Source: an uncultured Bacteroidales bacterium (GTDB lineage: Bacteria; Bacteroidota; Bacteroidia; Bacteroidales; Paludibacteraceae). Taken from it: a stretch of DNA of 41,629 nucleotides. The stretch is taken from positions 1-41,629 of the forward strand of contig CACXYM010000023.1 of assembly GCA_902771935.1 (NCBI GenBank). The letters are read 5' to 3'. The notes beneath the pieces were generated by a model. The model made no database searches, had not been told where the DNA came from, and saw nothing but the letters and a program-made list of their open reading frames with translations. Of this stretch, positions 1-41,629 are shown one piece after another. Position numbers and translations under genes: made by a program. How positions within the stretch are numbered: the first letter of the stretch is position 1; each line of letters begins with the position of its first letter.

Positions 1-1
1 T

Positions 2-343
2 GTATTCGGCATGGTCTTTGTGGACTTTAATGTAGTATGGCGTTATTTTGCATGGACGAATCAGACTCTTGCCGTCTTTACACTTTGGACAGGAACTGTA
101 TGGCTATATCGCCATGAAGTCGTACAAAAGCACGTACAATATCGGCATGGTTATCTAATGGCACTTATTCCTGCGCTGTTCATGACAATGGTCAGCGTGA
201 GCTATATTTTTATCGCGCCAGAAGGCTTCAACTTCGCAGCCAACGGCATCAGTTGGATAGCATATTTAATAGCCGCTATCACGACAATTAGTTTACTTAT
301 TACATTCGTTTATTGGGCAAAACATTATGATCCACAGCGCTAA
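2..343 (+). CDS. cstA: Carbon starvation protein CstA, C-terminal fragment (5' end outside window)
   Basis: The frame is open from the window edge, so only the last 113 residues are present. They contain the segment [22 protein letters not shown], which resembles the conserved C-terminal part of CstA, followed by hydrophobic stretches that read as three membrane helices and a short basic tail. CstA-family proteins are inner-membrane carriers for peptides or pyruvate. The stop codon lies inside the first codons of engB (17-nt overlap), which suggests co-transcription. The ATG at 11 is internal and is not a real start. Identification rests on this short but characteristic motif. Confidence 0.8.
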
Positions 344-925
344 ATTTGTCATATCTAATCCGGACGTTGCGACTTGTCCTCAGAGCAATCTGCCTGAGTA
401 TGCTTTTATCGGGCGCTCAAACGTCGGCAAATCCAGCTTGATCAATGCGCTATGCCGCAATCCTAAGGTCAAAAACCAGGCAAGACCTTGCTCATCAATC
501 ACTTTATTGTGAACGAGGGCGCAGACGCTTGGCATTTAGTGGACTTACCTGGATATGGTTTTGCGCAAACAGGACAGAAACAACGCGACAAACTGCGCGT
601 GATGATAGACCGCTATTGTTTGCTTCGTCAGCAATTAGTTAATCTCTTTGTACTTGTCGATTGCCGCCATGAACCGCAAAAGATTGACTTGGAGTTCATG
701 GAGTGGTTAGGCGAAAACGAAGTCCCTTTCTCTATCGTCTTTACCAAATCGGACAAAGTTGGAAAAGGACGGCTGAGCGAGAACTTGGACAACTATAAAC
801 GTGCGTTGCTGGAGACATGGGAAGAACTGCCGACTATCTTCGTTACCAGTGCTGAGAAGAAAGAAGGGACGGAAGAATTAGTGGAATATATTGAATCGAT
901 TAACAACGAAATACGTCACACCTAA
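327..925 (+). pseudogene. engB: Ribosome-biogenesis GTPase EngB (YihA), frameshifted by a small internal deletion
   Basis: EngB is a GTPase needed for 50S subunit assembly. The first frame (327-512) has the N-terminus [26 protein letters not shown] and the P-loop GRSNVGKSS (residues 29-37), then hits a stop. The second frame (open from about 479 to 925) continues with KTLLINHF, the G3 motif DLPGYG, the G4 motif TKSD and SAEKKEG near the end. Compared with the family, where the P-loop helix is followed by a segment ending in PGKT, about 13 bases are missing near 471-481. That matches the observed frame change (deletion of 1 mod 3). The lost segment includes the G2/switch region. The start overlaps cstA, and the stop overlaps the next ATG by one base. 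A real mutation or a consensus error are both possible. Confidence 0.85.
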
Positions 926-1491
926 TGCTTATCTGGGAGAACAACGACGATATTAACTATATCCAATGCGCCAATAACCGTCACGTTATTCAGGAACACT
1001 TGGACGCTTGTCGCGAAGAACGGCGGCCATATATCTTTGTCACTCCCACTATGCGCGAAATTGTACGTCTGAATCGTATTCTTGTTCCAGTGACGATGTT
1101 AGAGGAAGAAGTGTACAAGGCAGAGATTTGCACCTATCTGGCACGCAAGACCGGTGCGCACCTTATTCTGATGAAAGCGAATGACTACGGCTCACATGCG
1201 CAACAGAATATCAACCGCATCATTACGCACATCAAGTCCGTAGCCGAAAAAACCGATACACCAATCAGTTACGAAGTCATCAATGCGTACAAGAACAGCT
1301 TCAAGCTCTATAAAGAAGCCGTTGAACGACAAACAGAGACGGGACATCAGTTACTGATTCTGACAGCCAGCAGGGAATATGGCTTAGACGATATACTTTT
1401 CGGACCACCTGAGCGGCATGCTATTCAGCGCAGCCAAGTGCCCGTGATGCTTATTAACCCACGTAGCGACTTATTCAGTTTATGCGATTAA
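925..1491 (+). CDS. Universal stress protein (UspA) family protein
   Basis: 188 residues. Residues about 48-180 have the UspA-fold pattern: a first strand ending RILVPVTML, a following helix with EVYKAEICTYLARKTGAHLILM, a long middle region, and a last strand SQVPVMLINPR preceded by a basic stretch. The glycine-rich ATP-binding loop (GxxGx9GS) is not clearly present, so nucleotide binding is doubtful. The ATG overlaps the engB stop by one base and the stop overlaps the permease start, so this is a tightly packed operon. The exact role is unknown; members of the family act in stress adaptation. Confidence 0.7.
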   Translation: MLIWENNDDINYIQCANNRHVIQEHLDACREERRPYIFVTPTMREIVRLNRILVPVTMLEEEVYKAEICTYLARKTGAHLILMKANDYGSHAQQNINRIITHIKSVAEKTDTPISYEVINAYKNSFKLYKEAVERQTETGHQLLILTASREYGLDDILFGPPERHAIQRSQVPVMLINPRSDLFSLCD

Positions 1492-2477
1492 AACACACAT
1501 ATGGTTTATGGTTTACTGCCTTGGCGGTAGTGCTGGTCATTTTCTTCGCTTTGGATATATGCAGCGGCAGCATATGGCTGTTGTCTGACGGCTTATGGTC
1601 TTGGAGCGAAGGTCTGACTGACTTAGGGCAGAATATTCTGCTGCAACTGCGCTTGCCGCGTGCTATCACTGCTATCTTAGCCGGTGCAGCCTTATCCGTC
1701 AGCGGTTTGATGATGCAAACACTATTCAGGAATCCGCTCGCAGGTCCCTATATCTTAGGTGTGAGTAGCGGTGCCGGATTGGGCGTAGCCTTGGTAACGA
1801 TGTGCTCAACGATGTTAGGCTTCCAACTTGTAGCTATGGGACAAGTAGCCGTTGCCACTTCTGCAGTTATTGGAGCAGCGGCTGTTCTACTTTTAGTACT
1901 GGCAGTAGCACGCAAAGTAAAGAATAATGTCAGTTTGCTAATCGTCGGTATGATGATTGGCTCTATTGCCGGTGCACTAGTTAACCTGATACAGAACTTC
2001 GCCAATCCGGATGCACTCAAGCTCTTTATTGTCTGGACGCTTGGTTCACTCTCTTCAGTAGGTTGGACTGAATTGTTGATTTTAGCCATCACCATCTTAG
2101 TGGGCGCAATCTTAGTTCTCACATTGATTAAGCCGCTTAATGGCCTCTTGTTAGGCGAGAATTATGCCAGAGCATTAGGTGTCAATATTGAGAGAACCCG
2201 CAGAATGATTGTTATAGCGACCTGTCTTCTGGCAGGAGGTATAACTGCCTTCTGCGGCCCAATTGCTTTTGTCGGTGTGGCAGTACCCCATATCGCACGT
2301 GGTTTATTCCAAACGTCTAATCACCGAACCACCGTCGTGGCCACGGCACTAGTTGGAGCTAACTTACTTCTTATCTGCGATATACTATGCAATCTATTCA
2401 CTTACCCACTGCCGATATCCACTATGAGTGCACTCTTCGGAGCACCTATTATCATCTGGATAATCGTAAAAAGATAG
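1482..2477 (+). CDS. FecCD-family ABC transporter permease (iron-siderophore, haem or cobalamin type)
   Basis: 331 residues, almost wholly hydrophobic, with about nine to ten membrane helices. It carries FecCD/BtuC landmarks: LRLPRAITAILAGAALSVSG and QTLFRNPLAGPYILGVSSGA early, and GPIAFVGVAVPHIAR in the cytoplasmic coupling region near residue 270. Such permeases pair with a periplasmic binding protein and a BtuD/FecE ATPase to import metal chelates, but neither partner is next to it here. The start ATG lies inside the 3' end of the stress-protein gene (10-nt overlap). The substrate cannot be told from sequence alone. Confidence 0.85.
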   Translation: MRLKHTYGLWFTALAVVLVIFFALDICSGSIWLLSDGLWSWSEGLTDLGQNILLQLRLPRAITAILAGAALSVSGLMMQTLFRNPLAGPYILGVSSGAGLGVALVTMCSTMLGFQLVAMGQVAVATSAVIGAAAVLLLVLAVARKVKNNVSLLIVGMMIGSIAGALVNLIQNFANPDALKLFIVWTLGSLSSVGWTELLILAITILVGAILVLTLIKPLNGLLLGENYARALGVNIERTRRMIVIATCLLAGGITAFCGPIAFVGVAVPHIARGLFQTSNHRTTVVATALVGANLLLICDILCNLFTYPLPISTMSALFGAPIIIWIIVKR

Positions 2478-2517
2478 CCTTAGAAAAATTAACATTTTTT
2501 CCTATTTATTTCCAGTA

Positions 2518-2549
2518 TTTGCGTGAATAAAAAAAAAGCAGTACTTTTG
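2518..2549 (+). promoter_or_regulatory. Promoter of ssb
   Basis: TTTG at 2518-2521, 20 nt, then TACTTTTG at 2542-2549, matching the Bacteroidota sigma-70 pattern (-33 TTTG, -7 TAnnTTTG). The stretch 2530-2550 (eight A then GCAGTACTTTTGC) is identical to that at three other promoters in the window. The ATG follows 23 nt after the -7 box. Confidence 0.85.
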
Positions 2550-2572
2550 CAACGAAATTTAGAAAAAGCACT

Positions 2573-3001
2573 ATGAGCAGCGTTAACAAAGTTATTTTAA
2601 TAGGTAATGTAGGAGCAGATCCTGAAGTCCGTTATTTAGATCGTGGAGTTGCGATTGCCAATTTCAATTTGGCAACCACAGAGCGTGGTTATACTATGCA
2701 AAATGGCACACAAGTGCCTGATAAAACAGAGTGGCACGCAATTGTTTTATGGCGCAATCTGGCCGAGTGGGCTGAGAAGTACGTCCGCAAGAGCATGAAA
2801 TTGTACGTAGAAGGTAAACTTCAGACTCGAACATGGGAGAAAGACGGTCAAATCCGCCGTAAAACAGAGGTGATTGCTGAAAATGTACAGATTCTCTATC
2901 GTCCGGAGGAATATCGCAACATGAATAATCGCGAGGACCAACCGGAACCCGAAACGCAGGAAGCACCTATTCCTACACTTGAGGAAGAGGATATTTTCTA
3001 A
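2573..3001 (+). CDS. ssb: Single-stranded DNA-binding protein
   Basis: 142 residues. The N-terminal OB-fold begins SSVNKVILIGNVGADPEVRY and includes the WHAIVLW and YVEGKLQTRTW strands typical of bacterial SSB (residues 1-110). A short acidic linker leads to the tail EEEDIF, the Bacteroidota form of the acidic C-terminal peptide that recruits repair and replication proteins. It has its own strong promoter just upstream and is probably monocistronic, because the next gene is convergent. Confidence 0.96.
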   Translation: MSSVNKVILIGNVGADPEVRYLDRGVAIANFNLATTERGYTMQNGTQVPDKTEWHAIVLWRNLAEWAEKYVRKSMKLYVEGKLQTRTWEKDGQIRRKTEVIAENVQILYRPEEYRNMNNREDQPEPETQEAPIPTLEEEDIF

Positions 3002-3028
3002 AAAAACACTATTTAGTAAATGTCTCGG

Positions 3029-3055
3029 GCACTAATCGTTAATTGCGATTAGTGC
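3029..3055. terminator. Inverted repeat between convergent ssb and the PEP/pyruvate-binding gene
   Basis: A perfect 10-bp stem (GCACTAATCG at 3029-3038 with CGATTAGTGC at 3046-3055) around a 7-nt loop. The minus-strand gene's stop codon lies inside the stem. There is no long T run on either side, so it is a candidate terminator or 3'-end stabiliser rather than a certain intrinsic terminator. Confidence 0.5.
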
Positions 3056-5971
3056 TCTGTTGTTGTAGCCATCTATATACATAGACAGCGGTTGAGAAAC
3101 ACGTATATGGCGCACATAAGTCGTCTCTTCAACTGCAGGTAGCGCATCTAACTGCTGCCAATCGCATAAGTCATTAGCTCGTGCCCACTCATCTACATTG
3201 ATATAGCCCACATTAAAGGACGTCATATTCTGGAAGAAGTGACTTCCTTGGCTTGGCTCAATACGGAAATTCTCTAAACTGCACTCTGCAATGGCCTTTG
3301 CCTCGCTGATATCACTCCATTGGATTGGCACACCCAAGGTAGGTATTTGTGACCCCCATCGGCCAAATCCTATCAGTAGATACTGCCTACCTTCCTGCCG
3401 CATTACAGCGTTCCATTGACGAATAGTATCGGCCATTTCGATTGTATGCAGCACATCGAACGCATCGCGGCGAAGATAAATAATATCACACACATCGTCT
3501 ATTTGTCCAACACCAAGCGCATTGCCGGAGCGCAAGAACGCGCCACGATCATCTATCTTATCCCACTCCACTTTCGCACTTAAAGAGTCTGCAGAAATAG
3601 GACGTATCTGCAAGACATGGAATATTTGCGGATTATGCTCTAAGTTAACTGCAAACTCTATCTCAACCGGGCACTTCATCTCTTGTTCAGCAACGAGCAA
3701 CAAGTGCTTTACAATATCTGCTAACGGGAAGGTGTTGAACTTCAACTGTGGCGCAAATGAGACTATTCTCGGCCCATCGGGATAACAAGAGTCTACAACA
3801 CGCATATTCTCTCGGTCATAGGTGGAAGCAATAAGCTTAAGCGACTCGAACTGACCGCACTCGTGAATAGGAATACGCTCGAGGTTGACCGCATCGTCAA
3901 TAGATGTCTTGAACTTCTCAGGACTGAGCGACAACGCCAACATAGATTGCTGCGTCTCGCGCATAGCTAAGTCCACGGTGGAAGTCTGCATTACGTTCTT
4001 CGGGTACTTAGGTGAAAAACGAAGAACCTGTTCGCCATCCACTACCACTTTACCCAAACCATAGGCCACTTTCACTATACCATCTTCGGGTTTCTCTTTG
4101 CCTACCGGATAGAAATTGACACTGCGCGCTACACCGGAGATAACCGGGAAGTAATAGTTTCCTTCCTGCTCACCACAGATTTCTTGCAGCACAATAGCCA
4201 TTTTTTCTTCACTGAGCACATTACCTGTTGATGTGATATAACCACGAGAAGCAGCGTAATAAACGGAAGCATAAACGGACTTAATGGCTTTACTGAGCAG
4301 ACGTAGCTGTTGGTCCTCATTCTCCGTATTAGGTATCATATAGGTACTGTAAACCCCTGCAAACGGCTGATAGTAGGAATCTTCCAGCTTACTGGACGAG
4401 CGCACAGCCAATGGTCTATGTGTCACACGGATAAAGTGCCGCAAGGCGTCGCGCAACTCTATCGGCAAAGCCGCAGCAACAAACTCGGATAATATCTCTT
4501 CATCAGCCAAATCGGCGTTGATAACGTACTGAAGACCATTATCGTGAATAAACTGATCAAAATAGTCTGTAGTAATAACCATCGTACGAGGCACAAACAC
4601 GCGCACATCAGGCCATTTATCGTACAAATCGTTCTTCTGTAGCATATGGTTGAGGAAAGCCAGTCCTCTACCCTTTCCGCCTAATGCGCCATTGCCACAA
4701 CGGGCGAACCAAATGGTATCGTTATATGTATCGGCTGCATATTTAGCCACCACGCCCAAGGCTTGGTTGATACGATAATCATGGATTAGGCGGATATTCG
4801 TTTGACGGATATTCTCAATATCCGAGTCATCCTGAATCTTCAGAGCGCTTACAGGTCGGCCTACAGAGAACAAGCCTCTGGCAAACAGCCATTTACTGAG
4901 GTAGTTATTATCACTCAAGCGGCGGAATGCTGCAGAAGAAATAGTGGATATAATACGCTCAAAGCCTTCCAAGTCACTCGCACGGGCAATCTCTTTGCCG
5001 GTTCGCGGGTCGCGAGCTATGAAATCACCGAAACCAAACTCTCTCTCAATATACTCACTCACTTCCTGCGTTAAAGTCTTCGATTGTTTAATAACAAAAC
5101 CAACCTTGAGTTGACGAGCAATAGAGCGCATGGATTCCTGAGAAGACTGCATCAAGAACGGCATCGTAGGATTATCTTCACGGATAAGTTTGCATAAGTC
5201 CACACCCGCATCCAACTTCTCAGAGGCAGATGGGTCACCTCTATGCAAAACGAATCCGATATCTGAAATAACGCCGATAATATTCTTGCCGTATTGATTG
5301 TATAACTCAACTGCTTCATCATAGCAAGTTGCCAGAAGCACTTTCGGGCGTGCACGTTTACGCATAAGTTGCTGCTTCTCGTTAAGCGCGTCCCTGATAG
5401 CAATTAAATTCTGCTGCAATACCAATTTATAGAGCAGCGGCAAGTATGTGGAGTAATAGCGCACGCTGTCTTCTACAAGCAGGATAGCCCGTACACCCTC
5501 ATTAAGAATATCGTGAGGCGAATTCATTTTGTCCTCCAACAACTTGATGATAGCTATAATAAGGTCAGTAGAGTTATTCCAACTGAATATATAATCAATA
5601 TGGCTCTTATCCCGCTTTTCGATGCGACGATAAATCTCTTTGCTGAATGAAGACAACAGCACTATCGGGCAATTAGGAAGGAGTTGCTTCGCGGTTTGGG
5701 CAAAGTCAAACACATCCAATTCACCCGTACTATACATCGTCAAAATAAGGTCAAAATCTTCACCTTGCTCTACACGATTTAACGCTTCGCGTGTGGTTTC
5801 CGCACGAATAATAGTAGGTGGATTACTGATATTTAACTCGGTATATTCCTGAGCTATTTGCACGTCGATACGACCATCCTCCTCCAGCGCAAAACTATCG
5901 TAGTTATTGCACACGAGCAGGATACGTCTCACACGACGCTCCATCAACGATGTATAGTTATTTGTTTCCAT
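3032..5971 (-). CDS. Receiver-like / PEP-pyruvate-binding domain protein
   Basis: 979 residues. The N-terminal third has response-regulator-like segments: RRILLVCNNYDSFALEEDGRI, VRAILLVEDSVRYY, and a receiver-like segment around GVISDIGF with a candidate phospho-acceptor Asp. From about residue 420 onward it matches the PEP synthase/PPDK ATP-grasp domain: GNGALGGKGRGLAFLNHML and RPLAVRSSSKLEDSYYQPFAGVY. I see neither the phosphohistidine swivel domain nor the C-terminal PEP/pyruvate TIM barrel, so it is not a complete PEP synthase or dikinase. I prefer the ATG at 5971 over the upstream one at 6004, because 5971 lies 5 nt below the gdhA stop and gives METNNYTSLMERR, a family-like start. It is probably co-transcribed with gdhA. 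Function unknown. Confidence 0.8.
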   Translation of the reverse strand: METNNYTSLMERRVRRILLVCNNYDSFALEEDGRIDVQIAQEYTELNISNPPTIIRAETTREALNRVEQGEDFDLILTMYSTGELDVFDFAQTAKQLLPNCPIVLLSSFSKEIYRRIEKRDKSHIDYIFSWNNSTDLIIAIIKLLEDKMNSPHDILNEGVRAILLVEDSVRYYSTYLPLLYKLVLQQNLIAIRDALNEKQQLMRKRARPKVLLATCYDEAVELYNQYGKNIIGVISDIGFVLHRGDPSASEKLDAGVDLCKLIREDNPTMPFLMQSSQESMRSIARQLKVGFVIKQSKTLTQEVSEYIEREFGFGDFIARDPRTGKEIARASDLEGFERIISTISSAAFRRLSDNNYLSKWLFARGLFSVGRPVSALKIQDDSDIENIRQTNIRLIHDYRINQALGVVAKYAADTYNDTIWFARCGNGALGGKGRGLAFLNHMLQKNDLYDKWPDVRVFVPRTMVITTDYFDQFIHDNGLQYVINADLADEEILSEFVAAALPIELRDALRHFIRVTHRPLAVRSSSKLEDSYYQPFAGVYSTYMIPNTENEDQQLRLLSKAIKSVYASVYYAASRGYITSTGNVLSEEKMAIVLQEICGEQEGNYYFPVISGVARSVNFYPVGKEKPEDGIVKVAYGLGKVVVDGEQVLRFSPKYPKNVMQTSTVDLAMRETQQSMLALSLSPEKFKTSIDDAVNLERIPIHECGQFESLKLIASTYDRENMRVVDSCYPDGPRIVSFAPQLKFNTFPLADIVKHLLLVAEQEMKCPVEIEFAVNLEHNPQIFHVLQIRPISADSLSAKVEWDKIDDRGAFLRSGNALGVGQIDDVCDIIYLRRDAFDVLHTIEMADTIRQWNAVMRQEGRQYLLIGFGRWGSQIPTLGVPIQWSDISEAKAIAECSLENFRIEPSQGSHFFQNMTSFNVGYINVDEWARANDLCDWQQLDALPAVEETTYVRHIRVSQPLSMYIDGYNNRALIAIND

Positions 5972-5975
5972 AGTC

Positions 5976-7331
5976 TTATACCAAGCCCTGTTCAACCATC
6001 GCATTCGCTACTTTCATGAAGCCGGCGATGTTGGCACCCTTGACATAGTTGATATAGCCATCTTCTTCTGTGCCGTACTTGATACAAGCAGCGTGAATAT
6101 CGGCCATTATTGTGCGCAGACGTTGATCCACTTCCTCTGCTGTCCATTTGAGCCGCATGCTGTTTTGCGTCATCTCCAAACCGGAAGTAGCTACACCGCC
6201 GGCGTTGCTTGCTTTACCGGGGCTGTAGAGTATCTTCGCACCTTGGAAGATAGCAATTGCTTCCGGTGTACTTGGCATGTTTGCACCTTCAGTCACGCAG
6301 AAGCAGCCGTTCTTAATCAGGTTCTCGGCATCGTTTTTCTCTATTTCGTTCTGCGTAGCACAAGGCATAGCAATGTCGCATGGGATACGCCATGGACGCT
6401 CACCTGCAAAATACTGCGCCTGTGGGAACTTGGCGACATACTCTTTGATACGGCCACGACGGATATTCTTCAACTCGAACACAAATGCCATCTTTTCTTC
6501 CGTCAGTCCTTCCGGGTCATAAACGAAGCCGTCGGAGTCACTGAGAGTCAACACTTTAGCTCCAAGACGCATGGCTTTCTGTGCGGCGAACTGCGCAACG
6601 TTTCCTGCTCCGGAGATGCAAACACGCTGTCCTTCGAAAGTCTTGCCGCGTGTAGCGAGCATGGCTTCCGCAAAATAGCAAGCGCCGTAACCGGTAGCTT
6701 CAGGACGCATAAGCGAACCACCCCATTGCTGACCTTTTCCCGTGAGCGTACCGGTGAACTCGTCACGCAGACGTTTGTATTGACCGAACATATAACCAAT
6801 CTCACGGCCACCTACGCCGATATCACCTGCCGGCACATCTGTATCCGCACCGATATGACGTTGTAACTCCGTCATAAAGGATTGGCAGAAACGCATCACT
6901 TCGGCATCGGACTTGCCACGTGGATTGAAGTCGCTACCACCTTTTGCGCCACCCATCGGCAATGTCGTCAAGGCGTTTTTGAACGTCTGCTCAAAAGCGA
7001 GGAACTTCATAATGCTCAGGTTAACACTCGCGTGGAAACGGATACCGCCTTTGTACGGACCGATGGCGCTGTTCATCTGTACACGGAAACCGCGATTGAT
7101 TTGCACCTCGCCTTGGTCATCCATCCACGGAACGCGGAACATAATCACGCGTTCGGGTTCAACCATTCGCTCCATCACTTTCTGCTCGCGCAAATACGGA
7201 TACGCCATTATCATTGGTGCCACACTTTCCACCACTTCACTTACTGCTTGGTGAAATTCGTGCTCACCGGGATTTTTGGCAATGAGGTCCGCCATAAAAG
7301 CGTCCACATAATTACGTGTCTGTTTATCCAT
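5976..7331 (-). CDS. gdhA: NADP-type glutamate dehydrogenase, hexameric
   Basis: 451 residues, the usual size for the hexameric class I enzyme, which interconverts 2-oxoglutarate plus ammonium and glutamate. Visible landmarks are GPYKGGIRFH and the catalytic-lysine segment PMGGAKGGSDFNPRGKSD, then DVPAGDIGVGGREIGYMFG, and the nucleotide-binding Rossmann segment CISGAGNVAQFAAQKA. NADP preference is inferred from similarity to biosynthetic GdhA, not from a tested residue. A promoter lies directly upstream, and the receiver/PEP-binding gene follows after 4 nt. Confidence 0.96.
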   Translation of the reverse strand: MDKQTRNYVDAFMADLIAKNPGEHEFHQAVSEVVESVAPMIMAYPYLREQKVMERMVEPERVIMFRVPWMDDQGEVQINRGFRVQMNSAIGPYKGGIRFHASVNLSIMKFLAFEQTFKNALTTLPMGGAKGGSDFNPRGKSDAEVMRFCQSFMTELQRHIGADTDVPAGDIGVGGREIGYMFGQYKRLRDEFTGTLTGKGQQWGGSLMRPEATGYGACYFAEAMLATRGKTFEGQRVCISGAGNVAQFAAQKAMRLGAKVLTLSDSDGFVYDPEGLTEEKMAFVFELKNIRRGRIKEYVAKFPQAQYFAGERPWRIPCDIAMPCATQNEIEKNDAENLIKNGCFCVTEGANMPSTPEAIAIFQGAKILYSPGKASNAGGVATSGLEMTQNSMRLKWTAEEVDQRLRTIMADIHAACIKYGTEEDGYINYVKGANIAGFMKVANAMVEQGLV

Positions 7332-7359
7332 AGTTATCCATTTTATTCATTTTACGCCG

Positions 7360-7391
7360 CAAAAGTACAACAAAAAAATGACATACGCAAG
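7360..7391 (-). promoter_or_regulatory. Promoter of gdhA, overlapping the gapdh terminator
   Basis: On the minus strand, -33 CTTG at 7391-7388, 20 nt, then TACTTTTG at 7367-7360. The CTTG forms the loop of the terminator hairpin of the preceding gapdh gene. The transcript would have a short leader of about 20-25 nt. Confidence 0.8.
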
Positions 7392-7401
7392 CGCATGCCA
7401 T
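7371..7401 (-). terminator. Intrinsic terminator of gapdh
   Basis: The minus-strand RNA folds ATGGCATGCG-CTTG-CGTATGTCAT, a 10-bp stem with two G-U pairs and a 4-nt loop, followed by a run of T. The two wobble pairs become A/C mismatches on the other strand, so the hairpin is suited to minus-strand transcripts. It lies within the gdhA promoter. Confidence 0.75.
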
Positions 7402-7408
7402 TTTTTTT

Positions 7409-7431
7409 ACAATAATTTTTTAAATTATTGT
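7409..7431. repeat. AT-rich perfect inverted repeat downstream of gapdh
   Basis: ACAATAATTT (7409-7418) and AAATTATTGT (7422-7431) form a 10-bp stem with a TTT loop, 8 nt below the gapdh stop and before the GC-richer terminator. It may stabilise the 3' end; it lacks a T tail on the minus strand. Confidence 0.5.
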
Positions 7432-7438
7432 TTCTGCA

Positions 7439-8506
7439 TTACTTAAGCTCTGCGAGATACTTAATGGTACGAACCATTTGGCTGGTGTAGCTGTTCTCGT
7501 TGTCGTACCAGCTAACTACCTGTACTTGGTAGGTATCCTCGTCGATTTTAGCAACCATAGTTTGTGTTGCATCGAAGAGTGAGCCGAAGCGCATACCGAT
7601 TACGTCGCTGGAAACGATTTCGTCCTCTGTGTAACCGAAGCTCTCGGTTTGAGCAGCCTTCATAGCGGCATTGATACCCTCTTTGGTGATGTCTTTACCT
7701 TTAACAACAGCAACCAAGATAGTGGTTGATCCGGTAGGAGTCGGAACGCGTTGAGCGCTACCGATGAGCTTACCGTTCAGTTCAGGAATAACCAGACCGA
7801 TAGCTTTAGCAGCGCCGGTGCTGTTAGGAACGATGTTTTGCGCACCTGCACGGCTACGACGGAGGTCACCCTTCCGTTGTGGGCCGTCAAGAATCATTTG
7901 GTCGCCTGTGTAAGCGTGGATGGTTGACATGATACCGCTTTGAATCGGAGCATATTTGTGCAGAGCTGCAGCCATAGGAGCCAAGCAGTTGGTCGTGCAA
8001 GAAGCAGCAGAGATAACGGTGTCAGCCGGAGTCAGAGTTTTGTGGTTTACATTGTAAACAATGGTCGGAAGGTCATTGCCTGCAGGAGCAGAGATAACAA
8101 CTTTCTTAGCACCGGCTTGGATGTGAGCCTCAGCTTTTGCTTTGCTGGTATAGAAACCTGTGCACTCGAGAACTACATCAATACCGAGTTTGCCCCAAGG
8201 AAGCTCAGCAGCGTTTGGCATAGCGTAGATTGTAATCTCCTTACCGTCAACTGTGATCGAACCAGGAGTAACGACAGTCTTACCATCCTCTGCAAGAACA
8301 GCATCTTTGTATGCTACAGTGTGTTTGCCCTCACCGAACTTGCCGGCGAAACCACCTTGCGCTGTGTCATACTTAAGAAGATGTGCCAACATTTTTGGGC
8401 TGGTCAAGTCGTTGATTGCAACAACTTCATAACCCTCTGCTTCGAACATCTGACGGAAAGCCAGACGACCAATACGGCCAAAACCGTTAATAGCTACTTT
8501 TGTCAT
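7439..8506 (-). CDS. gap: Glyceraldehyde-3-phosphate dehydrogenase, type I
   Basis: 355 residues. Rossmann start [17 protein letters not shown], Asp of INDLT (the usual NAD-preferring residue), the catalytic cysteine in [13 protein letters not shown], and [14 protein letters not shown] near the C-terminus. It is about 20 residues longer than the commonest form, with the extra length around the segment [20 protein letters not shown]. It catalyses the NAD-dependent oxidative phosphorylation of glyceraldehyde 3-phosphate in glycolysis. It has its own promoter with a roughly 60-nt AT-rich leader and its own terminator. Confidence 0.97.
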
Positions 8507-8572
8507 AATGAATTAAAATTTAATTGTTTAATTGTTTATAATTGTTTTTATTGTTTATTTTCAAACCGACTG

Positions 8573-8604
8573 CAAAGGTACTATATTTTTCGCACACGCA
8601 CAAG
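8573..8604 (-). promoter_or_regulatory. Promoter of gapdh
   Basis: Minus strand: CTTG at 8604-8601, 20 nt, TACCTTTG at 8580-8573. The leader to the ATG is roughly 60 nt and holds several AATTGTTT-like steps on the plus strand. Confidence 0.8.
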
Positions 8605-8670
8605 AGATTTGTTGATTTTTTTTATTTTGTCACTTAAAAATATCATTTTTAACCTTGCTTCTTTTCACCT

Positions 8671-9096
8671 TTATTTTCTGCCGAAGTCAGCAGGAATTTC
8701 TCCCCAGAGCGTTGTTTCCCATTTGCGTATCTCGGTCGTCCAGGTGTTAGCACGCAGCCATTCTTCCGCCTTACGAACCATCAGCAGCAAATCCGTATTC
8801 TCCTCGTTCCAATCTAACTTCGATTTGCAGCGTTTTTCTCTTACCCACGCGAGCGCGGTTACACTGTCGGTGTAGAGCACCCAAGGAAGATTATATTTCT
8901 TAAGGTACGCCAAGCCGAGTACGAGTGCGAGGAACTCACCGATATTATTCGTTGCATGAGGGAATGGGCCACGTCGGAACACTTCGGTTCCGGTGTCAGC
9001 GACGACACCTCGGAATTCCATTATTCCGGGATTGCCAGAGCAAGCGGCATCGACGGCTAAGGCTGGAAACTCGGGGGTTTTGTCAGTCATACTCAT
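8671..9096 (-). CDS. Ribonuclease H-like protein (RNase HI fold)
   Basis: 141 residues with the RNase H acidic set in order: Asp in LAVDAACSGNPG, Glu in NNIGEFLALVLGL, Asp in LYTDSVTALAWV, and a last Asp in IPADFGRK at the C-terminus. This supports an active enzyme that cleaves RNA in RNA-DNA hybrids. There is no N-terminal hybrid-binding domain. It starts 17 nt below the stop of the secreted YD-repeat-like gene, so the two may share a transcript, although their functions seem unrelated. Confidence 0.85.
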   Translation of the reverse strand: MSMTDKTPEFPALAVDAACSGNPGIMEFRGVVADTGTEVFRRGPFPHATNNIGEFLALVLGLAYLKKYNLPWVLYTDSVTALAWVREKRCKSKLDWNEENTDLLLMVRKAEEWLRANTWTTEIRKWETTLWGEIPADFGRK

Positions 9097-9112
9097 CGCA
9101 CTTCTACAGATC

Positions 9113-10339
9113 TTAATGCAATACCGCGCCGTTTATGTTGTAGATTTTGTCTCCACGAAGGATGAGGATTTGTCCATTGTTCAACACTTTACGTGTCACG
9201 GTGTTTTCCTTATCCGAGAACATATTTATTAATCCTGAAGGCGAACTGAAGTTCCATCGTGTATGTTCCTGAATGATATCATCTACCGAATATATTTTAG
9301 ATATTTGGTTGCCGTACTCGTCGTAGGTATATTCAGTCAGGCTATCACCGGTATCATACTTATAAACCCCTTCGACCTTCAGCAGATGTCCGTTACTGTC
9401 ATACGTGCTAGTACGTGTATAGAGTCCATTTTCATATTGACCATTTCGGAAACCGCCCCTTGAGTAATATATTTCATTTCCATTTTTGTCCAAGTTATAC
9501 GCATAATATAGATACTCTACCCACTTCTCTTGTGTTTTGTCCCATTCTTCCACTTTGGCTAGAGCAGTCGTTCCTTCGTCGGTATCAACATAAGCAGTGG
9601 TTGTTCGATATCTATTTTCCCATTTGTTAGATTCCCAGTATAATTCTGTATGACAAGTTACCCGTCCTTTCTCGTCATATTCAACTTCTTCCTTAAAGTC
9701 ATAATGCCACTCATATGATGTAGACCATTTTGAAGATACATAGGAGATTACTAATCCTGCTGCGTTGTAAGTACGTTCGTATTTTTCACTCCACAACTTC
9801 TGCCATACCTCCATTGCGCTTTGGTATTCATAGAAGGTTATAAGCGTTAGATAATTATAGGTATTATCGTATTCGTAAGTTTTCTTATTTAAGTATTCCC
9901 ATTTTTCGTTCCAATCATAGGTAATTTCCTGTGTTTTCTGCCCTTGTGCATTGTACGTAAACTCAACTTTACGATAATTCATCCAATCATTGTCGAGCAC
10001 TTTAATTTTACATATTGTATTCGAGAGATTGCCGTTAGCATCGAAAGTGTACCCAAATTGTGCATATTCGCTCCATGTTTTTGAGAGCTCATCTAAAACG
10101 TACATCAATCCTTTCTTAACATTTCCTTTTTTGTCAAAAGTCAACTCAAGTTTATTCGTTTGATTAATAGTAACTATGCTGTTGAGCTGTCGATTCCCGT
10201 ATATTTCCGAAGGGAACAGTTCCAAATCAGCAGGGTAATAACAATTAGAAGGGATGCCATCGGTATCCTTAAGCTCTGCACCAAACATTACTGCTCCTGT
10301 CAATAAGAAACCAAGAAGAAGTAAATTCTTTATTTTCAT
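9113..10339 (-). CDS. Secreted YD-repeat-like protein with short T9SS-like C-terminal tail
   Basis: 408 residues. A signal peptide (MKIKNLLLLGFLLTGAVMFGA) is followed by many imperfect repeats of the RHS/YD style, such as FTYNAQGQKTQEITYDW, VEYDEKGRVTCHTELYW and YTYDEYGNQISKIYSV, rich in Tyr, Trp and Asn. The end, NGQILILRGDKIYNINGAVLH, resembles the short tails (xLYIMRDGKxYxxxGx) on the secreted amylolytic proteins in this window, so T9SS export to the cell surface is likely by inference. Function unknown. It has its own promoter. Confidence 0.75.
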   Translation of the reverse strand: MKIKNLLLLGFLLTGAVMFGAELKDTDGIPSNCYYPADLELFPSEIYGNRQLNSIVTINQTNKLELTFDKKGNVKKGLMYVLDELSKTWSEYAQFGYTFDANGNLSNTICKIKVLDNDWMNYRKVEFTYNAQGQKTQEITYDWNEKWEYLNKKTYEYDNTYNYLTLITFYEYQSAMEVWQKLWSEKYERTYNAAGLVISYVSSKWSTSYEWHYDFKEEVEYDEKGRVTCHTELYWESNKWENRYRTTTAYVDTDEGTTALAKVEEWDKTQEKWVEYLYYAYNLDKNGNEIYYSRGGFRNGQYENGLYTRTSTYDSNGHLLKVEGVYKYDTGDSLTEYTYDEYGNQISKIYSVDDIIQEHTRWNFSSPSGLINMFSDKENTVTRKVLNNGQILILRGDKIYNINGAVLH

Positions 10340-10424
10340 GTTATTTTCCGGCTGTTATATTCCATCGCCCCGTCGGTTTCTAAGTAGTTATATAATATCG
10401 TTAATATTTTTTCTATATCCGCTG

Positions 10425-10456
10425 CAAAGGTACTACATTTTTTTGAAATGTACAAG
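10425..10456 (-). promoter_or_regulatory. Promoter of the YD-repeat-like gene
   Basis: Minus strand: CTTG at 10456-10453, 20 nt, TACCTTTG at 10432-10425. Its core, six A then TGTAGTACCTTTGC, is identical to the glyS promoter core. The leader is about 85 nt. Confidence 0.8.
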
Positions 10457-10509
10457 ATTTTGAGCAAAAAATTAGTCAAAGCATGCTTAAGCGTGTTTTT
10501 CTTTGGTAT

Positions 10510-10542
10510 CCTGTGTTAATCCTGTGTTAATCCTGTGTTAAA
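10510..10542. repeat. 11-bp tandem repeat, 3 copies
   Basis: Three consecutive units of CCTGTGTTAAT (the last ends AAA). The repeat is intergenic, between the YD-repeat gene promoter and the tRNA-Arg region. Confidence 0.9.
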
Positions 10543-10570
10543 GTTGTGGATTCACCTCGGTTGTGACTAA

Positions 10571-10680
10571 TCATGCCCTTTAGGGCTAAGAACCCGGATT
10601 TGAGCATTTTCTGTAGTCCCACCGAGAATCGAAAATTGCCTTAGCAATAATCGTTCGAGCAAAGCGAGATAAGAACTCGG
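10571..10680. other. tRNA-like debris downstream of tRNA-Arg
   Basis: GAACCCGGATTTGAGC at 10590-10605 repeats exactly the T-arm/variable part of tRNA-Arg (10704-10719). At 10611-10635 the text TGTAGTCCCACCGAGAATCGAA reads, on the minus strand, like the T-loop and acceptor end of another tRNA with a damaged T stem. No complete tRNA can be folded from it. A GCCC-TTTA-GGGC hairpin sits at 10575-10586. This reads as remnants of tRNA genes or of an integration event. Confidence 0.45.
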
Positions 10681-10686
10681 ATATTG

Positions 10687-10758
10687 TGATTCGCCCGGGA
10701 ATCGAACCCGGATTTGAGCTTTAGGAGAGCCCCGTTCTATCCATTGAACTAGCAAATC
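10687..10758 (-). tRNA. tRNA-Arg (anticodon CCT)
   Basis: All four stems can be drawn: acceptor GATTTGC with GCGAATC, D arm GTTC/GAAC, anticodon stem GGGCT/AGCTC with loop CTCCTAA (anticodon CCT), and T arm CCGGG-TTCGATT-CCCGG. The discriminator is A. CCA is not encoded. 72 nt. Confidence 0.95.
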
Positions 10759-10764
10759 TATTCA

Positions 10765-11415
10765 TTAGCACCTCGGCGTAAATTCGCCGTATTCTTCGAA
10801 CGTATAATTCAAGAAGTTGTTCATTGGTTTGGCAGCTTTAGCAATATCAATGACATGGTCTAAGAAGTCAGGTGCACAGACTTCCGCGTCGGTTAAGCGC
10901 GTGGAATAGGTGTACATTCTTCTTTTGAGCCAGTCGGCACAATCGGTATCAAAGTCGCCGAAGTACTTTTTCCACGCCGGCGCAGCCATTATTTCTTCGA
11001 TTTCCTCGTAGTTGGCTTCTATCTCACCGCGGAGCGCTTTGAGCAAGTCAGCAGGCGGGTTCCAGATACCACCGGCGAACATACAGTTGCCCGGCTGGAA
11101 ATGCACGTAGTAGCCAGCTCGAATGGATTTCTTCCCACCTTTGACAGCAGGGAAGACTCCAAACCACTCTTTATAAGGTCTTTTATCCGCCGAGAAGCGT
11201 ACATCCCGATAGATACGCCAGACACAGTCTTTAGGTTGTAGTCCTGCAAGTTGCGGGTCCACGTCCTGCGCCAGTCGTGCGAGGTATTGGCTTGAGAAGT
11301 TGATAAACTCGGCATGTGCAGCCAAGTATTGGTCTTTATGAGCATTAAACCACTCGCGGTTGTTATTATATGGTAGTTGCGCGAGGAAGTCGAGTATGAG
11401 TTTTATATTTGGCAT
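10765..11415 (-). CDS. DUF2461 family protein
   Basis: 216 residues from the preferred ATG at 11415 (MPNIKLILDFLAQLPYNNNREWFNAHKD), which resembles the usual family start. The ATG at 11430 would add five residues. Family landmarks are NNNREWFNAHKDQY, RIYRDVRFSADKRPYKEWFG and YYVHFQPGNCMFAGGIWNPP. The biochemical role of DUF2461 (TIGR02453) proteins is unknown. The start overlaps the 3' end of rmlD by 13 nt, so the two are co-transcribed and possibly translationally coupled. Confidence 0.85.
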   Translation of the reverse strand: MPNIKLILDFLAQLPYNNNREWFNAHKDQYLAAHAEFINFSSQYLARLAQDVDPQLAGLQPKDCVWRIYRDVRFSADKRPYKEWFGVFPAVKGGKKSIRAGYYVHFQPGNCMFAGGIWNPPADLLKALRGEIEANYEEIEEIMAAPAWKKYFGDFDTDCADWLKRRMYTYSTRLTDAEVCAPDFLDHVIDIAKAAKPMNNFLNYTFEEYGEFTPRC

Positions 11416-12275
11416 AACCGTGTAAGGCACTTAGCAAGACTATCCTGCCAGCGCGGGATAGAGATACCAAAAGTTTGTTTTATTTTTGATTTATCCAAGA
11501 CGCTGTAATGCGGTCTTGGTGTTTTATATGCATATTCGGATGAGGCGATAGGCGTGACTTTTGCACAGAGCTGAGTCTGACGCATTATCTCGACGGTGAA
11601 ATCATACCAAGAGCAGACTCCTTCGTCGGTGAAGTGATAGATGCCTCCGTGCCACTCAGGTGCTTCAATCACGGCATAGATAGCATTGGCGAGGTCTTCG
11701 GCATATGTGGGTGTACCTATTTGGTCATTAACGACACGTATTTCGTCCCTCTCTGCGCCAAGTCGAAGCATTGTTTTAACGAAATTATTTCCGTAAGGCG
11801 AATAGAGCCATGCGGTACGAATAATCACGGCGTCGGGACAATGTTTGAGTAGCAGTTGTTCGCCCTCGAGTTTAGTTCGTCCGTAGGCAGTACGAGGTGC
11901 GACAGGGTCATTCTCTCGGCATGGCGCAGTCTCGTCACCGGAGAAGACATAGTCTGTGGAGATGTGGATTATTTTAGTCGAAAGCTGAGAGTCGAAAGCC
12001 GAAAGAGAAGCAAGTGCCAGATTCTCTACAGCGCGCGCGTTAATAAGGTGTGCAGTAGGTTCATCCTCTTCGGCTTTATCGACATTGGTATAAGCAGCAC
12101 AATTGACGATAAGGTCAATAGCATTGGCTTGCACAAAATGTTGCACCGCCTCTTTGTCCGTAATATCGAGTTCCGCCACATCGGTAAAGAAGTAGCGATG
12201 ATTGGGGTGTTCGGTGCTCAGATTGCGCATCTCAGTTCCCAATTGTCCGTTACTTCCTGTTATCAGTATATTCAT
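11403..12275 (-). CDS. rmlD: dTDP-4-dehydrorhamnose reductase
   Basis: 290 residues. The short-chain reductase Rossmann start MNILITGSNGQLGTEMR, the DITD acidic segment, the NCAAYTNVDKAEED motif and the STDYVFSG and TAYGRTKLEGE (YxxxK) active-site segments are all present. RmlD makes dTDP-L-rhamnose for surface polysaccharides. The usual partners rmlABC are not in the window. An extra stretch, about SLSAFDSQLSTK, precedes IIHISTDYVF. It is encoded by 7-bp repeats (11977-12011) and is probably a surface-loop insertion. Confidence 0.93.
   Translation of the reverse strand: MNILITGSNGQLGTEMRNLSTEHPNHRYFFTDVAELDITDKEAVQHFVQANAIDLIVNCAAYTNVDKAEEDEPTAHLINARAVENLALASLSAFDSQLSTKIIHISTDYVFSGDETAPCRENDPVAPRTAYGRTKLEGEQLLLKHCPDAVIIRTAWLYSPYGNNFVKTMLRLGAERDEIRVVNDQIGTPTYAEDLANAIYAVIEAPEWHGGIYHFTDEGVCSWYDFTVEIMRQTQLCAKVTPIASSEYAYKTPRPHYSVLDKSKIKQTFGISIPRWQDSLAKCLTRLCQI
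11977..12011. repeat. 7-bp-period repeat inside rmlD
   Basis: Plus-strand heptads GTCGAAA, GCTGAGA, GTCGAAA, GCCGAAA, GAGAAGC in direct succession. They encode the SAFDSQLS stretch of RmlD on the minus strand. Confidence 0.75.
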
Positions 12276-12292
12276 ACTTCACAATTTGGGTG

Positions 12293-12324
12293 CAAAATTA
12301 CACAAAAAAAATGACACCTGCAAG
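12293..12324 (-). promoter_or_regulatory. Promoter of rmlD-DUF2461, overlapping the VWA gene terminator
   Basis: Minus strand: CTTG at 12324-12321, 20 nt, TAATTTTG at 12300-12293. The CTTG lies in the loop of the preceding terminator hairpin, the same arrangement as gapdh-gdhA. The leader is about 11 nt. Confidence 0.75.
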
Positions 12325-12335
12325 AGAGATGTCAT
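12303..12335 (-). terminator. Intrinsic terminator of the VWA-domain gene
   Basis: Minus-strand RNA: ATGACATC, loop TCTCTTGCA, GGTGTCAT (8 bp with one G-U), followed by a run of eight T. The wobble would be a C/A mismatch on the plus strand, so the hairpin fits minus-strand transcripts. Confidence 0.75.
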
Positions 12336-12358
12336 TTTTTTGCTATAAAGTGTCGATT

Positions 12359-14185
12359 TTAGCGAACTAAAATCTTCTTGGTGTGCCATGTATCATCGAT
12401 ATAGGCTTTGAGGAAATAGATTCCGGTAGCGAGCGGCAGCGTGGCTTTGCTCACTTCAATCGTGTTAATATCGCCGTCCAACACAGCAATCAGTTTGCCG
12501 GTGATATCAAGCAAATAAATGGTAGTCGGACCATGCGGGATAGCCTCTAAGTCAGACAAGTCATTGGCATCAAACGGGTTGGGAATGAAGTCCTCATCCA
12601 CACCTTGGTCTTGAATCTGGCTCTCGTCGCAAGTCGGCATCGTGCTGAATTCCACTATCGTGCGCACGAGCATATCGTTAAGGTGTTCCACTTTAAGCGT
12701 GTCGGTAGTAGGTTGTAAGTGCTTATTACCGATACCGGAGTCATCCGTAAGGAAGAAGGAAGTTCCGTTTGTTGCCAAAGCCAGCGAACGCATCAGCAAC
12801 TCGCCGCTTTCGTCCAATCCGCTACATACGACCGGAACAATCCGCACACCTTGTGCCGCTGCATTCAGAATCTGCTCATGCAGCAAAGCCAACGTCTCTC
12901 CATCCTTATGGCACGGCGCATCCAGTACCAAGAAAGCAATACGAGCACGAGCATCAGCATCCCAGCCTGCACTATTCAAAGCCGCCATCAACGCCTCTGG
13001 AATAGCTTCCGGGAAGTCTCCACCACCACTCGCATACTGCTTGTCAATAAATTCCTGCGTCGTCTTGATATTATCCGTCAAGCGCGAAAGACGGGTCAGA
13101 TACACATCACCATGATCACGGTAAACCACCGCTCCCGTGCGTATAGCCAAACCACCTGTCGCATCTTTCGCACGAGCAATCACGTCGCGCATCTCCGCCT
13201 GCAGATAATGAAGCTCATCCCCCATCGAACCTGTTGCATCAAAGACAAAGACTACATCCACAGCCTCTGAAGCGCCACATTCCTCGTCAAGCACGATAGT
13301 ATTGAGACCTTCGGACCATAGTTTGGCCGGAACAGTCTGTCTGTTAACACGAATGCGTAGATTATCGGCTTGTTGTTGCCCTACCAGATTAGCCCATAGT
13401 TCTGCCTTGCCGGTGTTGTCTGTCATGGCTTGGAAAAGGGAATTTCCCTTAGCATCAACCAAAGTAACTTGTTGGGAAACAATAGGATAACCTTTTTTGT
13501 TGGTTACTTGAACCGTATAACGTTGCTCCGGCAAGATCTTCCAGTCCGCAATATATTTCTTATGCGTATCGCCAATCACCTTCGTCCAGAAATACCATTT
13601 CGCGAAGTCATTCACCTCTCCGGCTGTCAGACTTCCCGCTTTAGCATTATTAGCCTCTCCACCAACAAACGGTCTCATCTCTGAACGTCCGTCCGCAGGC
13701 ATCATCTCCAGCTCCGGTGCCTCTTCAACCTTCATGCCTGCACCCAACAAAGCAGGAGACGCATCGTCTCGGTGGTAAACTCTTCCGTGTCCCTTACCCT
13801 CAAACGAATACACATCTTTATCATAGTCTCTGTACGACTTATCTTCCTTGGGCGTCAGCTTGAAGATATATGGCGAAGCCTGCTTTAGCAATTTATCTGC
13901 CTTCACAACCATCGAGTCATATCCGCTGCAACTAATCTGCAACGACTTAAAATCTGCCAGCAGACCATTCCTCAAAAGCACACGTCCGTCCCACGATGTG
14001 CGATAAGTCTCCTTACCGATTTGCACCGTTGCCCCATTAAGCAGGGCATTGGATGTATCCATGACAAGAATAATAGTCTCCTGATTGTCAGCCACTTGTG
14101 CAATCGTTTTCTTTTTGCACGCGAGCACACTACCGGCACAAAGGAGTGCCACTAAGATAAGAGATAGTAGTTTCTTCATAGCCAT
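12359..14185 (-). CDS. Secreted von Willebrand factor A protein with T9SS C-terminal domain
   Basis: 608 residues. An N-terminal hydrophobic signal is followed by VLACKKK; cleavage after Ala or lipidation at Cys are both conceivable. Residues about 35-110 look like a carboxypeptidase-regulatory-like beta domain (NALLNGATVQIGKETYRTSWDGR). A second Ig-like segment lies near 220-290. A VWA domain follows from about residue 308, with the MIDAS start DATGSM (D316) and GGGDFPEAIPEAL. The tail, ending GIYFLKAYIDDTWHTKKILVR, is a canonical type A T9SS sorting domain. It is likely a surface metal-dependent adhesion or inter-alpha-inhibitor-like protein; the partner is unknown. ATG 14179 is an alternative start. 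Confidence 0.8.
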   Translation of the reverse strand: MAMKKLLSLILVALLCAGSVLACKKKTIAQVADNQETIILVMDTSNALLNGATVQIGKETYRTSWDGRVLLRNGLLADFKSLQISCSGYDSMVVKADKLLKQASPYIFKLTPKEDKSYRDYDKDVYSFEGKGHGRVYHRDDASPALLGAGMKVEEAPELEMMPADGRSEMRPFVGGEANNAKAGSLTAGEVNDFAKWYFWTKVIGDTHKKYIADWKILPEQRYTVQVTNKKGYPIVSQQVTLVDAKGNSLFQAMTDNTGKAELWANLVGQQQADNLRIRVNRQTVPAKLWSEGLNTIVLDEECGASEAVDVVFVFDATGSMGDELHYLQAEMRDVIARAKDATGGLAIRTGAVVYRDHGDVYLTRLSRLTDNIKTTQEFIDKQYASGGGDFPEAIPEALMAALNSAGWDADARARIAFLVLDAPCHKDGETLALLHEQILNAAAQGVRIVPVVCSGLDESGELLMRSLALATNGTSFFLTDDSGIGNKHLQPTTDTLKVEHLNDMLVRTIVEFSTMPTCDESQIQDQGVDEDFIPNPFDANDLSDLEAIPHGPTTIYLLDITGKLIAVLDGDINTIEVSKATLPLATGIYFLKAYIDDTWHTKKILVR

Positions 14186-14255
14186 AAATGTTTATCTTTT
14201 TAACATTTATTTACAAAATCCGTGCCAAAGATGAGGTGTCGCTGTAAAAATATAA

Positions 14256-14287
14256 CAAATATGCATTTTATTTTGCAAATATGCAAA
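14256..14287 (-). promoter_or_regulatory. Possible promoter of the VWA gene
   Basis: Minus strand: TTTG at 14287-14284, 20 nt, CATATTTG at 14263-14256. The -7 box departs from consensus at its first base, so this is a weak call. It interlocks with the divergent glyS promoter. Confidence 0.35.
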
Positions 14288-14303
14288 AAATGTAGTACCT
14301 TTG
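14272..14303 (+). promoter_or_regulatory. Promoter of glyS
   Basis: TTTG at 14272-14275, 20 nt, TACCTTTG at 14296-14303, with a leader of about 25 nt to the ATG at 14335. Confidence 0.85.
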
Positions 14304-14334
14304 CGGCCGTTTTTGAAATTAACTATAACAAGAT

Positions 14335-15820
14335 ATGGCAACACAAGAAGAAACCTTTAAGAAATTGGTTGCTCACTGCAAGGAATACGGATTTGTATTT
14401 CCTTCGAGTGAGATTTATGATGGTCTGGGCGCAGTGTATGATTACGGTCAGAACGGCGTTGAGTTGAAGAATAACATCAAACGTTACTGGTGGGATTCGA
14501 TGACGTTGCTGCATGAGAATATTGTAGGTATTGATGCCGCAATTTTTATGCACCCGACGACATGGAAAGCTTCCGGCCACGTAGATGCTTTCAACGACCC
14601 GCTGATTGATAACCGCGACAGTAAGAAACGCTATCGTGCAGACGTACTTATTGAAGAGCAATTGTCGAAGATTGAAGATAAAATTACTAAGGAAGTCGAG
14701 AAAGCTGCCAAACGTTTTGGTGATAGTTTTGACGAGGCAATGTTCCGTCAGACCAATCCTCGTGTTTTGGAGCACCAAGAGCATTGGAATTCATTGCATG
14801 AGCGTTACTCAAAGGCAATGAATGCCAATGACTTGGCAGAGTTGAAACAGATTATCCTGGACGAGGAAATTGTTTGCCCGATTAGTGGTACACGCAACTG
14901 GACGGACGTAAGACAGTTCAACCTGATGTTCCAAACGGAGATGGGTTCTACGGCAGACGGCGCAATGAAGATTTATCTCCGTCCTGAGACGGCTCAAGGT
15001 ATTTTCGTTAACTACCTCAATGTACAGAAGACAGGCCGCATGAAGATTCCTTTCGGAATTGCCCAAATCGGTAAAGCATTCCGTAACGAGATTGTAGCCC
15101 GTCAGTTTATATTCCGTATGCGTGAGTTTGAGCAGAGAGTTCCGTCTCAAGTGGCATAAGGCACTGGGATTGGGTGACGAGAAATATCGTTTCCACGACC
15201 ATGAGAAATTAGCTCACTACGCCAATGCAGCGACCGATATTGAATTCCAGATGCCATTTGGTTTCAAGGAGGTTGAGGGTATTCATAGCCGTACGAACTT
15301 CGACTTGAGTCAGCACGCCAAGTATAGCGGTAAGAAGATTGAGTACTTTGACCCGGAACTGAACGAGAGTTATACCCCGTACGTTATCGAAACCAGTATC
15401 GGTGTGGATCGTATGTTCCTCAGTATCATGTGCGCAGCATATAAAGAAGAGCAGTTAGAAGGTGGTGAGTCACGCGTTGTGCTGCAATTACCGGCTGTTC
15501 TAGCTCCGGTTAAAGCTTGCGTCATGCCGCTCGTTAAGAAAGATGGTCTGCCCGAGAAAGCACGCGAGATTATGGACATGCTCAAGTTCGATTTCAAAAC
15601 GACTTACGACGAGAAAGACTCTATCGGTAAACGCTATCGTCGTCAGGATGCTATTGGTACACCGTTCTGCATCACGATTGACCACGATACACTGAATGAC
15701 AACTGCGTGACTGTGCGTTACCGCGACACGATGGCTCAAGACCGCGTGAAGATTGAAGACCTGCACGAGTTAATCTCGAAAGCAGTTGATATGAAACAAT
15801 TGCTTAGAAAGTTGGTTTAG
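14335..15820 (+). pseudogene. glyS: Glycyl-tRNA synthetase (dimeric, COG0423 type), broken by an internal deletion
   Basis: GlyRS charges tRNA-Gly. The first frame (14335-15159) covers the N-terminal catalytic half: [37 protein letters not shown] (motif 2 region) and FRMREFEQ. It then runs into RVPSQVA and a stop. From 15137 another frame continues [29 protein letters not shown] to the anticodon-binding C-terminus. Family members have about 20 residues between FEQ and this point (of the type MEMQFFV...WYEYWK), so about 59 bases are missing. That agrees with the frame change. The missing part belongs to the catalytic core. Loss of the only GlyRS would be lethal, so an assembly error or a second copy is likely. 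Confidence 0.88.
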
Positions 15821-15843
15821 AGATTAGCGTTTAGCGTTTAGTG
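15816..15843 (+). repeat. 7-bp-period repeat at the end of glyS
   Basis: Heptads TTTAGAG, ATTAGCG, TTTAGCG, TTTAGTG. The glyS stop codon TAG is inside the first unit. The same heptad (complement CGCTAAA) recurs at 36374-36429. Confidence 0.75.
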
Positions 15844-15848
15844 AAATA

Positions 15849-15878
15849 AAGAACAGCGACCATTCGGCCGCTGTTCTT
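15849..15878. terminator. Bidirectional terminator between glyS and the amylase gene
   Basis: AAGAACAGCG (15849-15858) pairs with CGCTGTTCTT (15869-15878), a 10-bp perfect stem with a 10-nt loop, between convergent genes. The flanks are AT-rich, with no long T run. Confidence 0.7.
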
Positions 15879-15896
15879 ATATTATGGGCATAACAC

Positions 15897-18479
15897 TTAT
15901 TTAACGCGTCTTCCCATCATGTCGAATATTTGTCCGTCGCGGTGGATATAGATGTTTCCGTCGCGATAGAACTTAAACGAAGCCGAGTTTGCTGCATCTT
16001 GAAGCACTTGCTCAATATTTACTTTAGTGGGATCAATCTGAGGAAGATCAACCTTCTTACCGGTATAAATCTTGAGTTCGCCTGCTGCGAGTGTAACTTT
16101 AGCACCCGCTTTAGCACCCTGTTCATAGTAGTCGTACCATGTACCAGATGGTAAAGAAGCTTCCTTGCTATCACTCGGATGGAAGTTAGCTACTACATAA
16201 ACATCAGAACCCCATTGTACAGATTTGATGACAGTACCCGATATAGAAGCGGCTGTAGGATCACCCTCGAATACGTTCGGCATAATCTTCGTACGAAGTT
16301 GGATTGCCTGAGCGACTTTTGTATATTGTTCCATGCGTGCGTCGTTGTACAGGTATGGTTCATAACGAGGTTTCTTGTTGCAGCGATAACTATCATTGTA
16401 ACCATCCGGATGGTCAATATCGCTATTAATGGAGTGGTCATAACCTACTTCCTCAAACATCCACAACATGTGTGAGCCATTGAGTAGTACGTTCATTGCT
16501 ACACAAGCCGGAACACGTTTAACACGTACTTCCTCATTCTTCACATCACCGCTACCATACTTCATAGCTTTGTATTGCATGCGCTCTTCGTCGTGAGATT
16601 CGCAATATGAAACTTTACCATCCACATTAGCGTCCGTGAAAATACCTTTCGAGTAATAACCCATAGCGGCTTCCATATACGCATTGTTGGTGTTAATCCA
16701 GCACTGCATTCCAGCTTCAATCAATTTAGGCCAATCGCTCGGAGCATGTGTTCCCCAGTGCTCGAGAATCAGATAAGCGCCATAGGGCTCAATGGCTTTT
16801 GCGTAGTAGTCTTTGAGGTTAGCAACCGCATCGTCAGTTGGTCCACAGAGACCGTGACTCAAGTCAAGACGATAGCCATCAACTTTATACTCCTCAATCC
16901 AATATTTCATTGCATCAATAAACATCTGGTGAGCAGGTGCAAAATCGTGGTTCCAGTCCTCATAGAAGTTATCTCCATGAGGAGGCTTAACATTGAACCA
17001 GGGGTTTTGCGCCAAATCGGGTCCGTACGGATAGAGTTTATTCATTGGGTTATTGCCTGTAGCATGGTTGAATACCATATCCACGATGACAGCAATTCCG
17101 CGCTTGTGGCACTCGTCTACGAGATCCTTAAAATTAGTTTGGGAGCCATAGGCTTTATCCAGCGCCAAATAGAGGCAAGGTGAATAGCCCCAGTTGTAGT
17201 TACCATCAAACTCACTAAGCGGCATGAACTCGATTGCATTTACGCCGAGTTGCTCTAAGTAATCCAATCTGTTGATTACTCCATCGAATCCCCGATTATG
17301 CGTAAAGTCATACACCCACATCTCATAAATAACAAGGTTGTTTTTATTAGGACGTTTGAAATTCAACGTTGCATCGGACCACTCATACTTAGGTTTGTCG
17401 GTTTGAATTACCGTTACAAAACTTCCGTCAGCTTGTGATGGGTATGTTTTTAAGGTAGGGTCTTGTTTTTTGGGTTCATATTTATCATCTGGATGCAGTA
17501 CTTTCGTGGAGTAGAGGTCGCAAATACGTTTTACGACACCATCCGAACGAACCACTTCGTATTGGAAGGCATATTCTTTTTGTGGGGTTAGGTTGTTCAG
17601 CGTAATCCAGAAGTAGTTGCCATCTGTTTCATCTCGCAACAATTGGTACTTATTGTCAATGGTCCAACCGGTAAAGTCACCAACGATGAACACATGCTTA
17701 GCGGGCTCAGTTTTACTACCAGCATACATACACAAGGTCACTTTTTTCGAATCGTCCTTATCATAATAGATACCCAAACCAGGTACAGGTTTTGCTTCAA
17801 CAGCAGGCGTTGCTGCCACAAAAATCTTCAGCGAAGCATTCTTGATAACCTCTCCTTTAGTTGCAATTAATTCGAAAGTATTCTTGCCCATTGTGCTAAG
17901 CGTAGCCTTATAGGTCATTGAAGTTCCTGTTTCTGCTTTAACTTCTGTCCCGTTGTGTTTGAGGGTCAATAAAGCTTCCTCGGTAGCAGAAGCAGAGAGC
18001 GTGATTTCATCACCCTCGGAAGCTATAGATTGTTTATCAGCCGTTAAGGTAACAGCCAATCCAGCTTCGGCGAGATTGACAAAGATATCCTGCCCTGAAG
18101 CATCCTTACCTTCCTTTTCGCCATTAGGTCCGTCGTTAAAGACGAAGCAGAGTCGAGTAATGTTTGTAGAGGTGGTTGCTCCATAGTATTCATACATATT
18201 AGGAGTAAGCTTGAGTTCCCAATTACCATCTGCGTTCTTAGTCATTTTGTACTTAGCCTCACCGCCACGCCATGTGCCGGCTCCTTGCCAGTTATTATAA
18301 CCGGTATGCGCATAGCACTGAGTAGCGCCTTGCATACCTTTATTGCCTTCATTGGGATTAAAGATAATAGTTACCTCTCCTGTATATCCTTTTTGAAGGA
18401 TGGCGGGGATTGTTGTCACTTGAGCTATCAGAATATAACACGACATGCACAATAGTGCCAATAAACTAAATCTTTTCAT
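15897..18479 (-). CDS. Secreted GH13 alpha-amylase-family glycosidase with N-terminal Ig/CBM48-like domains
   Basis: 860 residues. A signal peptide comes first. Residues 25-135 form a beta domain with aromatic residues (GYNNWQGAGTWRGG), 140-222 an Ig-like domain, and 235-345 a CBM48/isoamylase-N-like domain (HVFIVGDFTGWTIDN). The GH13 barrel spans about 380-735, with DMVFNH (467-472), GYRLDL with nucleophile D539, ILEHW with acid/base E573, and ESHDEE with D630. A C-terminal beta domain follows. The tail IYIHRDGQIFDMMGRRVK is of the short T9SS-like type. It should hydrolyse or rearrange alpha-1,4 (or alpha-1,6) glucans outside the cell. It is the last gene of the five-gene secreted cluster. 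GH13 subfamily and bond preference are not decided. Confidence 0.88.
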   Translation of the reverse strand: MKRFSLLALLCMSCYILIAQVTTIPAILQKGYTGEVTIIFNPNEGNKGMQGATQCYAHTGYNNWQGAGTWRGGEAKYKMTKNADGNWELKLTPNMYEYYGATTSTNITRLCFVFNDGPNGEKEGKDASGQDIFVNLAEAGLAVTLTADKQSIASEGDEITLSASATEEALLTLKHNGTEVKAETGTSMTYKATLSTMGKNTFELIATKGEVIKNASLKIFVAATPAVEAKPVPGLGIYYDKDDSKKVTLCMYAGSKTEPAKHVFIVGDFTGWTIDNKYQLLRDETDGNYFWITLNNLTPQKEYAFQYEVVRSDGVVKRICDLYSTKVLHPDDKYEPKKQDPTLKTYPSQADGSFVTVIQTDKPKYEWSDATLNFKRPNKNNLVIYEMWVYDFTHNRGFDGVINRLDYLEQLGVNAIEFMPLSEFDGNYNWGYSPCLYLALDKAYGSQTNFKDLVDECHKRGIAVIVDMVFNHATGNNPMNKLYPYGPDLAQNPWFNVKPPHGDNFYEDWNHDFAPAHQMFIDAMKYWIEEYKVDGYRLDLSHGLCGPTDDAVANLKDYYAKAIEPYGAYLILEHWGTHAPSDWPKLIEAGMQCWINTNNAYMEAAMGYYSKGIFTDANVDGKVSYCESHDEERMQYKAMKYGSGDVKNEEVRVKRVPACVAMNVLLNGSHMLWMFEEVGYDHSINSDIDHPDGYNDSYRCNKKPRYEPYLYNDARMEQYTKVAQAIQLRTKIMPNVFEGDPTAASISGTVIKSVQWGSDVYVVANFHPSDSKEASLPSGTWYDYYEQGAKAGAKVTLAAGELKIYTGKKVDLPQIDPTKVNIEQVLQDAANSASFKFYRDGNIYIHRDGQIFDMMGRRVK

Positions 18480-18504
18480 ATAATCAGTTTTTATTTAATT
18501 GAGA

Positions 18505-18531
18505 GTAAAGGTGGTAATCAGCCACCTTTAC
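18505..18531 (-). repeat. Perfect hairpin between the modular starch-protein gene and the GH13 gene
   Basis: GTAAAGGTGG (18505-18514), loop TAATCAG, CCACCTTTAC (18522-18531). It has no T run after it on the minus strand. It is probably an mRNA-stabilising or partial-termination element inside the operon. Confidence 0.6.
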
Positions 18532-18541
18532 CCGATATAGA

Positions 18542-21500
18542 TTAGCGAATCAGTTGACCTTGAGCGCTGTAAACTTTACCATCACGCATGATGTAGAGTT
18601 TACCGTCAATCATCACTTTGCGCATTTCGTTAGCAGGAGCCAAGAGGTTCTCAATAGCACTTGGAGTTTCCTTCTTAGCGACATAGATATAGTCATTGCC
18701 ATACTCTAAGTTAACGTAGAAGTCGTACTTAGCTGTTTCGGAAACGATATACTTATTGTCCTTTATTTCGAACTTGTAGCTGCCTTCGTTCCATTTATCG
18801 ATAGCCCAACCTACTTCGTGGGTCTTATCATAGATTTGGAGCGTTTGACCAGCAGTCAAAGCTACGTCAAGAACCATGTACTCATTAGCCGTAGCAGGAT
18901 TAGGTTGTGCTTTGATAAATGTTGTACCATCAATCATCAAACCATATTCTTGCTCTGGCATTGGTCCAACAGAAACTGCATTAGCTGTAAGAGTTGTCAG
19001 TGCAGCATCGAGTGTGAAGGTTACGTTGTAAACGCCGGCTGCATCAATAGTCAGCGATTGGTTACCTTCAGCAGGTATCTGCCAGCCGGTCCAAACATGA
19101 CCTTCAACTACCTTGTACTCATATGCTCCAGAAGCAAGTGCCACATTCTCTTTAACGAGTTTGTAAGAACCATCAGCTTGCTTAGCCATATCGTTTTCAG
19201 TTGCCTCAGGATTCCACTCAACACCTACGAGAGCGGCTACACCCACGATGGTGTAAACTTTCTCAGGAGCAGGTCCAACTGGAGTTGCCTCAGCTGTCAA
19301 TGTTGCCAAATCTGCACTGAGTGTAAAGGTTACGTTGTAGGTACCGGCAGCGGTAATGGTGAGAGTTTGGTTAGCTCCACCTGTCGGGAGTTCCCAACCA
19401 CCCCATGCGTGACCTTCGATAACCTTATACTCATAGCCCTTAGCTTCGAGTGCTACATTCTCCTTAACGAGTTTGTAAGAACCATCAGCTTGCTTGGCCA
19501 TGTCATTATCAGTTGCCTCAGGATTCCACTCAACACCTACAAGAGCTGCTTCACCTACGATAGTGTAAACCTTCTCAGGTTCACCGCCCTTCTTATTGAA
19601 CACAGTAAAGATATAATCCTTACTCTCACATACAACGGTAACTTCGGTCTCCCTTGCTGTGAATGCGGAAAGATGGAATATTACACCTGCGCCTTGGATA
19701 TCATATGCACTTTCCGGTAACGAGAAGCTTGTGAATGCTGCACTCGGGAACGTGATATAGATACCAATCTCAGTTGCAAAGCCCGGTTTTTGGATATTAA
19801 CAACCTCAGTTGGTTTAGGATCGCCAACACAAACCTTGAATTGCTCTGCATAAGCAGCATCGGCAGAACCAAGCCATGGGAGATTATCCCAGTCGCAACC
19901 ACCAGCAGGCTCGTATGGAGTCCATTGACCCACAGAGACGCCTTCATCACCCCAAGCGGTAATCGTATAAGTCAAACCTACATGGTCGATCTTATCATCC
20001 TTAACACGGTTCCAAATAGTAGCTTCCCAATCTGGAGCAGCCACTTCACTTGCGAAACGTACAAAGATGATACTGTCTGCTTCGGCATTGATCTTAACAC
20101 TCAACGTGTCACCTTCACCTGCGAAGAACGGAGTCCATGCACCGGCTAAGTCTTCACCCCATACCCATGCAGCCATCTTTGCACTTGCTTCTGACCACAT
20201 GTTCGGTACAAGATTCAATGTCTCAACAATTACAGGTTTAACGTAGAAGTTACCAATCAGCTTATAGGTAACTTTATCACCTTCCTTGAAGTATACTACT
20301 TGTACAGCACCGGCATCTGCGAGCTTGAAGCAGATATTGTTATCTGCATCTGCGCTCAGACCTTCGGCCTTCTCGCTCAAGTTATCATAACCAAGAGCAG
20401 TTGCCCATGTACCATCAACAGTAACTTTCAGTTTATAGTCTACACCTGCTTTCAGGTTCAGTACTGTCGTATCAGCATCTGCATTGATGGCTGCAGGAGC
20501 CCATGCTTTGTCAGCGGTCAGACCTGCATCTACTACCAATGCACTGTCACCAGTGATGTAGTACTTGCCAGGTACAACCGGCTCGTATGGAGTCCATTGA
20601 CCTACAGAGACGCCTTCGTCACCCCATGCGGTGATGGTGTAAGTCAAACCTACATGGTCGATCTTATCATCCTTAACACGGTTCCAGATATTCGTGCCAG
20701 GTTCATCCCATGTCGGAGCTGCTACTGCTGAGTTGAAGCGTACAAAGATGATACTGTCTGCTTCCGCATTGATCTTAACACTCAACGTGTCACCTTCACC
20801 AGCAAAGAACGGAGTCCATGCACCGGCTAAGTCTTCACCCCATACCCATGCAGCCATCTTTGCACTTGCCTCTGACCACATGTTCGGTACAAGATTCAAT
20901 GTCTCAACAATTACAGGTTTAACGTAGAAGTTACCAATCAGCTTATAGGTAACTTTTTCACCTTCCTTGAAGTATACTACTTGTACAGCACCGGCTTCTG
21001 CGAGCTTGAAGCAGATATTGTTATCTGCATCTGCGCTCAGACCTTCGGCCGTCTCGCTCAATGCGTCAAAGCCAAGAGCGGTTGCCCATGTACCATCAAC
21101 GGTCACTTTCAGTTTGTATTCTACACCTGCTTTCAGGTTCAGAACGGTTGTGTCTGCGTCGGCCTTGATTGCTGCAGGAGCCCATGCTTTGTCTGATGCC
21201 AAACCTGCATCTACTACCAATGCGCTGTCACCTGTGATGTAGTACTTACCAGGTACTGGGATATCATCTTTTGAAGCGTACCACGTTCCTTCGTATTTGC
21301 CTTCGCCGTTTTTAGCGCCAGGAACGAAGTACGGTTTAGCAGCATCCCAAACGAGGTCTGCTGTTTGGTCTGTACCATTGTTGAAAATAGCGTTTACAAA
21401 GGTAGCAGGGAATCTATAAGCATAGATATCTTTTCCATTTACTTGGTCAGCCGTTTTGTACATTGCTTCGCCAGGCCATCCTTTATAAGCATCACCAGTA

Positions 21501-22498
21501 GCAGGCCAAACGAAAGCATTTACTTTAGTCCAGTCGAGCGTATTGACGAAGTAAAGGGTTTGGAGAGCAGGAGCCTCATCGCCAGTGCGATAGAGAGTCG
21601 GGAGAGCATAATTAGACGCTGTTTTGGGAGTATAAGCTCTGTAGTATTTATTAGTTCCAGAGGTATTGCAATACAACGTGTACTCATTTTCATCAGTACT
21701 AACAATTTCTACACCACTTGTAGTATAGTTAAGAGATAATGCAACTGGAGTAGCGCTTTGGGAAATTTTATTTTTTCCACACACCATGTACTTACCACTG
21801 GGCAGTTTGATAGAATAACCACCTTGCATAAGTTCTACTGTTACATAGTACTTATCTGTGGAGTTAATCTCAATTTCGCCTTCATCAATTGTCAGCGCGT
21901 CGGATGTAGCAGCCAAGTCACTACCAGTAACAGTAGCGTGTGCTTTGTTGTCCGCAAAGACGATTAGGTACTGTCCAGCCCAGTTGCCTGTTGTAGGCGC
22001 TTTAGTAAGAGCTGTGTAGGTTACTTTAGATGCGGGAGCAGTATAAGCGACATTAACAAACATATCGTTCGTTTTGTTGTCATCTCCTTCGTACTGCGCA
22101 CGTACAATAACACCAAGTTTTCCAATTTTAGGCAGGTCAGTGTCTGCTACATTGAAGAACTCTTTGATGTTCATTGAGATTGTGTACTTGCCTTTTGTTC
22201 CAGAATAAGTCATTTTCAACTTACTTGCGAGCGAGGCATAATCACCGTCACCATTGCACGAAGCCCAATCGGTTGAATAGCTTTTGCTGAGTGTTTGGCC
22301 GTCAGCAGCTACTAACCAAGCGTGGATAAAGCACGATGGTTCCCAATTAGCGAAATTGGTACCTGTGCCATCATACGTGAGAGTGACAGTTTGCGTTGGG
22401 TCAATAGGAGTCTTTGACGAGGTCAAAGTACCACCTTGAGCAGCCCAAGCCATTGTTACGGTTGCGAGAGCAACCAATAACGAAAGAAACTTTCTCAT
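18542..22498 (-). CDS. Secreted multimodular, non-catalytic starch-binding-like protein with two internal duplications
   Basis: 1318 residues; signal peptide to about residue 19. Residues 315-405 resemble CBM26-type starch-binding modules (VNAFVWPATGDAYKGWPGEAMY, FNNGTDQTADLVW). Residues 417-640 and 644-864 are two near-identical copies, each starting KYYITGDSALVVDAGL and ending GQWTPYEP. Residues 975-1078 and 1079-1181 are two copies of a smaller module (KVYTIVGxAALVGVEWNPEAT ... YEYKV) similar in pattern to pullulanase X25/SusE-F-like starch modules. Residues 1184-1273 match the N-terminal module of the 1219-residue amylase. The tail LYIMRDGKVYSAQGQLIR is the short T9SS-like type. I see no catalytic domain. 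Glycan-binding is inferred from modules and context. Confidence 0.75.
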   Translation of the reverse strand: MRKFLSLLVALATVTMAWAAQGGTLTSSKTPIDPTQTVTLTYDGTGTNFANWEPSCFIHAWLVAADGQTLSKSYSTDWASCNGDGDYASLASKLKMTYSGTKGKYTISMNIKEFFNVADTDLPKIGKLGVIVRAQYEGDDNKTNDMFVNVAYTAPASKVTYTALTKAPTTGNWAGQYLIVFADNKAHATVTGSDLAATSDALTIDEGEIEINSTDKYYVTVELMQGGYSIKLPSGKYMVCGKNKISQSATPVALSLNYTTSGVEIVSTDENEYTLYCNTSGTNKYYRAYTPKTASNYALPTLYRTGDEAPALQTLYFVNTLDWTKVNAFVWPATGDAYKGWPGEAMYKTADQVNGKDIYAYRFPATFVNAIFNNGTDQTADLVWDAAKPYFVPGAKNGEGKYEGTWYASKDDIPVPGKYYITGDSALVVDAGLASDKAWAPAAIKADADTTVLNLKAGVEYKLKVTVDGTWATALGFDALSETAEGLSADADNNICFKLAEAGAVQVVYFKEGEKVTYKLIGNFYVKPVIVETLNLVPNMWSEASAKMAAWVWGEDLAGAWTPFFAGEGDTLSVKINAEADSIIFVRFNSAVAAPTWDEPGTNIWNRVKDDKIDHVGLTYTITAWGDEGVSVGQWTPYEPVVPGKYYITGDSALVVDAGLTADKAWAPAAINADADTTVLNLKAGVDYKLKVTVDGTWATALGYDNLSEKAEGLSADADNNICFKLADAGAVQVVYFKEGDKVTYKLIGNFYVKPVIVETLNLVPNMWSEASAKMAAWVWGEDLAGAWTPFFAGEGDTLSVKINAEADSIIFVRFASEVAAPDWEATIWNRVKDDKIDHVGLTYTITAWGDEGVSVGQWTPYEPAGGCDWDNLPWLGSADAAYAEQFKVCVGDPKPTEVVNIQKPGFATEIGIYITFPSAAFTSFSLPESAYDIQGAGVIFHLSAFTARETEVTVVCESKDYIFTVFNKKGGEPEKVYTIVGEAALVGVEWNPEATDNDMAKQADGSYKLVKENVALEAKGYEYKVIEGHAWGGWELPTGGANQTLTITAAGTYNVTFTLSADLATLTAEATPVGPAPEKVYTIVGVAALVGVEWNPEATENDMAKQADGSYKLVKENVALASGAYEYKVVEGHVWTGWQIPAEGNQSLTIDAAGVYNVTFTLDAALTTLTANAVSVGPMPEQEYGLMIDGTTFIKAQPNPATANEYMVLDVALTAGQTLQIYDKTHEVGWAIDKWNEGSYKFEIKDNKYIVSETAKYDFYVNLEYGNDYIYVAKKETPSAIENLLAPANEMRKVMIDGKLYIMRDGKVYSAQGQLIR
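18956..19576 (-). repeat. Tandem duplication of a 104-codon module
   Basis: Two adjacent copies, 312 bp apart (19265-19576 and 18956-19264), encode the KVYTIVG...YEYKV modules of the 1318-residue protein. Confidence 0.85.
19907..21250 (-). repeat. Tandem duplication of a 227-codon module
   Basis: Copies at 20579-21250 and 19907-20569, offset 681 bp. The DNA is almost identical over long stretches; for example, the segments from 20191 and from 20872 run unbroken for tens of bases. This implies recent duplication or gene conversion. Confidence 0.9.
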
Positions 22499-22605
22499 AA
22501 TGATTAGATTTAATAAATTAAGTTAATTAGTTTTGTTTAAATATTGTTTATAAAACAAGTATTTACAAGGCTTTTCTCCCGATTAAGTCCTATTTCAGTT
22601 CCGAT

Positions 22606-22660
22606 GAGCAGCCATTGAGCAACCATTGAGCAACCATTGAGCAACCATTGAGCACCCATT
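22606..22660. repeat. 11-bp tandem repeat, 5 copies
   Basis: Five consecutive units of GAGCAACCATT (first unit GAGCAGCCATT, last GAGCACCCATT). It lies between the small secreted protein gene and the 1318-residue gene, about 25 nt below the former's stop codon. Confidence 0.95.
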
Positions 22661-22684
22661 GCTATCGGGAGGGCAAGTGGTACG

Positions 22685-23617
22685 TTATCGGATGAACTTT
22701 TTGCCGTTTTGGATAATGATTCCGTGGTAATCAGCATTAACTTTGCGTCCGAGAACGTCGAACATCGGCGCGTTGAGGTCAAGAGTAACGGTAACGTTTT
22801 GGATAGCAGTACCACTATTGCAGTTTTCACTTACAAGTGTTTTACCAGCGATCGGTTGTGTAGAAAGGATAACATCACTACCTTCTCTGTAGAGATAGAG
22901 AGTGTATGAACCAGGTCCAACATGCAGTTTTTCGTTGCCTGATGTAGTCATAGTAGCCTGAGTTGGTCCATCTACATACGAAGGAGCCATATACTGAACA
23001 CCCTGGACACCCTTTTGCTGGAAGATAACAAATAGGTAAGCGTTGTCTGATACATCAAGATGAGCTGTACCGCAGTTGAAGATATTGAAGCCACCTGCTT
23101 CGTTTTCAAGGTTACCACCGTCAATGTATCCTTTGTAGTACCAGTATGCGTCAGGTGTTGAGCCGCCACCTCCTTGGCCTCCACCGCCTTGGCCATCATA
23201 AACGGACCATTCGCACGTTGCGACACCTACAGTTGCTTCGGATTTGTCACCACACCAGTCGTTCTGTTCATCTGTCCAACCAGTAATTTTGCATAAGTCT
23301 TTGCCGGAAGTAAAATCTGTTTGATCCAAGGTTTTTCCCCAATAGCCTTCACGATTGCACCAAGTAGCGAAATCAGTGCAAGAAGGGCTTAAGCGTTTGA
23401 ACAACAGACCAGTCTGCCCATCCGGGATATCAGCTTTGAAGATGTGGCCGGATACCTGAGTCAACACAGCATCATTTTCCTCTGCTCCCCATGAATGGAT
23501 AATTAATTTAGCATCGTCTGTATCCCAAATGCCGTTGGCATCGAGATAAATTGTTTTACTAGACATCACTGCCATAGAACAAATTGTAGCAGCAACTAAG
23601 AAAAATAACTTTTTCAT
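22685..23617 (-). CDS. Small secreted carbohydrate-binding-like protein with T9SS-like tail
   Basis: 310 residues from the ATG at 23617; the upstream TTG would add two. A signal peptide (KKLFFLVAATICSMAVMSS) precedes a beta domain with TIYLDANGIWDTDDAKLIIHSWG, similar in style to Bacteroidota starch-binding modules. A glycine-rich linker (GGGGQGGGG) leads to a second beta domain. The tail APMFDVLGRKVNADYHGIIIQNGKKFIR is shared with the two upstream amylases. No catalytic motif is visible. It is the third gene of the amylolytic cluster, probably a surface glycan-binding accessory. Confidence 0.7.
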   Translation of the reverse strand: MKKLFFLVAATICSMAVMSSKTIYLDANGIWDTDDAKLIIHSWGAEENDAVLTQVSGHIFKADIPDGQTGLLFKRLSPSCTDFATWCNREGYWGKTLDQTDFTSGKDLCKITGWTDEQNDWCGDKSEATVGVATCEWSVYDGQGGGGQGGGGSTPDAYWYYKGYIDGGNLENEAGGFNIFNCGTAHLDVSDNAYLFVIFQQKGVQGVQYMAPSYVDGPTQATMTTSGNEKLHVGPGSYTLYLYREGSDVILSTQPIAGKTLVSENCNSGTAIQNVTVTLDLNAPMFDVLGRKVNADYHGIIIQNGKKFIR

Positions 23618-23671
23618 AAGCAATTAGATTTAATAAGTTAGTTATAGTTATAATATACAATATATAATATA

Positions 23672-25504
23672 TTATTGTAATATATATTTGTTTCCGTTTT
23701 GGATAACTATTCCGCGGTAGTTGGCATCAACTTGTTGTCCCATGATATTGAACATAGGTTCATTCGTGTCAAGCGATTGTTTGACAGAATGCGTTTGTTC
23801 AATATCGGATATTGGCATAGTGCCGGTGTAATACATTGCGTACTTGGAGCCTTTGACGGCTTGTTTGTAGCCCGACGGAGCTGCTTTGGAAGCAGACGAG
23901 CCGAGATAGAGAATCACCTTGCCGGTTTTGCCGGTAATCGTAGCTTCGTAGTAGCCGGATCCGGAAGTCTCGGAGACTTCACTTTCAGAGTGGATGCCCG
24001 CGCTACGACGTGCGGTAATCATTGCCTTGATGTCGGCTTTGTACTTATACCAATGCGGCCAAAATACGCACGGAATACCCGGCATCGAAAGCATATATGC
24101 GTTGCATTGCATAATCAGCTCCTTGTTATTGATCGAACTACCATCCTTTTTATTGCCGCAGTCGGCGTTGTTGATATCACCACGATTGAAGGTATCGTGG
24201 TTGTCCACGAAGTTAACCGCATACTTTTGGTAGTTTTTTCCACGCAAGCCCGGTTTAACCAGTTTGCTATAATCAGGGCTATCCTTTCCTATACCTTGCT
24301 GGTAAGCAGTATAGAAACTTGCGAAGTCAAAAGTCATCGTGTTCTTGCCGGCTTGGTCAATACGTGTTTTCAACGTATTAGCATCGCCATTCCAATACTC
24401 CATGACGGAAATATATGGTTTTGCCGCAGATACGTAGTCGTTGATATGCGACACGTGGTATCCGCCGCAGTAGTCGAATCGATAGCCATCATATCCGATT
24501 TCACCTTTGAGGAACTTGAGGTAGGCTTTACACATGGCTTGTACGTTGCTATTCTTATGATCCCAATCACGCGCAGAGCCGTAATTGCGATTAGACTCTT
24601 GTCCATCATCGGCGTTAGTTCCTACGTTATAGCCTTTACTTTTAGCCTCGTCGTCACTGGTAATCCATGAGCTTTGCGGTTGGAACTTACCATATGTACC
24701 GAAGTCTTGCTCTACAAAGTCATTCCAACTACTACTGTTAGCCGCATGGTTGATAACGACATCTGCCAAAACACGGGTACCACCGTTATGGAGCGCACTG
24801 ATGAGATTCTTCAGTCCTGCTTTCATACCCATCTTACTATTCTGATTGGGGTATTGTTTCGGCAGGTAACCCATATCATCGTTAGCCAAGCACGAAGGCG
24901 GAAGCCAAACGAGCTGGAAGTATTGGGAAATCTCTGAAGCCTGTGATTGCAAAGTAGACCATTGCGATCCTCCGTAAGTTGTATTGGAGTTAGAGCCCCA
25001 GTAGAAAGCCTGCAGCATCACGTCGGTACATTGTGCAGGAACGGCAGACGAGTAGTCACCACCCGGAGTGATTGGGTCCGAACCGCCACCACCAGGAGTG
25101 TCGCCGCAGTCGCCATCGGTACCGATATAGAGTTTGTCTGCTCCGTACTGTTTCTTCCACCAGAAGTTATAGCAACCATCCGCATTGCAAGTAGCATAAT
25201 CAGCAGCGACGGTGAAGTTACCTCCTCCGTCCACATCTCCACCCCTTTCAATCGTTTGCGGGAAGAAGAACTCATTGCAGCTTGCGTTGCAGAACTGCAC
25301 TTTGTCACCTTTTTTAACGGAAGCCGCGACATTCAACTGCGGGAGATTATCCGGAGACATTCCCGCATCCACAAAAGTGCCAACTTTATTATTGTTGATA
25401 TATAAGTCGTAGGGACCGTCCTGACACTCTGCACAAACCATTGCCGGCGTGGACAATAAAGCCACGCTCAGCAAGGTTAATATGAACATACCTATTTTCC
25501 TCAT
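23672..25504 (-). CDS. Secreted GH13 alpha-amylase with N-terminal Cys-rich module
   Basis: 610 residues. The signal peptide runs to about residue 25. Residues 27-133 form a Cys-rich module (CQDGPYDLYINNNKVGTF ... CYNFWWKKQYGADKLYIG) also found in the next amylase. A short Gly-rich linker follows. The GH13 barrel spans 160-505, with DVVINH (248-253), GYRFDY with nucleophile D344, VMEYW with E369, and FVDNHDT with D437. The core order (MLQAFYW, WLPPS, PGIPCVFWPHW, HSESE) resembles plant/archaeal-type GH13_6/7 alpha-amylases. C-terminal beta domain and the T9SS-like tail PMFNIMGQQVDANYRGIVIQNG follow. Expected role: endo-hydrolysis of starch outside the cell. It starts 13 nt below the preceding amylase gene. 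Confidence 0.92.
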   Translation of the reverse strand: MRKIGMFILTLLSVALLSTPAMVCAECQDGPYDLYINNNKVGTFVDAGMSPDNLPQLNVAASVKKGDKVQFCNASCNEFFFPQTIERGGDVDGGGNFTVAADYATCNADGCYNFWWKKQYGADKLYIGTDGDCGDTPGGGGSDPITPGGDYSSAVPAQCTDVMLQAFYWGSNSNTTYGGSQWSTLQSQASEISQYFQLVWLPPSCLANDDMGYLPKQYPNQNSKMGMKAGLKNLISALHNGGTRVLADVVINHAANSSSWNDFVEQDFGTYGKFQPQSSWITSDDEAKSKGYNVGTNADDGQESNRNYGSARDWDHKNSNVQAMCKAYLKFLKGEIGYDGYRFDYCGGYHVSHINDYVSAAKPYISVMEYWNGDANTLKTRIDQAGKNTMTFDFASFYTAYQQGIGKDSPDYSKLVKPGLRGKNYQKYAVNFVDNHDTFNRGDINNADCGNKKDGSSINNKELIMQCNAYMLSMPGIPCVFWPHWYKYKADIKAMITARRSAGIHSESEVSETSGSGYYEATITGKTGKVILYLGSSASKAAPSGYKQAVKGSKYAMYYTGTMPISDIEQTHSVKQSLDTNEPMFNIMGQQVDANYRGIVIQNGNKYILQ

Positions 25505-25517
25505 TGTTTGTTACTCC

Positions 25518-28500
25518 TTATTTTACTATAAGGTATTTATAACCATTTTGTATAACGATGCCTGTATAGGTTGCATCGACGCGTTGTCCGAGCACGTTAT
25601 ACATAGGTGCGTGCAGATCGAGTTGCGGTGCATCCTGTACATTGTAGATAGCCATACCCTCGCAGTCATGTGCTACTGCATTTTTGAGTTCGGCATCCCA
25701 TGTGAAGCAGGTGTTCTCGTCAACCAAGATGTCTTTTGATTGTACAGTACCGTTATTCCAAATGATATTAACAGTCTTGTATTGAGCATCGAAGGTGTGG
25801 AAGTATGCACCTTTGTCGTCCGTTTGAGTCAGTTTGGTTCCAGGCCAATCACCCAATAGTTTCGTTTCCGCACCATCTGTTGTCCAAGCGTACAAGTTCA
25901 CCACATTCCAGCTCGGCTCTTTGAACGATACTGTAATCGGACCTTGTTGCGGTTCTTTGTACGTATAAGTTGCCTTCACGATATTTGTTTTCTTGCTTCC
26001 TGCCACTGCCATTGCGCGTAACTCTGTATCAGTCTTGAAGTTAAGCTTCAGCGGATTAGAAGTAGAAGAAGCGGAAGATGTCGTTGGGTCAGTACCATTC
26101 GTTGTGTAGTAAATAGTCGGAGTCGTACCACTCGGAACACCAACTGCAGAAATGGTCACATCGATACCTTTGTCTTTATCTCTGAACTTCGTTGATTCAG
26201 GACTAATGAGCAAGTTAAAGCCTATCTCTGCTTGTGAGCAGTCTTCATCTAACACCTCGGAACCGAATTGCCATAAGTAGCAAACATCGCAGTCCGTTAC
26301 CAAGTCACCGGTTTGAACCCCGTTATCACCATTATTGAAGATGAAGCTCGGGTTCTTAGCAGCTGCCGGGAATTGATAGGTATACCAACCGTCCGCACCT
26401 GCATTTAGTCTCAAGCCCGGCCAACCACCGGTATTGGTACCTGTTCCCCAAGTGTGGATATAAACAACATCAGAACCCCAAGTATTATCTTTTCTGAAAC
26501 GAACGATAATAGGTGTCGTTTGCGGCTCTTGATACGTATAAGTAGCAGACATCACCGGAGAAGACTTTCCATTCATGACGGCGATTGCCTTTACAGTTGT
26601 TGTTTTGTTTATAGTGACTCCACCGGTATAAACGCTTGAAGATGTTGTTGGATCTGTGCCATCGGTAGTATAATAGATAACAGGCGATCCGGACAAAGCG
26701 GCCGCTTTCATAGTTACGGAGAGAGTAGCTGTTTTGAACTTCTGTGACGGAGTGATTGACAGACGCGGAGTCTCAGCATTATTGGCCTTATAATACATCG
26801 CGAACGGAACATCTGCACCATCTCCGCTCTTGTAAGCCAGTTGGAAGCCTTCGGGCACATCTTTAATGCCTTCCGGGCCAAGTAACAATCGGATCATACC
26901 ATTGGTTCCGGTGACAGTTACTTTGTAATAGCCGGAACCTGCAGATTCGGCTGAACATTCAGATTCAGAATGTACACCTGTCAACTGACGAGCCATAATC
27001 ATCTTATTAATTGCATCCTTATACTTCATCCAGTGAGGATAGAATACACAAGGAATACCGGGACGGGAAAGAATATAGGCGTTAGCAGCGAGTACGCGCC
27101 ATTTATTATAACTTTCCATAGATTTACCGCAACCGCCAATCTCGTCGTTATTTTCACGTCCGCCTTTGCAGCCGAAATACGTATCATGGCTATCAACGAA
27201 CGTTACAGCATAACGTCCGTCATTTGTTCCCTGGAGACCAGAGCCCACGCATTTGCCATAATCGCCGTCAGCGATACCCTGTATAGCGCAGTACTTATTG
27301 CTGAAGTCGAAGACGGTGGTGTTCCAGCCGCAGTCGTTGAGGTAGGACTTGATTTTGGACATATCTCCGTTCCAGTACTCGCAAACAGAGAAGTAGTTCT
27401 TAGACGCGGAGTTATACATGTTGATATATTTACCTTTGAAGCCCTGTGCATAGTCATAACGCCAACCGTCATAACCAATCACATTCTTCATCCACTTCAA
27501 GTAATCCTTCATCATATTTTGCACCTCGGTCTTCGAGTGTGCCCAGTCACGAGCAGAACCATAGTTGTCTTGACCGTTGTAACCGCCGTCATCTACGCCG
27601 GTAGCAGCGCCTTTACACGTCATGTCTTCACTCTGTCCATTAACCTCGTCCGTACTGCAAATCCAGGAAGGAAGCGGCTCATAGGTACCATAAGGGCTGA
27701 AATATTGAGGGAAGAAATCGCACCAAGAAGACATACAGCCTGCGTGGTTAATCACAATATCTGCCACAACCTTTGTATTTGCAGCATGCATACGATCAAT
27801 AAACTCAGTCAACTCAATCTTTGAGCCCCAAGCTGAGTTTTGGTTGCTGTACTGCGTCTGGTGATAACCCGTACCGCCTTCCGATTTGCCCGAAGGTGGT
27901 AACCAAACCATATCGAAGTACATGCCGATATCATTACTATTCTTCAGCAATGTGGACCATTTGGTATCGCCCAGTTTGGTTGAACCGCTGATTGTGACAT
28001 TACCCGGAGCCTCATCGTTATATGAATCATAATAGAATGCTTGCAGCATTACATCCGGACACCTCTCCGGAACAGACTTAGCATAGTCAGGACGAACCGG
28101 AATATCCGGAGTATCGTCACCAGTTACCTTCACGCAGATAGTACCATCAAACGTAATCTCCACATTAGCCTGCTTGTAAACCACAAACGTAACGTTGCCG
28201 TCGCCATCCCCAAGAATATTGGATGTGCTGCATTCTGAATTAAGTTCTGCATAGCCGTATGAAGACGTCCAGGTTCCGTCAGTTATCTTGAACTGATAGT
28301 TACCCATCGGCAGATTCGTATAGGACACTTTATTATCTACCAATTCGCAACCGTTAGGCTCCCAAGCCACTCCGCAGCACCATGCACTACCTTCAGTACC
28401 ATTACCGGCAATATAATATTTCTTAGTGGGGTCATAGGGAGTCGGGCAAGTACCATCGGTACCGATGTACAAAGCATCTGCGCCATACACTTTCTTCCAC

Positions 28501-29177
28501 CAGAAGTTATAGCAACCATCGACGCTGCAAGTAGCAGAAGCAGCCGCTATAGTGAAATTACCGCTTCCGTCCACGTCACCACCAGTTTCGATGTTTTGCG
28601 GGAAGAAGAATTGGTCACAACTGGTATTGCAGAACTCTACTTTATCGCCAGCCTTAATGCGAGCAGAGATATTGAGCTGAGGAGTTACGCCATCAGGAGC
28701 CATACCACCGTCAACGAATGTACCGGCAGAAACGCCGTTGATATAGAGGGCATAAGGACCGTCTTGGCAGTCTGCACCGGGATCATCGCCGCCACCGCCG
28801 GGGGTATAATCCTCACCAGAGCCACAACCGGTACCATTGCCAATGTAAAGCTGATCTGCTCCAAATTTCAACTTAATGTAGCAGTCGAAGCAACCGGTGT
28901 TTGTTGTAGAATACTCGGTAGAACTTGTTTTAGTAAAACCGGCAACAGTATAGGAGTCCAAGTCAACTGCCCAAGTGTCTCCTGTAGATTTGTTGCAAAG
29001 CGCAAATTTATCGCCCGCAGCGAAGGTTACCTTAGCTAGATACTGGTCGTAATCGCCTTCTTTACCTGTTGAAGTAGCTGCAAAATACTTGTTGCCATTA
29101 ACTAAAATACCATACTGTTGAGAAAAAGATGCCAAACAAAGGCACATGAAACACAAAAATACTGAAATCCTTTTCAT
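25518..29177 (-). CDS. Large multimodular secreted GH13 alpha-amylase
   Basis: 1219 residues. Signal peptide to about 20; module 22-118 (YGILVNGNKYF); Cys-rich module 137-244 as in the 610-residue amylase; module 251-352 (YYIAGNGTEGSAWCCGVAWEP), X25/SusE-like in pattern. The GH13 barrel spans about 372-735, with DIVINH (473-478), GWRYDY with D575, VCEYW with E600 and FVDSHDT with D665. It is followed by two alternations of a chitobiase/FN3-associated domain (803-884, 985-1075; IYYTTDGTDPTTSS) and a CBM26-like module (888-975, 1079-1165; WPGLRLN, FNNGDNG). The tail is PMYNVLGQRVDATYTGIVIQNG. It is first in the operon, with a good promoter. It is likely the main raw-starch-binding endo-amylase. 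Confidence 0.92.
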   Translation of the reverse strand: MKRISVFLCFMCLCLASFSQQYGILVNGNKYFAATSTGKEGDYDQYLAKVTFAAGDKFALCNKSTGDTWAVDLDSYTVAGFTKTSSTEYSTTNTGCFDCYIKLKFGADQLYIGNGTGCGSGEDYTPGGGGDDPGADCQDGPYALYINGVSAGTFVDGGMAPDGVTPQLNISARIKAGDKVEFCNTSCDQFFFPQNIETGGDVDGSGNFTIAAASATCSVDGCYNFWWKKVYGADALYIGTDGTCPTPYDPTKKYYIAGNGTEGSAWCCGVAWEPNGCELVDNKVSYTNLPMGNYQFKITDGTWTSSYGYAELNSECSTSNILGDGDGNVTFVVYKQANVEITFDGTICVKVTGDDTPDIPVRPDYAKSVPERCPDVMLQAFYYDSYNDEAPGNVTISGSTKLGDTKWSTLLKNSNDIGMYFDMVWLPPSGKSEGGTGYHQTQYSNQNSAWGSKIELTEFIDRMHAANTKVVADIVINHAGCMSSWCDFFPQYFSPYGTYEPLPSWICSTDEVNGQSEDMTCKGAATGVDDGGYNGQDNYGSARDWAHSKTEVQNMMKDYLKWMKNVIGYDGWRYDYAQGFKGKYINMYNSASKNYFSVCEYWNGDMSKIKSYLNDCGWNTTVFDFSNKYCAIQGIADGDYGKCVGSGLQGTNDGRYAVTFVDSHDTYFGCKGGRENNDEIGGCGKSMESYNKWRVLAANAYILSRPGIPCVFYPHWMKYKDAINKMIMARQLTGVHSESECSAESAGSGYYKVTVTGTNGMIRLLLGPEGIKDVPEGFQLAYKSGDGADVPFAMYYKANNAETPRLSITPSQKFKTATLSVTMKAAALSGSPVIYYTTDGTDPTTSSSVYTGGVTINKTTTVKAIAVMNGKSSPVMSATYTYQEPQTTPIIVRFRKDNTWGSDVVYIHTWGTGTNTGGWPGLRLNAGADGWYTYQFPAAAKNPSFIFNNGDNGVQTGDLVTDCDVCYLWQFGSEVLDEDCSQAEIGFNLLISPESTKFRDKDKGIDVTISAVGVPSGTTPTIYYTTNGTDPTTSSASSTSNPLKLNFKTDTELRAMAVAGSKKTNIVKATYTYKEPQQGPITVSFKEPSWNVVNLYAWTTDGAETKLLGDWPGTKLTQTDDKGAYFHTFDAQYKTVNIIWNNGTVQSKDILVDENTCFTWDAELKNAVAHDCEGMAIYNVQDAPQLDLHAPMYNVLGQRVDATYTGIVIQNGYKYLIVK

Positions 29178-29214
29178 AATATAAAATTTAAGGGTTTATT
29201 TGCAAAACAATGTG

Positions 29215-29246
29215 CAAAGATACAAAACTTTTTTCGTTCGTGCAAG
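29215..29246 (-). promoter_or_regulatory. Promoter of the amylolytic operon
   Basis: Minus strand: CTTG at 29246-29243, 20 nt, TATCTTTG at 29222-29215; the leader to the ATG is about 30 nt. The -33 box directly follows the T tail of the trmO terminator. I see no separate promoter of this quality before the other four amylolytic genes. Confidence 0.8.
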
Positions 29247-29276
29247 AAAAAAGTTACTTTTTATTACTAAAAGTAA
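29247..29276 (-). terminator. Terminator of trmO
   Basis: Minus strand: TTACTTTT, 7-nt loop, AAAAGTAA (29276-29254), followed by CTTTTTTC. The stem includes the trmO stop codon. Confidence 0.6.
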
Positions 29277-29979
29277 TATTTTTAACAAAAATTGTAGTAT
29301 TTTTGACAAAAAAAGTAACATTATATCCATTATAGTCGAGTTTATATTCCCGGGTTTGGTCATTTTGGTATGCCGGTCGCGGATCCTGCGAAAGAATCTC
29401 ATTTAAGTCCCTAAAAATTTCCTTTGACATGCGAGACGCTACCGAGACGCTACCGAGACGCTGAACTTCTGCAAACTCACCCCAATCAACTTCCAAACGA
29501 TGCTCTTTCACCGCATCCGCAAAACCATTTTTAGCATCCGGATGACTATCACTATAAGACAAATACGGTTTAATGTCATAAATCGGCGTTCCATCCAACA
29601 AATCAGCGCCGCTTACCACCAATTCCAATGCACCGTTTTTCTCTTCCACACGCAGCAGTTTAACAGATGTTAATCCGATAGGATTAGGCCGATACGGACT
29701 ACGCGTGGCAAACACCCCTACCCTTTTGTTTCCGCCAAGCCGCGGAGGACGAACAGTCGGCGACCAAGAATCCACTCCATCACGCTCTTTTTCCACTTCG
29801 CTAAAGCCCCACAACAACCACAAATGCGAGAATTCTTCTATTCCGCGTAACGCTTCACGTACTGCATACGTAGGCTCAAAAATTATCCGCGTCTCAATAG
29901 ACGAACTTTCACGCGATTGACGAGGGATACCAAACTTGTCTATAAAGCCGTTTTGGGCATGCGCAATAACCTTTAACTC
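29254..29979 (-). CDS. trmO: tRNA (N6-threonylcarbamoyladenosine-37-N6)-methyltransferase TrmO family
   Basis: 241 residues from the ATG at 29979, chosen because the promoter -7 box (30004-30011) lies between it and the upstream candidate at 30024. Family landmarks are GFIDKFGIPRQS, EEFSHLWLLWGF, TVRPPRLGGNKRVGVFATRSPYRPNPIGLT and DLLDGTPIYDIKPYL. TrmO methylates t6A37 in tRNA-Thr using S-adenosylmethionine. The C-terminal part includes LGSVSVAS, encoded by an 11-bp repeat, and ends in a repetitive tail with FVKN twice. The neighbouring divergent gene is tRNA-Phe, which is not its known substrate. Confidence 0.9.
   Translation of the reverse strand, partial: ELKVIAHAQNGFIDKFGIPRQSRESSSIETRIIFEPTYAVREALRGIEEFSHLWLLWGFSEVEKERDGVDSWSPTVRPPRLGGNKRVGVFATRSPYRPNPIGLTSVKLLRVEEKNGALELVVSGADLLDGTPIYDIKPYLSYSDSHPDAKNGFADAVKEHRLEVDWGEFAEVQRLGSVSVASRMSKEIFRDLNEILSQDPRPAYQNDQTREYKLDYNGYNVTFFVKNTTIFVKNITFSNKK
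29433..29465. repeat. 11-bp tandem repeat, 3 copies, inside trmO
   Basis: Units GAGACGCTACC, GAGACGCTACC, GAGACGCTGAA. Three units make 33 bp, so the frame is kept; they encode part of LGSVSVAS in the C-terminal part of TrmO. Confidence 0.85.
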
Positions 29980-30003
29980 CATTTTTTTGCTCAATTTTGG
30001 CTG

Positions 30004-30035
30004 CAAAGATACACTTTTTTTCAAAAAAATGCAAA
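30004..30035 (-). promoter_or_regulatory. Promoter of trmO
   Basis: Minus strand: TTTG at 30035-30032, 20 nt, TATCTTTG at 30011-30004. It stands back-to-back with the tRNA-Phe promoter; the two -33 boxes are 5 nt apart. Confidence 0.8.
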
Positions 30036-30040
30036 AATAT

Positions 30041-30071
30041 TTTGGTAATTCAAAAAAAAGCAGTACTTTTG
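30041..30071 (+). promoter_or_regulatory. Promoter of tRNA-Phe
   Basis: TTTG at 30041-30044, 19 nt, TACTTTTG at 30064-30071. It carries the 21-bp cassette (30052-30072) shared with ssb, ftsK and the AAA ATPase gene. Confidence 0.8.
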
Positions 30072-30130
30072 CACGCTTTTTCGGTCGAATAACCTTGCGA
30101 GGTTGGACATATAGATGAGAAAAAGCACAA

Positions 30131-30203
30131 GGTACCTTAGCTCAGGTGGTAGAGCAATGGACTGAAAATCCATGTGTCCTTGGTTCAACTCCAAGAGGTA
30201 CCA
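30131..30203 (+). tRNA. tRNA-Phe (anticodon GAA)
   Basis: Acceptor GGTACCT with AGGTACC, D arm GCTC/GAGC, anticodon stem ATGGA/TCCAT with loop CTGAAAA (GAA), and T arm CTTGG-TTCAACT-CCAAG. Discriminator A, CCA not encoded, 73 nt. It has its own promoter and terminator. Confidence 0.97.
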
Positions 30204-30204
30204 C

Positions 30205-30239
30205 AAAGAAGCCGACGCGACGATTTCGCCGGCTTCTTT
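30205..30239 (+). terminator. Terminator of tRNA-Phe
   Basis: AAAGAAGCCG (30205-30214) pairs with CGGCTTCTTT (30230-30239), a 10-bp stem with a 15-nt loop and a T-rich 3' side, immediately after the tRNA. Confidence 0.8.
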
Positions 30240-30255
30240 TATTTCTTAGCAGAGG

Positions 30256-30321
30256 TTGCGCTGACCTTGCGCCACTCTTGCGCCACTCTTGCGCTATAGA
30301 TACGCAAGGGATACGCTATCC
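30256..30321. repeat. 11-bp-period repeat, 4 units plus a related pair
   Basis: TTGCGCTGACC, TTGCGCCACTC, TTGCGCCACTC, TTGCGCTATAG (30256-30299), then ATACGCAAGGG and ATACGCTATCC (30300-30321) in the same 11-bp register. The stop codon of the isomerase-like gene lies in the last unit. Confidence 0.85.
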
Positions 30322-31309
30322 TTGAACTGCTTTGATGAATGCTTCTGCGTGATGCCCCGGAACAAGCAAATGGTGATTCGCTATCGGCTTCGACAACAGA
30401 TACGGAATAACATGTTTAGTCTTAAGCCACACTTGCGTACGGCATAGATTAGGCTGATACTGATTACGAACAAGTTGTACATCTTCCGCGAAGACGCGTT
30501 TTAAATCGCCACTCACTTTGACCAAAGTATAATCACCAAGTGGTAAATCCGCATGAATAGAAATACCTATTCCGGACTCAAAATGCGAATCATATTCGTA
30601 TTTGTCAACCATATTCAACGGAATAGTACAATGCGCCCATAGCATTTCTCCGGTTTCCGAATTAACGCGCGCAGGATTGCATTGGAAGCCCGAACAACCT
30701 GTTATTCGATTAGCCAGCACCATCGTCAATAAGGCCGGTACATCGCCCTCACAAGCTGCAGGAATGCCTTCTGCATTAAGCTTTGCAAGCGCCAAACAGC
30801 CGGTATTCTTGCACGTAGATAGTAAATCAAAACAACGAAGGGTCAGCCCCTGAAGATTATACTTCGCAACTAATTCTTTAAGACGCTCATAGATGCGAAG
30901 TGCACCTTTCTCGCCGTCTTCCACTTCGCCGATTACTTGCACCTCCTGAATAGGAATTTCCACAAGCTCGCAGCCTAATTTCTCGCGAATAATATCCGCA
31001 TCGTATGTCGATGAGATAAGCCAATCTGACGGCTTACCGATGAGTCCTAATCTCTCCATGTCCGTTGTGTTGATTGATCCAACTTAAGATTTCGCAGCAG
31101 GCCGCAAGAGAATTACTTTGCTCTCCGGCAATCAGATAAATAGGCTTATCAAGAGAAATCTCTCCCTTGTTCACCTTTTCGAGGAATAGTGCTTCGCTGC
31201 CGCCACTCAGCACAGCAACGACTTGGTTTTCTTCAACCCACTTTGCATCCGGCTCAAACGGGAGTTCAAGCTTTTCGCGATGAAGTGATGAGGCAAGTGT
31301 AATTAACAT
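30316..31309 (-). pseudogene. L-fucose/arabinose isomerase-like protein, split by a frameshift
   Basis: Two overlapping frames: 31034-31309 (91 residues, MLITLASSLHREKLELPF ... VVAVLSGGSEALFLE ... EQSNSLAACCEILSWINQHNGHGEI) and 30316-31059 (RLGLIGKPSDWLISSTYD ... LRCFDLLSTCKNTGCLALAKLNAEGIPAACEGD ... PGHHAEAFI). Together they read as one protein of the COG2407 fucose-isomerase-like family, whose members usually join these parts. Loss of one GA unit from a GA run at about 31050-31057 would explain the shift. Isomerase activity is unproven. It lies just after rnfA, separated by an 8-bp repeat. A genuine two-gene arrangement is possible but less likely. Confidence 0.7.
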
Positions 31310-31320
31310 GATATTAGAAT

Positions 31321-31344
31321 GTGTGAATGTGTGAATGCGTGAAT
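31321..31344. repeat. 8-bp tandem repeat at the rnfA stop
   Basis: GTGTGAAT, GTGTGAAT, GCGTGAAT in succession. The last base begins the rnfA stop codon (minus strand). Confidence 0.8.
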
Positions 31345-31937
31345 TATACTACGCCGCTAAAGCCCATAAATGCCATTGCCAACAATCCCGCTGTCAGCAG
31401 AGCAATTGGCGTGCCTTCCATCGCTTTAGGCAACTTATACATACTCAGTTGCTCGCGTATACCGGCGAAAATAACCAATGCCAACGCAAAACCAATAGCT
31501 GTTGCAAAGGCAAACAATGTGCCTGTCAGCAAGTTATGATCCAACCCGACAGGAAGTTTATTCGTTCCGTTAGCCACCAAAATTGCCACACCAAGTATGC
31601 AGCAGTTAGTCGTGATTAAAGGCAAGAAAACACCTAATGCCTCATATAGCGACGGAGAAATCTTCTTGAGTATAATCTCTATCATTTGTACTAATGCAGC
31701 GATAACCAGAATGAATAGTATCGTCTGCAAAAACTCGATATGCCATACTATCAACAACTTCTGCAACAAATACGTCACAACCGTTGCTAAAACAAGCACA
31801 AACGTAACGGCAGCACCCATTCCAAGCGCCGTGTCAATCTTCTTACTTACGCCCAAAAACGGACATATTCCTAAGAACTGACTCAATACGATATTATTGA
31901 CGAATATCGCGCTGATAAATATAAGGAAGTATAACAT
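31344..31937 (-). CDS. rnfA: RNF electron transport complex subunit A
   Basis: 197 residues with six predicted membrane helices. Characteristic segments are FVNNIVLSQFLGICPFLGVSKK and PLITTNCCILGVA, the paired conserved Cys/Asn-containing helices of the RnfA/RnfE (NqrE/NqrD) family. RNF couples reduced-ferredoxin:NAD+ oxidoreduction to Na+ or H+ transport across the inner membrane. It follows rnfE after 3 nt and is the last rnf gene of the operon. Confidence 0.95.
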   Translation of the reverse strand: MLYFLIFISAIFVNNIVLSQFLGICPFLGVSKKIDTALGMGAAVTFVLVLATVVTYLLQKLLIVWHIEFLQTILFILVIAALVQMIEIILKKISPSLYEALGVFLPLITTNCCILGVAILVANGTNKLPVGLDHNLLTGTLFAFATAIGFALALVIFAGIREQLSMYKLPKAMEGTPIALLTAGLLAMAFMGFSGVV

Positions 31938-31940
31938 AAC

Positions 31941-32528
31941 TTATTTATTCTGAATTTTATTCATTATTGCCATTACATAACCCAAGCAAATAAATGCACC
32001 CGGAGCGAGCACAAACAGCAGTGCGCCGTAGTTCTCAGGGTAGATATGCAGACCGAATACAGCGCCTGTACCAAGGAACTCACGAATAGCACCAAGAATA
32101 GTCAGCGCCAGCGTGAAGCCTAAGCCCATTCCTATTCCGTCCAATGCGCTCAATCCCACACTATTCTTTGCCGCAAAAGCTTCAGCACGACCCAGAACAA
32201 TGCAGTTCACTACAATCAGCGGAATGAACAAGCCCAATGTCTCGTAGATAGTCGGCAGATACGCCTGCATCAGCAATTGAACCATCGTCACAAACGTAGC
32301 AATCACCACGATAAAAGACGGAATACGCACTTTGTCCGGAATTAAGTTCTTCAGCAGCGAAATAACCACATTCGAACATACCAGTACAAACAATGTCGCT
32401 AAGCCCATCGACATACCGTTAATCGCACTTGTCGTCGTTGCCAGTGTCGGACACATACCCAGCACCAGACCAAACGTCGGATTCTCTTTGAGAATACCGT
32501 TCAGCAATACTTTTGTTTCCTTATTCAT
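31941..32528 (-). CDS. rnfE: RNF electron transport complex subunit E
   Basis: 195 residues, six membrane helices, with KENPTFGLVLGMCPTLATTTSAINGMSMG and PLIVVNCIVLGRAEAFA. It is the partner membrane subunit of RnfA with inverted topology. Its start overlaps the end of rnfG by 8 nt, consistent with translational coupling. Confidence 0.95.
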   Translation of the reverse strand: MNKETKVLLNGILKENPTFGLVLGMCPTLATTTSAINGMSMGLATLFVLVCSNVVISLLKNLIPDKVRIPSFIVVIATFVTMVQLLMQAYLPTIYETLGLFIPLIVVNCIVLGRAEAFAAKNSVGLSALDGIGMGLGFTLALTILGAIREFLGTGAVFGLHIYPENYGALLFVLAPGAFICLGYVMAIMNKIQNK

Positions 32529-33111
32529 TTACGGCCTCCATTTCTGCTACTTCTGTACTATCCGGTTCAGCAACGCCTGACTCTACAATCGACGCACCGG
32601 CCCAACCTTCCACTTCTTCGCCTTGCTGAGCCATGAAATCTACATACGCGTCATTAATTGATTTAAGGAACGCGCGCGAGGAAATAGTCGCAGCCGTTAT
32701 CGCATCGATATCACCACCATCTTTCGACACACGGAACTGACCATTTGCCTTGCGACCGATGATATTCTGATTCGGTTTGTCTTCCTGCTTGAACCACCAG
32801 GTAGCTTTATCACCCAAACCCGGAGTTTCTTGATGCTCCAATATCTTGTAACCGAGTATCGTTCCGTCCTGAGCAAAACCGACCATTACAATCATCTTGC
32901 CGCCGAAACCGTCAACGGATACTTTGATTGCCTTTCCGTTAGCGTCACCGTTCAGCACAGCCTGTTGCGCAGCCGTTTCTGCATCGCGCTTCTGTTTCTC
33001 AATGCGAGCCTGAGTCAGCATATAGATGCCGGCCAGTGCCGCTGCTGCCACCAACGTAATAACCGTCAGCGACAATGCCATATTCTTGAAACTACTTACT
33101 AATTTTGCCAT
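32521..33111 (-). CDS. rnfG: RNF electron transport complex subunit G (FMN-binding)
   Basis: 196 residues: one N-terminal membrane helix (about residues 10-32) and a periplasmic FMN-binding domain. The flavinylation motif is TAATIS (139-144), with T142 the expected covalent FMN site. LEHQETPGLGDKATWWF is also typical. A short acidic tail, EVAEMEAVNE, ends the protein. Attachment needs an ApbE transferase, not seen in this window. Confidence 0.95.
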   Translation of the reverse strand: MAKLVSSFKNMALSLTVITLVAAAALAGIYMLTQARIEKQKRDAETAAQQAVLNGDANGKAIKVSVDGFGGKMIVMVGFAQDGTILGYKILEHQETPGLGDKATWWFKQEDKPNQNIIGRKANGQFRVSKDGGDIDAITAATISSRAFLKSINDAYVDFMAQQGEEVEGWAGASIVESGVAEPDSTEVAEMEAVNE

Positions 33112-33140
33112 AAGATTATTCAGTTTTGAGATTGTACAAC

Positions 33141-34136
33141 TTATTTTTTCTTCTCACCGAAGCGTTTTGGACGAATCTTGTTCAACAGTGGAACACATGC
33201 GTTCATAATCAATATCGCAAAGGACATTCCTTCCGGATATGATCCCCACGTACGGATAACCATCACTATCAGACCGATACCAATACCGAACACGATCTTG
33301 CCCCACGGCGACATAGGTGATGTCACATAGTCTGTTGCCATAAAGAATGCGCCCAACAGCATACCACCTGTGCACAAGGTCATCAGCACATATTCGCCTG
33401 TACCGAAACCTGCCGGCAAAACACCGCACCATCCGGTCACTGCAGCAAACAGAGCCGCTGTCGCTAATATACTTACAGGAATATGCCAAGTGATAACTCG
33501 GGTGCAAATAAGCAATAATCCGCCGAAAATCAATGCTGCAGCACAGACTTCACCGAACGAACCACCGACTAATCCCACAAATGCGTCCCATAAATCAGGC
33601 AGCTTGCTTACTGCCGAAGCATTACCTTTCACCACTTCTTTCATCGCAGCTAAAGGAGTCGCACCCGTCGCAGCGTCAATATAACTTCCGTCAAAGCCTT
33701 GCGGTAATGGCCAAGTTGTCATCTGCGCCGGAAAAGAAATAAGCAGGAACACACGTCCTACCAATGCCGGATTGAAGATATTCTGTCCCAATCCGCCAAA
33801 CGACATCTTACCTACGCCGATGGCTACAATAGCGCCAATCAGCACTATCCACCAAGGCAGATTACTCGGTAAATTAAACGCCAACAGCAAACCCGTCAAT
33901 ACAGCTGATAAATCGCCGATAGTCGATTGCTGCTTCAGCACGAACTTGGCAAGCACCCACTCGCAGGCAACACAAGCTGCCACACTAATGGAGGTCGTAA
34001 TCAATGTGCCCCATCCGAAAGCTGCTATCGACACCGCATAAGCAGGCATCAGCGCCGCTATTACAAGCAACATGTTTCTGCGCACACTATCACCGCTATG
34101 GACATGAGGCGCAGGAGATACAATCAATTTATCCAT
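33141..34136 (-). CDS. rnfD: RNF electron transport complex subunit D (FMN-binding, membrane)
   Basis: 331 residues with multiple membrane helices. The flavinylation motif TGATPL (157-162, T160 the expected FMN site), GGLGQNIFNPALVGRVF and TDYVTSPMSPWGKIVFG are present. It carries a covalent flavin in the Na+/H+-translocating core. It is spaced 29 nt from both rnfC and rnfG. Confidence 0.95.
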   Translation of the reverse strand: MDKLIVSPAPHVHSGDSVRRNMLLVIAALMPAYAVSIAAFGWGTLITTSISVAACVACEWVLAKFVLKQQSTIGDLSAVLTGLLLAFNLPSNLPWWIVLIGAIVAIGVGKMSFGGLGQNIFNPALVGRVFLLISFPAQMTTWPLPQGFDGSYIDAATGATPLAAMKEVVKGNASAVSKLPDLWDAFVGLVGGSFGEVCAAALIFGGLLLICTRVITWHIPVSILATAALFAAVTGWCGVLPAGFGTGEYVLMTLCTGGMLLGAFFMATDYVTSPMSPWGKIVFGIGIGLIVMVIRTWGSYPEGMSFAILIMNACVPLLNKIRPKRFGEKKK

Positions 34137-34139
34137 ATT

Positions 34140-34167
34140 CTTTCAACTTTCATCTTTCAACTTAAAT
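34140..34167. repeat. 7-bp-period repeat between rnfC and rnfD
   Basis: CTTTCAA, CTTTCAT, CTTTCAA, CTTAAAT in direct succession, filling nearly the whole spacer. The unit CTTAAAT also occurs in the repeat before rnfB. Confidence 0.75.
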
Positions 34168-35501
34168 TATTTTGCGTTTCTTGCACGCAAAATTCCGCCT
34201 ACTGTGGCTTTACCTAAACGCACGTAATCCAACAGCGGTCGGTGACTCGGGCAAGTGAACGTACAGCAGCCGCACTCAATACAATCCATGATATTGTGAG
34301 CTTCCATACCGTCCCACATCTCCAACTCTGCCTGACGAGCAAGCAAATACGGCTCTAAGCCCATCGGACAAGCATCTACACACTTAGCACAACGGATACA
34401 ATTATCCGGTGCGGTACGGCGAGACTCTTCTTCCGGCATAAACAGCAGACCGCTTACGCGTTTGTTGGCCGGCATGTCGATACTGTTCATAGCACGACCC
34501 ATCATTGGTCCACCGCCAATTATCTTGCCGGTATCTTCCGGAACACCACCTGCTAAAGCGACCACATCGCTCAGCGGCGTACCAAAACGCACGCGGTAGT
34601 TACCCGGTTTGGCCACATGCTTACCCGTCACCGTAATCACACGCTCTATCAGCGGCTTACGTTTAAGCACTGCCTCATAAACAGCATATATCGTTGCCAC
34701 ATTATCTACTACTGCGCCAACCTCAATCGGAAGTGCACCACTCGGAACTTGTCTTCCTATACATGCATCAATCAACTGTTTCTCACCGCCCTGTGGATAT
34801 TTCAGATTAAGCGGTTTCACAGATACACCCAGCACGCGGCTGGCAAGCTTCTGCATATATGCTATCGCGTCGGGTTTATTTTTCTCAATACCAATAATGG
34901 CTTGTTTGATATCCAACGCACGCATCAGCAACTGAATACCAACAATAATCTCTTCGCCATGTTCCAGCATCAACTGGTGGTCGCACGTCAAGTACGGTTC
35001 GCACTCCACGCCGTTCACAATCAGCACTTCCGCTTTCTTGCCGGGAGGAGGCATTAACTTAACATGAGTCGGGAAACAAGCACCGCCCAATCCTACTATA
35101 CCGGCTGCCGTAACACGATCAATAATCTCTTTCGGCTCAATAATTCCGCTACGCACCAAGGCCGGTGTCGTATCAATATCGTCAAGCCACAAGTCACCTT
35201 CTACGTCGATAAAGATTGCAGGAACGCGTGCGCCCCAACCATCTACAAAACTATCAATCTTCGTTATCGTACCACTAAACGGTGAGTGCACATTAGCGCT
35301 CACGAATCCGCCTGCCTTAGCTATCAGTTGACCGGCACGCACTTTGTCGCCCTTCTCAACAATTGGAACAGCCGGAGCACCTATATGTTGCACTAACGGA
35401 ATAATCGCCTGCTTCGGCAGCGGGCAATCTATTATCGCCTTGTTGGCACTATATACCTTATTATCCTGCGGATGAACACCGCCTATTCTAAACGTATTCA
35501 T
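34167..35501 (-). CDS. rnfC: RNF electron transport complex subunit C
   Basis: 444 residues. The NADH/FMN-binding part shows GGACFPTHVKLMPP and VNGVECEPYLTCDHQLMLE. Two 4Fe-4S motifs follow: CIRCAKCVDACPMGLEP and CIECGCCTFTCPSHRPL. It accepts or donates electrons at the NAD(H) side. The start overlaps the rnfB stop by 4 nt. Confidence 0.96.
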   Translation of the reverse strand: MNTFRIGGVHPQDNKVYSANKAIIDCPLPKQAIIPLVQHIGAPAVPIVEKGDKVRAGQLIAKAGGFVSANVHSPFSGTITKIDSFVDGWGARVPAIFIDVEGDLWLDDIDTTPALVRSGIIEPKEIIDRVTAAGIVGLGGACFPTHVKLMPPPGKKAEVLIVNGVECEPYLTCDHQLMLEHGEEIIVGIQLLMRALDIKQAIIGIEKNKPDAIAYMQKLASRVLGVSVKPLNLKYPQGGEKQLIDACIGRQVPSGALPIEVGAVVDNVATIYAVYEAVLKRKPLIERVITVTGKHVAKPGNYRVRFGTPLSDVVALAGGVPEDTGKIIGGGPMMGRAMNSIDMPANKRVSGLLFMPEEESRRTAPDNCIRCAKCVDACPMGLEPYLLARQAELEMWDGMEAHNIMDCIECGCCTFTCPSHRPLLDYVRLGKATVGGILRARNAK

Positions 35502-36370
35502 GCTTGTTCCTCCTCTTTTTTAGGTTCTGCCTCTGCCGGTTCTGCAGGTTTGCGCGGCGGGAAATTGATGGCATGAATAGCGCCCGTCGGACAAGCAGCT
35601 TCGCACTTGCGGCACAGACGACATTTCTGCCAATCGATATACGCTAAGTTATTCTCCACCGTAATGGCATCGAAGTTACATTCTTTCTGGCACTTGCCAC
35701 AGCCGATACATGCACTCAGACATGCCTTACGCGCAGGAGCACCTTTGTCTTTGTTCACGCACATAACCACGATACGGCGCGACTTAGGACCTTTCTTGCG
35801 CAGTTCGATAATGTGTCTCGGACATGCCTTCACACATTTGCCGCAGGATGTACATTTCTCGTCATCCACTTCCGGCAGACCGGTCTCTGGATTCATGCTG
35901 ATAGCACCGAACTGACACGCAGCCACACAGTCGCCGCAGCCCAAACAACCAAACGGACAAGCCGTCTCGCCCACATAACAGGCGTGCATGATTTTACAAC
36001 TGCGCGAACCGTCAAACTCACTCGTACGCGGACGGGCCTCACACGTGCCGTTGCAGCGCACAACAGCCACCATCGGCTCGGCCGCCACAGCCTCTTTGCC
36101 CAGAATAGTTGCCACTTTCTCCATCGTGACAGCACCGCCTACCGGACACAACAAGCCGTCTAAGGTCTCTGCTTTTACGCAGGCCTCAGCCAAGGCCCTA
36201 CAGCCTGCAAAACCGCAACCGCCGCAGTTGGCACCCGGCAACGCTTCCGCCACTTCGTCAATGCGAGGGTCCTCTTCTACTCGAAACTGACGAGCAATAA
36301 CGAACAGCAGCACCGCTGCCAATAATCCCGTTGCTCCCAGAACAAGTAATGAAATCAAAACTATATTCAT
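35498..36370 (-). CDS. rnfB: RNF electron transport complex subunit B (ferredoxin-like)
   Basis: 290 residues: an N-terminal membrane helix, a 4Fe-4S domain with NCGGCGFAGC, and several ferredoxin-type CxxCxxCxxxC clusters (CLGCGDCVAAC, CTSCGKCVKACP, CIGCGKCQKEC, CRLCRKCEAACP). The tail is Pro/Glu/Lys-rich. It takes electrons from ferredoxin. It is preceded by a heptad repeat that fills the gap to the RseC-like gene. Confidence 0.96.
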   Translation of the reverse strand: MNIVLISLLVLGATGLLAAVLLFVIARQFRVEEDPRIDEVAEALPGANCGGCGFAGCRALAEACVKAETLDGLLCPVGGAVTMEKVATILGKEAVAAEPMVAVVRCNGTCEARPRTSEFDGSRSCKIMHACYVGETACPFGCLGCGDCVAACQFGAISMNPETGLPEVDDEKCTSCGKCVKACPRHIIELRKKGPKSRRIVVMCVNKDKGAPARKACLSACIGCGKCQKECNFDAITVENNLAYIDWQKCRLCRKCEAACPTGAIHAINFPPRKPAEPAEAEPKKEEEQA

Positions 36371-36373
36371 AAT

Positions 36374-36429
36374 CGCTAAACTTAAATCTCTTATCCCTAA
36401 ACGCTAAACACTAAACGCTAAACGCTAAA
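36374..36429. repeat. 7-bp-period repeat between the RseC-like gene and rnfB, 8 units
   Basis: CGCTAAA, CTTAAAT, CTCTTAT, CCCTAAA, CGCTAAA, CACTAAA, CGCTAAA, CGCTAAA. The last unit supplies the stop codon of the RseC-like gene (TAG, complement of CTA at 36425-36427). Confidence 0.85.
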
Positions 36430-36694
36430 CCTTTGGTTTAATGCCGAAAAGCACAAGGTAATACACCGCCACCGTACCCAGCGCCACTCCACCGATTATG
36501 TATTCATTGTCCGTCAGCATGTCGGTAACTACAATCGCAACCGCCAACAGCACAAACGGCAGTATGTAGGCCAGCGTAATCGCCTTCCAGCGTTGGGCAC
36601 GCGAATAGCGGTCGTCTTCCACCACCTTACAATGATCACTCAACGCACAACCGCGACAAGCACTCGACACCGATTTTTGCTCACAATCTGCCAT
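36425..36694 (-). CDS. RseC/MucC-like SoxR-reducing system protein, short form
   Basis: 89 residues from the ATG at 36694. The promoter -7 box lies at 36713-36720, so the longer reading from 36754 would start upstream of the promoter. It has the RseC Cys cluster CRGCALSDHC (CX2CX5C) and two membrane helices (about 38-56 and 62-83). The usual N-terminal beta domain of RseC (about 50 residues) is mostly absent. It heads the rnf operon, as in other Bacteroidota. The presumed role is in assembly or redox function of RNF. Confidence 0.75.
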   Translation of the reverse strand: MADCEQKSVSSACRGCALSDHCKVVEDDRYSRAQRWKAITLAYILPFVLLAVAIVVTDMLTDNEYIIGGVALGTVAVYYLVLFGIKPKV

Positions 36695-36712
36695 ATTACA
36701 CAAATCAACCTG

Positions 36713-36744
36713 CAAAAATACAACAAATATTTCACATACACAAA
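36713..36744 (-). promoter_or_regulatory. Promoter of the rseC-rnfBCDGEA operon
   Basis: Minus strand: TTTG at 36744-36741, 20 nt, TATTTTTG at 36720-36713; the leader is about 12-18 nt. It is divergent from ftsK. Confidence 0.8.
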
Positions 36745-36768
36745 TTTTAATCACATTTTTTCATTTTT

Positions 36769-36800
36769 CTTGCATATATCAAAAAAAAGCAGTACTTTTG
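36769..36800 (+). promoter_or_regulatory. Promoter of ftsK
   Basis: CTTG at 36769-36772, 20 nt, TACTTTTG at 36793-36800, within the shared 21-bp cassette (36781-36801). The ATG is 17 nt beyond the -7 box. Confidence 0.85.
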
Positions 36801-36817
36801 CGCCAAATTTGTGTATT

Positions 36818-39340
36818 ATGCCCAGAAAACCGACTTCTGTAACATTACATGAGCGCGAAGAACGACAGGAACGACGCGCTATCGAGATAGATAAAACACC
36901 TTTCAGCCAGCAACTGAAAGCTTTCTTTGCGGACCGTAGAACTCAGGTCATCTGTGCCGCGATTTTGCTTGCTTTCTCCCTATTCACGCTTTTAGCGTGG
37001 ATTAGTTATTTCTTCACGGGAGACGTGGACTTCAGCCTCTTGGGCATGTCGCGTGCAGAGCGAATTAGCGCACGAGCACAAATAACCAATATCATGGGAC
37101 TGCCGGGTGCAAGACTCGCTGCTTTTATGATTGATGGCTCGTTCGGTGTGCCCTCCATTTTCATCTTGGTACTCACCACATTCTACGCACTTAATTTGCT
37201 GCATATCACCCACATAAAGAACTGGCGTCTCCTTTTTGTTTCTGCCTTCTGGCTTATATGGGGCAGCTTCGCTTTGGGCTTTGCGCAACTCATCACAGGC
37301 GTCGAGACTTTCTTCCGTTGGGGCGGTGCGCATGGCGAGTGGTTGAGCGAACTCATCAACAGTTTCATTCAACCCATCGGCACAATCATTGTGCTTGTCC
37401 TCGCGCTGGTTATTTTCGGTGTCATTGCCGACCCTAAATTCATTGACAAGGCCATCCGTTTCAAGCAGTGGTGCGTAGGTCTCTTCCGCAAGAAACAGCC
37501 GGCTATTGACACGCCTGCAACCGATCCGGAGACCCCTGCAGAAGAGCCTGTGACCGTCACCCTCGACATCAACAACACCGACGAAGAACCTATCATCGAA
37601 ATTCCCATTGAGGAAGACCCGACCGATATACCTGACGACGATCCGTTAACAGTCCAAATAGAGGAGCCGCAGCCTGCCGATGAAGACGAAAATGATGACA
37701 TCGACACCGACGACAGCGATACCAATACCGACTTGGACATAACGGAGACTGAAGAGGTCGAACTAACCAAACAACTCGAGCCATATAACCCGCGTAAGGA
37801 CCTCGAGTTCTATAAGTTCCCTACTCTCGATTTGCTCAAGGTCTATGACAACGAGACGGCGCCTGTAATCAATCAAGAGGAGCAGCAAGCGAACGCCAAT
37901 CGCATTGTCACGACCCTGCGCAATTACGGCATTGAGATAGAGCAAATCAAGGCCACTGTCGGCCCGACCGTCACGCTCTACGAAGTAGTGCCGAAAGCCG
38001 GTGTCCGCATCGCGAAGATACAGAACCTCGAGAACGATATCATGCTGTCACTCAGCGCAATAGGTATCCGTATCATTGCGCCTATGCCGGGTAAAGGTAC
38101 TGTCGGTATTGAGGTGCCTAACGAGAAACCACAAGTCGTTTCCATGCACTCTGTCATTGCGTCCAAGCGCTTCCAGGAAGAGCAGAAAATGCGCCTGCCT
38201 GTGGCTATAGGACGAACCATCACCAACGAAGTCTTCTGCTTCGATTTGGCTAAGACACCGCATCTCCTCGTTGCCGGTGCTACGGGTCAAGGTAAATCCG
38301 TCGGACTCAACGCTATCATCACATCTTTATTGTATAAGAAGCACCCGGCAGAACTCAAATTCGTGCTCGTGGACCCAAAGATGGTCGAGTTCTCTATCTA
38401 CAAGCCGCTGCTCAAGCACTACATGGCGGCGATGCCCGATCAGGAGGACCGAGACATCATCATCACCGACTGCCAGAAAGTTATTAACACCCTCAATTCC
38501 CTCGTTATTGAGATGGAGGACCGCTATTCGCTGCTCGCGGATGCCAACTGCCGCAATGTCGAGGACTACAACGAAAAGTTCAACTCCCGAGTCCTCAATC
38601 CCGAGAAACCCGTCGAGAACGTGGTCACCAAGAAAATCTTGCACCATCGCTATATGCCTTATCTCGTTATCATCATTGACGAGTACGGCGATTTCATCAT
38701 GCAGGCCGGCAAGGAAGTGGAGCGTCCTATTCAGCGCATCGCGCAGAAAGCACGTGCCGTCGGTATGCACATGATTCTCGCTACCCAACGTCCTGATGTT
38801 AAGATCGTTACCGGTACCATCAAAGCCAATATCCCTACCCGTATCGCTTTCCGCACACAGTCGGTTGTGGACAGCCGTACCGTCCTCGATGCCAAAGGCG
38901 CTGACCAACTCATCGGTAAGGGAGATATGCTTTATGCCGGCGGTGGTAATCTGACCCGTATCCAGTGTGCTTTTGTCGATACACCCGAAGTGGAGGCTAT
39001 CGTCGAGCATATCCACGAACAACAAGGTTATACCCAGCCCTACCAACTGCCTGAATACGTGCCCGAAGGTGGTGAAGAAGGTGCGGCTCCCGGCAGCGTA
39101 GATACCAAACGTCTTGATCCGATGTTTGCTGACGTGGCGCGCTATGTCGTTTCCAAGCAGGAAGGCTCCACTTCACGTCTGCAGCGCGTCTTTGAGATTG
39201 GTTATAACCGTGCCGGCAAGCTCTCCGACCAACTCGAAGCTACCGGTATCGTTGGACCGAATAAAGGTCCTAAGGGTCGCGACGTCCTTATCCAAGACAT
39301 GGAATCGCTTGAGCGCCTGCTCGAGTCACTCAACTGCTAA
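36818..39340 (+). CDS. ftsK: DNA translocase FtsK/SpoIIIE
   Basis: 840 residues from the ATG at 36818; the promoter lies between this and any upstream start. About four membrane helices occupy residues 30-200. A long acidic linker (about 235-325, with many Asp/Glu/Thr) follows. The motor has Walker A GATGQGKS (from about residue 487) and a Walker B region with VIIIDEYGDF (about 617). The C-terminal gamma domain (TSRLQRVFEIGYNRAGKLSDQLEATGIVG) reads KOPS-like polar sequences. It pumps DNA at the septum to finish chromosome segregation. lolA follows, a common pairing in Bacteroidota. Confidence 0.96.
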   Translation: MPRKPTSVTLHEREERQERRAIEIDKTPFSQQLKAFFADRRTQVICAAILLAFSLFTLLAWISYFFTGDVDFSLLGMSRAERISARAQITNIMGLPGARLAAFMIDGSFGVPSIFILVLTTFYALNLLHITHIKNWRLLFVSAFWLIWGSFALGFAQLITGVETFFRWGGAHGEWLSELINSFIQPIGTIIVLVLALVIFGVIADPKFIDKAIRFKQWCVGLFRKKQPAIDTPATDPETPAEEPVTVTLDINNTDEEPIIEIPIEEDPTDIPDDDPLTVQIEEPQPADEDENDDIDTDDSDTNTDLDITETEEVELTKQLEPYNPRKDLEFYKFPTLDLLKVYDNETAPVINQEEQQANANRIVTTLRNYGIEIEQIKATVGPTVTLYEVVPKAGVRIAKIQNLENDIMLSLSAIGIRIIAPMPGKGTVGIEVPNEKPQVVSMHSVIASKRFQEEQKMRLPVAIGRTITNEVFCFDLAKTPHLLVAGATGQGKSVGLNAIITSLLYKKHPAELKFVLVDPKMVEFSIYKPLLKHYMAAMPDQEDRDIIITDCQKVINTLNSLVIEMEDRYSLLADANCRNVEDYNEKFNSRVLNPEKPVENVVTKKILHHRYMPYLVIIIDEYGDFIMQAGKEVERPIQRIAQKARAVGMHMILATQRPDVKIVTGTIKANIPTRIAFRTQSVVDSRTVLDAKGADQLIGKGDMLYAGGGNLTRIQCAFVDTPEVEAIVEHIHEQQGYTQPYQLPEYVPEGGEEGAAPGSVDTKRLDPMFADVARYVVSKQEGSTSRLQRVFEIGYNRAGKLSDQLEATGIVGPNKGPKGRDVLIQDMESLERLLESLNC

Positions 39341-39372
39341 ACGATATAAACTTTTAAACCCTATAAACGCAA

Positions 39373-39867
39373 ATGTCGCATTTGCTTATTATATTAACCG
39401 CAACGCTGGCTTCTTTTTTAACCGGCTTGGAGACGAAAACTCTTCGTACGGACTTCACCCTTACGATCTCCGAGAACGTCTCGCAGCCGCTTAATATCAC
39501 AGGAACTATCACCGTCCACGGCGAACAATTCCTGCTCTCTGCGTTGGATTATGATGCGGCGTATGATGGCAAGACATTCTATCTCTGGCAACCGGATACC
39601 GAAGAGCTCACACTCTCTACTCCGACACAAGAAGAGTTATTGGAAATCAATCCGTTCCTATTCGCTAAGGCATTAGACGCTGCCGGCAAAAAAGTTAATT
39701 TCGTCATAGATGACAAGCAATTGCCTGTTCGCGCGCAGATGAGCGATGGCAAAACGAACTACTCGCTCACTTTCCGAAATGCGCAGTACCTCTCTCCATC
39801 TGCCGCCACTCCGGTCAATTTCACCATCACTCCTCCTTCCGGCGCTTTCGTCAATGATATACGATAA
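39373..39867 (+). CDS. LolA-like outer-membrane lipoprotein carrier
   Basis: 164 residues: a signal peptide (MSHLLIILTATLASFLTG), then a beta-rich domain with TDFTLTISENVSQPLNITGTITVHGEQFLL and DGKTFYLWQPDTEELTLSTPT, the half-barrel pattern of LolA. It is shorter than the usual 200 or so residues. Position 32 nt after ftsK matches the frequent ftsK-lolA order. It is likely periplasmic, ferrying lipoproteins to the outer membrane. Sequence similarity is weak, so context carries much of the call. Confidence 0.75.
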   Translation: MSHLLIILTATLASFLTGLETKTLRTDFTLTISENVSQPLNITGTITVHGEQFLLSALDYDAAYDGKTFYLWQPDTEELTLSTPTQEELLEINPFLFAKALDAAGKKVNFVIDDKQLPVRAQMSDGKTNYSLTFRNAQYLSPSAATPVNFTITPPSGAFVNDIR

Positions 39868-39878
39868 ATAGCTGCTCC

Positions 39879-39900
39879 CGCGACCATCTCGCGACCATTG
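39879..39900. repeat. 11-bp repeat, 2 copies
   Basis: CGCGACCATCT followed by CGCGACCATTG, 12 nt after the lolA-like stop codon. Confidence 0.65.
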
Positions 39901-39943
39901 GGCACGTGACGATAGCGTTTTTTTACATTTTTTCATCATTTTT

Positions 39944-39975
39944 CTTGTGAGATTCAAAAAAAAGCAGTACTTTTG
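39944..39975 (+). promoter_or_regulatory. Promoter of the AAA/DUF4143 gene
   Basis: CTTG at 39944-39947, 20 nt, TACTTTTG at 39968-39975, in the shared 21-bp cassette (39956-39976). A second possible -7 box, TATTTTTG, is at 39998-40005. Confidence 0.8.
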
Positions 39976-40024
39976 CGGCGGATTTAAAGTAGTACTTTAT
40001 TTTTGGACAATAAATATATTCATC

Positions 40025-41170
40025 ATGTATAATAGAAATATTGAATCTGAAGTGGTGCGGTTAGCTCAGTATTATCATGTGTTAACCATCACCGGTCCCC
40101 GTCAATCAGGTAAAACAACACTATGTAAAAAAGTGTTCCCAGACTACGACTATGTAAATTTAGAGGACGAAACGATGCGTATGGATATAGAGTTAAATGG
40201 GAAAAGCTATTTAATCGCACATCGTCAAGGTTTAATCATAGATGAGATCCAGAATATGCCAAATGTCTTTTCTATGGTTCAAGTTATCGTTGATACATAT
40301 GAAGATGCAAGATTTATTCTAACAGGAAGTAATAATTTCCTTTTGATGCAGAAGATTACGCAGTCATTGGCAGGACGTACGGCAATTCTTACTTTGTTGC
40401 CATTATCAATTGCAGAGCTTCCGGAGGTATCGAAAGCCGTTTCTCCTTTTGAATTGATTTATAAGGGGTTTTATCCTGCCGTATGGGCACAAAAAGTCCC
40501 CGCACAAGACATGTATCGTCAATACTTCTCCACATATATTCAGCGTGATGTTCAACAGGTACTGAATATTCGGCACCTGACTGAGTTCCGCAGCTTCCTA
40601 ATAATGTGTGCATCAAGGATTGGAACTGAGTTTAATGCCCAAAGTATGTGTTCGGAATTAGGTGTGTCTATACCGACCATTCAAGAATGGATGAATGTTT
40701 TAGAGGCCTCTTACGTCGTGTTCCGGCTTCAACCCTTTTATCGGAATATTAATAAGAGGTTGGTTAAAACGCCTAAGATTTATTTTTACGATGTCGGTTT
40801 GGCATGCTATCTATTGGGAATCCGTGATGCTTCACAGGTTGAGACTCATCCATTGCGGGGGCAACTCTTTGAAAATATGGTAGTCTGTGATAGATTGAAA
40901 AATATATATAACGCAGGAAAAGACAATAATTTGTATTTTTATCGTGACAAAGGACAACACGAGGTGGATATTATTCAAGAGGAGGGGTCTCATTTATCAG
41001 CATATGAGATTAAATTAGCCCCTATTGTGCATACCGAGTTTTACAAAAATTTAAATTATTTCCGAGCATTATTCCCTAATGATACGGTAAAGACAATGAT
41101 TATCAATACAGGTGAAGATGAAAATGACCTTCCAGACAATGGTCATATACATTTTACTACTGCAGGATAA
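40025..41170 (+). CDS. AAA ATPase with C-terminal DUF4143
   Basis: 381 residues from the ATG at 40025 (MYNRNIESEV); the longer reading from 39947 would overlap the promoter. Walker A is GPRQSGKTT (about residue 24), Walker B LIIDEIQNMP, sensor-1-like ILTGSNNFLLM. The C-terminal DUF4143 part contains YIQRDVQQVLNI and ENMVVCDRLKNI, then FYRDKGQHEVDIIQE, reminiscent of the PD-(D/E)XK-like fold. The function of this abundant family is unclear; links to toxin-antitoxin or mobile DNA have been suggested but are not shown here. The gene is visibly more AT-rich than ftsK, which may indicate transfer. Confidence 0.88.
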   Translation: MYNRNIESEVVRLAQYYHVLTITGPRQSGKTTLCKKVFPDYDYVNLEDETMRMDIELNGKSYLIAHRQGLIIDEIQNMPNVFSMVQVIVDTYEDARFILTGSNNFLLMQKITQSLAGRTAILTLLPLSIAELPEVSKAVSPFELIYKGFYPAVWAQKVPAQDMYRQYFSTYIQRDVQQVLNIRHLTEFRSFLIMCASRIGTEFNAQSMCSELGVSIPTIQEWMNVLEASYVVFRLQPFYRNINKRLVKTPKIYFYDVGLACYLLGIRDASQVETHPLRGQLFENMVVCDRLKNIYNAGKDNNLYFYRDKGQHEVDIIQEEGSHLSAYEIKLAPIVHTEFYKNLNYFRALFPNDTVKTMIINTGEDENDLPDNGHIHFTTAG

Positions 41171-41176
41171 GTTCCA

Positions 41177-41212
41177 ATAATAAACCGAGAGCAGAAACTC
41201 TCGGTTTATTAT
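41177..41212 (+). terminator. Terminator of the AAA/DUF4143 gene
   Basis: A 15-bp stem (41177-41191 with 41198-41212; core AAACCGAGAG/CTCTCGGTTT) with a 6-nt loop, 6 nt after the stop codon, followed by T-rich sequence. Confidence 0.8.
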
Positions 41213-41307
41213 ATCTGACTTTTTTCATTTCCTTACTCTTTTACGCGCGTTTCATTTTTTATATACACGCGAAGCATAAACGTCCTTTGGACTATACACG
41301 CCGCAGG

Positions 41308-41629
41308 CTATACACTGCGCTTGCGCACTACGCGCATAATAAGGTACGCGAGCGCGAGCAACATCAGCGGCCACGCCGCATCCCCAATCGGGAACGGCTC
41401 ACCTGGGTTATCCGGATCTGGATCATCTTCCCAGCCTTCATCTTCTCCTGCGCGACGAATATGTCCTTTGTGATGACTATTATTACTTTCGTCGTACGTT
41501 GTAGTTGGTCCATCTATAGCTGCCTGTGGAAGAGTAGAACCGGACGTCATGTAATTCGAATGTCTGTAGTCCATGGTGGCGGTAGGCATCTGCGGATTTA
41601 CTTGCACCGAATATGCTGTTTGTTCTTGA
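41308..41629 (-). CDS. Small membrane-anchored hypothetical protein (5' end outside window)
   Basis: The frame is open to the window edge, so the GTG at 41607 need not be the start. The visible sequence is polar and disordered (YRHSNYMTSGSTLPQAA, DDPDPDNPGEPFP), then PIGDAAWPLMLLALAYLIMRVVRKR, a hydrophobic helix and a basic end. This C-terminal GDAxxPLxxLA...RxxRKR pattern is one I recognise from small Bacteroidales proteins of unknown function. It looks like a tail anchor with the basic end inside the cell. Confidence 0.6.
   Translation of the reverse strand, partial: QEQTAYSVQVNPQMPTATMDYRHSNYMTSGSTLPQAAIDGPTTTYDESNNSHHKGHIRRAGEDEGWEDDPDPDNPGEPFPIGDAAWPLMLLALAYLIMRVVRKRSV

Follow-up and report, generated by a model that had tools for sequence, protein, structure and literature searches.

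A SusCD-unlinked operon of predicted exported amylases with short, conserved C-terminal tails in an uncultured Bacteroidales lineage

Five Linked Genes and Their Promoter

The window analyzed here is a whole contig of 41.6 kb from an uncultured lineage of Bacteroidales found mainly in the gut. Between positions 15897 and 29177, its minus strand carries five linked genes in one direction whose products, judged from Pfam matches and from reading of the translations, are three enzymes of family GH13 and two non-catalytic proteins, all predicted to be exported. From the upstream end these are the GH13 alpha-amylases P0004 (25518..29177, 1219 residues) and P0003 (23672..25504, 610 residues), the non-catalytic P0005 (22685..23617, 310 residues), the likely binder P0002 (18542..22498, 1318 residues), and P0001 (15897..18479, 860 residues), a GH13 protein with a CBM48. 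The coordinates and strand of the original prediction were right apart from one start codon, that of P0005, for which the ATG at 23617 is preferred over the TTG at 23623. Most of the neighboring genes are named from reading of their translations.

The first gene, P0004, is preceded by a Bacteroidetes-type promoter, CTTG-N20-TATCTTTG (29215..29246, minus strand), with a -7 box that matches perfectly, a single mismatch at -33 and 37 nt to the ATG. The same rule finds no site with up to two mismatches in the four internal gaps, in keeping with the single good promoter originally predicted. Of 16 loci compared across the genus, 13 (all but L058, L064, and L065) have such a site, with no more than one mismatch, 150 nt or less from the first GH13 gene; the same is true of 1 of 44 internal genes (Fisher p = 1e-9). 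Two further features were recognized by eye on the minus strand: a hairpin followed by TTTATTT below P0001 (15851..15876), a possible terminator that is not among the calls of the terminator scan, and a 10-bp hairpin in the gap between P0002 and P0001 (18505..18531), possibly an attenuation or processing site. Hairpins seen by eye in two internal gaps could partially uncouple the operon. The scan for sigma-70 promoters and terminators gave no excess over shuffled sequences (27 vs. 27.5 and 7 vs. 11.4, respectively), and the Rfam search returned two tRNAs and nothing else. At the level of sequence, these data support an operon, unlinked to SusCD and recurring across the genus, for exported multimodular amylases and likely binders; the 20 genus loci used were chosen through a match to P0005 or its tail.

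Protein Modules and Catalytic Residues

The assignment of three enzymes to GH13 was confirmed by Pfam, and the operon is predicted to encode starch-active members of this family. The claim that their catalytic residues are complete stands for P0003, which aligns with barley alpha-amylase across the D, E, and D motifs and has the catalytic residues, and for P0001, whose D539, E573, and D630 are shared without exception by the 11 sequences aligned; those of P0004 were identified by reading only. P0004 contains two CBM26 and two Fn3_assoc stretches, together with N-terminal modules common to P0003 and P0002, the N-terminal module of P0003 being 72% identical to one of its own. In P0001 the CBM48 precedes the GH13 domain, and its likeness to BoGH13ASus of GH13_47, a subfamily with the order CBM98-CBM48-GH13, spans these two (299 bits across 549 residues of structure 8DGE, which is identical in sequence to 8DL2).

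That the other two proteins are non-catalytic agrees with the Pfam scan, which finds in P0002 two X25 stretches and one CBM26, beside duplicated modules, and in P0005 no family at E ≤ 0.01. The N-terminal module of P0005 has a weak likeness (18-19%) to modules of P0002 and some orthologues have a module of a different type in its place. When solved structures were searched by profile, antibody chains were the best match of P0005 (E = 0.23), and the module common to P0005 and P0002 gave a weak match to Ruminococcus bromii Amy16 (E = 0.026). All five proteins have a Sec signal peptide by a rule devised for this analysis, and all five are without a lipobox. The Pfam scan of the five detected no SusE/SusF-type binding proteins (PF14292/PF16411). 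Cohesin and dockerin are likewise absent from its results, and the surface or released assembly once proposed for the five is unsupported.

Conserved C-Terminal Tails

Each of the five proteins ends in a conserved tail of about 26-35 residues, for which alignment distinguishes two forms (all coordinates on the minus strand): form II, of about 26 residues, in P0001 (15900..15992) and P0002 (18545..18637), and form I in P0005 (22688..22792), P0003 (23675-23779), and P0004 (25521-25625). The original prediction of T9SS-like tails was therefore correct as to conserved tails on all five, but these belong to no known T9SS family. TIGR04183 matches none of 14 form II and 17 form I rows when tails alone are scanned (E ≤ 1), the type C T9SS domain matches none of the same 31 tails, and PF18962 is absent from the five operon proteins, results by which we rejected the idea that the tails are ordinary type A CTDs. 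All 18 C-termini chosen as classical-looking do match TIGR04183, and the same contig encodes one type A protein at 12359-14185.

In its own genome the form II profile has 77 matches at E ≤ 1, including the 14 rows of its model, against 11 for TIGR04183. At E ≤ 0.01 there are 71, and 59 of the 59 examined end 0-4 residues before the stop. Among carriers with a visible N-terminus, 54 of 56 have a signal peptide and none a lipobox, the corresponding figures for 124 background ORFs being 51 and 11. In a set of 375 predicted proteins, all 63 profile hits are C-terminal, and the reversed set gives none. The form I profile adds nothing new in this genome, its four strong matches being rows of its own model. 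Rows for the models of type A, form I, and form II were picked by eye and are included in the counts, contributing 18 of the 53, 18 of the 30, and 14 of the 178 proteins classified, respectively. Form II tails also occur on unrelated proteins (GH16, LRR/BspA-type, F5/8 type C), and in 28 tailed proteins the stretch 30-90 residues upstream of the motif has only 0.07 bits per position; this lack of upstream conservation is the informative part of the analysis, for the 1.34-bit figure is partly inflated by choosing and anchoring on the motif. Among other genera of the order, 1 of 98 genomes has a form II match, a single one.

With identical sequences removed, the 87 homologues of P0001 divide into 37 with type A, 35 with form II, 8 with neither, and 7 that are cut. 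For the other proteins, assigned in relatives by best BLAST hits that may mix paralogues, the counts are 29 form II and 6 form I (P0003-like, n = 35); 32 form II, 9 form I, and 1 with none (P0004-like, n = 42); 15, 4, and 1 in the same order (P0005-like, n = 20); and 11 form II, 1 type A, 3 with none, and 2 cut (P0002-like, n = 17). The P0001 tree places form II within type A and accounts for its distribution by 5 changes, against a mean of 26.9 after shuffling. The two have in common a short Y-x-x-x-G-x-x-V-like motif. In a comparison with the type A domain, the form II profile obtains a score of 11.0 for the final 30 columns (up to 12.5 in 60 column shuffles) and of 20.1 for the preceding part (up to 13.8 in shuffles). 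We accordingly rejected the notion that form II corresponds to the final ~22 residues of the type A domain, as the likeness falls in its middle instead. This counts against a T9SS role of the tails, because two papers locate the signal within the final 22 residues (PMC5445135, PMC11285876); the second also calls the Ig-like architecture essential (PMC11285876).

Of the T9SS core, the genome encodes SprA at 2648 bits (found in 35 of 37 relatives) and PorU at 1048 bits. As candidate T9SS cargo, the five proteins thus combine Sec signal peptides with these core components in the same genome, and their tails stay below the curated TIGR04183 cut-off for type A cargo. The tails look like a lineage-specific form of export signal, and the tailed proteins would depend on T9SS.

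SusC and SusD in the Genome and in Relatives

Neither SusC (TIGR04056) nor SusD (PF07980) has a match anywhere on the 41.6-kb contig, which upholds the statement that the cluster lacks such a pair. The wider label of Sus-less holds at the locus but not genome-wide, since the search of other contigs proposed with the original prediction found SusC and SusD matches above cut-off, five of each, forming five pairs. One of them, on contig C34, is dextran-type: the best match of its SusC is 8AA4, of the dextran utilisome, and a cut gene nearby is 83% identical to the GH66 protein of a relative. Contigs with SusC/D over cut-off have no GH13 match, C34 being just 9.7 kb long. The possibility of a SusCD pair hidden beyond the contig end was considered: the operon is flanked by 12.5 kb and 15.9 kb of other genes, and the available flanks, with a median of about 10 kb and some much shorter, contain no SusC/D in 38 of 40 clade loci. 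Of what characterizes a Sus-type PUL, linked SusCD, lipoproteins, and SusE/F are missing here and starch-active GH13 enzymes are present by sequence.

P0001 is present in 55 of 61 genomes of the genus, its own included. Among the named loci, the best 80 of 569 with some genomes repeated, SusC/D lie near P0001 relatives at 2 of the 40 clade loci (in one case more than 6 kb away) versus 16 of the 39 outgroup loci (p = 1.3e-4), as detected by BLAST to the proteins of our genome (>150 aligned residues, >60 bits), which distant ones may escape; weaker or shorter hits in L121 and L149 were left uncounted. Another operon-type neighbor accompanies P0001 relatives in 30 of 40 clade loci versus 2 of 39 outgroup loci, and outgroup homologues mostly carry the classical type A T9SS domain. 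The original prediction took adjacent susCD or lipobox-bearing versions in related genomes as evidence against a layout unlike Sus. The layout is unlinked in 38 of 40 clade loci, but such versions do exist: SusC/D in the 16 outgroup loci, P0001-SusC-SusD in consecutive order in clade member L088, and N-termini reading as lipoproteins in L150, L155, and clade member L092, the last without a tail. Since SusC/D occur in 16 of 39 outgroup but only 2 of 40 clade loci, and since wider relatives have SusC/D or lipoprotein N-termini, the SusCD-unlinked layout is, on this comparative evidence, a derived rearrangement of Sus-type parts.

Proposed Mechanism and Alternative Explanations

In functional terms, the question becomes: How would such proteins reach starch? 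The best explanation overall, which we consider probable, is that of an amylolytic export operon with T9SS-routing tails. One promoter would drive the five genes, the predicted signal peptides would direct all products to Sec export, and the short tails would route them across the outer membrane via T9SS, with subsequent anchoring by PorU-type processing or release. Outside the cell, to judge from the protein families, starch would be bound by CBM26, X25, and other modules and cleaved by three GH13 enzymes, two of them alpha-amylases of plant type and the third of BoGH13ASus type; family membership suggests P0002 as a binder, and P0005 may be one from its company alone. Maltooligosaccharides would be taken up by transporters encoded elsewhere, perhaps among the five SusCD pairs, one of which is dextran-type, and their breakdown may be completed by unlinked GH13 enzymes. 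In evolution, the BoGH13ASus-type enzyme would have left a SusCD neighborhood and swapped its classical type A CTD for a short tail, and the amylases and binders would have joined it. The more specific proposal, that forms I and II are undescribed T9SS sorting signals of ~26-35 residues which keep one type A motif, have lost the C-terminal half, and, within a single genus, take the place of the Ig-like domain in much of the exported proteome, the products of a starch operon without linked SusCD among them, stands for us at even odds. Judged by titles and the openings of abstracts, none of the papers found was recognized as describing such a tail or operon, which does not prove their absence from print.

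An explanation that overlaps with this one, and differs by requiring SusCD, is a Bacteroides-like outer-membrane starch machine with its SusCD encoded elsewhere and the exported proteins gathered round it. We regard it as possible but rather doubtful: the five SusCD pairs elsewhere in the genome, the 16 of 39 outgroup loci with SusC/D beside a P0001 homologue, and the consecutive genes of L088 speak for it, but the sole alpha-glucan pair identified is dextran-type, and GH13 matches are absent from the SusC/D contigs over cut-off, including the short C34.

Two further readings, both improbable in our judgment, deny the tails a role in export. They are short and exactly C-terminal, as would suit docking peptides of an amylosome-like surface scaffold, and P0002 matches R. 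bromii Amy16 and 7RPY, a chain named cohesin-containing protein; yet the 7RPY match overlaps the X25 modules with no Pfam cohesin, form II sits on GH16, LRR/BspA-type, and F5/8 type C proteins that are unrelated, and in P0001 relatives it occupies the place of the type A T9SS domain. Alternatively, the tails could be structural end caps kept through descent and recombination, a view that draws on the shortness of the one motif common to form II and type A and is hard to reconcile with carriers that have no detectable upstream similarity and are almost solely signal-peptide proteins without a lipobox. Were the T9SS-routing tails of the preferred explanation indeed cargo signals, current annotation would miss most such proteins (11 TIGR04183 vs. 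77 form II matches).

Comparison with Known Systems

On contig C34, the dextran-type locus resembles the dextran utilisome PUL (Bt3087-3090) in a SusC closest to 8AA4, a SusE, and a GH66-like gene; it is unlinked to the operon and predicted to serve alpha-1,6-glucan. The proteins of the R. bromii amylosome have a counterpart in P0002, which matches Amy16 (9QF9) and the R. bromii X25 structure 7RPY, but the five proteins have C-terminal tails instead of cohesin or dockerin. Amylases of Flavobacterium johnsoniae are exported by T9SS, according to one report (PMC11885536), as would be those described here, which differ in that five genes are linked, likely binders are included, and the tails are short and not recognized by TIGR04183. 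CTDs of types B and C have been described beside type A (PMC10202324). With the type A CTD (TIGR04183/PF18962) the tails share a motif and the same position in the same enzyme family, whereas they span ~26-35 residues against a 72-position model. If they work via T9SS, they raise the question of how little of this domain the translocon needs, for which dozens of natural examples and tails exchanged among relatives provide the material.

The closest parallel to P0001 lies in the Sus of Bacteroides ovatus and B. thetaiotaomicron, given its match to BoGH13ASus (= BoSusG), the CBM48 before GH13, and the same presumed substrate. According to one paper (PMC11633381), sus loci encode BoSusG and SusG, which are attached by a lipid anchor, while in the present operon a C-terminal tail replaces the lipid and there is no linked SusCD or SusE/F. 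Related amylases offer a natural comparison between two ways of being placed outside a Bacteroidota cell, by a lipid anchor from a Sus locus or by a C-terminal tail from a SusCD-free operon.

Operon organization and transcription

The source genome (2.06 Mb, 95% complete, 46 contigs) includes the window as the entire contig C23, on which the genes for P0004, P0003, P0005, P0002 and P0001 follow each other in this order from 29177 down to 15897 of the minus strand, separated by 13, 54, 186 and 62 bp and preceded by a TrmO-like gene (named by reading) on the same strand. The original prediction described this operon rightly as encoding three GH13 enzymes, P0004, P0003 and P0001, plus two non-catalytic proteins. 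The nearest solved structures to P0003 and P0004 are plant α-amylases; for P0001 they are 8XX9 (332 bits) and Bacteroides ovatus BoGH13ASus (8DGE, 299 bits). P0002 has CBM26 and X25 modules. P0005 gave no hit to a Pfam family at E≤0.01; the module at its N-terminus shows weak similarity to modules of P0002 and is of another type in some orthologues. Module copies of P0002 at 20025–21005 share 93% DNA identity, with a further copy at 19082–19579 (83%), a recent duplication. Elsewhere in the window, a glycyl-tRNA synthetase (by reading) is split on the plus strand (14335–15820) into two overlapping frames, 14335–15159 and 15122–15820, which points to either a misassembly or a genuine lesion in what is normally an essential gene.

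A Bacteroidetes-type promoter lies upstream of P0004, and the four internal gaps contain no promoter site at ≤2 mismatches. Of 16 loci of the genus, 13 have a site with ≤1 mismatch within 150 nt upstream of their first GH13 gene, versus 1 of 44 internal genes (p 1e-9). Co-transcription from one promoter, as originally proposed, is thus favoured by the distribution of sites, but hairpins seen by eye in two internal gaps leave room for uneven expression across the operon. By eye, the P0005–P0002 gap also contains, at 22560–22684, a TGCTCAATGGT-like unit repeated about four times and the inverted pair CTCCCGAT / ATCGGGAG. In one relative, the operon is separated from the TrmO-like gene by an ORF that reads as AraC-type (locus L064, 2315–4036), a candidate regulator.

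Separation from SusCD

Of 61 genomes sampled from the genus, own genome counted, 55 encode P0001. Among the best 80 of its 569 matches, the nearest named relative is the uncultured Bacteroidales MAG RUG437 (85% identity) and many further close ones are titled Paludibacteraceae, the sources being rumen, gut and faeces. In a tree of P0001 homologues (81 rows), the window lies within a clade of 41 rows (support 100). Of 40 clade loci, two have SusC or SusD in the examined flanks (one more than 6 kb off), versus 16 of 39 outgroup loci (p 1.3e-4); a further operon-type gene is among the neighbours in 30 of 40 and 2 of 39, respectively. The SusCD-unlinked layout is confirmed and is read as derived, even if adjacent SusCD genes do exist in relatives and lipoprotein-like starts are read in loci L150 and L155 and in the clade member L092. 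The clade member L088 (2–11107) has a P0002-like gene (start cut), P0001, SusC and SusD consecutively, the first two with type A tails (weak for the P0002-like protein), and may represent an intermediate layout. The simplest history is that the P0001-type enzyme departed from a SusCD neighbourhood.

The term 'Sus-less' was too broad for the genome, in which profile searches found five SusD (PF07980) matches, all over cut-off, and 13 SusC (TIGR04056) matches, five over cut-off, making five SusCD pairs on contigs C34, C6, C7, C8 and C9. The 15 GH13 (PF00128) matches lie on C1, C3, C4, C5, C16, C21 and C23, a disjoint set, and therefore no contig has both, although C34 spans just 9.7 kb. The C34 pair is dextran-type: its SusC best matches 8AA4 (1052 bits), the dextran utilisome according to PMC7618045, and the gene truncated by the contig end shares 83% identity over 361 residues with a GH66 protein of a relative, in which GH97 comes next. 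Four unlinked GH13 proteins have lipoprotein-like starts, by reading in the stretches examined. The genome has a fourth tailed amylase, a lone secreted GH13-CBM26 protein on C5 (L021, 6312–8882) that ends in form II.

Short C-terminal tails

All five proteins end in conserved tails: form I (roughly P-M-Y-N-x-L-G-x-x-V ... Y-x-G-I-V-I-Q-N-G-x-K-Y) on P0003, P0004 and P0005, and form II (roughly K-x-x-x-[DN]-G-x-L-Y-I-x-R-x-G-x-x-Y-x-x-x-G-x-x-V) on P0001 and P0002. They had been called T9SS-like, yet the rows scanned, 14 of form II and 17 of form I, all fail to match the classical type A domain (TIGR04183) at E≤1. This domain has 11 matches in the genome at E≤0.01, nine over cut-off; one classical type A protein (12359–14185, minus strand, 36 bits) lies in the window.

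The form I profile gives nine genomic matches at E≤1, the four strong ones being model rows and three lying within the operon. Form II gives 77 (14 being rows of the model itself), and all 59 examined of the 71 at E≤0.01 end within four residues of the stop. Among carriers with a visible N-terminus, 54 of 56 have a signal peptide by our own rule (51 of 124 background ORFs) and none a lipobox (11 of 124). Upstream of the last ~26 residues, 28 carriers non-homologous to the five show no detectable similarity (0.07 bits/position). Seven of ten scanned carriers have a Pfam family (GH13, GH16, F5/8 type C and four LRR/BspA-type), so that the tail is not starch-specific; another carrier in the window, outside the operon at 9113–10339 (minus strand), is YD-repeat-like. 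Across 99 genomes of the order (one per genus, own counted), form II at E≤1e-6 recurs in one other, as a single match, and has no match in a sister genus within the family.

Form II/form I counts are 29/6 for P0003-like, 32/9 for P0004-like and 15/4 for P0005-like proteins. The 87 non-identical P0001 homologues comprise 37 with type A, 35 with form II, eight with neither and seven cut; the 18 C-termini picked by eye as classical-looking (15 outside the clade, three inside) all match TIGR04183. On the tree, form II is clustered (5 changes versus a shuffled mean of 26.9); its clade is nested among type A and itself contains three type A rows. PorU is found in the genome, as is SprA. Of 37 relatives (36 from the genus, one from the family), 35 also have SprA, the other two genomes being 54% and 76% complete. 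In the simplest reading, the short tails would perform the job of the type A domain. Against such an equivalent role, the similarity of form II is to the central part of the type A domain rather than to its end, while the T9SS signal has been narrowed to the last 22 residues (PMC5445135, PMC11285876). Either the translocon in this genus recognizes another motif, or the tail serves some other role.

Overall assessment

The suggested surface or released assembly of the five proteins is unsupported. The tail family that the operon revealed is the more surprising part of the finding; the operon itself is a variation on a kind already known.
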